Positions 1 to 64,000 of a DNA stretch of 64,000 nucleotides are shown here, piece by piece. The position numbers and the translations under genes are program-made. Each line of letters starts with the position of its first letter. Positions within the stretch are counted from its first letter, which is position 1. Below the pieces are notes generated by a model that was not told the origin of the DNA, did no database searches, and worked only from the letters and a program-made list of their open reading frames with translations. The stretch is from Ceratodon purpureus (Eukaryota; Streptophyta; Bryopsida; Pseudoditrichales; Ditrichaceae): positions 56,663,375 through 56,727,374 of the forward strand of contig CM026426.1 of NCBI GenBank assembly GCA_014871385.1, written 5' to 3'.

Positions 1-169
1 AAGTTACTGATTGACCAAGTACATAAAGTTGAACAAGCACATTCGGAGCAAGACTGGACGTCTTGACACACATAATTTCACTTCATTAATCGATGCATTA
101 TAGCTGGCTCAAGCAATTCTTTGTCTATGTATAAAGAACAACCTCAGGCACTATTATATTTCGTGGCAG

Positions 170-1396
170 ATGTTCGCAACAGACAGTAAGGCTGAGTGTG
201 TGTTTTTCGTAAACCTTGCATACCAGTCTGATCGATCAAGCAAGATGAGTAGACGACGGTTGGAGCGTGGTAGAGAGGCATGGTTTGCATCTGAAGCTCA
301 TCTCCCGAACAATGGCTTAGACCCCACTAGAGATTGCAACCATGTCTCAAACGAGGAGTTACAGTTTATGTTCGGAAGTAAGGAGAAAAATAAGGGGTAT
401 GTCTACACTGCTGCTAAAATTCACCGTTTGCGGGAGAGGGTCGTAGAATTATATCCTGCGATTTGGCAATGTCATTCACCCCCTGAAGGAAATTTCATCC
501 CAGAGAGCTTCGCGCGAGCCCTTATTTCTGAAGTGTGCCATCTCCATCCGATGAACTAGGCAGCGTATGCGGCGGACCGTTGGAGAGGGAAGAAGTATGA
601 AGATACACATGAACCCGCCGTCACCTACGTCTGTAAGTCTTCGGCTACACAATTCTTGGAAGTTGTAGTGAATAGGCTAGACAGAGAAATCGAGGAAGCA
701 CGAAGTGATTATGAACAACTTTCTGGTGCTCACCTAGAGGAGTTCAGAAAGCTTGAAAGTCTGTCCTCGATCCCCTCTGCCCTTACCCAGACAGAGAAGG
801 AGAAATATCAGTTTGAAGTTCACTGCTTGTATGAACTATTGGACAAGTCCAAACAGTTGTTAGAGAGAATCCTTTACTTGAGATCAGGGGATGATGCTCT
901 GATTGCGAAGTTCAAGGCCGATGTAAACAGAGAATCAGAAGAGATTCATGGATACTCATCTCGAATTCGGGTGTTGGAGGATCACCTGAAGGCATCGGAG
1001 AAAGCCTTAACTTTGGCCATGGACGAGGAGATACGGTTAAATCGTTTGAAGACCCAGCGACTGTCGACTTTCCAGGACCTAACGGTGGTTAAAGAGAAGA
1101 TGTTGGATAGATCCAGTTTCCCTCTCTTTCGAGCTCCTGGATCAGCGATTGAGATTCCAGAGGTAAAAACTGACGAGCCTCTGAATGTGCAATCCATATC
1201 CATTTCGACCTGTGCGTTGTGCAAGACCGGTTTCCCAAACTTGGATATTGTCATTGCACCATGTCAGTGTCAGTACCATCCTTGGTGTGTGGTTATGCAA
1301 AATTGGATCGAGGATACTTGCGCAAACAACCACTGTAAGACGAAATTCCCGACAATTTGGAAAAGAAGCTTCGGCTTGATTGATATCCCAGGTTAG
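170..1396 (+). pseudogene. RING/coiled-coil protein, paralogue A, with one in-frame TAG
   Basis: One reading frame runs from the ATG at 170 to TAG at 1394-1396, interrupted by a single in-frame TAG at 557-559. Coding character continues across it in the same frame. The N-terminal part matches the helical domain of the paralogues at 45.3-43.1, 56.1-58.1 and 61.3-63.4 kb (blocks HVSNEEL, ARAL). A long charged coiled coil follows (about 656-1130). The C-terminal RING-type finger at 1210-1345 has CxxC (CALC), then CxCxxxHxxC (CQCQYHPWC), then C and C. RING fingers usually act as E3 ubiquitin ligases, but no substrate can be inferred. The sequence just before the ATG (TGGCAG) looks like a splice acceptor, so an upstream exon may be missing or lie outside the window. 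TAG is followed at once by TGA at the true end. It is called a pseudogene because of the stop; CAG-to-TAG decay is the simplest cause. Readthrough cannot be excluded. Confidence 0.65.
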
Positions 1397-3337
1397 TGAA
1401 TCAGGAATAAAAGTAAATTTGATGACTGACATTTTGCTTTTGACATGTCGAAAGCTGCGCTGTCATTTGTAATGAATTCCTCTCATTTGCGTCTAAAAGA
1501 AAAAAGAAGGATATGTGATTTATTTTCGGGCCTAATATTCTATGTCCCTGAGCAGATCCGTTCATAGCCCCCACGATTGCCGACGCAGGCTGCCAAATTG
1601 CTCGAAAGGGACACCTCAATTCCGACATTGGAGGGCTCAATTATAAGCGGAAAAGGAAGTCAGTGAACAATCACGAGAACTTAGGATGAGATGTTCATCT
1701 TGGTCTCCTACTTGTTTTGTGAGAGAATACCCTCATCTCCTCTTTTCCAGTACAGAAGACTAACATAGAAAAAGTAGAGAAAGCACAGACTAAAGTAGTC
1801 CGATAATACAAGGCTGTGAGATTTTTCCTATGCGGACGGTATGAGGATTTTACTATTACTTTATGCAAATTGTAGGTTTATGTCCGAGCGACTATCATGG
1901 TGCCTTCAGAGGCGAAAACTCAATTTTCTGTAACTTCGTCATCTCGCAATCTACTAAAATGTTTCAAATCTGCATATTCCATTCAAGTGTCCGGAAATGT
2001 CAATCACGATTGGCTACATCTAAACTCGAGTTTTGAAAACTTGGGGTTCATGCGTTTTACTATTTTTCTGTTTGAACATGTTTATACTTTCATTTACTTT
2101 CTTTCGTATGTTATCAAATATCTCTGCAAAACTTGTCAGGTCACCTCGCCTTCGTGTCCCCATTGGCGCCTGCGCCACTAACCGACATAATGTCCACGCC
2201 GATTGGCGCCTGCGCCACTCGCCAGAATTCTGAAGACTGGATCATCTGTTTCAAATGTTCTTTGGTCTGGATTCGAAATAATATGTCCTGCATTCTAAAT
2301 CACCTTCGATGAAGGGGCCAGGTTGCATTTGTGGTGGAGTGACATGATTTCGAGTACCAAGTAGAAAATCTCTTCGTATTATCGGCACCACTTGTCCAAA
2401 AGAAAATTTATTAACAATAAAATCCCTGTAACCTAATCACAGACTGAATTTTTTCTCCTACAGAATTCAGACCATTGAGACAAATGTCATTGACTTTAAC
2501 TTTATGCTATGTTACACGAGAGGTAAAATACGGCAGTGAGCGGAGTAGTTCCAAGTGCCGTAGTGCTATCAAACAACGCTATCGTATTTGGCTTTAGGAG
2601 TGCCTGGTAAATCTCAGTGACCTCCAGTAAGTCCATTGCATCATTCCACCCAGGTATTAATCTCATTCTCCGATTGGAATTGTTGTTCATAGATTTATAT
2701 TTACAAGAACGAACATGACTAAGGTATGATAGCGTTGTTATCAGGTAGGACAATGGACGCATCTGTACAAGGGCTTGTCGTTTGTAACAGTGAGTGATGC
2801 GGGACATAGGGTGCCAGCAAACAATCCTTCACAAGCATTGCATGTTAGAGGATACCTTTCTGGAAAACCGCTCCTCAGTTTCTTGGTTGCTCTCCATCTG
2901 CGACTGTACTCTTGCCTGCCCAGTTGTAACTCCCAAAGAAAATTGTAATTGTAGATTGAAAAAGTTAGTTTTAAAAGTTTGAGGCCATGCAGTTTCAAAA
3001 ACATGAGCTTGATCTCACTCCTTGAAATTGTCATACAAATATGTTGATCAGTCAATACTGAATCATTTCAAGCTGAACTTACACTTGCCTGGTATTGATG
3101 CGCAGTAGTAGAATGGTTACAAACTGTCACCGCTACTCTTGGCATTGAACCTTTAAGATCTCATGTACGCACAATTCATCGCAGCGTTCTGAGTCAAAGC
3201 ATTTGTTACTCGCGTTGAAAAAACGTGTTACCTCTGACTTCGGTTCAAAACCACGGTGGAAATCGAAGACCCTTGCAGCAGTCGCCTGTATCACTCTAAC
3301 AAACCGTAAGAGCGGTTATGATTATGAATCTTCCAAA
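1397..3337. other. Intergenic region without recognised gene
   Basis: Only short frames without family resemblance are seen on either strand. The region contains two copies of the TGGCGC-NN-GCGCCA palindrome near 2.2 kb and otherwise unremarkable AT-leaning sequence. Confidence 0.5.
2164..2217. repeat. Two TGGCGC-NN-GCGCCA palindromes
   Basis: Perfect 6-bp arms with spacer CT occur at 2164-2177 and 2204-2217, 40 bp apart and each preceded by AT. They are the leftmost copies of a motif that recurs about twenty times up to 34.5 kb and is absent beyond. Confidence 0.85.
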
Positions 3338-3345
3338 CAAAATGA

Positions 3346-3795
3346 TTTTTTATTTTTTATTTTATTTTTTTTGAGTCAAATGGTGGATTTCCATTGCATT
3401 AAGAAGAAAAAGAACACCGTCGCAAAGCCATGGCAAGAGAACTTACCTGGCCAAATAATTTTTTGTAAAACCTAGATTTTTACCTCCTGATAATAACCTG
3501 AACCTAGAAAGAAGACCCAACTATCAAAAAACTTCCTGGATTACGAACTAAGATAACACCTCGAACTAGAGAAAAGTGCCACACTCGGGTCGCTGGTGAC
3601 TCGAAAGTGGCCGGGGACCCTGGAAATCGCAGAGGAGCTTGGTACGCGCCCAGTAGCTGCGGAAGGTAAGACGAGCGCTGGGGAGAGAGTCGGGTTGAGA
3701 GAAGGCGAGGGCCTGCACTTGAAGCCAATGTGCTCGAGCCAGATCAATCACTGCATCCCAGATGCGGAGCTCCAGAAGGGCCACAGGCCAGGGAT
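3346..3795 (-). mobile_element. 5'-truncated LINE-like retroelement fragment
   Basis: On the minus strand the order is a short coding tail (3784-3566), a 3' untranslated stretch, the phrase TGCAATGGAAATCC and an A-rich tail that appears as the T-rich tract at 3346-3375. The 8-bp direct repeat CAAAATGA at 3338-3345 and 3796-3803 fits a target-site duplication. Related 3' ends recur at 4.15, 4.4, 5.95, 11.6 and 28.4 kb. The coding tail would be the C-terminal end of a LINE ORF2. That assignment is an inference from position and the poly(A) structure, since no reverse-transcriptase motif is included. Confidence 0.5.
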
Positions 3796-4139
3796 CAAAA
3801 TGAAAATTTTGCTCTCCAAGCAGAAAAAACGTAATGCCGGAATCAACTCAGTCATGAGGAGCCACTTCATTTGTAATGATTTTTGGGACAACACGAAATT
3901 CTGTACCGTTAGTACCTCCAAACATGACATATTGCTGTCACCAATTAAAGAGTACTCTGAACCATATTCTACACTTTGTACCAGCTTCTATCCGAAGCAA
4001 GCTCTCCGAGGAGATGACGACTTGAAGCTCCACGTAAATCTTTGTGCATGTCAAATTAATGGAGACCAAGAAATGGAACTCAATCTCTACTGTCGCCAAA
4101 CTTTGGAGCTCGGTTTAATGTGTGTATGTTTTGTCCCTC

Positions 4140-4200
4140 TTACTTGACAGTGGTAATAAATATTCCATTTGTTCTCAAAAAGACAAAAAAAGAAATATAT
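4140..4200 (+). mobile_element. LINE/SINE-type 3' tail, plus strand
   Basis: The order AATAAA, then CCATTTGTTCTC, then an A-rich run repeats the 3' end seen on the minus strand at 4.4 and 5.95 kb. The AATAAA about 15 nt before the A-tract marks it as a retroposed transcript end. Confidence 0.45.
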
Positions 4201-4378
4201 GAAACAATCAAGATCATCGTCATATAGTGGTGGTGGAGGCTTCGGTATTACACTATAGCTTATCTTCAGTCCATCTAAAGCAGATGTCATATGATCGTAG
4301 TTGCAAGTGGTATTCGCCGCGATGATGCTTCTATTCCTATGTTTCGTTGGGAAACAAGATTCCATGCGAATTACATAT

Positions 4379-4475
4379 CATTATGTTTTTATATTTATTT
4401 TTGGACAAATGGCGCTTTTATTACCAATGAAATAAAACACAGGAACCAAAAGAATTCAGTGAACTGTGAAACCAA
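4379..4475 (-). mobile_element. Short retroposed insert with 20-bp target-site duplication
   Basis: A 97-bp insert is flanked by identical 20-bp repeats starting ATTCCATGCG at 4359-4378 and 4476-4495. On the minus strand it reads TAATAAAAGCGCCATTTGTCC followed by an A/T-rich tail, matching the 3' tail family at 4.15 and 5.95 kb. The long duplication, A-tail and small size fit LINE-driven retroposition of a short or 5'-truncated copy. Confidence 0.65.
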
Positions 4476-5944
4476 ATTCCATGCGAATTACATATTTAAA
4501 TTTTAAATGTAAATGCAAAGCCGTGTGAGAACGAACAATTTTATTCTTAATGTAAAGTAAATTATCAACAGAATACAATGTAAAGTAAAATAACTCAATT
4601 CCAGTTTCAGCAAATGTTAATCGGCTGAAGATTCGGTTCATGTCTGCATTCTGTTGAAATCGAGACACGTAGGCGTAACTGGCCATCGAGTTCGGTTGTA
4701 TCCACATCTAAAAGGACAGAAACTAAATTTGATCGTTGTCCAAATCCAATTTGAACGTTGTCAATGGAGTATGCAATACAAAGTTCAAAACGTTTTTGAA
4801 CAAATTCTAGTATCCACATTAAGCGAATTATGACGGAATCTAGTATTTACAATAAATACACTTCTTAATTACACAAACTCACACAAAAAGTCAATTAATT
4901 TCATGTTCGTCTTTCTTAATTCTAGTAACTTTCATCACCTAATACCACGGTGTAAAGTGTATAACCTAATTCAATGTGTATTTTTTCAGGTGTCAAATAG
5001 TGAAATTTTATTGCATCGCAAAAGAATATACACAATTGCAAAACCAAGAAGAGCACTCGCACATAGCGAGACTTTAAAACTTTTTGATTGAATCTACTAA
5101 TTTATCAGTCATTTAAGTTTTTTTGTAATTAAATATAGGACGTTATTCTTCAATATATATAGTTCTTATGTCATCGTATTTTTATTTATATTAGAAAGAC
5201 GAGGCTTATCCCTTGTAACAAAGTATTCAATTAAAGTAGTGTTCATTATGAAATTATTCCTTCGAAAAAATTCCATAGCATAGTTAACATTTAATATTTC
5301 AAAATCAATAAAATTTGTCAATTTACGCTAGATTTTATTCAAAAGTATTTTGATTGAATTATTTACATAAAAATATGTAAACGTATTGAAAATTGAGGTT
5401 TTTTTTAATTACAAAGAAAATTAGCAATTAACAAACTTAATATTAAATAGTATACTTACTTTGATTTAGTATGTATACTCGGTTTTATAGCAATTCATTA
5501 ATATATTCTGAGCATTCAACTTGATATTAGACAGTTAAATAACAACAAAATTAGCGATTCGCCGCATAAACTGAATGCACTTAGTATATACAATGAATAA
5601 GATTATTAATTTATGAATAATAAATAAAAAACAAAAAAGTTTAAAGTCATAAATTAAAGGCATAACTAATAAATCACTAATTCTTTTTGTTTTTTATTTT
5701 ATTTTTAGTTCAAATTTCTTATTTCTTTGTAAGATATTATTTTGGATCACCAATCTAATTATATAACTACATTAACTCTATTGACTAGTTACATATAATA
5801 ACAATATTAAACACCGTTGGATTTAATATTAATGTAAAGAATACTATGTTAAAAATTTAGTACATTTTACATTAGAATTTTCATTGCAAAATCAATCTAT
5901 AATTTAAGAATCAAGTTGATACAAACTAGAGTGTTTTTAAGTCA

Positions 5945-6012
5945 CTTTTCGCTTTTTTTTTTTTTTTTTTTTTTTTTTTTTGAAACAAATGGAGCTTTAT
6001 TCCGCTTTTCGC
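5945..6012 (-). mobile_element. LINE/SINE-type 3' tail
   Basis: Read on the minus strand this is GGAATAAAGCTCCATTTGTTTC followed by a run of about 30 A, i.e. a polyadenylated 3' end with AATAAA. The neighbouring CTTTTCGC sequence is present on both sides and may be a short target duplication within a small tandem repeat. Confidence 0.5.
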
Positions 6013-7074
6013 TTTTCGCTTTTTCTGTTTTTTGTGATGTTTTATATTCACTTGTTCTATACTTTAACTCGTATAATAAACTACCTTTCGCTTCAAAAAA
6101 TAAAAAATAAAAAATAAAATCAAGTTAATAAGTTAGCTATAAAAAATATATTTTTATTTTGAATGTTTAATTATTAAAGTATTAGAGTTCAAAGTTCTTA
6201 AATGAATATGAATTATATTTGAATATAATTGTGATATTAAGTTTTAATTTAAAATTTCGAGTTTTGAGTTTTATACTAACCACAAGACTTTGTCTTATTA
6301 CGCCTTAAGGCTATGTATAATGTTATTAAGACTCATTTTATTCAAAATTTATGTAGATAATGGCTTAAAAAATTTAAAAAAATTGCATTTTAATAAAACA
6401 TAATTTTTTGGATAACTTATTTTTATTTAATTTGACGAATTTTGTAATGTAAATAATTCAGATTACAATAATGGAGCAAGAATTTACGAGGTGATGAATA
6501 AAATCAATGTTAACGATCACAACTTGCGTTCAGTTGGTGATTGAAACCTACAAAATCTTTCGGAACTGCAAGTCCTAGAGTATCTATTGTATAAGAAATC
6601 AGTAAAATTGTTATTTATTTGTATCAACTTTTCTTAAACAATAAGTTCCGAGGATTACAATATCATAAATTCTTGGATATTATTTCTGAAATATTGAAAT
6701 GGTAATACAGCAGATCATTTTTATCTATAAAACAAAAAAATCTTAAGGAGATACTCTTTTTTAGTACCGTACATTGTTAACATAATAGTTATTATTGACA
6801 TCTATTAACACAAAGGATTATAAAAATGGAACATGATTGAATTATTAAGCAAACAATAACTTAAAAACGAAAAGTTTATATAATGCTTTAATGTAAGTTT
6901 TTTTTTAAAAAAAAAACATAAAAAAAATCTAAAGATTAAACGACGGTGATGAACATGTTACTTTGAACGTGTATTTGTTAATGAAATTCATATGTTAATC
7001 AGACTATTAATATGCTTTGTGAATGATATTCGTCAATAAAGGCTTATACCAAAGATAAATTTAATTTTTTACAT

Positions 7075-7210
7075 GTTTAGAGAGAGAGAGAAACATCGGT
7101 CCCCGGAGGGGACCGACGTGAATGAAGTGTCTGTTCGATCCACCCCCAATCCAATGCCCACAGGACAAAGGTATGGAAGTAAAGATCTACTCCCCCCTTT
7201 CGAGAGTAGA
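7075..7210 (+). repeat. GC-richer island with hairpin and B-box-like sequence
   Basis: Inside the AT desert, after a GA microsatellite, there is a 9-bp perfect stem (TCGGTCCCC / GGGGACCGA, loop GGA) at 7096-7116. It is followed by TGTTCGATCC, one base off a Pol III B box. This resembles the remains of a tRNA-related short element. No complete tRNA can be folded. Confidence 0.3.
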
Positions 7211-9964
7211 CTATTTACATGTTTACATCAATATGTTATATTAATAATACTTGTAAGAATAGTCTTTTAGTTGTAGATCATTTAAGCACTCTTAGTACAA
7301 TATGCATTAATTTGTTACTTCTTATATAACATTAACGATTATTCATTAAAATTTATCGAAAGAGTTTGAGCCGACTTCAGCAGATACCGCTTCTACATCC
7401 AACACCATAGGAATTGCCAGTGAGCAATCGTCTTTTCTAATGTGTTTTATGGTACTAAACCATTTCATAAAGACAATAGAAGAACATTTCGTGAATATCC
7501 ATGTTTATCTCTTTCGCTGTATTCCAGCATTATATTTTGAAGTAATACAATAGAGCTTGTGCATTGTAAGCGTGTTTTTACTAAAAACAAAACCAAGTCT
7601 TTTCCACACGTAAAATTTATTTTTTTCGCACTTTTAAGACATTTGTAGCTATAAGAAAATCGTTCTTTTGAACAGTTATGCGGCAATTGTAATTAATTTA
7701 CAGTAGATATTTGTAACTACTAGAATCATTTTAAAGAAATTCATATAGCGATTCTATATAATTGCAATACACGGAGATTTTCACATCAAATTTCAAATTA
7801 AATATGTAACTTTCTATTTTATATAACATTCTTTTATATTAAAATTCAATAATATTAATTTTGAACTAAAGTGACCATAAGATTTTGACTTGAAGTGTTT
7901 CAAGATTTAATCTTATGTTTTAAAGAAGTATAATGTTTTAATTTGTTTTGTTTTCACGTATCACATTTTGAATATTTATTACAATTATGCAAATGCTATT
8001 AAATTCGCTTTGAGTAAAATTATTATTATTCTTCAGTCAATAAAAAGTGAAAATGTGAACTTGAATGTTTTATTTAAAATGAATTTTATATATAATTTAC
8101 AATTGTAACAATGTTTATGCTCATTCATTTAAGCCTTGTTAATTGAATTTAAGAACAATTTAAATATAATTAACGTTTTTTTTTTCATTTCTTTTCAATA
8201 AAACACAAATGATAATAAAGAATAATTAATTATAAAAAATGTGTCATTTAAATCAACATGCAATATAACATTAAACTGCGAATTGGCTTGAAGAGTCAAA
8301 CCTCTTCGTAATCATTGGATAATTGGTAGAAATATCAGTTCTTGCAACCCATGTATTCATATTTTTTGAACGTTAAAGCCATTGATAATTAATTTTATTG
8401 CAATACCATTATATTGCTAAAACTTCAATGTAATTTGAATTCTTGTGAATTAGCATTGTTTCCTAAAACATTAGCGAATAATAAAGAACGAAGCAGCAGT
8501 TAGTGTGAAACGAAAACATTACGGTTCGTTTAAAATTTTCAATGAAACATTACGCTTCATTTCTTGGATAACGACTCCATTGGTTAAACCTTAAAATAAA
8601 AGACTTGAGTAGAATTCATTTAACATTATGTTAAACCACTTCGTTCATTCACAATGATCATGAATTTCTGAATTATAAAACAAACCAGACGTGTCAAGGA
8701 ATCGTTAAGTTTTATAAAAAATATACGTTAAACACCATCTTTTTATATAATATGAAAACATTAACAATTTAGGATTCTTTAACATATTTGATGCAGGACC
8801 TATCATTAATAAGACTGTTTTCAATTGTTTGATCCTGCATGTTAATAGAAAAAAGCACTCTGTAAATATCGTTTTATTCAGATATGTGCGTGAGTGAGGC
8901 GTTCCAATTCTTCAGCTGATTTGTTGTTAGGTTGAAGATAGAATTTAAAACTTTTGAAATAAGTGGTACACTGCAATATTTATAATTACAGGGTAAAATA
9001 CAATTTATACATCTTAAATTTATTTGCACTAGTAGAATTAAAGTTTTTATAATAGCATTGTATTTTATGAGTGTCGTGCGTTTTGTATTGCGATTTTACT
9101 CCTCAAAATGCAGGTTATCTTTGTAATGAATATAATTTTTAAAAGAACCTTAAATTAAATACAATTTCATGGAAAGTAATTTATCTTCATTTTTTAAGAA
9201 ATTTATCTGAAGAGCAAATCTAAAATGCACTGCTGCTGACTTACAACGGTTTATTATTGGACAAAAAGAACATTTGCACGTTCAAAATATTAAAAACATA
9301 CTCGCTTTATTAAAAAAGGTAATGAACATATATGTTTTATTGCTGTATTAAAATTGTTAAAAATTAGATAAATCTAAGCAATAACTATAGAGTACAAAAA
9401 GATTCTTAACATTTACTCTAGAAAAATAAAAAATACTTAATATATTTACCTTTAAATAATAAAATATTTTCACTAATAATTGTAGAATAAACAATAACTT
9501 GAATTAAATAAAGATTTATGATATAAAGTTATACATCTAGCTTTCAAAGCCCTAAAGTTTTGCGAACCTAAATAAAATCGAGAAATTTCTACTTTTGTAT
9601 TAATGCATTTAACCGAAATATGTTAATGCCTTAAAGGTAAATAAAGGTGAAAAAGGTTATCAAACTTTTGAATTGTTACAATGGTTTATATTTTAAGTAA
9701 AGGACTTTTAATTTCTTTTAATTTTATATCATTGCAAACATCTTTTTAATTTTGAATTAAAAATCATTTTATAAATAATCTTTTTTTTTAGTTATTAATG
9801 AATAAAAATTTATCCACTTCAATTTCGGTTTACAAAAAATTAAACATTTTAAATAGTATAAATATAAATATAAAAGATTATTTCAACCGTAAATATGTTA
9901 TATCTGGTTTTTAAATAAATTTAATTAACCTCATTTGTTTTTAGAAACATGAATTCACATTGGG

Positions 9965-9972
9965 TATAAAAG
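9965..9972 (+). promoter_or_regulatory. TATA-like box in AT desert
   Basis: TATAAAAG preceded by GGG and followed by about 100 bp of GC-richer sequence in an otherwise AT-rich stretch. No reading frame follows, so it may be a relic promoter, for example of a decayed transposon. Confidence 0.25.
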
Positions 9973-10569
9973 AAGAGAGCGTTTGGGAGTGCGTCATTCA
10001 GAGTGCCCATAGCCCTGTCCACTAACAGTTTCACAATCCGAAAGGTCACGGCTCATGTAGGGGATGAAAACGAAAATATATGCTAGCTTCAATGAAATAT
10101 ACAGTTCCAAATTCTGACTGTAACCGTTTCTTTGGGGAAAAATTTAGGATAATAGATTAATAAATAAATTTCATTAAATTTTTTAAATAAAATATATATT
10201 TCACATAAAAATATCTAAGCAATACTAGACTTTCTAAACCCATCGTGCGGAGGGCGAAGGGTTTGAATACAGGCAACGAGTTTAATAAGACCTGTTGCTC
10301 GTTAAGTAATTTTAGAGTTCACTCAAAACAGCGGTAGCGAATTAGCTAGGATTGATCTCATTGATTTTGGGTTTAATAGCCCTTGTTTTAACATGCAAAT
10401 ATTGTTAAAAATAAAAAAAACTCAAACTTTTAAAAATCAAAGAATTAAGATGCAATAAGATAAGACCCTTCAAATCCATCGAGCGAATTTTCATCATTGA
10501 CTCAGTTTCTTTCAGATTTTGGTACCTTACAGCTCCACCTATGTGGTCTAAAGTGAAGCAGAATCAGCC

Positions 10570-10577
10570 TATAAAAG
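10570..10577 (+). promoter_or_regulatory. TATA-like box with pyrimidine-rich downstream region
   Basis: CCTATAAAAGCCC followed by a C/T-rich run and CAATAACC about 30 bp downstream looks like a plant Pol II core promoter. No gene is visible downstream, so any transcript would be non-coding or the gene has decayed. Confidence 0.3.
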
Positions 10578-11559
10578 CCCTCTCCCACCCTCAATAACCA
10601 ACTCTTAAACTACTACCTCGGTATAAAATGGTAAAATACTAATTTCAAGATACTAGAATTTTACACGTGTCGTAACTCAAATACTTCACTAGTTTCATTT
10701 TTTTTTCCATTGTGTTAACATTATTAGATTACAACACAAATTATTATAACAATAAAAGAAATATAATATATAAGTTTTTGAAAATTAGACATCAAGGAAA
10801 TACGAGATTCATTATCGTTTAATGTCATAGTTAAATAAAAACAATATTACTTGCAGCGATCCAAATATACAAGTTTCATGACGTTGAAAATGATTAATAC
10901 GTATTGGCGTGATACAGTATATAAATTTGACAATTTTTTGGTTTTACGAAGGCGTGGATACTAAATATCATTAGACGACTCTTTACATAAAAATTGAACT
11001 GCTTATCGGCATGAAAAGGTGCTAATTAATTCTAGTAATTTGTCGTTTTATTTCGGTTCTTATTTCATTATTTTAACTTTTTTGTGGTTGTTAATTATCA
11101 CCACAGTTGCCACATTCTTTAAATTGATGTTTGTTATGTTTTAATACTAAATCTTCTTTTTAGTGAAAAGACAAGAAGATAAGGTTACGGAAGTATGTCA
11201 CTTCAAGTATGTAAGCATTTGTTAGAGTTATGCATGATATACAAGATTGAAGAGCACTAATATTTTTGTAAATTGTGATATTTATAACTCTTTGTAACTT
11301 GTATTCAAGGCTTCTAATCATTGAAAAATTTGATATGCAGGAATATTGTAAAAATTAAACTTAATTCATATATTGAATAAATGTCGAAATTACCAAAGAA
11401 CTGAAGAACTACGTTAGTGCGGTACTATTATTTAGTTTTTAATAGCAAGGAAATTTACACCCATTTTTGCAAAATTAAAAAGTGATGATTTGCTTCACTT
11501 ACTTGATTAGTATTATTGAGAAATCATTGCATTCCTAAGTTTTTGTGCATTCTTTTATT

Positions 11560-11640
11560 TTTCATTTTAGAGTGAAATGTTGAATTTCCATTGCAAAAGA
11601 CCAACATAATGCCCGTAAAGAAACACCCCCGCAAATTTTA
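11560..11640 (-). mobile_element. Degenerate LINE-type 3' tail
   Basis: The minus strand reads TTGCAATGGAAATTCAACATTTCACTC followed by an A-rich run, closely matching the LINE-like 3' end at 3.35 kb. It is short and flanked by AT-rich sequence; no clear duplication was found. Confidence 0.4.
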
Positions 11641-12556
11641 TGTGCATCTTCATTCGCGGAGTTTGGTCATATGTTATCGAAAATTTATTTGTATTTTTAT
11701 AAATAGTTATTTAGAGGCTTTAATCCTATAAAAGTTTAATATCAAACATTCGTATGCTGGTCAAAGCCAATTATCAGAACTACAATTATGAAATAAACGT
11801 TTGAAAAGAAACTCAAGTGTTTGGATGCTTCGTATTGCAATTCTTCTTTTTAAATCGGCCTGTTAAGACTCAAGAAAGAGAGAGATTCCAATTTACTGTC
11901 AAAATCAAATCTAAATTGATTGATAGTTAGAACGACTATAGTAAATTTGACGTGCAGTCTATGCTAAGTCGATGAGTTAGACGTCATTGCAGTTGTTGCC
12001 ATCATATTTTAATTTCGACGCTTTGAGGAGGTGTTGTTTGATTGGCGCTGTCACCACATCGCTCAAACAGTGTGATCTCAATTCATTTTCTCTCTTTATA
12101 TAACTAGTGTAACGGCCAATATAATTAGAAGTGGCCATTTTAATGAGTATGCGATTATAGAGAGAAATGCCCCTGAAATTATCATGGATGAATGATAGAA
12201 AAGACAAAGAATGGAAATTTAAAGCATACGGTATTTCAAGCATATATGGAATTGGATAAAGAAGAGAATATCATTTTTTTGGATAAAACAATAACAAGTA
12301 AATTACAAGACTCACTCCTCCGTAACTCAAGTTGTTTTAAATGTCGGAGTAAGTGCAAAGACACAAGTTTAAATTCTGGCAGTATTTATCAATCCCTCGA
12401 GAGAGTAACTCCCTTCTTCAATTTTAGTAAAAACTCAGGTAGCTGGTCGGTTTCATATATCGGTAATCCCCTGTCGAGACCTATGACCCTGATGGTACCC
12501 CACTTCCGAACGTGCAATAAAGGAATGTATATTTTTTTACGTTGGCCCCTTGCAAT

Positions 12557-12788
12557 TGGCGCTGGCGCCATCAGATCCTATCTCGACCGGACAAGAGACT
12601 CGCAGCTTTGTTCTGATGAGCTCACTCTCAAACTTTATAGGCTAGAAACTCAAGACAACGAATGAAGGCGCGGATATGATAGTAGGTGCACCGTGTCCAT
12701 AATTGTGATGATTTCTTAGGTGCAGCCCTGTGAAGACGGAATATAGAAGGGTATGCACGAAAATTGAACACGATTGGCGCCTGCGCCA
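12557..12788. repeat. Two TGGCGC-NN-GCGCCA palindromes
   Basis: Perfect copies at 12557-12570 (spacer TG) and 12775-12788 (spacer CT). Both are preceded by ATT or AATT. They lie just downstream of the minus-strand frame at 13.7-13.0 kb. Confidence 0.85.
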
Positions 12789-12980
12789 TTCAATAGCGAG
12801 TTGGATGCAAGAGCAACATCTATGTCATGAACAGGTTCACTACTTGAAACCGGAGATCGCTAAAAATCAATAGTATTCATTAGCATAAGGACGTGTAGCA
12901 CATCCACGAGTTACAGACAGAGTCACTGATCCTTAAACCTTCTCGAAAGCGGTGCTAGCTGTAAGAGACCCTCACTAATA

Positions 12981-13691
12981 TTAATCACATTGTTTGGGAG
13001 GAAAGCCAGGCTCTTCACACACATGATCAATGTCCGTGTCTGCGTGCTGATCCGGTGTTTTGCGAAGATATCTTAAAACTTGGTCTGCTACCGCTGAGTC
13101 AGGTGGACTAGTTTCATCTAGCGAGAGACTACGGCTAAAGTTGTACCTCAGCCGCTCCGCAAGCTTAATTGTCGTAGGGGCAGCGAACTCTGTCGTGACT
13201 ACTTGTTGCTTACGTCTCCGATATACTACTGTTGTACACGCCCGCTTCAATGACTTTGGAGGGATCAAGCATCCGTCTGAGCTTGCGACTGGTGCTGGTA
13301 GATGAGCGTCGGCCGCTAAGGTATTCGAGGTTGCTGCACACTCCACGGACGAAAGCTCCTGAGAAGCAGCGACGAGCTCAACTAAAACCTTGGCACAATC
13401 TGTCTCCGCTGTATACTCCGTGTGCTACAGGTTAACCGAGGCTTTGGCTGGGTCTGGGAGAGAAACTTCCGGGACTACTTGATCTAAAGGCAGTGCATCA
13501 ACTCTCTCAGCCATAACTGCAACGTCACACCTGATCGCTATACTCTTTCTACAAATGGAAGACCCTGCTGTGTATCTCGACAAGCATCCACACACAATGC
13601 CCAAAGCTGGAAGTGCACACTGGATTAAATCTGGCTCGAGAGTTTCACTTATATATGAGTCACAGCACTGCCTTGGAATTACGATATCCAT
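12981..13691 (-). pseudogene. Unknown protein with one in-frame TAG
   Basis: A single minus-strand frame runs from the ATG at 13691 to the stop at 12981, broken only by TAG at 13427-13425. The frame stays open and protein-like across it, about 236 codons in all. The product is rich in Ser, Thr, Ala and Pro with a basic patch (YRRRKQQ) in the second half. I do not recognise a family. The stop is the same kind (TAG) as in the other decayed genes of the window. It could equally be one exon of a longer gene. A broken retroelement gag is possible but unsupported. Confidence 0.4.
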
Positions 13692-13749
13692 ACACACAGT
13701 AAGATATGTCGAGAGGGTCGTTGTGCTAATTTTTGATCTAGTAATTTAG

Positions 13750-14900
13750 GGTCATTCAATTTTTGGGAGGAATGAGATGGCCACATTGATATCCAACGAT
13801 CATATTTAGGTGGACTGCTCTGCTATCGCCGGCTTAAAGGAATTGGCGGGTGCATCGAGGCCAGACCTACTCAGGCCTATTCGATGCATTGTATGAATAG
13901 CCGTCACTGTTCTCATATGTCAGTCGATATCGCAATTCGCACTTGGAATAACCAAATTACATTTCCAAGATATCTGTTTACAAAAGCTATATGAACTTTG
14001 TTATTCAACATTCCTGTAATATTAAATTTTTATGCTGCTGTTTAGTTCCTCGACAAACTTCACTATAACTATTACCGCTTGGCCAATTCAATTATTTCCT
14101 ACTATTGCACAGTATTAATAAACTCATAATTCTAGCTATTATGCCGAAGGCTACACTACTAATGTTTATGAATTTGTTGTTTAAACCAATGCTGGCCATA
14201 ATCTATTGCCCTTGGACCCACCACTTTTTATATAAAGGTTCATATTCCTAGGTGCCCTTGGATGATTAACTGGCTTAATTATACATTTATTTTTTACGTT
14301 TGTAAAATGGATCAATTCCTTCGCCCGTCCGATTGGTTTAACCAAATGCAAGATAATGTGAACACACTGTCGAATGCATCTCCAATGAAACTATAGTTTC
14401 TTTTTTAATATTTTGAAGAGAACTAAGTAACGATAGTATTATTTTCAACGCACTCCTCAACTATATGGAGCTGTGTAAAACTTGCGATTTTTGATATTTT
14501 CATCACTAAGTCTATCGATTCTAAAAATATCCAAAAGAATGGTCATACGATGACTGAATTCCAGACACCAATGAATATTAGTCCAACGTAATCCGAGTAG
14601 TGGCTGTGCAATAGCATCACTTTCTCAGAGTATGGTGAACCATCCACAACTGAATGGACCATTTTGGAATTAGTACGTTGCAAAGTCAAAAATAGTCAGT
14701 TGAGGGGCACCCAAGTTGGTTATAAAGAACGCTGAACATATTTTCTGGGATGATTCCAAAAAACAAAGATTTTAAATCCCAATGCATATCGGCACACACT
14801 CGTTATGAAGAATGGCGCCGGCGCCATGTGATTAGATCAACTACATACAAAGGGTAGTGCTAGATAAAACAAAATGTGTATGGTAGTAACTAAAATACAG
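13750..14900. other. Intergenic region without recognised gene
   Basis: No frame of note on either strand. One perfect palindrome of the TGGCGC-NN-GCGCCA family lies at 14813-14826. Confidence 0.5.
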
Positions 14901-14957
14901 AATAATGCTAAGGCAGACATCATTGAAGAGCGGACATTGTAGTAAACACTTTAGAGA

Positions 14958-15644
14958 TCAGTCTAGCCGATCCAAGGGCGTAACCCATATCTGCCCTGCC
15001 GAAACCTTGTTGTATCCGAAGATGGATTTTGTCAGGACATTCCGCAGTCGAACAAGCTCCGGAATAGAGAGTTCTTGCAGAGGAGCATGCAATTCGCGAG
15101 GAGAAAGAGGAGGATGTCTTCTGCAATACACCCATATTGCTCTCGATTTCACGAAAGCGTTTAAGTTAATCAGGAAGTTCTCGAGCACGTCCGATTTACC
15201 GAACAAGGGGTGGCTGGGATCGATGTCAATTAGCGTGTATTCTGCTAACAACGAATCAAGTATGATGTCAGATGATGTAATCAGCATCAACCACATAAAA
15301 TTGATAGCCAGGTCAAGAGTTTAATCGCATCATTTCCAGTGGACTCGATTCGGACATAAAATTGATAGCCAGGTCAAGAGTTTAAACGCACCATTTCCAG
15401 TGGACTCGACTCGGAATTGATCGGCTTCCCAACGGGCTAGCCGCCAAGCCGCCCATTCCGCAGTGGATTCGATGATTGATTTCCACATAGCAGATGATGC
15501 CCAAACACGTCTAATCCTATTCAGACTCTCTCTCACAATCAGTGTGCCGCAATCACATTCCCTACGACGATTCAGAGGAACTCTGAGCTTTGGAAGTAGG
15601 ACTTTCAGGACGACCTCCTCAGGAATCCCATCTATTAACGACAT
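14958..15644 (-). pseudogene. F-box-like gene fragment, two frames
   Basis: The minus-strand frame from ATG 15644 to 15330 begins with a hydrophobic pattern typical of F-box N-termini (IPEEVVLKVLLPKL), followed by a Trp-rich helical stretch. F-box proteins recruit substrates to SCF ubiquitin ligases. A second frame (15296-14958) continues in another phase with equally protein-like sequence (about 110 residues). A 61-bp tandem duplication (15294-15354 and 15355-15415) lies at the junction and repeats the codons near the end of the first frame. The gene is therefore probably broken, or the junction is an unrecognised intron. The F-box call rests on the short N-terminal match only. Confidence 0.35.
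15294..15415. repeat. 61-bp tandem duplication
   Basis: Two adjacent 61-bp units starting CATAAAATTGATAGCC differ at only a few positions. The unit length is not a multiple of three, so one frame cannot stay open through both. Confidence 0.85.
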
Positions 15645-16682
15645 TGTGTATACCGTCAGTCCGAAATTGATAGAAACAGACTCGATGGATCACTGGTGAA
15701 CATAGGACTCTGAAGTTTGAGAAGCAAGTCTGGTATGACTTATAGTGTCACCTCCAGCTCTTTGTGTTTACCGTTCGCTGTAGTTTGTATACTAGCTCAC
15801 CCGTTTATTTTCAAATGGCGAAAACGAATCATTATCTACTGACAGACCTTGATCATGTGTAAGCAAGTGATCCTAAACATTACTACTCTTGTGGACGTTG
15901 CTAAAATTTCAGTAAACTTGAAATTTGAATGGATTCTACCATTTGTATCAGAAAAATATGAACCTGAGCATCTCTAAATAATATATATGCATAGCTTTAT
16001 TAACATCCATTTCTCTACATTTCGTGATTGGCCGGTCTGGACACTAGAAATTGGATGATTAGGTGGGAAAAATAATTTTGTCGAGACACTTAGTTGCAGG
16101 GGCCCTGATCTTTGAGGTATTTCAATAACAAATTTCGACGTCATTAACTTGATATTGGGCTGAATTCACGGGTGTAAATTGCAACAGTCTTAGAAACCAA
16201 TATTTGATTGAATGAAATTTTGACCTTTTGTGTATATGAATAGAATTTGCCTATGTGCTCACTATTACTTGCAAGCAATTGGCGCTGGCGCCATGTACGG
16301 CAATGGCCGAGCAGAGTTTAGATGCGGCGATGAGAATAAGAACTCAGATTTGCTCATGAGTCTGCGTATATGCAGGTCCTTTGAACTCTTATTCCTGTTT
16401 TTTGTTAAGTATTCAACATTCAACTTACTGTTGCGAGAGATTATTGATTTGTGATAATCGGGGAGACTGAGATTGCGTGCAGTTGTGGCGCTGGCGCCAT
16501 TCTAACAAATAATTAATATTTAGTATACATTCCATAACACTTGCTGAAATATCCGAAATTCCTTCTTGCTTTACGTACACGAGTCTGAATGTTTCTAATT
16601 TCGTTTTGAACGATTGTATGGATATGATTGCATGTATAAGGGTACCGCAAGTAGTCCCATGAATGAGCAATGACACCCCTTA

Positions 16683-17066
16683 AGGTAGAGGGTTATACCC
16701 CGAGCGGGTTGCAATCCCTACCCCTACTGATTGGGGAAGGGGTGTGAGGAACTAACCAGGCTTTCTTAAGAAATTGTTCAAGTTGGATCGAATTACGTCC
16801 ATACTTGTGAGAACTGTAAGTATACGATTGGTTCTAATTGGTGCCAAAGTGTTCTTTTTTTCAGAATCCAACCGCTCATATATTATGTAGGACTGTAGTG
16901 AATGGTCAATGGTCACTCCATGGCTTCAGACTAAAAAATTCATAGAAAATTGTAGAAATGCTCAAAAATTTGATTTAATGGGGGATGCCATTTCAATAGC
17001 TTTGCGGATTGTCCAAAAGTATAAAAAGAAAACCTGAAAATCAGTCGGAATAACAACCCTCTACCT
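16683..17066. mobile_element. MITE-like element with short terminal inverted repeats
   Basis: AGGTAGAGGGTT at 16683-16694 is matched by its exact complement at 17055-17066, bounding 384 bp of non-coding DNA with no long frame. No target-site duplication is obvious, so the boundary and the superfamily are uncertain. Confidence 0.4.
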
Positions 17067-17239
17067 GACGTAAATCACATTGCTCAAACATTATCGAGCA
17101 TAATCCAGTTGGTAGAATTTTGAAAATTCAACATAGTAGTCAGCGACCCTTTAAATAAAGAACAATTATACATACTTCGCGACCTACTACATGATGCTTG
17201 CAAACCACTCTATTACATGATATCTACATTCTCTATCTG

Positions 17240-17782
17240 CTACTTCTCCTCTTCCTTAGAATGCACATATCTTACTGTGCGTCCCGGTGCTCCATCTCTA
17301 CCAGGAAAATATGACATGACCTGCTTTCGCCGCCCCTCAACTCTGGTTGGCTCCAAGGCCGCAGGCGGTAGTCGACTTGCCTCGGGCCGAGTCAGGTCTC
17401 GCACTATTGTGTCATGCAAGGTAAGCATGAGCTGTGCGCGGGATGGTGTATACAGCCGGCTCGAGACCTCCTTCCCTATAAGCATGGGATCGTGGAGTCG
17501 TGGGTCGTCGTTGGAGGTTACTTCACCCGGACTTTGTGGCGGTGTGTGGTAGACCTCGTCTTCTGTCTCGATGAAGGTGCACCTTTCCGCCTCCTCCTCC
17601 TCGATCACCATCGAGCGCTTTAGTGTGTTCCACACGCCGTTGCTAACTCGATGGTACTTGCGTTCATCTACCCTCGAACTACCGTGTTCCTTCTGTACAC
17701 TATCTCTAATCTTCAGCCCACTATCTCTAATTTGACCACGTCGTACGTTAGGGCGATGACGAAAAGCCGAGTTCTGCGACAT
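17240..17782 (-). CDS. Unknown basic/acidic protein, 180 aa
   Basis: An open minus-strand frame with ATG at 17782. The N-terminal third is basic (Arg/His-rich), a strongly acidic patch (VIEEEEAE) lies in the middle, and the C-terminal half is Arg/Pro-rich ending in KEEEK. I recognise no domain. Composition differs clearly from the AT-rich surroundings, which supports coding. It lies on the same strand as RING paralogue B, about 1.1 kb downstream of its RING exon, so it could be a separate gene or a 3' exon of something larger. Confidence 0.4.
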   Translation of the reverse strand: MSQNSAFRHRPNVRRGQIRDSGLKIRDSVQKEHGSSRVDERKYHRVSNGVWNTLKRSMVIEEEEAERCTFIETEDEVYHTPPQSPGEVTSNDDPRLHDPMLIGKEVSSRLYTPSRAQLMLTLHDTIVRDLTRPEASRLPPAALEPTRVEGRRKQVMSYFPGRDGAPGRTVRYVHSKEEEK

Positions 17783-17819
17783 TCTCACGGCGTCTAATGG
17801 TTCAAGCAACTGTAGCCGA

Positions 17820-18600
17820 AAATGAGAGCGGACACTCCTTCATAAACGCCGGACCATGCATAATCGAAACAGCCACTAGGGGAAGTGATGAAGTAATACT
17901 ACCTTTGTCAGTTTTGACATGTGCAAGCACTGCAAATAGGATATAACAGCTTACTCTAAGAATAGTTTTTTATTATTCAGTCATCGGCTTTTGTGCATTT
18001 CAGGGAATCTTTGAATTGGTCATAACGCTGCAGAAACAGATGTTGAGCATGCAAAACTATTATTTGTCTATTAGTATTTACCATTTTTATGATTCAAATA
18101 TCTACCTTTATAAGCGCCCTATTCTAGTCATTGGCCCTAAAACTGAGTTTTTGTTTTCGCTTCTTGTAAATGTAATTTTTTCACTGAAAAGGCGTTTATT
18201 TAAATAGAGTTCGATTTTGATTATCTATAATTATTTAATATAAATTTTTTTTGGCCCCCTTCAAACCAATACAATCAGATTTGTTCATGGGTATTTTAAA
18301 ATCGAGCTGGCAAATGGGACTATTTGATTGTTTTCTTCCTCTGAGATCGATCGATTTTTACTGCATTTCATTGGTACTTTAAGGTTTTCAATGATTCTTA
18401 CGATACGGAGCTCCTAAATACTGGTTAAATTACTACATACTGCATTTGATCTTAAAGTTCTGCATTATTGGACAAAAAGAACATTTGATTAAGTCGTGAA
18501 AATTACTTATTAAATATTAACAAAAAAGTACATAGGAGATTTAGGTATGCGGATCTTGCTCCTACTATCAGTATTAAACCGACTAATACGGTTCCTCTAA
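17820..18600. other. Intergenic region without recognised gene
   Basis: AT-rich with no credible frame. A 24-bp string at 18464-18487 (starting ATTATTGGACAAAAAG) recurs exactly at 9253-9276 in the desert. Confidence 0.5.
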
Positions 18601-18870
18601 CTTGATGCTACAACTGTCTGCAAAGTATCAAAGTTTGCCAATGCTAGGAAAATTTAGTCCCTTCAACTTCTTTTTACTGTTCAACTCTGCGGCGCTTAGT
18701 CTGGGAGGTTGGAGGAGAATCTCCATTCTCGAATGCTTCCCCTTCCTCATTACCTTCCTGAGTCGCAGTGGGATGAAAGTCGCTGCTTGGACTGCTTGCT
18801 CGGTCTGTTGATACAACCCAAAAGTTAAATCAAAGACAGTATGCACACACAAGAATGTACACTGCATTAC

Positions 18871-19770
18871 CTAAGTGAAGGATTTAAACAAACAACGAAT
18901 CGCACCATTGCTGCAGCCACCGGAGGAGGAAGAGTCAGAAGATCCATCCGTGCTCGATTCCGATTCAACAATAGAAGGAAATCCGAAATTTCGGAGCCAG
19001 CAAGGTGGAAACGGCTCTCTGCATGACTGTCGTGAACAATCTGGATAAATTGCCACTCGTATGGCAAGACAAAATATATGATAGAAATGGCCACAGGGTG
19101 AGATCTGCACTTCATTGGCAGGGAAGCCGTGGTCGTACATTTCGCATCTCCGACCATCATCAGGCGCTGGTACTCTCGGACTGTGAATTCGCCTTGACAG
19201 TTTAAGGTGAGTATGCTCTGCGTAGCTATTCAGTGTCTCCAGCACCAAGTCGTTCTCAGCTTGAAGCTCGTCAAGGACCTCACAAAGGTATGATGACTCC
19301 CTCTCAGCCTCAAGCAGGAGAGTAAGAAGAGAATTAAATTCATTGAAGCCAGGATGGTTGCGCAAGTTAGTTTCAGCACGAGAACGCTCCTGTCTGAGCT
19401 CAAACATCTTCTCTCGAAGCTCAATCAGATTAGCTCTAGTCTCGCTCCGAACCTCCGGGTCTACCGTGGTCGCGTCGATATTCTTTGCTTGCGAGATAAC
19501 GTCTTTTACAGAATTAGCACATAGCTCATAGCGATTGTGTACGTCACGCAGAATTTCCTCAAGTTGGGCTAACTCACTACAACCGTCACCTTCCTCAGGA
19601 AGGGAAGGAACCTCTAATGTGAGCTCGTCCCTCAACATCCGCTCGCGGACTTCCCCGAGGCTAAGACTCCTACTCGCTTCATTCGCCAGGCGGCACTTGT
19701 GTGCAAGAATTGCAGACACTCTAGAAGGGCGCGGACGAGGACTAACATTCAGTGGAGCCCCACTCGACAT
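18871..19770 (-). CDS. RING/coiled-coil protein, paralogue B
   Basis: Open frame from ATG 19770. It starts with a short Pro/Arg-rich segment, followed by a long coiled coil (about residues 60-200, Glu/Arg/Leu-rich) and a C-terminal RING-like finger near 19140-18985. The finger keeps CxCGHxxHxxxC-type spacing (SPCGHFYHIFC) and a later CxxxxC, but the first CxxC is CEMY, i.e. the second ligand is Tyr. A Ser-rich tail follows and the frame ends after ...FKSFT, where a splice donor towards an exon near 18.87-18.6 kb is possible. The N-terminal helical domain of the other paralogues is absent, so it is short for its family. A palindrome (19975-19988) lies about 205 bp upstream of the ATG. The missing ligand may weaken E3 activity. 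Confidence 0.6.
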   Translation of the reverse strand: MSSGAPLNVSPRPRPSRVSAILAHKCRLANEASRSLSLGEVRERMLRDELTLEVPSLPEEGDGCSELAQLEEILRDVHNRYELCANSVKDVISQAKNIDATTVDPEVRSETRANLIELREKMFELRQERSRAETNLRNHPGFNEFNSLLTLLLEAERESSYLCEVLDELQAENDLVLETLNSYAEHTHLKLSRRIHSPRVPAPDDGRRCEMYDHGFPANEVQISPCGHFYHIFCLAIRVAIYPDCSRQSCREPFPPCWLRNFGFPSIVESESSTDGSSDSSSSGGCSNGAIRCLFKSFT

Positions 19771-19974
19771 ATCTAATATCAAGCAAACACTACACTCTAC
19801 TCAGGAAGTCAAGAGAGAAACCAGTTCACCAATATAGTTCCACTGTATGATGCTCCACAAGAGAGAAGAGTTCAGTAGTTGTGACTTCAACGTAGACAAC
19901 CCGATGTTTATATGCAATGCTGTGTTATAGCCGTTTGTAAATTGTCATGCTTTAATCAATGTAATATGTCGAAG

Positions 19975-20717
19975 CGGCGCCGGCGCCAAATGCATGAAAT
20001 AGATTATAATGTTTATTTTTTGAAATCCTGACAATCTCAGATGGCCTCTCACATTGATTAATGACTTAAGGATTCGGATCTTCACCAATTTTTCGTGAAT
20101 CCCAATAAATTCTTAGGAAAACAGCTGCGTTATAGATGTTGGACAGTTACCTGCCATGATATTTTTGAGAGACCGTCAATGACTAGGCCGTTTCAGCGGA
20201 CTAGATGGTTAATGGCGCCGGCGCCATGCCCCATTCGAATCAAGATATACAAGTTACATTTTAAATATTCCTGTTTGTGATTGAACCACTGGGAACGGAA
20301 CTTTATTACATCGTGAAATCGCTGATCGGAGTTTATTTGCGATTGTCTGCAATTCTCATGTTATTTGTTCTCATGACTGTTTCATCAATTACTTTCTAAT
20401 AGCATTCTGAAACCAGTTTCAGATTAGAGGAGTACTTCCAAATTGAAAGTTAAATTACAGGAATCCATCTACCAGTATTACTCATCATCATTACCAGCTT
20501 AACCAACAGCAATCTCATGTACGTGAGTGAAGGCCGGGAATCTAATTTGTGTACTTCAAATCTAAAATAAATTCGAGAGTCTTGTGCGAGTGTAAACAGA
20601 CGCGGACATAGATATAATCTGGTTTACGAAAGATGGTCAATAAAAAATGTCGGCAAATTACAATTCGACTGGATTAAACCAGGATGTTCATTCTGCCCTC
20701 ACTTGGCGCCCGCGCCA
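19975..20717. repeat. Three TGGCGC-NN-GCGCCA palindromes
   Basis: 19975-19988 (first base C, otherwise perfect), 20213-20226 (perfect, spacer CG) and 20704-20717 (perfect, spacer CC). They occupy the gap between RING paralogue B and the 3' end of the MULE transposase. Confidence 0.85.
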
Positions 20718-20755
20718 AATATAAGTCGTCTAAGTAGTACACTAGTCAGCATTCT

Positions 20756-23700
20756 CTATTGCAGGCTGCTCCAATTGCTCATGATCTCATCAACTTCCAG
20801 TCGACTTAATGTTGCTTGATGAGGCCTCTCATCCTCCAGTGTCAAGCCTAAAACAACGTTGTAAACATGATACATGTGTTTACACGTCATAAAATGGTAA
20901 CCGTTCTTGCTGTCTGCCACACTGCTTACAAAAAATTGACAATTACAGCCGGGTGTGTCACTGATGGTGACAACATAGCTTACTGGTTTGTTGAACGTTC
21001 GGGATATGGTATTCAAACTGAATCGGTATGTTCCTGATGCTGGATCCTCATCCAACAGACGCACTTGGGCAGTCATCATTAATCTCTCCTTTCTACGAGA
21101 CTCCCCTGCATCGGTCAAGGACCTTCGATTTACCTTCTTTCCACATCGCCGTGCAGGTCTCTTCGAAGGGTCGTGAGTCGATGGCTTCGGTGGAGTATTC
21201 ATGTCCCTCTGATATTGTTGTGACCTTTGACCTTGACCTCCCCCATGAATTTCGGAAATTTCGACAACGGCAAACCCTCCGCTTGCTAGCTTATTGGCCT
21301 CTTCTGGTGTCAACTTTGTCCCTGTTTCAACAGGCCAAATCCTTGGTAGAGGTGGCGGCTTCCCACCCCGAAGCAGCTGTACATGATTGCTTGCGACACA
21401 GCCATTTACATATGGTGCGCAGAACCAAAATACTTGAAAACTTTTTGTGTATCGATGCTCCATCGTTCCGTAAAAGCTTGGTGCGGCATGGCTTGCATTA
21501 TGCACCGCTTTGATATCTCTAGCACATGTTTCCCATTGACCATTGCGATTAATAACCGCTGAACATCTTGGATTTTCATTTGGAAGACATCTTCGGATAG
21601 CCCAGTCCTTGTGATCGGTATCTTTCTCGATTACTGGAAGTCCAAACTGGAATGCTTGAGATGGGTGCGTGCGATGTCTTGGACCTGGATATGCCGTCTG
21701 ATAGGGTGAATTTAGCGGACTCCAAGTCCCCATACTTGGTTGCATAGACGGATGCGAGAAGTTCTGAATACCAGAAATAACATCACGGTTGCCGTGGTCC
21801 CTGATGTTTGCAGACGAGCTTGGGTCTGGTAAGGAGTGGATGGACTGCTGAAGCCTGTACTTGATGATAGCATACGAGCTTGGGTCTGAAATGGAGAGGA
21901 TGGACTGCTGAAACCTGCATTTGATGTCTGCATACGAATTTCGTATGGAGTCGATTCAGTGCTGCAAGCTGTACCTGGAACCTTGAAGGAGTACTCACTT
22001 GCGTTCTCTTGATAACGCACAGCGCCTTCGAGTGGGAACAATTCTTGAAACCGGATAGACTCTGATTGAGAATAATCATCTTCCCTTGGGATACGAGAGG
22101 TCACTCCTTGCGGGCGATTATTGTTGGATGAGAAATAATGTGTTGGCGACGATGGATACTCCGACGGGTATGATTGGCTTGGGTGAAGATTGACAGGGAC
22201 AGGTGCTGGCGCCGGCGCCATGACCTCGTCCTGAAGTGGCCCTAACAAACGGGTCGATCTAAATGGATTTGGGTTGGTAGTTGGCGCTGGCGCCATCTCA
22301 CGAACTGGATCGTTGCTCCGTTGATGCTGAAGTGAATCCTGCCGTGAAAGTGGGATTCGCGCTTGAGGCGAGTCAAACAGATTCCTATGAAAAGATGGGG
22401 GCGGTGATGGAGTAGCGAATGAGAATTCAGCCTGGTCCACCCAATCAGGAGTTTGATTTGCCACCATCCCTTCGAAACCAAGTTCCCTTCTTCCTAGGTT
22501 TTCATAATTCTTGAATCCAGGAGGCTGATGTCTGAGAGGAGGTCTAACGCTTCGACTGTCCTTGTCTGGTCGATGTGACCTTGCCATTTTACGCTTCCCT
22601 GGGCGAGACTGACATCTAACACTCTGAGTTCGGTCCAGGTCACCCTCTAAACCCAAGCCACGTGAGTGAAACGGCGTACCTTCGACAGCAGCCTTCACGG
22701 CCATGGCAACTCTCTCAGGTTTGTGAGACCTGGCTGCATTCCGCCACATCAATTCGGCCTTTGAAGGACCTGTGCCACGCAATAGTCCTTTCGTAGCGGC
22801 CAAACAGAATTGTTGCTGGAGTAATGATCTTGTCATATCTTCTGCACAAACTGTATACAAATCCATTTTCACTTTGAATCCGCTGGCCGAAGTTGCCCAC
22901 ATTGAACTATGGACTGCTTCGCATAGATTTGTATTCGGCACAAGCGCTTCTCTCTCTAGGTCAAGTTCAAGTTCATTGAGATGATGATATGCAAAAAGTG
23001 TGCGCCTGGCCATCCACCAGGTCATCCATGCCATCATATTTCGGAGATTGTCCTTATGCACAGCTCCCAAGTTAGTCCAGAACTCCTCGAGTTCAAATGC
23101 AATTTCTCGGAATTCCTCGTTCGTAGGAGCAGCTGCCCATCGCTTGCAGAGTTCCACATGGTGAGTGCGGTACTTCTCTAGTACCCACTTGTTCGTATGT
23201 TTGCGGATACTTTGAACAAAATGAAAATAGCAAGTCCGTAGGATTGGGTCATTTGGATTAAGGACTGGTTCTTCGCCTTCGACGTTGCCATCCAAGCCCT
23301 CCGACTGTCCAAATACTTTTCTGACAGCGTTATAATTTGCTGGAGCGGCATCGGCCATAAACCCTTTAAACTTTGGTCGAGGCTTACCACTGTGAACTAC
23401 GGTCTCTATCAGTAGCTCCCAGAACTTCACTTGGTTCTCCGTGTTTTCTAGTTTCATCTCACAAACTGCAATTGTCAGGAGCCTTTGAATACTGTGGTCA
23501 TATACGTGCGCAGCCATTGTTGTCCACAAGTTCACACGTTTGATATGGTCAAACATGATAAATGAGTCTTTGAGATCCCCAGATGTCATCCTTTGCACAA
23601 TGGCAACGCCGCTCCCAACGCCCACAGTTGACATCTTGAATACAAACATTAATTCCATTGTGAGACCGACCTGGAAAATGACTGTCTTGAATATAGCTGT

Positions 23701-25261
23701 AACGTGAGTACTTCTTCAAGGCGAATATACAGCGCTCTTGGTCAGACCTAAATTTCGTCACAACATGTTTGACCCGTCCCTTGTCGTGATAAGGTGGAGC
23801 AGATTCCAGAATTTCATTTAGCTGCGATTCTGTCAGATATTCTTGCTCCTCAACATTGGTGGTTTGCATAATCAAATCAAGGAAATCTCTATGAGCACAC
23901 CGAAATCCAACCCACCCAGGCGCATCCATGAGCCAGGGGTTCTGATCAAGGTACTTCTGTATGGTGACTGTCATGTTGGCATATGCTTCCCGACTTCTTC
24001 CGGGAGGAGATGGATGGGAATGTTTGCCAGTATGGACCACGGCTCGAGTATAGAGGTCGGACTCGTGGTGAACGACCCAAAGTATGCTCGAACACTCCGA
24101 CACACAGGTAGGAGTCCATTTGCAAAACGAGCACCTCCAATCACCATCTATGGGTACAATGCCGGTTTTAGGCTTGGCCTGGCACCGGCCATCCCAAAAA
24201 AGTGTGTTCGGTGCCCCATGCAGGGGGAGGTGGCCGCATTCCGGACTCCTGCATATGAACGAACCACTACAGAACGATTTCCGAACACGGAGGCCTGTGT
24301 CTTCTATGAGGTTTGACTTGTAACTATTTGACTTTACCCATGGGTGACCATCAAAAGAAATGTCTGTAGAGATTGTATCATCGTCTAAAACCGGTGGAAG
24401 TTCAAAAATTATATTGCCATCATAAACCATCGGAAGATAATTGCATTTGATCTTTTGAAAATCATCAAATGGAAGGAGAGCTAACTCCCCTGTACATCCT
24501 CGGTGTGCCAAGCCAATCAACAGGGGTAGTATGGACCGGCTACCTGGGATATGGGCGAGTTCCTCTGCTTTGACTGCAACATTCGCTCTTGGCATGCTTG
24601 GGTACGATATATCTTCCATCTCGAAGCCCTCAACACTGTCAACCACTTGTGTTGAGGCACATGCATTGTGGACTAATGACGGGCCCGCCATATGAACCTG
24701 TGGAGGTTCACTCCGAAACCCATTTGGTGTTGCAAATCCGTCCACAGCTTGAGCTCCTGTTGTTGCTCGAGGAGAATTGCCACCACCACATGGCGTGTCG
24801 TCAATTCGTTCAATAGGATAGTCTTCCAGCCTATTAGGAACTCGCGAAACTGAAGATGTACCTTGTAACTCTCTTCTCCGGAACGACATCTGGCTACTCG
24901 TGCTGGCGGTGTCAACAGAGGTATCGTCTAGCTCGATCAGTGGTATAGGTGTCCTTGAAACTATTCCAGCAGCACTCTGAGGCCGCGAAGCATCGGAATG
25001 TTTCTCACCAAACACAATGAAAGAGGCACCATCAAGTACCGGCAGATTGAATCTGGACTGACCTTCTTTCCTCTCGGGCCAATAATCCCCCCTGAAAGCA
25101 CCCTGTGAATCTATTTGCTTGACGTGTACAGTCCCCTCTTGCAAATTAAACGCCAATACGAGTTCCAGCTCTGTTTTTTCTATGTCAGCATCGCTGGACG
25201 AATACTTCAAATGGGACAGTTCCCCCGATAAGCGTAAGATCATTCTACTAGTGTGCGCCAT
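20756..25261 (-). pseudogene. MULE-type DDE transposase with SWIM finger, two frameshifts
   Basis: Three consecutive minus-strand frames (25261-23549, 23658-21712, 21745-20756) form one gene of roughly 1490 codons. In order: a Cys-rich zinc region (CRSPECGH ... CSFCKWTPTC); DDE residues in MFDHIKR, GFMADAAP and NLCEAVHSS, as in Mutator-like transposases; a Pro/Ser-rich linker; and a SWIM zinc finger (CNCQFF ... CKHMYH). Frame 1 passes to frame 2 near 23675 at a T-run, and frame 2 back to frame 1 near 21800. The two shifts cancel, so the first and third parts share a frame. The start is ATG 25261, divergent from the methyltransferase-like gene with about 580 bp between start codons. Two palindromes lie inside the linker, encoding MAPAP. 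As read the protein is broken; assembly indels are an alternative. Confidence 0.75.
22207..22295. repeat. Two palindromes inside the transposase reading frame
   Basis: Perfect copies at 22207-22220 (spacer CG) and 22282-22295 (spacer TG), 75 bp apart. On the coding strand both read ATGGCGCC..., giving Met-Ala-Pro-Ala-Pro in the same phase. Confidence 0.85.
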
Positions 25262-25680
25262 TCTACTAGTGTGCTATAGAAATTTAAAAATCCAAGGGAC
25301 TGGTATCATAATTCGTGGACAGCCTTGGATCTGTGGACTCAAACTAAACAACCACTGTAAGTCACGTCGATGCGTTTCGGCTTGGTCTTCTTTATAAGTT
25401 CTTAGGGGATTCTGTTCAACAGATTGCAACGGGATAATCCATATAAAATGTGGTAAATTCACAAAAGCGCTCATGGTAACGGGCAAATTCATACGAATTA
25501 AACCATAGCCGTCAAACCGGTGATGCAAAATTAAGTATCGCATCAAAGTCTTCAACAGTAACATTCTGCCGAAATCTATTACGAGCTCGATCTGCCGATC
25601 TAAGTTATTGACGAATGAGAAGCATTCTCCCAACGGAACTCTGTTTCCTCGATGGTACGTGTGGACAATTCCCGGTCCCG

Positions 25681-25690
25681 TATAAATAGA
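25681..25690 (+). promoter_or_regulatory. TATA box of the ParB-like/methyltransferase gene
   Basis: TATAAATAGA is a near-ideal plant TATA box, 164 bp before the ATG at 25845, giving an expected start of transcription near 25.71 kb. A short upstream frame (ATG 25757 to TAG 25780, 8 codons including the stop) lies in the predicted leader and could damp translation. The interval up to 25261 is shared with the divergent transposase gene. Confidence 0.6.
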
Positions 25691-25844
25691 TGCACTCCAG
25701 TTGACCATATCCTCGCAATCACTACCAGCTTCCTCTCGTGCCCTTCCTCTCGTGTCATGATCGTTGCCTGTTATTATTAGTGTAGAAGTACCTCTTGGTT
25801 ATCTTCATAAGTCGGGTCACGCTAAGACAAGACAGGTGGTTAAC

Positions 25845-28800
25845 ATGTTATCTGCGCCATCACTCCTCGACGGGCTTCTCTCTGGATCCGCCGCTGCTAG
25901 GGGTTCGGGCACTGGATCACTGGGTAGGATGGGCAAGGCTAAGCGGGGTTCGGACTCGGAGGGCGGCTTGCGCAAGAAGAAGAAGAAGGCGGGATCGATT
26001 TCGCAGTGGCTCGGCGGAGAGGTATGTTATTGTTCACCTCTGTCTAGTACTGTGGCTTCCGTGTTTATGTTGGGTGTATGGCGCCGGCGCAAATACCCCG
26101 ACTAGGGTATGTTTCCAAAGTTTAGTAATGACATTGCGCACTGCTTTGTGAGGAATTCTATCTACTACAATGTTGGGTCATAGCTTTTTTGTTTCTAGGT
26201 TACTGGAACCGCGAGATTGCTTTTGCGGCTAAGTAAGTGTCTGAATCATTAAGTGTTTTCAAAGTATTACGACGACACAGATTAATACGGTTTATTCTCT
26301 CATAGACTTGTGGTAAATGGTGTTTTGCCAAGAGCGCGATATCAGGTTGATGAATTTTTTGAGGATACTCGCATCAGTGACTAGATTAAGACCTCAAGTA
26401 ATGAGTGGATTTTGTGTTTTTCCGAGTCTCTCTGCCGGTGTTTGAGTCAGATGGTGCCGGCGCGGCTACGGTCCATGATAACTAGCGGGAGCCCTTGTGC
26501 TAATTCATTGAATTTATAAACCGGACGGTATAGGAGTTAGCACTGCACACATCCTATTGAATTATTTCTCCATGGAAGTGTGCACTAGGTCGATGACCCT
26601 GCCAGATTTTTGGTTCACTGACCGCCGGCGCCAGTGCCTTAGATAGACTTGTTTTGAATCACCCGACCAACTTCACTATATGATTAACATTGAATTTATA
26701 TCTGAAATCGACGACAGCCTCACGAAATGTGGCAAAGCGTGCCAGCGCTGTTCACTTCCTTCTCGCTTGTTTTGTTTTTGAGATTGGTTCGTTTTGACAT
26801 GATATCTCATATCCACGACTGCCTTAGAACATCTGGCAAATGGTGCCGGCGCCGGTCAATTCAATCTCGCTACTGTTTTTATTGGGAATTGTTCTTTTCT
26901 TCATGACTGGTTTACTGATTTGTTCATTTTTATAGCTATGGCGTCAATTAAGGACAGTTCTTAAGTCATCTAATTTATCATGTGTCTTGTTTCCCTTTCA
27001 ATCCATTTGCTTCCATTATGTCGTTGCAGCCATGAATACTAGCGTATTTATTATCATTCGTGTGTTATTATCGTTGATTATTTATTTTCTTTCATTTTGA
27101 TTGCTCAGAATGCGGGTAAGGCCCCCACAGCTGCGGAACTTGACGATGAAGAGTGGAAGCCTCCGAACACTGAAGGCTATGAGAAAACCATCGAACGGAG
27201 CGAGAACCCCAACCCTAGCGTGTCCTCCTTCGAGAGCTTTCAAGAGACTTTGTTTAGTCAAGTGAACATTCGCAAGCACTTGGAGTATCGGAAGCTATTA
27301 CCTGTGCGCCTAGAGGTTCCGCTCTGCAGGCTGAAACCCACATCTTGGGTTCGACAAGCTCTTCCGGCCGATGTGCAGACTGTTTACGATGGGTTCCATA
27401 TTGGGAACTGGGGTACAAATTTTTGGGTCACTTGTTGTGGCACACCCGGAAAATTTCCAGAAGAAGAATTCGACGACTTGGAACGGTGGCAATCCGTATC
27501 GGATGAATTCGACGCTGAACTGGAAGAGCTTTGCGGTAGCGTTCCTCAGAACAGAGATTTGTATGAGAAAATTATGGGTCAGTACGTTCACGTCTGGGAT
27601 GGCAACCATCGTGCTCTAGCCTGGATGAAGCACATTAAAGACAACAACGGAGACCCCATTAAAGTGAGCTGCTTTGTCCTAAATGATACAGAAGCAGATC
27701 GGGGCTGGATATCGAACTTCATGCGCGACATAAACGAGTATGTCCTGCTTGTCTATTTATTCTACATGCTTGTTAATTCCATTTTGCGCTTCTTTGAATA
27801 TGTTGTGTCCTCGGACATCAGTAGATAGGAAGTCTTTTCGTTTATAACTTTCATCGGATATATTTCTGACCAGAGGAAACCCTGTGTGCACTAGTGGAAC
27901 TTCGAACACAACGGTTAAAAAGCAACTAGCCCATGTGCTATACGAGGTAATGCAAATTGCGAAAAGGGATCCAAAGGAGTACAGCCACTATTTTACAGAT
28001 GACGAGATGACAAGAATCAACGATGTCTGCAAAGGGAGGTGGTACAAAATGACCTGCGATGCCGTCACCGAAGTCTATTTCAAGGTGAGTTCAATTATTT
28101 CCTCAGTTTCACTTGGCTCTAGTCAGGGCATCTTCTTGTATTCAGCTTTGAGTTTACAAATATATCAAGTTCTTTTTCCTTATTCTTGCGCTCTATATTT
28201 TGTTTCTTTTTAGAATCTTCGGCCCCTGTGAACTACTCCCTGCCTCGGTGTTGATTCCTCCACGCGGACTTGCTATGCCTTCTATTAGATAACGATTGTC
28301 CTTTTTTATGTCTGTTACGAGTAGCACTGCTTCACTAAAACTATTTGGTTCTCAGTCACATTGTTTTTTTTTTTTTTTGAAGCAAGGAAATCCATTGCAG
28401 GAAGTTAGAGTACAAGCCCTCTTCGGGCAGAGCCCAGGGCAGGGTCACCACAGGATGATAGGATTAGTGAAAGGAAATGGTTGGCAAGTAACAAATAAAC
28501 CTGACCTAACACCTCAGTCACATTGTAATGAGAATAGATGTCGTTGAATTTTTAGTTGAGGGACAGACGGTGCCGGCGCCATCAGCTTTTGATGTTGTAG
28601 GGACTTCATTAAATTTGTTACTTTTGTGTAGTACTGCTAAACTAAGAGATCATTGACTATAATGTTTAATATTTGGATTTGAATAATGCGCAATTCGGAT
28701 TTCTCATACATTGCTTGAACAGTTAGGCATGTCTCTACAGCATCGGGTTATGTGAACAAATGTCGTATCATTGTTGCCAGAGGAATGATATTGTAATTAC

Positions 28801-31800
28801 TGATCTTGCAATGTCTTCGCCTTGCGTCTGTATCTGAACTTGCTGAAAACGAGAACTAATCATTCGGTATGCTGGGGCATTATCTCATTGAGTATTGTCC
28901 GTTCATTTATGCTCAATGTCTAGTATCCTGAGATCTAGTTTGACTGGTAAAGAGGGTCCATTCTGAGCTGAGCTCCTTCTTCCATAATCATGATGCATTG
29001 CGAGATTTTGACATTTCTATGTGGTCATCTCAGCGTGAGATTACATTGGCTGAGCGAGAGGGAGTGAAGGCCTTAAAGGATGAAGTCAAAAATCCGACTC
29101 CGAATCAGATTGAGAAAGCCAAGTTTGAAGGCGCACAAATCATCAGAAAAGAGAAATTAGACTACATGAAGAAGATTTTCAGGCTTTGTAATCCTAAGTA
29201 CCACCCTCATCTTGCTGATGAACTTGATGCTCACACGCGAGCACCTTACAGGAAATCAGGTGGGATGACCATTGACAACCTTGGCATTCTAGTTGGGGCG
29301 CAAGGGGTGGACATTCATAAGGTTTTAAAGCTCTGGAATGGGACCTCTTCTGATAAAGAACGCTATCACTTTCCCGATCTGGATTTTACAAGGACAGCAT
29401 TTCAGAGGTGGTTGAATCGCAGAGCTTGGTGGGAGCAGGTACGCCACCGGTTTTCTTATTAGACACCATGAAGTTGAAATGAATCGATATACTTCTCTTA
29501 CTCTAAATGGTCCTTTGTCAATATATTTTGTTGATGTTAATATGAGAATGGCTGTATATCTTGAAATGGAGTTCGTGCAATGCGTGCTTCGACATGATGG
29601 GCTGTGAATATTCAATTTTTTGTGTTTTCGAGATATGTGCTGTGATTCAGTGGATTGATGTGATGTTTGATTTGTTCCCATTTTGACGCAGATGGGCACC
29701 AGGGCATTTGAAATACTGTCAGAGTTGGTGACTAAATCGAAACCCGAGAAGGGAATTGGAATCGTAAATGCTGCTGATCTTCGCCCCCACTTCGAGGAGT
29801 ACTTTGACAAGGTTATGGTATTCGGATTTACCAACTTCTTTCCTGAGATCTTTCTTGCTGACGTGGGGCCTGTTCGGCACAAGTGTTGGAAGGATCAGAT
29901 TAACTTCGACTTGGGCGAGAAGGCTGTCAGGCGGTTCGTTATGAGGTTTGTTCGGTGGATTTGCGAGACGACTAGATTGCTTCCAAGGGAGAACGGGGAT
30001 ATCACTAAGTTTCCCGTGTTCGCTGACTGGCTCCGGATCTCTGACGATGGGGCTTTTACCGCGGAGCAGATTTTGAAACTCGATCCACCGCATCTTAGTG
30101 GGCTGGGTTGGTACATTGAAAATGTTCCCGATGCACAGGGCTTCATAGATGTCAATGACGAGGCCATTCTTAGCTGCGTGTCCAAGGAAATTGAAGCCGT
30201 AGAATCCTCATCATTATTGGAAAAGGCAGAGGCTCTTGACGCGACACTTGAGGAGATAAAAGAATTCGTGAAGGGCAAGTGCGACGAGGAGTCAGGAGAT
30301 AGCGACACGGTAGTTCCATCCTCTACACTACTTTCTGCGTTATCGGGTAGGCAAAACAAAGTGTACGTTCCTATATCTAACTCTTGGACTTCCATCGCTC
30401 ATTACGTTCCCGTAATGTTTCATGAGCTGCAGGAAATGATTGCCCACAAAACCGGGAAGGAAGTCCAGGGGACTCTATCGCAAGTTCAGGATTCTAGTGG
30501 CATCGTTACGGGTGTTAATTCGGAAGTCGACGGTTTGATTGATCACCCTCCAGTTATCAAAGAAAACAATATGGGAAGCGTGAGCGGTGTTCGGGAGGGT
30601 CGCAGTGGTGGTCACCTTCATAATTTGAGACCAAAGAAAGTTGTTCAAGAGGTCAGACTTGCAGATGAGCATCATCCGATCGGCTCGGAGATTGGCTCCT
30701 CTCAGCGTAAGTCATCGACTAAATCTGGGAAGAAGATTCAGAAATCGGACCCTGCTCGATCTCTGCCTGGGAAGTACGAAGCACTCAAGATTGAGGGCGT
30801 CGCGCCAACTGTCAAATTATCCATGAACTTTGCCTTTGATAAATTTGTCGAAGGGATGAAGCAGTCGGATTTTAATACATTCCTGGGCGCTATTAAGCAG
30901 GTACTTTGGAATACATTTGCTTTCAACTGGTTCGCCTCATAATTCAGACTCTCCACTACTGAAGCCCGAGTTGCAGCTATACGCTACTATCTGTCACTAG
31001 TTTGGCTTCGGATTACTGAGTGACCTGCTTAAGACTAAGTTATGAAAATCTGGAAGTAAATGTTCTTTGTCATTTAGATCAGTTTGTACATCAGGTTGAT
31101 GAGAGTATCCTTACTAAGGAATCCTGGTTATGTCGGAGAATATTGCAGGTGAAGGCGCTGGCCCCATTCCCCTATTATTAGCTTGTATTCGATCTCCGTC
31201 CCCAGTCATTTTTAAATTCTTTTGATTTCAAATTCGGGTATTAGTAGCTATTAGCTGAGTTCCATGCTGCGAAGAGAGCATTCGGTCATTTTTTCGTTTC
31301 ACTTGGCGCTGGCATGTATGAGGACATTCTATGTTATCAACCACAGGCCATTTTTCCCCCTCTGGGTAAATATTTCCTTTCCATGTCGCCTAATTAATAA
31401 AAAAACTCCTTTGTATTTTGCATATGCTGATTTGTCATATCATTATGGTTAACTAAAGTGTGTTTTTTGTGATGATTTCAGAAGCGGCTCTTTAAAGCTA
31501 AAGTGCTAAGGCGTAAATCCATGAGCCACATGAAATTCCAATTTAACGAAATTGCGAGCAAAGTCATGGATTGGAATCCGGAATCATCCGATGTGCTGGA
31601 AAATGTGGTGACTGATGAGAATCTACTGCGTTGCGAGGAGACGGTGTCATATCGTGGCTCTAAGCAAAAGTCACCCGCTTTCATGGAGACTATGATAGAA
31701 ATCTGCACTGGGAAAGGGAGCGCTGTTCTGGACTTAACGGGCGGAATTGCTAAGGCCTTTTAGTAGACTAAAGTAAAAATAAACTAAGAATTGCTACGCT

Positions 31801-32107
31801 TCTGAATGACTTATGACTTCATAAATAATGAGGAAACTGGGCAGGTTCTGATGACGGTGTTGATGACGCAGGATCATCTGTCCGGGCATGTGAGTTAAGT
31901 GGAAGACATGTTCTCGCCTTAGAGGCGGACGAGGCTGCATACAACATGTGTCTAAATGATTTCCCAGTGACTCCCGCTGGGGACAGGGGAATGGAGGATA
32001 ATCGTTTGCTAACCCTGCATCAGCACTTGGTCGAGCTCGATGGTCAATTCACTCAATCTACGGTACAACCTGCCCTCAGTGGTAGTTCGCATGGAATGGT
32101 GAATTAA
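25845..32107 (+). CDS. ParB-like / beta-class DNA methyltransferase-like fusion protein, 7 exons
   Basis: Exons 25845-26021, 27109-27737, 27874-28084, 28968-29438, 29692-30900, 31482-31749 and 31872-32107 join in phase to 1066 residues. Exon 1 is basic (KKKKK, likely nuclear). Exon 2 has a ParB-like pattern: VPLCRLKP...WVR, then VWDGNHRALAWM, like the DGxHR/GxRR box of ParB/Srx-fold proteins. Exon 6 gives QKSPAFMETMI...TGKGSAVLDLTGGI. Exon 7 completes it as GSSVRACELSGRHVLALEAD, matching motif X and motif I (DPFxGSGTT) of N6/N4 DNA methyltransferases in beta-class order. The catalytic (D/N/S)PP(Y/F/W) is not intact: the best-placed block is LADVGPVRHKCW; DPPH at 30082 is a weaker candidate. 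The exon 6 donor reads CT where GT is expected, so the C-terminus may not be spliced correctly. Bacterial and phage proteins combine such domains. Function, activity and base specificity are unknown. Confidence 0.65.
26079..26854. repeat. Four degenerate palindromes in intron 1
   Basis: Copies at 26079-26092 (right arm GCGCAA), 26452-26465, 26620-26633 and 26841-26854. Two of the four have GGTGCC in place of GGCGCC, a C-to-T change at a CpG. Their spread through one 1087-bp intron (26022-27108) is notable. Confidence 0.65.
28364..28512 (-). mobile_element. LINE/SINE-type insertion in intron 3
   Basis: A 149-bp insert with a T-run at its left edge (poly(A) on the minus strand), the family phrase TGCAATGGATTTCC, and a 13-bp target duplication CTCAGTCACATTG at 28351-28363 and 28513-28525. 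Minus-strand text GCTCTGCCCGAAGAGGGCTT resembles LINE 3' untranslated sequence. It lies inside intron 3 (28085-28967) of the methyltransferase-like gene, so splicing is not disrupted. Confidence 0.7.
28568..28581. repeat. Palindrome copy in intron 3
   Basis: CGGTGCCGGCGCCA, two bases off the consensus in the left arm and perfect in the right arm. Confidence 0.65.
31153..31317. repeat. Two eroded palindromes in intron 5
   Basis: AGGCGCTGGCCCCA at 31153-31166 and TGGCGCTGGCATGT at 31304-31317 keep one good arm each. They are listed because they sit in the same gene as the other intronic copies. Confidence 0.4.
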
Positions 32108-32330
32108 GGGGCGGAATTTGGAGTAGAACTGTTTAGTTCCGTAGAAACCTAGTCGTATATCAGACCTACTTGCTCAAAGGTTTAATGCCTTATTATTGTT
32201 ACCCTAAGCTTATAAAAATAATACAAACATTGAGAGAAATTCAAAGTCAAGTTCTTTGGGTTCTCAATATATGATTTGCCCATTCATGTCCTACGACATA
32301 CGTTTCATAGCTTTCTGTAAGCAATACTGA

Positions 32331-33006
32331 CTACTCCTCACAGTCTGTGTCACTTACTATATCAACCCAGAACTTAGAAATCATGTCAAAGTCCTTTACT
32401 GGATCACCTGTGTCTTCATCTGTTTCATGGCCTTGCTCCGTCGTTGCTGGCTGCCAAATGTAGCTTGATTGCTCCACAGTTCCATTGGTGGGAGACACGG
32501 GCAGGGTCATACGTTCTGCAATCTCCATCCTTGGTAACCACGGCGGATACGCTATCGGTCGATGGAGTTGCGAGTGCCAGAGACAGCTGCATTCTGCACA
32601 AGCACCATGAATTGTGATTTACACGATACTCTACAATCTGCTAAAAGCGATATCTGACTGTGGATTCGAAATCATGAAGCCACACTAGTCTGAAGACAGG
32701 AGTCAAGGTACCTGAACAGCCGATATCAGTCGTTTTCATGCTCCTCGCCCTCTTTCGCGCTTCCCAGTTATATCCATGGCGACTCCTTCGCTTCGGAGCC
32801 TTGCGCAACCTTCGCCTGAGAGTAGCCATCTGAAACGACGAAGTGTAAGCACTGGAGATTGGCCTTTCACTACCGAGTTTATATTCAGCAGTTAGGGCTT
32901 TGTGTCTAGACTGCGTTGGGTTTCGTTTTCTGCAGTAAGAGCGAATGATCTTGCGAAGATGCGCCAAAGTAGGGCTTGCACGGTTTCCAATGGTAACAGT
33001 ACTCAT
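32331..33006 (-). CDS. Small two-exon protein, basic N-terminus and acidic C-terminus, 185 aa
   Basis: Exon 1 (33006-32712, ATG at 33006) ends before GTACCT and joins in phase 1 to exon 2 (32593-32331) after a TGTGCAG acceptor; the intron is 118 bp. The first 98 residues are strongly basic (RRRLRKAPKRRSR, RKRARSMK), suggesting nuclear or nucleic-acid binding. The C-terminal part is acidic and ends VSDTDCEE. It lies tail-to-tail with the methyltransferase-like gene, 224 bp apart. Clean splice sites and maintained phase support a real gene. No known family is recognised, and an initiation at the internal Met of exon 1 (MATLRRR) is possible. Confidence 0.5.
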
Positions 33007-33402
33007 TATGGAGGATGCGCCAGTTTCAGTTCTCGACTGTACAGGTTTATATTGTTTGTACAGTTTGATATTGTTTGGATCTTGGATCTATTCCTCCAAA
33101 AACTTTATGACGTGAAGCATATTCATATGGACATTGATGACCTGCATATTCAGCTAGATGTACCTGTTTGTTTGAATTTGCATTTGAATTGGTTACAAAA
33201 ATTAGTGCATTAACACCTTTTCTTGCATTGTTTTTGATAAGTCCAGGACATCACATATCATGATATTGTCGTTGTCTTCCTTGGCCATTTCTAATATGTA
33301 GGACCGTGGTTAGTGATTTTGATGTGTCTGCCCTTATTACACCAGAGCCCTTCTTCCAGTGACTACTTCGTGCTATTTTGATTCAGGGTAATCCTGAGTT
33401 CG

Positions 33403-34042
33403 ATGGCGGGGAAGCACTCCACATATGTTCCATCAGCCTTGATGGTAAACTCAGCCCCTGTGGTTCCTCCATCGAAAGGTCCAATATTTGACGCATTGAT
33501 GGCTGGTATGGCAACACGGTGGGTGGATTTTATCCCTGGTGCGCAGATTGTCTCCGATGAAGGGGGTGGTGATAGTAGCGACTCCGATTTTGAACCTAAT
33601 TACGATTCCATTATGCCTAATTGCTCACTGAGTTCTCGATGGTTTCGATCACTGTCCGCCAATAGATTGATGAAGCTACTATCTGAGATTCTACCTTTGT
33701 TAGATCCTTGCCCAGATGAGCTGTTCCCTTGGGACATCAGTCTACGATGGAGTATGCGCCGATAAGTTTCCTTATCATCCTCACTTTTTATTGATTCGCG
33801 GAGGGAGTTTTGGGCCAGTTTCCGACCAAGTCTCGCTTTACTTGGATCGTAATTGGGAATCGCTGCCCGCTATGCAGGTACTTCTTTCAAGGCGGGTCAA
33901 AGGAGGCCTTTGTATGCAAGTTCTTGATTTCTGGCAGCTTGACCGAAAGGCGAAGCGTTGGATACACCGTGGTACTGGGAGATATTTGGTAACTGGCAAC
34001 AAGCGCTGGGAGGAACTTGAGCTCCAGCTCACTCACACATGA
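33403..34042 (+). pseudogene. Unknown gene, probably frameshifted
   Basis: A frame from ATG 33403 (preceded by a TTGATTCAG acceptor-like site) encodes about 115 residues with an acidic stretch (SDEGGGDSSDSDFEP) and a Leu-rich helix, and closes at 33765. A protein-like frame in another phase overlaps from 33716 to 34042. Either a frameshift near 33750 or an unresolved intron (GTATGC at 33751) links them. In a third phase CPLCR is seen, but no complete RING. No family is recognised. It follows the methyltransferase-like gene in the same orientation. Confidence 0.35.
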
Positions 34043-34271
34043 AGGGACTATTAGTCGACTAGGAGGATCCTGTATTGGAACAGTTCCTTTCGTGCGTTAT
34101 ATGTCTTTTTTGTTTCGGTTAGTTTTGTTTGGATCAGGATATGTTGTTCGACTATTGATGTATTATTCTTCATATGAGTCGCCTCCGTTCCTATCAGATT
34201 TGAATCTTACTCGCGTGTTTGTTTTTTTATGTACACACTATTTTATATATTTGCCGCTTTGTAATGCTGAG

Positions 34272-34470
34272 TGGCGCTGGCGCCAAAAAGGCTGCTTGCG
34301 ACCCACATTTACAGGATTCTCTTGTGATTCATTTCGTATCATTGGCTGTGTCATTTTAATGGAATCTTTTGCGATTCGAATCTTGATTTGTTGAATCTTT
34401 TGAGTTCGTGTTTGCTCTGCAACCTTGAAGCTGTGATATTTTTTAGCATTTGCATTTGGCGCCGGCGCCA
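34272..34470. repeat. Two TGGCGC-NN-GCGCCA palindromes, last of the series
   Basis: Perfect copies at 34272-34285 (spacer TG) and 34457-34470 (spacer CG). No further copy with both arms occurs in the remaining 29.5 kb. Confidence 0.85.
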
Positions 34471-35506
34471 GATGAAGTTTGAATTTGGAGCTCCTGTCTT
34501 GATTATGCAGCTGATTTTATCCGATCTAGTCGTTTTTGTTTTTATGAATGGTTCCGTGCGAACTAAATATTGTACTGGTTTTGGAGCAATTTGCTTGTAT
34601 GTGTGTTGGATATGTTATTTTGTCAGTTTCTGGTTATCAAACTAGGACTGTTGCGCACTTGGGATCTGAGCGTTATCTGTTAATTTATTTTCTCTTGGAT
34701 CTAAGTAATTCATACACGTTTATTACACGAATGACTATCCAGTCATGAGCAAGCTAATTTTTAATTTCGCTGTTTTTGTTGATGTCATGTTTGGCAATCA
34801 TTCTAATCTATCCTTCTGTTCATCAATTTTATGGATCTATTCTTTGCCGTAGCGGATCGTATGTATGTATTATTGTATGTACAGACTGAGTCTACACTGG
34901 ATGATATACATATGTACATTAGGTTTTCATCATCGTTGTATTGGACTGTACGCGTATACGGTTGGCACAGGTATAGTTCATTTACTCCTGGACGAATGTC
35001 CGATATCGTCCGCTTTTTTTATTGCACCACGTGTTGATTCTCACATATAACCTGGCAGTTGCCAGGTCTACACGCACTCCGAGTGGCGCACTTCGAAACT
35101 CTCTCCCCAGGGCTGGATAATTCTAATAGTATGAAGGAAATAAAAGAGAGCTAACCTATTTGCTGGTGGGGCACAATCTACGTTGACATGTAAGTGCAAC
35201 GACAGTATTTGTGAAAAACTGAAGTTGATTGCTGCCATGCCACCGTGGACTCAATTAAGAGCCTTCAGTTCAGTCACTTTCCTCTATTGGTACATGAGTC
35301 GAAGAAACAAGATTATTAGCAAGATTACTACCACCCGACACTTCCAACCATCCTAATATTCTCTCTTCCTAACCTGATCACAGACCTCAACAAAGTGAGT
35401 ATGCCTAGCGCAGTGCCGGCACGTCTCACTGTAATCACAGTCTCTCGTTCTATGCATGGTTATCTAAATCAACTTTTCATCCTTCAGTTCCTGGACACGT
35501 GTACCA

Positions 35507-35518
35507 GCTCTGATACCA
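35507..35518 (-). other. Possible LTR-retrotransposon primer-binding site
   Basis: The minus strand reads TGGTATCAGAGC, the 12-base complement of the 3' end of plant initiator Met-tRNA used as primer site by many plant LTR retrotransposons. The LTR would lie at higher coordinates, but no repeated LTR pair, TG...CA ends or gag-pol frames were found, so this may be a solo relic or chance. Confidence 0.3.
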
Positions 35519-36727
35519 AAAAGATGGTCACTTATTTCTCTCCACTCAACCGTGTGATTTTAATTAACAAGGAGACTGACCCAACTCAGGAAATGGTTCT
35601 CAGGCGCACCGGATTCAGAAGTGAACATATCAAGACTGAAATTCGACCCTAGCTTTTACAACCAATCAGAGTGTTCACTCTGACACAAGTTCCCCTTCCA
35701 CTTGACTCAATCACACTCACACAAGCCAGATTCAAAGAACGCACGTTTTCCAAGTATACCAAGTCGTTTAATTAACTCAAGTCTCACAAAGCAACAATCG
35801 GTCAAAGCCATGCACAGAGTTAAAGCCTTGCTGCGTAACTACCTCTGGGCGGGATCCGAGCATTCAGCCCGAACACGGGTCAACTGGAACGACTGTTGCG
35901 CGAAGAAGGATGTGGGAGAAAACCATCTCATTGACCCCCAACTTCCCAAGAAGCTACTTGCAGTCTCCTCTGCAAATGGATCCTAGTTACTTACTTACCA
36001 GGAGCCTCGAATTTGCAGCTATTCCTCCGGAATAAACTGTGGAAAACCAGCCCTGTCGTGTCACGACTTTCCGGGAATTCTAGTTTTACTTTGTTTGTAC
36101 ATTAAAAGTAGTAAAAAGCATTAAAAAAGTTTTCGAGTCTCCAAGGGGCCCTCCAAGGGAGTCCCGGGCAGTTGAAAGGTAGTCCTTTTTTCGTTGGGGG
36201 CAATCGGCCAACAGTGCTTGGGCAGGGTCAAAGTAATCATTATATCCTAGGAGCAGTCCATAGCACTTCAATAAAACAAAGTAGAATAGTGACCAGTACC
36301 AACCAACAGTCGTTGAAACCCGGATAAAATGACTATTAGCATTCTGCAAAGTCAATCCATTGTACCCCTCGGTCATTGTAATCTTGGGTTATAATATTCG
36401 AACATCCCCTATTTGATATATTTGATGGGAATTAAATAAGCCCCGCAGGCAAACTGGGGGCGGGAAATACCTCCACTAAAAAGGCGGGAGGTGCAAGCAT
36501 GGCATGTCCCGTGGCAGTGGCGCGCCAAATTGAGAGCTGTCTACAGTTATGAAAATTTGCTACAGCATTCTACTTGAAGTATGCTGTCAGTTCTATTCAT
36601 GCACCGTGTGTGTCGTATCTGCCCAATTTAGGAATGGAAAGTGCTGTTAATTTTATCGTTGTTCACATTTGTACGGTGTTGTGAGATTCAACTATATGTG
36701 TTATTGCTTTTTTTGTCGGATTAGAAG

Positions 36728-37399
36728 ATGGTGCTTCGAGATGTGACCAACACGTACGTGCCTTCTGTGCGTTTGGCATCGATCTACGCTCCAGTGCTTA
36801 AGCGAGGTCATTTGTTAGACGAACGCAGTTCACGTGCAGGATTTGCTGCAAGGAGGGCTAATGGGGAGAAGAACATCGACCTGTGGGTGGACGGGAGCTT
36901 ATATCTAGTCGATCCTGCAACAAGTTTGCATCCATGCTTTAGGACGTTGAAAGAGTACTTGGAATTCCTATGCCACGGCGAAGGAGGTATGCAGGGATAC
37001 ACAAAACGCTTGGGCAGTGCAGTCACGAGCTTGCAATCGACGGTCCGTGGTTATGAATTTGACATACATTGTCTTCGTCAGCAACATGAAGAATGTAGAC
37101 GCCATATTGACAATTTGAAGAGCACCGTGTCCTTGCTTGGGGAAGAGCGTGAAAGATTAGTGAGCGAACAGGTCAATTCAGAAGCCACATGTACAGAGTT
37201 GAGGACGTCACTTCTTGCTGCAGCGGAGGGATTTAGAGCAACGGTAGTTTCATTGCAGGCAGAGTTATCGAAATCAAAAACAGCGCGTGAAGATCTACAA
37301 GCAAAAATGAAATACATGGTTGAGACCCCGAGGGGTCTCCGCAAGCGCGTACACACGTCAAGCATGAAGAATGTAGACGAGCTCGCTCCAGGTTCTTAG
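36728..37399 (+). CDS. Coiled-coil protein or first exon of the downstream transposase-like gene
   Basis: ATG 36728 opens 223 codons. A globular first half (about residues 1-90) precedes a coiled coil (about 95-205, Leu/Glu/Arg/Ser heptad-like) and a basic tail. The frame closes with TAG at 37397. Small open stretches follow (37551-37585, between a TTGCAG acceptor and a GTAAGT donor), then the transposase-like exons, so it may be the N-terminal exon of that gene, or an independent partner encoded by the same element. I do not recognise the globular part. Confidence 0.5.
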   Translation: MVLRDVTNTYVPSVRLASIYAPVLKRGHLLDERSSRAGFAARRANGEKNIDLWVDGSLYLVDPATSLHPCFRTLKEYLEFLCHGEGGMQGYTKRLGSAVTSLQSTVRGYEFDIHCLRQQHEECRRHIDNLKSTVSLLGEERERLVSEQVNSEATCTELRTSLLAAAEGFRATVVSLQAELSKSKTAREDLQAKMKYMVETPRGLRKRVHTSSMKNVDELAPGS

Positions 37400-37738
37400 A
37401 CGTTTGTGAAATGCTTCGGTAGTTATGTTTTATAGTGCTGTTGCGGCTATTTACTTATCTGTGAGTGTAATATGGAAGCAGGCTGTTGCGAATTCATGGT
37501 TTTCTTATTTTGCTCTAAACAAGCGAACCAACTTGCTTGCTGCATTGCAGCAAGTCAATGTGGAGGACATTAACCAAGTGGTGCAGTAAGTATTTAATAT
37601 CTTCTTTGAAGGAGTTTATTTAAACAGGGTGTAAGGTCATTGATACCAGATGGACGCATGGCAGGATCAGAGAATGCTAAGCGTCGAAGGACTATATTGC
37701 GGGCTCAGATTCAACCTTGACTGGTCAGTCAACTGCAG

Positions 37739-40072
37739 CGATCAAACAAGGCACGGGGGGAGAGGAAAAGGCTGAACGGGGCAAGAGATTCACAAACTGC
37801 TACAGCACGCGCTATTGCAAGCGTTTTGTCTGCAGGTGAGGCTTTGAGGTTAGGAGAGCAGCCCAAGATGAGCCAAGCAAATGCGGCCGCAACCAAGAAT
37901 GTATTCAAAAAGATTCAAGGGGAGTTGAGTCAAGAAGTCATGCTGGGAGTGTGCGATGGTAACAACGTAACACATAGAGGATACCATGCACTCTGCAAGG
38001 TCATCAAGCACCGAGTGATGTCTGTAGCGCCTGAGCTGAAGCGATGTCTGTTGCCGTCTAGTAATAAGGTGGCGGAGTTGCGAAGGAGCATGAATAGCAA
38101 GTTGCCACAATTCATTGGAGAGTATCGTCACATAAACGGGCGCAGAGTGATTTCAGAGGCGAGGGTCGGTAAGAATGTGGTGAGATAGTCAAGGGAGGTT
38201 ATTCTAAATGAAAAAAACAACCTCTTTGCAGACATTAGAGTAGTTCAAAAATCAATGGTGTTGTTCTATGACATCACGGTTGAAGGTGAGTTCCAAAATC
38301 GAAATCTCTGTTTTGTCATTTATCGGAAGGTAGCGGGCTCTTGTTAATGTATTCTATGCTAAGTGCTGTTTATTACCTTGGTTTAAATCAGAGTTGAGGG
38401 GCGGGCCATTGATATTCGTGCTGAAGCTTGATGAGGCGGAAGTGCTGCACGGGAAGAAGTTTGAGCGAGTGAGCCTGACACTGATGAATCGAGCCCTAGA
38501 TCCAGAGATACAGAGAAACAATGATAAATATTTCTCTGTCCAGTCTGAGCAAGAGATTTGGCCAATAGGCTGCTTTCAGGTGGAGAAAGAATCACATGAT
38601 ATCTTGCGGTGGGTATTTGAACAAACAAGCTTTCCGGATATCATTAAAGCGCAGTCAAGCGGGGAACAACTTGATGTAGATGGTTACGGAAGTTATCTAA
38701 TTGAGTGGCATTTAAGTGCTGATATGAAGACCATCAAGTGTATGTATGGGCTACAGCATGGGCCGGCATGCAAGATGAATAACATATACTGTGAGCAGAA
38801 GCACGAACGTTTGAGGACGTGCACAAGTGCTGAAGCAGAGCAGACTGCTTCAGCACGTGGGAAAGGAACCTGGCAGGGAGGTTTGTTTGCTACAAGGATT
38901 CAAGGTGCACCATGCAACATCGACACACATCCGAGATGGAAACCTATACTGCCAATTCCTTTGAGCAAGACACACATATGTACTTTGCATGCACTGGTTC
39001 AAATTGTTGAGAAAGTGTTACATCTGCACTTCATGTTCGTCTGAAACATGCAAGAGGGGGAGAGGAAATCCGCAGCAATTGACGCTATGGAGAAAACAAT
39101 GTCTGCTATTGGTGTAGAAGGGTCGAACTGTGTGCTAAAGCAAGACCCGCAACTCTCTGGGAAAACAGGGAATGTTGTTCAGAAGCCGAGCCTTGGCGGA
39201 GTCTGTGCAAGCAAACTGTTTGGACCAAGTTCGTGGTCCGGAAATGATCGGGTTTGGAAGGACGTACTCGCTTCAGAATCAAATAACCTGGAAAGTGGGC
39301 AAGCAAGGGTGAAGCGCAGGCGAGTATGGGAGACTCTCGAGGCATTGCAGCCATACTTCACTGGCTTGGTTCTGACAGACGATCAGAGGAGGAACTGTAA
39401 ATCTGTCATTGAGAGTTTTGGGAGAGCATTTGTTGCGGCACATGGGGAGGGTCATGTGACGCACTATATCGTGAGTATTTCAAAGTGTTAACTGGCTTGT
39501 GTTGTGAGCGTTTTTGCTTATTCGTGGTTTAGGCTCGCTATGGCCTCAATGTAATTGATGCTTTAACAACCATGTTTGCTTTTTATACTATGTTTACAAG
39601 TTTTGAATTGACCTTGATCTTTTGTTGGCAGCACGTGTTGGTGAAGCACGGACCCTGGTTTATTGAACAGTATCGGAGTTTGTCTGTATGGAACCGCCAA
39701 GGAATGGAGAAATCGCACCATGCTGCTAAAGCATCTAGCCAATACCATGGACAGCATGGTGGGACAATAGCTAGGATGAGTGTTATCGTTCAGCAGTATG
39801 AGTTCAGGTTTAGAAATATACAGCACAGGTATGCTGCAAAGTTGCAAATGAGGACTTCGGCATCCGAGCGGGTGTTGCCAGATCCAGCAACCCTTGAATG
39901 TATGGCTAGGAGGCGTGAAGCATGGCATGCGTCTGGGGCAGGAACGGCTAGTGAGGCCTGGCATGAGAGTCGCACCCGCCAGGGCAGTAGATATGTGTCT
40001 CCTGAGGCAGCAGATATCGAAGAGACAAGTAGGGCACAAAAGCGGGTGCTAGTGAATCTCAGACTAGTGTAG
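37739..40072 (+). pseudogene. DDE transposase-like gene with RAG1/Transib-like motif order
   Basis: Exons about 37739-38285, 38392-39470 and 39632-40072 join in phase (GTGAGT donors, TTTAAATCAG and TTGTTGGCAG acceptors). The order is: GYHALCKVI and LPSSNKVAELR; a strand-like block with Asp (FVLKLDEAEV ... VSLTLMNRAL); a second Asp block followed by Cys ligands (HLSADMKTIKCMYGLQ...C....C); an LHALVQIVEKVL helix; and a final block HGPWFIEQYRSL then NRQGMEKSHHAAK. That D...D...QGxE order is the layout I associate with RAG1/Transib-type RNase H-fold transposases. Two in-frame stops interrupt it: TAG at 38186-38188 and TGA at 39042-39044. Both have coding on each side and are explained by single C-to-T changes. 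Terminal repeats were not found. The superfamily name is an inference; decayed-transposase status is well supported. Confidence 0.5.
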
Positions 40073-40529
40073 AAGATGTGACTGATATCACTTGATTTTA
40101 CTGAGAACTTTGATGTTAAAAACTGCTAAGCCATTCGAAATGAGAAGTTTTACACAAAATATTTTCTTTTTAGTCTATCTGTGGAGGTAAAATTTTGTGA
40201 AGTCCCATATCTTTGTCACTTTGAGGAAGTGGATGTATGTATTCGGCTGTCATGTTTCAATTCCGCTTTTTATGTGTAGCGGAATGCCCACCTAAGCAAC
40301 TCGAGAAGACTTTGATTGTGTGGAAACAAAGTACCCAAATCACTGGTAATCAGAGCAAGAATAGTTCACCTTTATAAGAACCTGAAACTTAATTCATTCT
40401 GGATTACTTCTGATTCATGTTTCACATAACTTCATTTTTCATTGTTTCGTTTGACCTCCACCCATAAAAGAAAAGGTCACCGTTATGTTTCTTACAAGTT
40501 TCATAATAACCGATACCGTTTTCACCCTT

Positions 40530-42150
40530 GCCATGCTTCAGTGCCTTTTTCTTTTATTTGGTTCTACTTGGGGAGCTATATCTCGCACAGTGATTAAGGT
40601 GGAATTAGTTCAAATTCATATTCAACTCAACCTCCAATTTTCATTCATCTATTTTTCATCCACCCTTAAAAGATAACATATGAATGTTTCCTTCAAATTT
40701 CAGTAATTACGAAAACTGTTTTGACCGAGCCTCCATGCTTCAGTGCTTTATTTTTTATTTTTATTTGGTTCTAATTGGGTTCAGTTCTGTTCACACTGAT
40801 TGGAGGTGTGTTCTTTCTTATTCATGTTTCATCGAATCTGGCTACTTCATTCATTCGTTTATCGTTCACAAAAGTTAAGGTCACTTTAATGTTTCTTCAT
40901 CCTTGCCATGCTTCAGCGTCCTATGGTTTAGATGCTTCAAATTGGATTGAGTTCTGTGCAAGCCGATTAAGGAAGAATTAGTTCTCATTCATGTTTCATT
41001 GAAACTTCAATTTTCAGTCATCTAGTTTTCATCCATCCACAAATGATGCACGTGCACTTCAATGTTTCCTTCAAATTTCAACAATTACGAAAACTATTTT
41101 GACCCTTGAAGTGCTTCAGTGTTTTTTTTTTCTTTTTTAGTTGTTCTAATTGGATTGAGTTCTGCGCCTTGAAAAAAGATTACCACTAAATGGGCTAGAA
41201 ACTGGGCAAAAAATGATTAATTGTGAATGAAGAAGTAACAAAGTAGCAGGATTTAATTCACAAGTATAATGAATTTAGAAATCTGTAGCAGATTGAATGG
41301 TATCTGAAGATAATAAACTGCTGAAACATACTTGTGTTCTTTGAAAAAGAAAGACATTAGACTTTGGAATATAAAGATACTTCTGGAAAGAACCTTGGAT
41401 ACTCAATTGCTTATATTGGTTTTAGAATTATACAAGACTCTGCTAATGGTTGAACAAAATTCTAAGTATTGAAAAAACAGTGATAGTAAAGAAGTTCCTA
41501 CAGAACAATTTACATCAAAATCTTCATATCCGGTAAAAGAACTCTTCAATGAAAATAATTTATAAAAGAAAAAAAATAAAATAAAAAAAGCACTCGATCT
41601 GTGCGGGCGTGTAAGCGTGGTGGGATGGGTGTCGGAGGGTGGATTCGAACCCGGCACGAGCACCCTGAGGCCGCCACGTCAGTTCGAATCCGAAGCCTCG
41701 GATCACCAAGCCACCAAGGCTTTGACGAGAGAGAATGTGTTCTGAGCATATTTATAACAGACCTTAGATCCTAAAAATCAAAAAAATTAAAAAATTAAAA
41801 AAGTTTGCGCTACCAACTGCGCATCGAAAGCGTGGTGGGGTGGGTGTCGGAGGGTGGATTCGAACCTGGCACGAGCACCTTGAGGCCGCCACGTCAATTC
41901 GAATCCGAAGCCTCGGAACACCAAGCCACCAAGGCTTTGACGAGAGAGAGTGTGTTCTAAGCATATTTATAACAGACCTGAGATCCAAAAAATTCAAAAA
42001 ATTAAAAAATTAGAGAGTTCTACTTTAGAACTTTAAATCTCGTATTCTGATTTATGCATAACTAATATGCATCTCCATGTTCCAAACTCAGGATTGCATA
42101 AAAAATTCGATTTTAAATTAGGCAATGGACACTAAATTGAACATAGAGTC
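40530..42150. repeat. Left arm of 1.6-kb inverted repeat
   Basis: Nearly identical, in reverse complement, to 58510-60140: 261-nt blocks are the same base for base (41403-41663 versus 58996-59256). Identity starts near 40530, is highest at about 41.16-41.75 kb and fades inward of about 42150. The arm contains degenerate ~200-bp subrepeats on its outer side and two tRNA-like modules on its inner side. It carries no gene. Confidence 0.9.
41585..41965 (-). repeat. Two tandem tRNA-like modules in the left arm
   Basis: Modules at about 41585-41745 and 41805-41965, read on the minus strand, each have TTATAAATATG, then TGGCTTGGTG (A-box-like), then GGTTCGAATCC (exact Pol III B-box consensus; GGTTCGAATCC is within GCCGGGTTCGAATCCACC). 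The T-stem is not complementary, so they are not functional tRNA genes; they resemble tRNA-derived SINE heads or Pol III cassettes. Confidence 0.55.
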
Positions 42151-43120
42151 CTTGCAAATCAGATTTTATGCTTAATAATCTTGTGTTTGCATATCTAACA
42201 AGCTTTTCACTAATCCAAATCTGGAATTGCAAAAGGTACTTCATTCTAAAGAAAAGGAATGTCCACCTGAATTTGAGCAAAGCAAGCAATTAACAAATAC
42301 TCGCAAAGCAGTGTTGAAGCTTCAACAAAGTGGACACCAAGCGTAAGTAACTTAAACAAGTCAAATTGTGGATCGCATATGCATATGTAAATCTGTAAAA
42401 ATCGAAGTCTATCAACACAGAAATTGTTTATCATCACATAAACATTGAAGTCTATCAACACATAAATTTTTTTCTAATTGTTGGTAATTTCAAGAACATT
42501 AAGTAATCAGCTCTGTACAAATGAGCTTCAGAACCAGAACATCAAGGCACTGCCTTACATGACCAAAAGGCATTCCCTTACATGCCCTCTACTCAATTCA
42601 CATCATTCATTGTAATACATAATTATAGCCAGTGATCAACCACTCGATAACAAAACTCTTTCAGTTTGTATATGATAGGAAGAAGGACATGCTGGTGTGT
42701 TCCAAAGAGTAGAGTCGAACTTGATCAAGACCCGAGTGCTTCAGATTCTTATCGATGTGCATAGATATTTACACTGAAGCATCGAAGAAGAATTAATGGT
42801 TGCTAAGCAATGCATCGCACACCAGCACTGACGACCATGAGTATACCTGCACGGCCACAAATCAAGGATAGAATTTCAGCCCTTCATGCTTACGAAGTGG
42901 ACAGATATTAGCAATTCAGAGAGTTCAGAATTGTGGGAAAAAAAGGGCACATTTTCAGATTCCATTGCAAAAAAGATAATACATTACGTGCACATGTGAC
43001 ATGCTGTTGTGCTAAGAAACGGAAGGGTCTAGTGAAGATCGAACTTCTATCTGCAGCTAGTCTTCTAAAAGTGTATGTATGCTATCTTTCAGCAGTAGCT
43101 AAAACTTCCTTCGTGGTCCT
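42151..43120. other. Non-coding region between left arm and RING paralogue C
   Basis: AT-rich with no credible frame on the minus strand. Plus-strand frames reaching into 43.1-43.4 kb are antisense shadows of paralogue C. Confidence 0.5.
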
Positions 43121-45319
43121 TCATGTTGGAGTAGTAGGATTTGCTTCTGCTGCAGCTGCACATGCAATGTTCACAATGTGTCTTAACTCGGTGGGATCCA
43201 CGGTTCCAGGAGGAGTTCCAACGATCAGCTCAAGTTTTGCATCTACGAGTGGGCTGCAGCAAAATGATGCCGTGTCGTGGCCTGCATTGTCGACTTTGGA
43301 AACTAACTTCTTCAGGGTATCACTTGCAGCAGCCTCTCTTCGCTTTCCGCAAGTCGTTGCTGTCGTGGCGCCGCTTCCTACTTCGACGACGTTGTTCTTG
43401 TGAACAGTTACTTCTTCACAAGAGGGTGCTTTAGTGGTGACACCAGGTGCATCGACACATAGTGGAAAAGCAGGCTCCACAGACATGTGCTCAAGCACTT
43501 CGTCATCGGGCCCATTTTCCAGCAGTGCTGGAAGACAAGCTCGCTTGGGGAAGGAGATCAGGGGTGACGGTTCATCAGTGGTCTTCCGCTTTGTGAATTG
43601 TGTCTTTGCTTCAGAGCGACTCAGCGGAGGTGCCCAACCTTCTCTCTTCACCGCTGCTGCAGCAGTGCGTGCGGTAGCAAAGTCAGACTTGAAGCCCCAT
43701 TGTCCCATCCAGCCAGCACATGGCTTGGCATTGCAGCCAGGACAGCGTGGTGAAGCATTGAGGGCGACCTGGAACAAACATATTGGGTGGAGAAGACATC
43801 CGCAAGGGAGGTTTGCTAAAGCCATGTCAGCCCAGTAGCGTCCGCACCCCATAGAGGGGAGGTGCGTCTTCAGCGGCACCACTTCTCCAAGGTTCACAGG
43901 AAATGTTGTATAAAAATGTTGTGGGCGTATACAACTCTCTTGAACTATGAGAACATCAATTTTTGCTTCAAGTATCTTAATGGACTCCTGAAGCTGCAGC
44001 AGCTGAGAACGTAAATTGGCGGCAGCTTCAGTCCAGTGCTTAATCTCAGGGTTTAGGGTCGCCAGGTTGGTAGACACGGCAACTGCATCCTCCATGAGTA
44101 CTCTCAGGCGCGCATCAATCACCTTCTTAGCGGCGTCATCCATCGAAGTCATTGCTTGCTTGGAATGTTGGATACCAGCGAACTCGTCCCACTTGGTCTG
44201 CTCCAACCGCTGCAACTCCTGTCGCCTAGATTCCCGCATTGCAAGCGCTATTTCAGCGCGCTCCAGTTCATCCTTCATCTTGATGAGTAATCCTTCTTTG
44301 AAATCCCGTTGCTTCAGCGGAGATGCGGATCCCTCTACGGTGGCGAGCTTCTGGCGTCCAGTGTCTGAAGTAACCTCAAGGGGTTTCTTCTTACTGCTTG
44401 CCGAGGCTGTTGCAGGAGTGGGCGGAAGCAGGTTCGGAGCTGGAGCAGGACCCTTGACCACCACACTTCGACGGCTCACAGGTGACTTCCGGATCGGCAC
44501 TTTGACTTTAGGCTCTGGAGCACGTAGTTGTCGCACAATACCTCCTGGATGCGGCACACCTCCCTCAGAGATGGTTTTTGCTGCCGCATTCTTCTCGCGT
44601 ACCACCTTATCGACTACTGCTCTGAACATTTTCAGCATCGCCTGGATCTGCTCACGCAAGCACGGCGGTGTGAGCTTCGCTGGATTCAGCACTGGACTTT
44701 TGAGGCGGCTCTGCGTACATAGAAGCAACAGTTAGTCTATGATGATATGATCCAAATCAACGAGGAGAAGATATACATCAAAATTAAGGAGACTTACTTT
44801 CGCTATCTCAGCAGCACCTTCGGCCCAGTTGATTTTCCAGCGTTTGGCATCAAGCATTAAGCCTCTGACAAATGCCGTGCCAAACTCGCCATTGTCTGGA
44901 GCTGTCCCCCCATAAACGCGTTGGTACATCCTAAGTGCCCTCGCTGCAACATCCTCTGTCATATGCCGCAATGGATGGCGATTTTCATTCTTGTTGAGCG
45001 GATAGGTGCCCACAATTGCTTCAAGTGGCAGGTTGTGCTCTTCCTTGAGTCGCTTGAATGGGACGCCGCTACCACATAGTCCTCCCACGTCAACAGAAAA
45101 ATCAGAGCTATAGCATGCGGCGTCTCCAAGCAGAAATGGAGCCACGCTTGTGAGGTGCTTCCGCATATTCTCACCCACTCCTCTGAAGTCGAATGCCTGA
45201 GCCCAAATCGAAGGATTGATGAAATCAGAACTCAAAGGTGCTTCAAAGGAGCTAGTCTCACTAGAACTCGCATGAGCTGCTGACACAACCACTCGTTGTG
45301 GCTTCTTGCTTTTCCCCAT
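43121..45319 (-). CDS. RING/coiled-coil protein, paralogue C, intact, 703 aa
   Basis: Exon 1 (45319-44798, ATG at 45319, donor GTAAGT) joins in phase 0 to exon 2 (44710-43121, acceptor ACGCAG). Exon 1 encodes the N-terminal helical domain shared by this family, with the signature VYGGTAPDNGEFGTAFVRG. Exon 2 begins with a linker rich in Lys/Pro, then a coiled coil (about residues 300-430) and a RING-like finger (LPCGCLLHPIC ... CPGC) ending in W..QWGF. The first CxxC of the RING is degenerate. About 180 residues beyond the finger are poorly ordered. This is the only copy in the window with no stop or frameshift. It is transcribed towards the left inverted arm. E3 ligase activity is possible but not assured with the missing ligands. 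Confidence 0.75.
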
Positions 45320-47245
45320 CGAGCTAGGTTGCTACAACAGAATTAAGGAGGAGTTTGGGAGAGAAGATGCGGGGTTGAATGAGAAAGTTGGTTGCAGGGC
45401 GTAGAGAATGAGAGAACATCTTCCTGGAGGTGTAAGTCTAATATCCTGAAGTCCATGTCCTTCTTAGTTAAACGTATCATCATTGCATGGACATGATTTG
45501 GAAAAAGTCAACTTACGTACTCGTGATGTGGTCTGTTAAATCAATGAAACGGGTGGATTATTTCTGAACCTCTCCCGCCCGTTTAATATTCTGCGTACGC
45601 ATCAAGGCTTATCATGATATTGTGGGATTAGAAACACTATTCCATGCGGATATACAACAGTGTGTACACGTTAGTGGGGCTTAGAATCTGTACCGCAGAT
45701 GTAACCTGAGACCTTGCTTGTTTGGCTTGGGCATTATTAAACTTTTCAGGATACATCAGTCCATTCTGTGAATCTCTTTAGAATAAGCTCTCCGCTTCTA
45801 ATATTTGATTAATGCTTAATATTAGAGAAGTCAACGCAAGTACTCATGACGAAGAGAGTTTACTCAATGAACAGTAGTGGATAATTTTTAGTGTACATAC
45901 TCTCTAGTGGTACTAGAAATGGAGATGAACTCGGGGGGTCAGTAGTATGGTGTCCTGTAATTGAGGTCACTAAATTGTTTTCTGAGCCTCTTTGCACGAT
46001 GTACTTTAAATTAGATGTACAATAAGGGAAAAGCTTTTGAAGACGCTCGTACTCCTATTTGAATAAAAGCTGCATGTAAAACTCAATTCAATTTCGTCAA
46101 CTTCTATAATCCTATGTCATCTTCTTCAAGTTACTAGATTTCAGTTTCATTGAAATTTCTACTTCATTTCTAAAACCAACGAGAAGTCCAACGCATTTTT
46201 CTATTTTTCTTTTTTGTGTAACTTTTTCATTCTTCTTCTCCACGTCATTTTTTCTTTTGTTTTGTCCATGTTAATGTTTTTTCATCCTTCTTCCATTCTA
46301 TCTTCCATTCATAGTCCTTTTTATAAAAAAATTGTGAAAATGTATTGTTGCTTGTTATTTTTCATCTTTATTTTACCCGGTTTCATTTCCCCGTTATTCC
46401 CAATTTCGTAGTCTTTGTTTTATGTTTTGATTAATATTTCGACTCCCTAGTTATTTTTTCCATTGTTCTTGGATGGAAGGACACCAGGGTGGATCCAAAA
46501 GTACGTTACACCCTCTAAATCCTGTAAAATTGCTTCTTCAATGGCCTTTCTTGGACCCCTCTACATCCTACAGCACTCAATTTTTTGTGGATTTGGGTGA
46601 AAGGAGTAATGGAGTGTGCAATCATTTCACCAATTTTTGAAAAACATTAGAAACATACTGAAAATTGCACTTCTTGCTTTTCAAAAAAAGTACGTTACAG
46701 CAGTAAAAAATGTCACAAAGTAATCAATATTGATAAAAATTAAGTTGCAAAGTATATAAAAAATTATATGGTTAAAAAGAGCACCTTCTACGGTAACACA
46801 TGTTGTATCTTTATTTCCCAAGCACTCATCCTTTCCTTACAATTCTTAGCGATCAAAGGGCAAAAATTTTGACATTATTTAGTTTAGTAAAAAATTAGAA
46901 TTTTCAGGTGGATTTTTGAAGTATTGAACCATATTCTTCCAATGCTCCTTCTAAACCTTGTTTATTTACAATTTAAGTTTTCTAGTACCTTAAATACCCA
47001 TCAAAATTAGGCGTTGGCTTTTAGTGCTTTCTTGAGTACAATAGTACATGTTAAAGGCAGTCCACCCTAGTGTGCTTCCACCCTCTTTCTTTTGTTTTGG
47101 GTTTGTTTTGTATGTTTCAATAGACCTGGATCTTCTTTTCCACAAGTTTGTCTTCATTCATTTTGAGCCAATCACAATCTGCACAGCTACCACGCCAGAT
47201 ATAAACAAGATTTGCCAATTTAATGAATACAATGTTGAATTGAAG
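45320..47245. other. Intergenic region without recognised gene
   Basis: Upstream of paralogue C. Short frames only, with AT-rich sequence from about 46.1 kb. No repeat or RNA gene recognised. Confidence 0.5.
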
Positions 47246-47249
47246 GGTT

Positions 47250-47507
47250 CGGTCGCACTAGGTAGGGCCCCCAGTCGCACTAGTTGGGGGCCCCGGCCAC
47301 ACTAATTGGGGGCCACGGTCGCACTGGTTGGGGCCCCAGCTGCAACTAGTTGGGGGTCCCAGCTGCACTAGTTGGGGGGCCCAGCTGTATCTAGTTGGGG
47401 GTCCCAGCTGCACTAGTTGGGGGCCCCAGCTGTAACTAGTTGGGGGTCCCAGCTGCACTAGTTGGGGGCCCGTGACTGCACTAGTTGGGGGCCCCAACTG
47501 CAATCTT
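47250..47507. repeat. 22/23-bp GC-rich minisatellite, about 11 units
   Basis: Degenerate tandem copies of CCCAGCTGCACTAGTTGGGGG; unit lengths of 22 and 23 bp alternate. Each unit combines CAGCTG, ACTAGT and a GGGGGCCCC junction, so several palindromes recur with fixed spacing. It sits in an otherwise AT-rich stretch. Both strands stay open through it in some frames, which gives spurious Pro/Gly-rich frames. Confidence 0.85.
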
Positions 47508-47519
47508 AGAACATACCTT

Positions 47520-50500
47520 TCCACTTTGTTTTAATACATAGTTCTTACTTTTTATGGACAAATAAAACGATAATTAGACTATCATTAAGATAAGTTTCAT
47601 CGGTTGCACATGCTGTATATTAAGTGTTTAGTCTAGTTTGAAGGAAATTTTTCAAAAGACTAATGAAAAACAAGCTTAAAATGAGACTTCCAAATATTAT
47701 AATATTACATTATGGAACACTATAAGTTTTGTTGCTTTGGATAATTCGTGTTGTTTTGAATGTATAATCACCGTAGCTTTGACTCGTACCTTACACTTGC
47801 AGGTAACGCTGAATAATGCTCCCGTGCATTATGCATATGATACAAAAGTCAAGTAAAAGTAAAAGAATCTCTTACATACAAAGTAAAAATCACTATAAAA
47901 ATTATAGTATCTGTAAAAGTAAATACAATTGTTAATTTTAAAATTATCGTATTTAAATATTTTGGTTGTTTGTAGTCCAGTCTCAAAATTCTCATGTTGA
48001 ACCATGGATACATGAATTGACTTTAGTTTTTTAGTAAATATTTGGAGTAATATGATGTTTTAAAGGATGAGAGTAATGTTTTTGTCATAATATGTATGCT
48101 ATAAATTCTATACTATGTTATTTTCTTATATCTTCATCTAAAAGCCCAATATTTCAAGATGATGAAGAAAATTCTATTATTTTATCAACTTGAATACTTT
48201 AAAGATTAAATTTTATTGAGAGTGAATATAAATGTTCAAAAATATGTAAATAAAAGTAAATACGAATCTAAAAAATAAAAAATAAATCATGTATGGTCTA
48301 TAAATTAGTGTTCCTTTGTTTGACGTGGACTTCCACATTGAGTTCCGTATGTCATTGTATCATTTCTTGCTATCAGAACAAGCTTCTAACATCAAGCTTC
48401 TAACAAGTTCCAACATCAATTTCATCCTTGATATGGTAAATTCAATAACTATATCTAAAAGAAAGAAAAGTAATGTATCTAGAACTTTGGGTTATGAGAA
48501 CGGTTTACTAGAATATCTATCTTCACAAACTTGTTAAAAAAATGATTTAACAACGACAAAATTGTTAAAATGCATACTACTATATAGTATAGATTTACAA
48601 CTGAACAAATAATATTGATAAGGTATCACAATATACATCAATGATGAAACAGTGTATTTATATTGCAAAATTATAACAAAATTTTGGGACCATGAAACTC
48701 CAGAAATGCAAAACCGTAAGTTGTAAGCTTCATTTACTTCTTTTTCTACTTGTATGTCTTCATATACTCCTACACTTCAACCCTATACTTTAGTTTCAAC
48801 TTTATTTCTCCAAATTTAGTATTTATACGCGAACTTTGAGGTCCCACACATCTTGTTAATGTAATACAGACTCTTTATATTTTTTAAATTTAGTACACAC
48901 TTTTACATTTTTCTTTACCGTTTGAAGTTACTTTTATTTTTAAAAGTAAAGTAAAAGCTAGCTTAAGTAACTATATTATATAAAGAAAGTATATATTCTT
49001 ATTCATTATAATGTATATATAAATATTTATTGCCCTATGCTCTGATTACTTTATATTTCAGTAGTCTATAATCATTTATTTTATAGCAAGGTGGCTGAGC
49101 TTGTAATTCGTGAGGCCAAGTTACTAATATTTATTTATTTGATTCATAATTCTTCTTCCAGAAGATGCGATGTTTTTTTTTAGTATGCGTCTTCATGGAG
49201 ATGCAACGTTATTTATTTATTTATTTACCTTGATTTATTTATTTTTTCTTGATTTCTATATTTTTATGTCTAATGCTTCTTCTTGAAGATGCGTTGAAGA
49301 AGATTTACTCATCTCAATTTTATTCTTCATGCATTATGTTTCTTCCTGAAGATGCTCCACTATTTATTTAACCCTCTTAATAAATATACAACTGATTGTT
49401 CCATTTTTCAATGCGCTATTATGATATGGGCAGGTCATTTTACAATGTAGCTCAAGTACTACTGTTTAAGCAACAATTTGATGACAAGAAGGATATAAAT
49501 TATAATTGGTAACCTCGCAAGGTCCTCATGCGCTTCAGAACCTGTTTCCTCAAGTTTCTCAAATGCCATTTCGCAAATTCACAAATAAAAGAGAGATATA
49601 TAGTTTTTTCATCTTTTATTTTTTTGGGTTTTTTTTTTATTTTTTTTAAACCCTTCTTCTTCCCCGTTTTCTTTCATCTTTCTTTTACTCTTTTATTGAA
49701 AAACTACCCATGACCACTGTTGCCTACCCATGACCGTTCCACTGAGCCCAAGACCGCCGGTTTTGGCCCCATGACCGCCGCATTGGGTCCCATGGCCATG
49801 GCCTTCGGTTCCATGGCCGCAACTATTTTTTCACAATTTTGTTTACAATTTGCAACATTTCAATTGGCAACAATACATTTGGCAGCAGTACAAGTGACAC
49901 CATTACAATGATGTTTATTACTTCAAAGAGCAAATTTCACTTGAAAACACATGTAGGGGTGGGAGTGTGGGCGGCAGTAGGCACCTAGCTGCAATGTAGG
50001 GGCTCACATTGATGATGAAGGTCATGAACCAACGCCGGGATTAGCGAGTTACGACATTGTACACAAACTCCTGTCGTGGTTGATTTCAACATTAGTGCTC
50101 TTCCGACAACGTCTAATGAAAAGTTATGATATACGGGTGCAACGATCCAAGCATTTGGCAAGCTGCACCACCTTGTTATTAATCAATATTCGACGATAGG
50201 TTAACATTGTCTAAATCCACGTACTATTCTGATGTACATTGCCTGCCAATCAGATATATCCAAGCCCAGGATTATAGGTACAATGCACGGCGTGATTTGG
50301 CGCTGCTCTTCTGTGACACTGAAATCAGTTTACATGTGCAACGACTTTTCATAGAAAAAAAAATGCTCGCATAATGTCCTTACCAAACTGGAGTGACACA
50401 GTACTCATACACCACTTACTAGATATGAAGAAATGCTTTTCCCCGTGGATTGGCTCACACAGATACAGAAATTCATCGATCTCCTTCTAACATTCCATGC

Positions 50501-50650
50501 ACTTCGAAGATGCCCTCCTAGTCTGCTGTAGCACCTTCTAAAACCAGAGCCCTTCCATCGCTGCCATGCTCAAGTTCTGTGGACCTTCGTGAAACCATTG
50601 CCATCTGAATCGGTTCTCCTCTTTGGAGCTCGTCAGTGAGTACTTCGCAA
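47520..50650. other. AT-rich region without recognised gene
   Basis: Long AT-rich stretch with TTTA microsatellites near 49.2 kb and a short degenerate repeat of CCCATGACCGCC type at 49708-49820. A GC-richer stretch at 49.95-50.65 kb leads into the gene at 50.7 kb. No coding frame is convincing. Confidence 0.5.
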
Positions 50651-50707
50651 GTTCTTTAGTGATCTTTGCTACATCTTAGGTTTCTTGTGATCTTTGCTAG
50701 AGCGAGG

Positions 50708-51934
50708 ATGGATAAGCCTGTTGAAGAGGTGCATGCTGTCGTGCTTTATAACAACTTGGACGATCGTGGTAATTACGTTCCCCTTCGGGTAGAAATAGGC
50801 AGTTGGGTGACATTGAGAGCGGCCGTGAGAGGTCCCTGGTCCCGAGACGCGAGGATTCATGGTCCAGACTCATTCGCTGGGGCATGGAAGGCTTAGATCC
50901 TTGGATTCCGTTTCAAAGCAATGGCGAGGCCTGGTAGGGATGTGCTGAAGCTAGACGCCATCAAAGTTCGGCATGCTTATCAACGCCGGCAGTTGCTCTT
51001 GGATCCGGCCACTGCTGCGAGGGAGCCCCGCGGATGTAACTTGCTTTATCAGTCGTATTGGGACGACTGGGTTGATCCAACAGCGGTCATGGATGTCATC
51101 CTCATGCTTCACCATGAAGTCGGAGAGGCAGCGGTGCGCAATGGCCGCAGTCATAAGACTTTGCTGGAGAATGGCACCTTTTTCCTAAAAGCAGTGTACG
51201 TTCCATAGTCTGGCTCTTCTTTGTATGGCAGCTTAGAGGAGTTGCCGTTGCCCGCCCTTGATGACCCCTATGGGCCCCTCCCTGACATGCACACGTCCGA
51301 GGCATTTAGATTGAAGTTGGCCACCGACATCTCTGAAGCAATGAAAGGCGGAACCGGGAGTAAATCAGCACACGTGAAATGGTTCATGCCTGTGCATGTC
51401 ATGGTTGACTTGTTTGCTGTAGCAGAGAACGTGCGTCGCACAGCCACCATGTACGTCTTCAAATCGCCAGCTGAAGCAATTCTGAGTAGTCTTATGGATG
51501 TCGGATGGGACGAGAAGTTTCAAGCGGGCCAAGATGTATTGAAGTGTGTTGTCTCCAAGCCTAGCATGATCTTCCGCTATCATCTAGCACGTCAAGTTTT
51601 ATACCTCAATTTCCAGTATGTGCGATACAGGAAAGAGGGCCTTCTATGGATACCCATCGATCAGGCCGTGGTGCAGCACATGATTTGTGTCACAGTTGAG
51701 TTCCAAGGTAAAGAGTTACCTGGTATTGAAGTTGGTTCGCTTTGGCCAGTGTCGCACATCCGCGAAGAGATATCCATCTTGCTTCCGCGAGAAGCCATAC
51801 CTGACTACTACGACCTTGTCGTGAAGTGCCCTGGTTTCCCCGATTTCAAGATCAATGCTCGGTCGGAGCAAAGCACAGAGATTGGAGCGCTTGTAGCACA
51901 GAATTCAAGTAGATTCAAAATTGTCCAATCGTAA
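50708..51934 (+). pseudogene. Unknown gene with two in-frame TAG stops
   Basis: From ATG 50708 to TAA at 51932-51934 one phase stays protein-like for 409 codons, broken only by TAG at 50894-50896 and 51206-51208. The part after the second stop (about 240 residues) is well-composed and globular, with ends such as LLPREAIPDYYDLVVK. A ubiquitin-like C-terminal fold is conceivable but not shown. I recognise no family. The two stops would be removed by single T-to-C changes to CAG (Gln). Introns are unlikely since the frame is unbroken and there are no matching donors at the stops. It lies between the two inverted arms. Readthrough cannot be excluded. Confidence 0.5.
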
Positions 51935-53813
51935 AGGAGCATTGCTATAGCAATGTAGCAGGCAATTAGGTGCACTAAAGATTGACAATCAAATTTTGAT
52001 GTAGCAGGTGCTTTTGTTGTGAAGCCCAATTTTTGAACAGTAACAGAATGTGCTACAGCACTTTAATGAGATGATATCCAAGTATCAACACAGGTTTCGG
52101 TGCTTGAACATAGCAGTGATTGATGGGATCTGAATTAAGTAACTTTGCATTTTGGAGCCTTTAATATGCACTGAAAGAAGGAACACAGTAGAATCGAAAA
52201 ACCAAAAATCAGAAATTGAAAAACAAAGGTAATATAAAACATTAAAAATGTGGTCAAAGGAAACATAATCTAAAATCAAATTCAATTAAAGATTAAACCC
52301 AAGAGGAAAACACAATAAAAAAAGAGATGAAAAGAACAAAACACGAAGAGATGAAAAAGCTCAAACTTCGAAACAAGGTTATTCAAAGTCAATATCAAAA
52401 TCCAAAATTGACAATGAAGTTTTTTGGATATTTAAAGTTTTGAAGTGTTGGATCACTATACCGTTAAATGAGGTATGGGTTGTCTTTCAATTTAAATTTG
52501 CAAAATTGATTTTTTTGGGAACTAATTCAAAGAAAATAGAAATACTTTGAAATTGTTTGAAATATTGCTTTTAAAACCAATGTTAAATCCTTAATTTCTC
52601 TACTCTTGAAATCCCTATTCTCTGTTATTGTTCACTATGTTTTCACTATTCACTATATTTTCTGCAAAACTATTCTAATAAATAATAAAATTTATCATTT
52701 CAAAACATAGCACCAAAAATTCTGCCTATCTGGGCGCTGAGGCTCTACATCAGGCTCCACATCCAATCCACTACTGTAGTAAGGACACGAGAAACAACTA
52801 AGTCAATGTCTACCAAACCTTAGTTTAAGGAAAATAATAATCCATTCTTGATGATTTTTTAAGTCACTTTTTATGATTTTGCACCTCTTTTATTTGCAAA
52901 AAATTAAGGCTTGGTATTTTTCAAGGTTATATTTTGAATGTATGTAGGAAACATCCAAGGTTATATTTTGAATGTATGTAGGTTATATTTTGTATGTATG
53001 CACATCTTTCTTTTTGCAAGTGTCTACAAAATGTTCAATATATACTTTGAAGGAATTTAATATGGACTAAACAAATCCCAATTGTTATAACAATAGATAT
53101 GTTTTGATTCTTTATTATAACTAGAAATTTTGTTTCCCTCCATATCGTAACTAAGTTTATACATTTGAGCATGACGATATAATTACTTTATTAAGATCTG
53201 ATTAAAATATAAAGATACTTAATTCACAAAATTTGGTCATACTAACACCTCATGTTGAGGTCTTCCTAGATCAGCTCATTTTTATTTTTTAATGAGGTAT
53301 TTTTTAATATGAAGGATGTGTAAATGAATGTTTCCTATATTTAAATAAAAATATTCATCACCAATTGTTTGAAATAAAAAATTATGTAAAACCACAAAAT
53401 TTGATCTTGAAAATTCTATTGCTTGCATAATTTATTTTTTTAAAATCCCCTCATCTTTCTTTATTCCCTTCATCGTTCTATGTTTCTAGACCTTCAATTG
53501 GATGTGTAATTTGAATTCGATCTAAACTTAGTTGCTTAAGCCTGGTGTCCACTTTGTTTTAGCTTGAAGCCTGATTTACCTTGGAATCATTGTAAGTTGA
53601 TGATTCGGTTTTCAAATATTGAAATGCTAATTAGTTATGCAAATGCGACTCGATATATTTTAAGATATTGGTGGATGGATGAAATACAACATGAATGCAA
53701 AATAAAGTTTCAATGAGGCAAGGGAAGCTCAATAACAATGTCTATATCTATTGAAATTTGAAAGAAACATGAACTTGTCCCAATGATTCTTTTGTAGATG
53801 GTTGAAAATGGAG
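51935..53813. other. AT-rich region without recognised gene
   Basis: No credible frame. A short tandem repeat of AAGGTTATATTTTGAATG type occurs at 52921-53003. Sequence at 53.56-53.75 kb recurs at 55.24-55.35 kb (shared string TGCTAATTAGTTATGCAAAT). Confidence 0.5.
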
Positions 53814-54245
53814 TTCAGCACCTTGAAAAAAGATTACCACTAAATGGGCTAGAAACTGGGCAAAAAATGATTAATTGTGAATGAAGAAGTAACAAAGTAG
53901 CAGGATTTAATTCACAAGTATAATGAATTTAGAAATCTGTAGCAGATTGAATGGTATCTGAAGATAATAAACTGCTGAAACATACTTGTGTTATTTGAAT
54001 TTATAAAAGAAAAAAAAAATTTGAAAAGAAGGCACTCGATCTGTGCGGGCGTGTAAGCGTGGTGGGGTGGGTGTCGGAGGGTGGATTCGAACCCGGCACC
54101 ACCACCCTGAGGCCGCCACGTCAGTTCGAGTCCGAAGCCTCGGAACACCAAGCCACCAAGGCTTTGACGAAGGAGAGTATGTTCTGAGCATATTTATAAC
54201 AGACCTGAGATCCTAAAAATCAAAAAAATTAAAAAATTAAAAAAT
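53814..54245. repeat. Third, internally deleted copy of the arm repeat
   Basis: Same orientation as the left arm, matching about 41167-41338 and 41565-41800 with roughly 230 bp missing between. It contains one tRNA-like module (about 54027-54190, minus strand) with the B box GGTTCGAATCC. It shows that the arm sequence is a dispersed repeat family rather than unique to the inverted pair. Confidence 0.8.
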
Positions 54246-54839
54246 TCCTTATTGCTTGCAAGTCTTCGAAGTGCATTGGAAATTCAAATATGGTGATTGG
54301 ATAAGAGGTGACAGATTTATTAGCAAAAAATTGGTGTTTCCTATATTACTGTGGGTTCTCAAATATTAAATTGCTATGACATACATGCAAGACAAAAAGT
54401 TTTAACATTTTGCCATTCTATGCAATAAAAATTGGAATTGCTCAAATAAGCAGTTCAAGGTTACCTTAGATCCAATCACGAATATTCGATGCCTCTTCAA
54501 ATAATCTAATACAAGAAATGTTAGATCTATATGATAAGTGTTGAATGTCTTTACAAAGAACTCTAACCGTACATTTGGATTCTTCTCCCTGGATAATATA
54601 TCAATCTCCCAATCACTACCAACTGGCAACTTTGGGTATCACTCAAAACTTGGAGTCTTAATCGCTCATGACTCTTTTAACTGGACTCGCCATCTTCTTT
54701 AACAAATATTCAGAAAGATTATACATTTAGAATGCGCCTCCGAGTCAATGTCCTTAAAAATAAAATGTAGTTCATTGTTGACTAATTCCTTGTTTAATTT
54801 GAAATTTAATATTCTCTTTTTTTATTCCATTTTTTAATA

Positions 54840-55165
54840 TTCCCTTCTTCTACTTCCACCCCCCTTCATCTTTCTTTATTTCCTTCTTTTCTCTTTACCC
54901 ACTTCATCTTTCTTTATCCTCTTCATCATCCCTTATATTATTTTTTATTTATTTATTCCCTTCATATTTCTTTAATGCTTTTCATCATTCTTTATTTATT
55001 TTTTAATTTTATTCCCTTCATCTTTCTTTGAGCCATGTCATCATTCTTATTTGTTTGTTTATTTTTTATTTTTTTTGAATTCCCTTCATCTTTCTTCAAT
55101 ACCTTCGTTGTGCCTTTTTTAAATTAATTTTGTTTTAATCCCCTCACCTTTCTTTATTCCTTTTA
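54840..55165. repeat. Pyrimidine-rich degenerate tandem repeat
   Basis: Repeated CCCTTCATCTTTCTTTATT blocks at roughly 50-70 bp spacing on the plus strand. The same phrase occurs once at about 53.45 kb. Confidence 0.6.
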
Positions 55166-55229
55166 TGCATGTTAGTGATGCTTATGCAAGAGCTGGCTTA
55201 AAGCATGGTTTATTTGGAATCTGATGTGC

Positions 55230-55500
55230 TTAATTTGGCGCCCACTGTTTTCCTTGGAATGGTGTAAGTTGATGATTCGATTTTTGAATATCGAAATGCT
55301 AATTAGTTATGCAAATGCGACTCAATATATCTTAAGATATTGAGGAACAAGGAATCTAGAGAGCATCCTCCAAAAAAACCATGCAGCATGGCAAGGGCTG
55401 AAAGAAATATTAAAGTGAACCAATCTTCCGTGGGTGGATGAAGAACAATATGGATGAAAAATGAAGTTTCAGTGATTAATCAATAAGGAAGCTCCGCCAA
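55230..55500. repeat. Dispersed copy of the 53.6-kb repeat and a ~200-bp subrepeat unit
   Basis: 55240-55350 matches 53565-53680, including the string TGCTAATTAGTTATGCAAAT. 55380-55490 contains a diverged unit of the subrepeat (AGCATGGCAAGGGCTGAAAG...) otherwise tandem in the outer arms. Confidence 0.55.
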
Positions 55501-55716
55501 GAAAACATGGTTTGATTTTCTGTTACGAATGGTTACAACTGTTTGCAGGGATGAAGTTTCCACGTAACACTGTCCACTCCCTTTCATCCAGCGCCGGTTA
55601 TCCTCTTTGTATTTCCTCACATTCGACGAATGAAGGTGGACGAATGGTCAGCAGCCTATTTTCCAAGTTATGGGACGTTACACGTACTCAGATTAGACAA
55701 CATGGAACCAGCATCT

Positions 55717-56010
55717 TCATTGAGCTGACCCAAGAGTTCCATCGTAGCATTTAATGGGATGCTTAAGCAATTGCATGTACTCCCCATCAACCCATTTTAG
55801 AACAGCTGCTTCTCCAAGGAATCGCTTTCTCATTAAATTTTGCACAATGATGGGAGACAAAGGACGCTGGATTTTTGAAGACGAGAAGCCAATGCAGTGG
55901 CAGAGTGTTCCCATGCGCCCGACAATCGTCACCTCCGCCACGCAAAACTGTGGATCTCCTACAGCACGCACCTCGCTCCCGCCCACTGCAAAGGTTGACT
56001 CTAACTCCAT
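55717..56010 (-). CDS. Possible small gene head-to-head with paralogue D
   Basis: ATG 56010 opens 97 codons of well-composed sequence (VGDPQFCVAEVTIVGRMG...; KRFLGEAAVLKWVDGEYM) ending with TGA at 55717-55719. Its ATG is only 71 bp from that of paralogue D on the other strand, so a shared promoter is implied if both are real. The C-terminus may continue in a further exon. No family recognised, and a chance frame cannot be excluded. Confidence 0.3.
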   Translation of the reverse strand: MELESTFAVGGSEVRAVGDPQFCVAEVTIVGRMGTLCHCIGFSSSKIQRPLSPIIVQNLMRKRFLGEAAVLKWVDGEYMQLLKHPIKCYDGTLGSAQ

Positions 56011-56081
56011 TTTCAATTTGCTATACTAAGCTCTTGATTTTTTATTAACCTCCTTCTTCTTGCGAAATCACAGTGGCTAAC

Positions 56082-58087
56082 ATGTTTGCTTCTCAGCTTG
56101 AGAGTGTCGCCATGGTGCAAGAGAAGAAACGGAAATCCCGGGCCGCTACCACACCAACCAGGAGATTCAGCCGCAATGTAGTGATCGACTCCGACTACAG
56201 TGACGAAGGCGAAGGATCCGGGACAGCAATGTCACATGCCGAAGCAGATTTGGAAAGCATCGCCCAAGCATTTGACGTGGGAAACTTTGAGTGGGATGTT
56301 CCACTGGATCTCACGGGAATCCCGGAACCATTGCAAGCATCCATGGTAAAGGTAGCTCCAGCGATTGTTGGCCGCGAAGCTGAGTACGATGCGGAATTCT
56401 TCAGTGAGAAGGTTGGTAATCGATTTGATATTACCTCACTTGCTGTAGCTTCCTATCAGTCTATTTGAAGTCTTTTTCAGCTTGCCGCATGAGTTTGTTT
56501 GAATTTGAGTTGTACCGAAATTGATAGTTGAAGCTTGCATGACATTCTGTTTGAAGTCTTTTTCAGCTTGCTCTCCAAGTTTTCTTGAATTTGATTTTAC
56601 TTCGTATGTCCAGCTTGTTTCAATGAGACTTGTTTCATTTGCAGGTTGGTTTTTTTTTTTTATTCCATAAGTCCACTGTTTCAGTTTGAATTGGACATGC
56701 TCAAGCGGTCTAGTTTGTGTCAAGAGTCTTTCAGCTTGCTCAAGCCATTTTGCTTGTATTTGCTTTTTCTTCATTTGCTAAAGCATGCGGCCCATACTAT
56801 TTCTAGTTTCTTTTAGCTTATTCTCCACTTTGTTTGAATTTGATTTTACTCTAAATTGCCGAATCTTGCGGTCCAGCTTGTTTCACATGGTGATTTATTT
56901 TTTTCAGGTTGGCTTGTGCAACAAAGGTGCCATGGTCGACGACGTTGGATTTGTTTACCCGCACATTTCGAACAGTGACATCACCAAGATCTCGAGGGTT
57001 GGAAATCAAGCAAACCGTTTTGAGATTATCAACTGCACCGACAAGGAGCAGGCTCGGTTATTCAGCAAACACTGCTACGAAGTCTATGGACACAGCCCCG
57101 ACAACAAGTACTACTTCATGCGGTTTTTGAAGGGTGCCTTTGCAACATTTGTGCACGGATTGGAGGATAAACGGGGTAGCTGAAGCACTGCATTGTCGGA
57201 GCAAACGCATCGCCACCTCATTGAAGAACCCCCGCAAGCTTGGCCCCATCGCACTTCGCTGCCAGGTTGAGGGCCTATGCGGCATCATCCGAAGCATGTC
57301 CACAGCATCTCCATCTCCACCGACACTGGAAACCTTGGTCGATGCAGCGGAAAAGGCGGCGCAACTTGCGGCAGCAGATGAGATATCCGCAGCGGAGGGG
57401 CTTCGTGCACTTCAGAAGGAGAAGGATGACGCTGAGGCAGTTCTGAGAAGATACTCCACCAAGGATGTAGGAGATGCCGAAGCAGCGAGTGCGGCAGCCG
57501 TGTTGGAGCAGAAAAGGCTCTTCCAATCGAGGACTCCAGCGGATTACAAGGCCCAGATGGAAGTGGTTCGGTCCACCGCCGAAAAATTTGCTGATTTGCA
57601 GGAGGCCGTGATGACCGCTCGATTTACCATCGACCGTCTTGCTGAGGAGAATGGGCCACTCTCCATGGCTGCCGCGGTTTTCAAGCAATCCCAGGTGGCA
57701 CGTGCTGTAGCTGATGCGGCATTCAAGAAGGCACGGATGGATAATTTGGTGTTGCGTCCCAAGTCTTTGTTCCAGTACCTGCATCGACAGTCGGTACCAC
57801 TGGTTGGAGTGGCAAGTTTGAAGGATTGGTGCTCGATGTGCTCAAAGGGATTCGTGGCTGGGGCTGCTGTGCTCGGATCATGTGGTTGCCTTTTCCATAA
57901 CACTTGTGTTGCAGAGATGATTGATTCCAAGTGTCACCGTTGCCTCTTTTGCGACACAGATCTTGACGCATCGTGGGTTGCACAGTGGGGCGAGCAGTTG
58001 ACTCCTGAGCAGGATCGTTGGATGGAGCAAACAGTGGACCTTGTCAAGCGTGTTGGAGCAACGTACCCTCCTGCTGCAAGGGACTAG
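56082..58087 (+). pseudogene. RING/coiled-coil protein, paralogue D, frameshifted
   Basis: Exon 1 (56082-56411) and exon 2 (from 56908, after a TTTTTTCAG acceptor) join in phase 0. Signatures: an acidic N-terminus, the helical domain (HISNSDITKI, EVYGHSPDNKYYFMRFL), a coiled coil (about 57300-57750), and a RING with CSMC, CGCLFHNTC and CHRCLFC, ending ASWVAQWG. All ligands of a C3HC4-like finger appear present. The frame slips by one nucleotide between about 57160 and 57180: the phase read upstream stops at TGA 57181, while alignment to paralogue E shows coding continues in the next phase. The intron at 56412-56907 is absent at the same place in paralogues C and E. Without the indel the protein would be about 500 aa. 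It is transcribed towards the right arm; an assembly indel is possible. Confidence 0.65.
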
Positions 58088-58509
58088 ATGAAAGTCGTGG
58101 TTCACTTTATATGCTGAAGCCTAGATTAGAACTCTAAGTTACTTCTAGAGCCCGTTTATCCCGGAACTTACTTTCTATCTCCTACTGTGTGTACGTAGAA
58201 TGAAGCCCCTCAAACATTGAGCATGCACATTTTGTGCCTTAATTGGTTGTTGCTAAATTTTCCGTGGAAATTGGTGACAAGTGATTTCGTAATCTCATTA
58301 AGTCATTGGAGCTTACCACTGCCGGGACTTCAAATAGCACGATGTGCTTAAAAACTTATATGGTTCTAAATATTTCAATTGCATGTGTAATTTCAGTTTG
58401 ATTTGTTTCAATTGCTCACGCTTGCTGACCAGTTTGTTTCAATCTGACTTGTTTCATTTGCCTAAGCTTGCTGTCCAGATTGCTCAATTTTGTGTCGGCT
58501 TTGATTTGC
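58088..58509. other. 3' flank of paralogue D
   Basis: AT-rich, with short repeated phrases of the form TTGTTTCAATT / GCTTGCTG. No gene. Confidence 0.4.
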
Positions 58510-60140
58510 TTACTATGTTCAATTTGGTGTCCACTACTTACTTTAAAATCGAATTTTTTATGCAATCCCGAGTTTTGAACATGGAGATGCTTATTAGTTA
58601 TGCATAAATCAGAATAAGAGATTTAAAGTTCTAATGTAGAATTCTCTAATTTTTTAATTTTTTGAATTTTTTGGATCTCAATTTTATTATAAGTATGCTC
58701 AGAACACATTCTTTCTCGTCAAAGCCTTGGTGGCTTGGTGTTCCAAGGCTTCGGATTCGAACTGACGTGGCGGCCTCAGGGTGCTGGTGCCGGGTTCGAA
58801 TCCACCCTCCAACACCCACCCCACCACGCTTTCGATGCGCAGTTGGTGGCGCAAACTTTTTTAATTTTTTAATTTTTTTGATTTTTAGGATCTCAGGTCT
58901 GTTATAAATATGCTCAGAACACATTCTCTCTCGTCAAAGCCTTGGTGGCTTGGTGATCCGAGGCTTCGGGTTCGAACTAACGTGGCGGCCTCAGGGTGCT
59001 CGTGCCGGGTTCGAATCCACCCTCCGACACCCATCCCACCACGCTTACACGCCCGCACAGATCGAGTGCTTTTTTTATTTTATTTTTTTTCTTTTATAAA
59101 TTATTTTCATTGAAGAGTTCTTTTACCGGATATGAAGATTTTGATGTAAATTGTTCTGTAGGAACTTCTTTACTATCACTGTTTTTTCAATACTTAGAAT
59201 TTTGTTCAACCATTAGCAGAGTCTTGTATAATTCTAAAACCAATATAAGCAATTGAGTATCCAAGGTTCTTTCCAGAAGTATCTTTATATTCCAAAGTCT
59301 AATGTCTTTCTTTTTCAAAGAACACAAGTATGTTTCAGCAGTTTATTATCTTCAGATACCATTCAATCTGCTACAGATTTCTAAATTCATTATACTTGTG
59401 AATTAAATCCTGCTACTTTGTTACTTCTTCATTCACAATTAATCATTTTTTGCCCAGTTTCTAGCCCATTTAGTGGTAATCTTTTTTCAAGGCGCAGAAC
59501 TCAATCCAATTAGAACAACTAAAAAAGAAAAAAAAAACACTGAAGCACTTCAAGGGTCAAAATAGTTTTCGTAATTGTTGAAATTTGAAGGAAACATTGA
59601 AGTGCACGTGCATCATTTGTGGATGGATGAAAACTAGATGACTGAAAATTGAAGTTTCAATGAAACATGAATGAGAACTAATTCTTCCTTAATCGGCTTG
59701 CACAGAACTCAATCCAATTTGAAGCATCTAAACCATAGGACGCTGAAGCATGGCAAGGATGAAGAAACATTAAAGTGACCTTAACTTTTGTGAACGATAA
59801 ACGAATGAATGAAGTAGCCAGATTCGGTGAAACATGAATAAGAAAGAACACACCTCCAATCAGTGTGAACAGAACTGAACCCAATTAGAACCAAATAAAA
59901 ATAAAAAATAAAGCACTGAAGCATGGAGGCTCGGTCAAAACAGTTTTCGTAATTACTGAAATTTGAAGGAAACATTCATATGTTATCTTTTAAGGGTGGA
60001 TGAAAAATAGATGAATGAAAATTGGAGGTTGAGTTGAATATGAATTTGAACTAATTCCACCTTAATCACTGTGCGAGATATAGCTCCCCAAGTAGAACCA
60101 AATAAAAGAAAAAGGCACTGAAGCATGGCAAGGGTGAAAT
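58510..60140. repeat. Right arm of 1.6-kb inverted repeat
   Basis: Reverse complement of 40530-42150, separated from it by about 16.4 kb. Long stretches are identical; scattered differences are mostly C/T or G/A, concentrated in the CG-rich tRNA-like modules. It contains no gene. Confidence 0.9.
58690..59075 (+). repeat. Two tandem tRNA-like modules in the right arm
   Basis: Modules at about 58690-58860 and 58910-59075 on the plus strand. Each begins near TATAAATATG or its variant TATAAGTATG and has the exact B box GGTTCGAATCC. They are the inverted counterparts of the left-arm pair and end in T-rich tracts, as expected for Pol III terminators. Confidence 0.55.
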
Positions 60141-60465
60141 GGTATCCGTAAATATGAAATTTGAAAGCAACATCGAAGAGAACTTATCTTTTGCGGATGA
60201 AAAATGGATGAATGACAAATGAATTTTCAGTCAAACATGAATAAGAACTAATTCTTCCTTAATCATTGTGCACAAAACTAACTCCAAACAGAACCATATA
60301 AAAAATTATAGTAGTAAAGCATGGCAAGAGTTGAAAACAATATTCACAATTATAGAAAATTGAAGGAAACATTGAAGTGAACTTATCTTTTATGAGTGGA
60401 TGAAAAATGAGATGAGAAATGAAGTTTCAGTGAAACGTGAATAATAACTAATTCTTCCTTAATGA
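59538..60465. repeat. About five degenerate ~200-bp tandem units
   Basis: Units starting near 59538, 59742, 59912, 60116 and 60318 each open CACTGAAGCATGGCAAGG or a close variant and close TTCTTCCTTAATC...GAACC. The same array, in reverse, lies at 40.4-41.16 kb. The outermost units on the two sides have diverged much more than the inner ones. Confidence 0.75.
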
Positions 60466-61276
60466 TCTCTTCATTTTTTGTTCTGGAATTATGTATTTAC
60501 TTTTCCTAGGCTTGAATTTTTGTTCTTTCATTTATTATTTACTTTTATGCCTTTTGTTTTTATATTTTATGGCTACTTTCGGTTTTTTTCATATGTCCTT
60601 ATTTATCACCAATTGACCTAAAATTTAAAGGCTCCAACATGGCAATAGGCGTCCACCCCCCATCCATTTTCCAAGCTACCCAGGCTACCCATTTTCCTCT
60701 TGCTATCGATCCATCCATCCAGCTCTACCTGTGATTGATTCAGACTTCCAAGTTCCCTCGAATAATCTCAGAGCCCATGGACCACATCTTTGTTGAAGCA
60801 TCCTCATCCTACGGCAGTTTTTAACTTCATTTCTCATGTAATGGTACACCTCACTATTTCCCTACAGTAGTGTGACTTCATGTAGACTCAAACGTCCCCT
60901 CCCCATGCAATGAAGATCATGTGAATATTTGCCATGACACCACACCGTCAAGTCCCACTAATTTCACACCATGTAAATATTTGCCATGATAACAAACCGT
61001 CGAGTCCCACTAATTCCACACTTGGAACTGGCAGTGATGGAACATTGGTGGCCATGTCCGTCTCTCCACAACACCTTTATGCTTAATCGCCATGTCTGGG
61101 TTTTGCTTCAGCCTCATAGTCTAAGCAGGTTCACTTTGCATCCACGCTTCACATCTTGCTTGATTGCTTGGCATGCCCCTTGATTTTTCTGTTTATATTG
61201 CCGCTTGTTGTCACAGCCTCACCTAAGCTCACAGAATTGTCACTCTTACCTTGGATTTCTCTGTTTTCTCGCTCCG
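60466..61276. other. Intergenic region, 5' of paralogue E
   Basis: No credible gene. A short direct repeat (ACACCATGTAAATATTTGCC type) occurs at about 60.92-61.02 kb. Presumed promoter region of paralogue E without an obvious TATA box. Confidence 0.4.
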
Positions 61277-63389
61277 ATGACGTCGCGTTCCAAGCAGATG
61301 GCGAAGCGCACCAAGCAGAAGCCAAGCTGCAGTCCACCCCCGACTCGTCACGGTGCTCCATCACAGAATGCTTCCGATGACTCCTCTTCAGAGGGCAGTA
61401 ACATCGAGCCATCGAATGGGCGGGCAGTGACAATGGAGGAGTTCGATGAACTGTTTGATTTGTCTGGAATCCTCCCCGAAGTTCGTCAGCGCATGCTGGC
61501 TGCAGCACCAATGCTGCTTGGGCGTGATGCGCATTACGACCCAGAGTTCTTCATGTCTCAGGTGGGCCTCTGCGCCGAAGGTCCATTGCTGAAACATTTG
61601 CCGAAGGCCTATCCCTTCATCACCGAAGAGGAGATTGTAGCCGTGTGGAGGCCAGGTGGTCAACCAAACCGGTACGAGATCTCCAGGTCACAGATCTTGC
61701 TGAGCGAAAGCAATTTGCAATCCAGTACTTCAAAGTCTACGGGAACAAGCCCGACAATTCGTATTATTCCCTCCGATTCTTGAGGGCTTGCTACGCTACT
61801 TTTGGTTATGGTTTACCTGTGAATTGGCTTGCGGAAGCAATGTCCCGCATGGCGCTTCGATTGAAGAATCAGCGCCGCAATCCTCTGAAGCTTGGGCCGG
61901 TGGCGACGCGCTGCCAAGTCAAAGGATTGTGCAAAATTATTGCACAATTGTCGTGCGGGAGCGTAGCACCGGTGAACCTTGACCCTGGGGCATCCACTTT
62001 AGGTTCTTCATCTGCCTTTGCTTTATTCCACTTTGTAATATTCCACTTTCATTTCTAATTTGAGAGGATCTGTTTTGAGCCTTTATGTTGTGTGCTTACA
62101 TGTTTCTCGTTTTTTGTCTTTCATTTTCCACTCTGTAACGATGATGCTCTTTACTTTTAAGGTTTCGTGAAAGTGTTGTATTCGATGTTTTTTGTTTCAT
62201 CCTTTCATTGCCTCGTCCAGTCTGAACACATTTGGGATTGATTCCTACATAATCAAGATAAATATGCGGTAACAACTTCTCAACAAGTCAGTTGATTAGG
62301 GATAAGATCAAAATTAACATCGTAGCATTGAATAAATTTGCGGACTGTTTTGTTGATTCGTGCAAGGTGCTGGGGGGTATGAACCGTGAGACCACTTGAT
62401 ACCCGGATTGGGATTTATTTTTGAAATTTCTCAAAAGTAATACGGAACTTTCAGAAGTTTGTATTGGCGGATTGGAAACTAGTTCTATTTTTTGCACATT
62501 AGAAAAGTCCAATTTGTAGAAAGAATCAAAAATTGTAGAGTCCACCACCCTCAGAGTCTTCAGTACTCATCTACTGAATGATACTCAACCAATCCTTGCA
62601 ATGTTTTTTTTAAAAAAAAAAAGATAACCACAAGCGTTTGCTTAATCATTTATGACTTCCGCCTCCATATCATTTCAGAAGAGCATTTCATTGTTTCTGA
62701 TTTTTCACGTCTTTGCAATTTGCTAAAAATGAGGGTGGAATTTTGTGAGCTCAAGACTAAAACATTGCCTCTGGTTTATGGGGAGTTTTCTTCTGTGGTG
62801 AATCTACGTACTGACCACGCACAATCGATTTATGAAGACCTACTTACCTCAATGTGTGCTTCCTGTTTGCAAAGCAGCGGTTACTTGCAACAAAAGCACG
62901 CAGACTGAAGTTGCAGTTGCTGGCGCAAAGGAGGAGGAGTTAGCGGCAGCAAAGGAGGTTGCTAAGACAGAAGCGCTTCTGAAGGAGGCGCGGATGAAGC
63001 TCGACTCCACCTTGGAGAAGTTGTGTGAGGAGGACAACGATGCCGCGGATGCACTTCATGCAGCTTATCTTGCAGCATCAAAGGAGGCAAAGCTACTTCT
63101 GCGTGAGGGCGCTCCAGCTGCAGATTACGCAAACAAGGCCGCGGAGGTGAAGTCCTTGGCCATTGACCTTGATACTTTGCGAGCAGCAGACGCCGCTTTT
63201 CGGGAGGAGGTGCAGAGGCTCGAGTCCATCTGCGCAACGCAGGGTGAAGCACACCACGCGGCAATTGATTTGTTGACTCGTGCTCAAGCGAAGGTTGCTG
63301 ATGCACGCCAGCAGTCACTCGGACTTTCTACACCGAGCCCATTACAGAATGCCATTGTGCTTTATGCAGCCACACAGACAAGCGGGTAG
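61277..63389 (+). pseudogene. RING/coiled-coil protein, paralogue E, frameshifted and without RING
   Basis: ATG 61277 opens a frame with a basic/Ser-rich N-terminus and the family helical domain. Here the site of the paralogue-D intron is uninterrupted (MSQVGLCAEG). The phase slips by one nucleotide between about 61675 and 61690: upstream it reads GGQPNRYEIS, downstream VTDLAERKQFAIQYFKVYG with the signature KVYGNKPDNSYYSLRFL. After about 61.99 kb comes roughly 0.85 kb of AT-rich sequence, probably an intron. A coiled-coil exon then runs from about 62875 to 63389, ending in TAG exactly where the paralogues start their RING. No finger is found in the remaining 600 bp. The product would lack E3-type function. 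It is closest to paralogue D. Confidence 0.55.
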
Positions 63390-64000
63390 TACATGTTACT
63401 GCGAAAATGGGAAATTCTGAGGACTTCAACGTTTTAAGCTACATACACGTTGTTCACAGACCATAACCTTAAACTCTTCAAATTTCAGAATTACATAATG
63501 CTTTCATTTTGGTGATATTGATGGACAAAGACTTTCCTGGGCCTTGAAGTTGCAGACTAACTCAATGTTTTCCTCTTGTAAATAGAGTATTGTTTCTTAA
63601 TTTGAAGAGCTCTTGCGGAAGTTTTGAACCATACAGAATGTTGTATCAGGTGGTCTGCTATATTGTATACATTGCTTGGAGGTTTGTTGGTGAGCTTGTT
63701 AAGTTTGTTAAGCTTGTTGGTTTCGTAGTAGATTTTGTGAACTTAGAATAACATTCAAAAATTGTAGCAAGATGTTTGTAACCGCAGCCCAAGCATGCAA
63801 TGCATTTGATATAAGCATGTCATTGCACACATTGTTATAATCTTTGCGGAAATTTTTATTCAAGGTTGTCAGCACATAGTTTTGCTACTTATCTATACTC
63901 TTGCAGCTGCAACAATGAACACTGCATTTTTGTCGATAAACTAACAAGGCTGGATCAGTGGTGAAGCACCGACGTGTAACCCAACTATATGTTCCACCCA
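63390..64000. other. 3' flank without recognised gene
   Basis: AT-rich sequence downstream of paralogue E; no RING coding, RNA gene or repeat recognised. Confidence 0.4.

Follow-up and report, generated by a model that had tools for sequence, protein, structure and literature searches.

Proteins that combine a ParB domain with a DNA methyltransferase are encoded by transposons of brown, red, and green algae, according to the sections of the Ectocarpus paper that deal with them, in which the green and red counterparts are credited to Iyer 2011 and Petroll 2025 (PMC12477816). As described there, the Ectocarpus element Sola1-1_Ec32 encodes a protein of 1104 amino acids with a ParB-like and an N4C/N6A methyltransferase domain on the strand opposite the transposase, and the same sections carry the proposal that prokaryote-type DNA modification domains let transposons mark their own DNA (PMC12477816). 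Two other systems are comparable in part. VANC of the Arabidopsis VANDAL elements is, in the excerpted text of PMC10398659, an accessory protein encoded by a plant transposon, like the moss protein described here, and an anti-silencing role of the latter might be proposed by analogy; that excerpt mentions no ParB or methyltransferase domain, and the analogy is a functional one. Some fungal DNA transposons likewise carry a DNA-modification enzyme, a TET/JBP dioxygenase according to the portion of PMC12730594 concerned, but both the enzyme and the host kingdom differ from those of the moss element.

The locus analyzed here lies in a window of 64,000 nucleotides (contig C6, positions 56663375-56727374) of the genome of the moss Ceratodon purpureus, which comprises 362,488,568 bases in 151 contigs. 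Like Sola1-1_Ec32, as far as that element is described in the sections mentioned, the moss element encodes one large two-domain protein, of about 1150 amino acids, opposite a transposase-like gene. It differs in its moss host and in the transposase-like gene, to which no superfamily is assigned, the likeness being one of domain layout; a further difference is the non-canonical motif IV in the lineage of the window. The order of the motifs, IV - X - I, is that of DpnA, CcrM, and RsrI (PDB 5hek, 6pbd, and 1eg2), whereas motif IV of the moss proteins reads D-x-P-x instead of DPPY, and the methyltransferase-like part is fused to a ParB-like part and encoded by a spliced transposon gene. No ParB-methyltransferase transposon of a land plant was found among the top-ranked matches in the open-licence literature, as far as the retrieved text extends. 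What is added here to that literature is carriage by a moss, the extent of the radiation, and a non-canonical motif IV that is under selection.

Structure of the gene in the window

The gene is located on the forward strand with seven predicted exons: exon 1 (25845..26021, 59 amino acids, present in sister copies), exon 2 (27109..27737), containing a ParB/Srx-like domain of sub-threshold kinship with a GNHRxxAW box, exon 3 (27874..28084), exon 4 (29034..29438), exon 5 (29692..30900, 403 amino acids), which encodes the middle region, exon 6 (31482..31748), with motif X and the start of motif I, and exon 7 (31871..32107), with the remainder of motif I and the C-terminus. Exons 3 to 5 were placed by the joined open frame, and exons 4 and 5 also by comparison with sister copies. 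When joined, the seven exons of the initial annotation give one open frame of 1044 amino acids, and the motifs that it named were recovered where it had placed them: VWDGNHRALAWM in exon 2, QKSPAFMETMI and VLDLTGGI in exon 6, and GSSVRACELSGRHVLALEAD in exon 7. In three of the five sister copies, no AG precedes the position that corresponds to the start of exon 3. The splice donor after exon 6 is GC in the window model and GT in all five sisters, indicating that it is a mutated site in the window.

Kinship of the two protein parts

An HMM search with the spliced 1044-amino-acid protein did return the Pfam family N6_N4_Mtase (PF01555; E 7.8e-5), but at 23.2 bits, below the curated cut-off of 26.7 bits, and only over positions 163-217 of the 221 in the profile, which correspond to motifs X and I. 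The methyltransferase parts of relatives scored 27.8 bits (a family A sister), 38.6 bits (family C), and 37.9 bits (family D), that of family B reached 20.0 bits, under the cut-off, and families C and D matched nearly the entire profile. A profile built from six sequences (A1; one from family A, one from B, three from C, and one from D, with the window's own left out) matched DpnA (6.6e-8), CcrM (2.8e-6, over profile positions 26-236), RsrI (0.0056), and an N4-cytosine enzyme (0.017) in the PDB. Motif IV is situated upstream of motifs X and I in families B, C, and D, as it is in all five sisters; in the window copy it is deleted. As judged from these sequence comparisons, the methyltransferase kinship of the gene family is firm, and the beta-class methyltransferase-like C-terminus seen in the initial reading is borne out by the relatives above the PF01555 cut-off and by the profile matches to DpnA and CcrM.

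All 32 PF01555 matches reported in the genome were above the cut-off, and no host-type stand-alone methyltransferase was recognized at the 11 of these places that were read. No prokaryotic or viral relatives were found by a relatives search, which reaches only fairly close relatives. A tblastn search of phages with the family-D methyltransferase part as the query yielded 80 records, of which the 20 listed match its C-terminal part only (query 147-246). In the five phage regions inspected, the matching stretch belongs to short methylase genes, with coding sequences of 239-280 amino acids in four regions and an annotation as two coding sequences in the fifth, and none of the five has a methylase coding sequence long enough for a ParB part.

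The ParB-like domain has a plausible GNHR box, but no search for the domain was significant. GNHRxxAW is invariant in all nine exon-2 sequences, which also have an IPLCR or VPLCR stretch in common. The ParB part matched neither ParB models nor PDB ParB chains, and PF02195 had no match in this genome at E<=10, a level at which 11 of 14 control genomes do match. Alignment of a Spo0J-type ParB by hhalign with two alignments of the ParB part, A2 and A4, gave a probability of 0.1% each; the result for A2 was no better than those of 15 shuffles and one reversal, and the few columns aligned with A4 are the GNHR and GERR boxes. The best weak match, at 0.0042, was the phage family phrog_34256, whose function is unknown. 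Further sub-threshold matches were DndB (0.012), DUF1015 (0.049), and the ParB-like phrog_1033 (0.053), all three of which we take to be ParB/Srx-type folds, besides others that include unrelated families; TehB, E2F, UPF0227, DUF5531, and SatS were among these others. With the GNHRxxA box, the sub-threshold matches, and the analogy with the algal proteins taken together, the ParB/Srx assignment of exon 2 appears plausible.

Loss of the motif-IV exon

The gene is indeed spliced with an open frame, but an eighth exon was missed in the initial gene model. All five sister copies contain, between exons 5 and 6, a 324-nt exon of phase 0/0 with AG/GT borders; its translation, DLI(V/I)CDTPDNS...WN...GFILLFVP, corresponds to the region around motif IV in beta-class methyltransferases. 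The exon is also present in family B, where the copy read has 327 nt, and a homologous exon preceded by AG was found in families C and D. With joins like those of the window, the five sisters give predicted eight-exon proteins of 1150-1152 amino acids with no internal stops. The full exon occupies positions 3676-3999 of the C4 copy (L010), and 744 bases of that copy (3204-3947) are absent from the window, with the junction at about 31313/31314. Alignment to the C4 copy showed that only the last 52 nt of the exon are retained (31314..31365, forward strand). A genome search with the motif-IV exon recovered the sisters, but the window locus is not among the 150 matches listed. Owing to its phase of 0/0, the frame stays open despite the loss, and thus the seven-exon model looked whole; with most of the exon deleted, the window copy is unable to encode a complete methyltransferase.

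Another candidate for motif IV, LADVGPVRHKCW in exon 5, was rejected as a degenerate version, since its D is lost in the sisters, where GPVRHKCW is kept, and since the real motif IV sits in the missing exon. A simple insertion in the sisters was rejected as well, because the inserted stretch carries an exon common to families B, C, and D. It is very improbable that the seven-exon gene is functional and that the sister exon was inserted later: the frame is open without the phase 0/0 exon, but this exon encodes the expected motif IV in those other families too, its last 52 nt are left in the window, and the exon-6 donor and the neighboring transposase-like gene are also damaged.

A large multi-copy transposon

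The gene lies within a transposon copy of about 16.6 kb (18486..35109, no strand assigned), which was delimited by alignment to sister copies. Two copies, on C4 and C6, align to the window at 98.4-99.2% over this stretch, and those on C9, C11, and C12 align piecewise, at about 72-88%, across nearly the same stretch. The right end is sharp (35108/35109), as defined by the divergence of the flanks, which are unlike one another beyond this point in the six copies viewed, and the hairpin-forming CCTGGCAGTTGCCAGG (35051-35066) is found about 40 nt inside it. The left end, at about 18486, is an approximate position only, partly because of N stretches in loci L046 and L047. When up to 3 mismatches were allowed, a 30-base pattern from the right end was matched at 19 genomic places and its reversed control at none. 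Counted by eye, 17 of the 19 matches are downstream of a listed gene copy in the same orientation, one at a distance of 17.6 kb and the others at about 8 kb, and the remaining two have no gene copy among the matches listed. Inspection of the left end showed no inverted counterpart of the right end, and neither terminal inverted repeats nor a target-site duplication were seen in the copies inspected.

A search of the genome with exon 2 gave at least 150 matches and a search with a distant exon 2 at least another 150. Both exon 2 and the methyltransferase exons are found within long open frames at many places, among the matches listed, which shows the gene model to be more than a chance product. 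The genome-wide search for paralogues proposed at the outset thus revealed gene copies on C1-C13, among the matches listed, including recent, near-identical copies of family B (98.9-99.8%).

Three further frames are located inside the element. The transposase-like gene (20759..25273, reverse strand) is broken in the window into frames of 574, 667, and 399 amino acids (25273-23552, 23715-21715, and 21955-20759), and is a single frame of 1497-1516 amino acids in four of the five sisters and two frames of 820 and 684 amino acids in the fifth. A Pfam search with the intact 1505-amino-acid protein of a sister gave no match; it is presumed here to be transposase-like from a SWIM-like CxCx18CxH zinc cluster and other motifs. 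On the same strand, a 309-amino-acid frame (18874..19800), coiled-coil-like and with a RING-like Cys/His cluster, is open in all five sisters and has a family B homologue at 54% identity; against the Pfam RING models it gave sub-threshold matches only. A conserved frame on the forward strand (33406..34042), detected by tblastn, is split in two near 33736 in the window, with stop-free matches in all five sisters and in all four family-B copies (47-58% identity).

The family-B gene has a homologue of the transposase-like gene on its upstream side (58% and 55% identity, in two pieces), and so does a family-C gene (29.7%, E 3e-65); in both families the two genes are divergently transcribed. The recurrence of this divergent gene pair in families B and C argues against a host gene that has come to lie beside a transposase by chance. 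The transposase noted next to the gene is therefore a genuine transposase-like neighbor, but both genes are part of the same transposon. In other words, the gene in the window represents a single copy of an accessory gene that belongs to a large multi-copy DNA transposon of unassigned superfamily.

These results bear on the idea that the gene encodes a host DNA 6mA/4mC writer, domesticated or horizontally acquired. A spliced gene with motifs X and I and an open frame of 1044 amino acids would fit a host writer, but the gene sits within a multi-copy element, motif IV is deleted in this copy, and the neighboring element genes are broken too. For the window locus this reading is largely refuted and now very unlikely, and what had been offered as a domesticated inactive version is a dead copy of a multi-copy element, broken by deletion.

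Contig C6 measures 110,524,308 bases, 30.5% of the assembly. The U and V chromosomes of Ceratodon purpureus exceed 100 Mb each and account for about 30% of a genome of 360 Mb, according to the part of PMC8000587 consulted. From its size, C6 can be inferred to be a sex chromosome. We assume it to be V rather than U, going by the chromosome sizes. When the window was scanned for Rfam families and tRNA genes, nothing was found. A search with the motif-IV exon of a sister listed 150 matches, of which 81 were strong (E 4.3e-34 or better) and the 69 weaker ones, fragments and distant families, were excluded from the count on C6. Counted by eye among the matches listed, 38 of the 81 strong matches are on C6; stops are present in seven of the 81, six of them on C6. 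This distribution suggests that copies of the element, broken ones too, accumulate on the sex chromosome, the window copy included.

Selection and variation at motif IV

The canonical motif IV of beta-class methyltransferases is (D/N/S)PP(Y/F/W). It reads DTPD in all of the family-A (5/5) and family-B (4/4) copies read, such that the aromatic residue is absent in the lineage of the window, intact copies included. At the 11 family C/D places read that have a motif-IV exon (L028 and L037 being one place), it reads DQPF, DTPF, or DQPY, one position off the canonical form. Families E, F, and G, represented by one copy each, have DVPE, QVPD, and DIPE, respectively, all without an aromatic residue and, in family F, without an acidic one as well. 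The D and the P of the motif are kept in all six A1 sequences.

Selection was estimated from seven sister pairs, the closest of which has a dS of 0.014; the window and its two nearest sisters are too similar for a readable dN/dS. In six of the pairs, dN/dS was 0.018-0.059 for the motif-IV exon, and dN was 0 for exon 6; the closest pair gave 0.292 for the former and two replacement changes in the latter. For the same six pairs, the values were 0.025-0.075 (exon 3) and 0.024-0.059 (exon 4), a constraint close to that of the motif-IV exon, and 0.106-0.214 (exon 1), 0.094-0.177 (exon 2), and 0.166-0.254 (exon 5). The transposase-like gene showed 0.183-0.237 in each of six pairs, and exon 7, which carries the end of motif I, was not tighter than that (0.198-0.351). 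In family C, the motif-IV exon gave 0.033-0.392 in five pairs, and two further pairs were saturated. Purifying selection on the motif-IV exon and on exon 6 is strong, despite the non-canonical form of the motif.

It is unlikely, in view of these values, that the gene is a captured passenger of the Pack-MULE type and of no use to the element. Transposons do capture genes, and many accessory genes of unknown function are reported in the relevant sections of the Ectocarpus paper (PMC12477816), but the same divergent layout occurs here with transposase-like genes that are just 30-58% identical, and exon 6 and the motif-IV exon are tighter than the transposase-like gene. Taking structure, copy number, and selection together, the gene is a transposon accessory gene, a reading that is well supported for a selected gene of this kind, and the window copy is dead.

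A serious alternative applies to what the DTPD lineages do. In them, the protein may be a non-catalytic pseudo-methyltransferase that serves as a SAM sensor, a DNA clamp, or a partner in trans of active DQPF/DQPY homologues. The uniform DTPD of families A and B, the near-zero dN of the motif-IV exon and exon 6, and the further departures in the single copies of families E, F, and G are consistent with this possibility; on the other hand, selection could equally preserve an altered catalytic mechanism, and the D and P of motif IV have been kept. We consider a non-catalytic role in the window's lineage a possibility with somewhat less than an even chance.

Proposed role of the accessory gene

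In summary, the locus holds a decayed copy of an element, and the selected ParB-methyltransferase accessory gene of that element would probably act on the DNA of the element. From the domains and the algal precedent, we infer that binding and modification of element DNA would be the likeliest role. In intact copies, the ParB-like part would bind element DNA and position the methyltransferase-like part on it. In the DQPF, DTPF, and DQPY lineages, the latter part may methylate the element's own DNA, and in the DTPD lineages, that of the window among them, it may be a non-catalytic module that binds SAM or DNA. As the outcome, it would be easier for the element to escape silencing or to time its transposition.

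A more specific version, which we regard as speculative and rather doubtful, is that the transposons carry two kinds of this protein: those of families C and D would write 6mA/4mC on element DNA, and those of the window's lineage and others would be dead-but-selected SAM/DNA-binding partners, evading silencing. If true, this would be the transposon counterpart of active/inactive methyltransferase pairs, in a land-plant transposon superfamily.

The many copies in the moss, recent ones included, together with the differences between lineages in the catalytic motif, constitute a natural comparison. If 6mA/4mC were present on the DNA of DQPF/DQPY elements but not on that of DTPD elements, self-marking would be directly testable. 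Finally, a match to a "eukaryotic methyltransferase" in genomes of this kind may belong to a transposon gene, in some cases a broken one.

A conserved frame of unknown function lies within the element (the transposon copy of about 16.6 kb) on the forward strand between positions 33406 and 34042, sharing 47-58% identity with its counterparts in the related lineage, family B. It is a single frame in all five sister copies and is split in the window copy. Near the right end of the element, a perfect hairpin, CCTGGCAGTTGCCAGG (35051-35066), was retained in each of the six element copies viewed and could be a recognition site.

The genome was also searched with the exon of a sister copy encoding motif IV, the catalytic-motif region of the methyltransferase. 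Among the 150 matches listed, 27 methyltransferase-like matches fell in open frames of exactly 447 amino acids, most with an identical score; motif IV was QVPD in the one such frame read (within contig C1, 7884800-7888000). Another match, at C5:3957415, falls within an open frame of 3776 amino acids.

The G+C content of window positions 4001-12000 was 27%, compared with approximately 43% in both flanks, and the longest open frames wholly inside this block reached about 96 amino acids at most. Two separate tandem duplications with 215-bp units (41613-42012 and 58647-59046) have consensus units that, judged by eye, seem to have sequence in common, in opposite orientation, and approximately 11 copies of a G+C-rich 22-bp unit form an array at 47255-47502.

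Coiled-coil-like open frames ending in a RING-like Cys/His cluster were found at 560-1396 and 57131-58084 on the forward strand, and at 43124-44731 and 18874-19800 on the reverse strand, the last being the element's own copy, which matched the frame at 560-1396 (over positions 1211-1387) at 34%. Such frames could represent accessory genes that belong to several elements.
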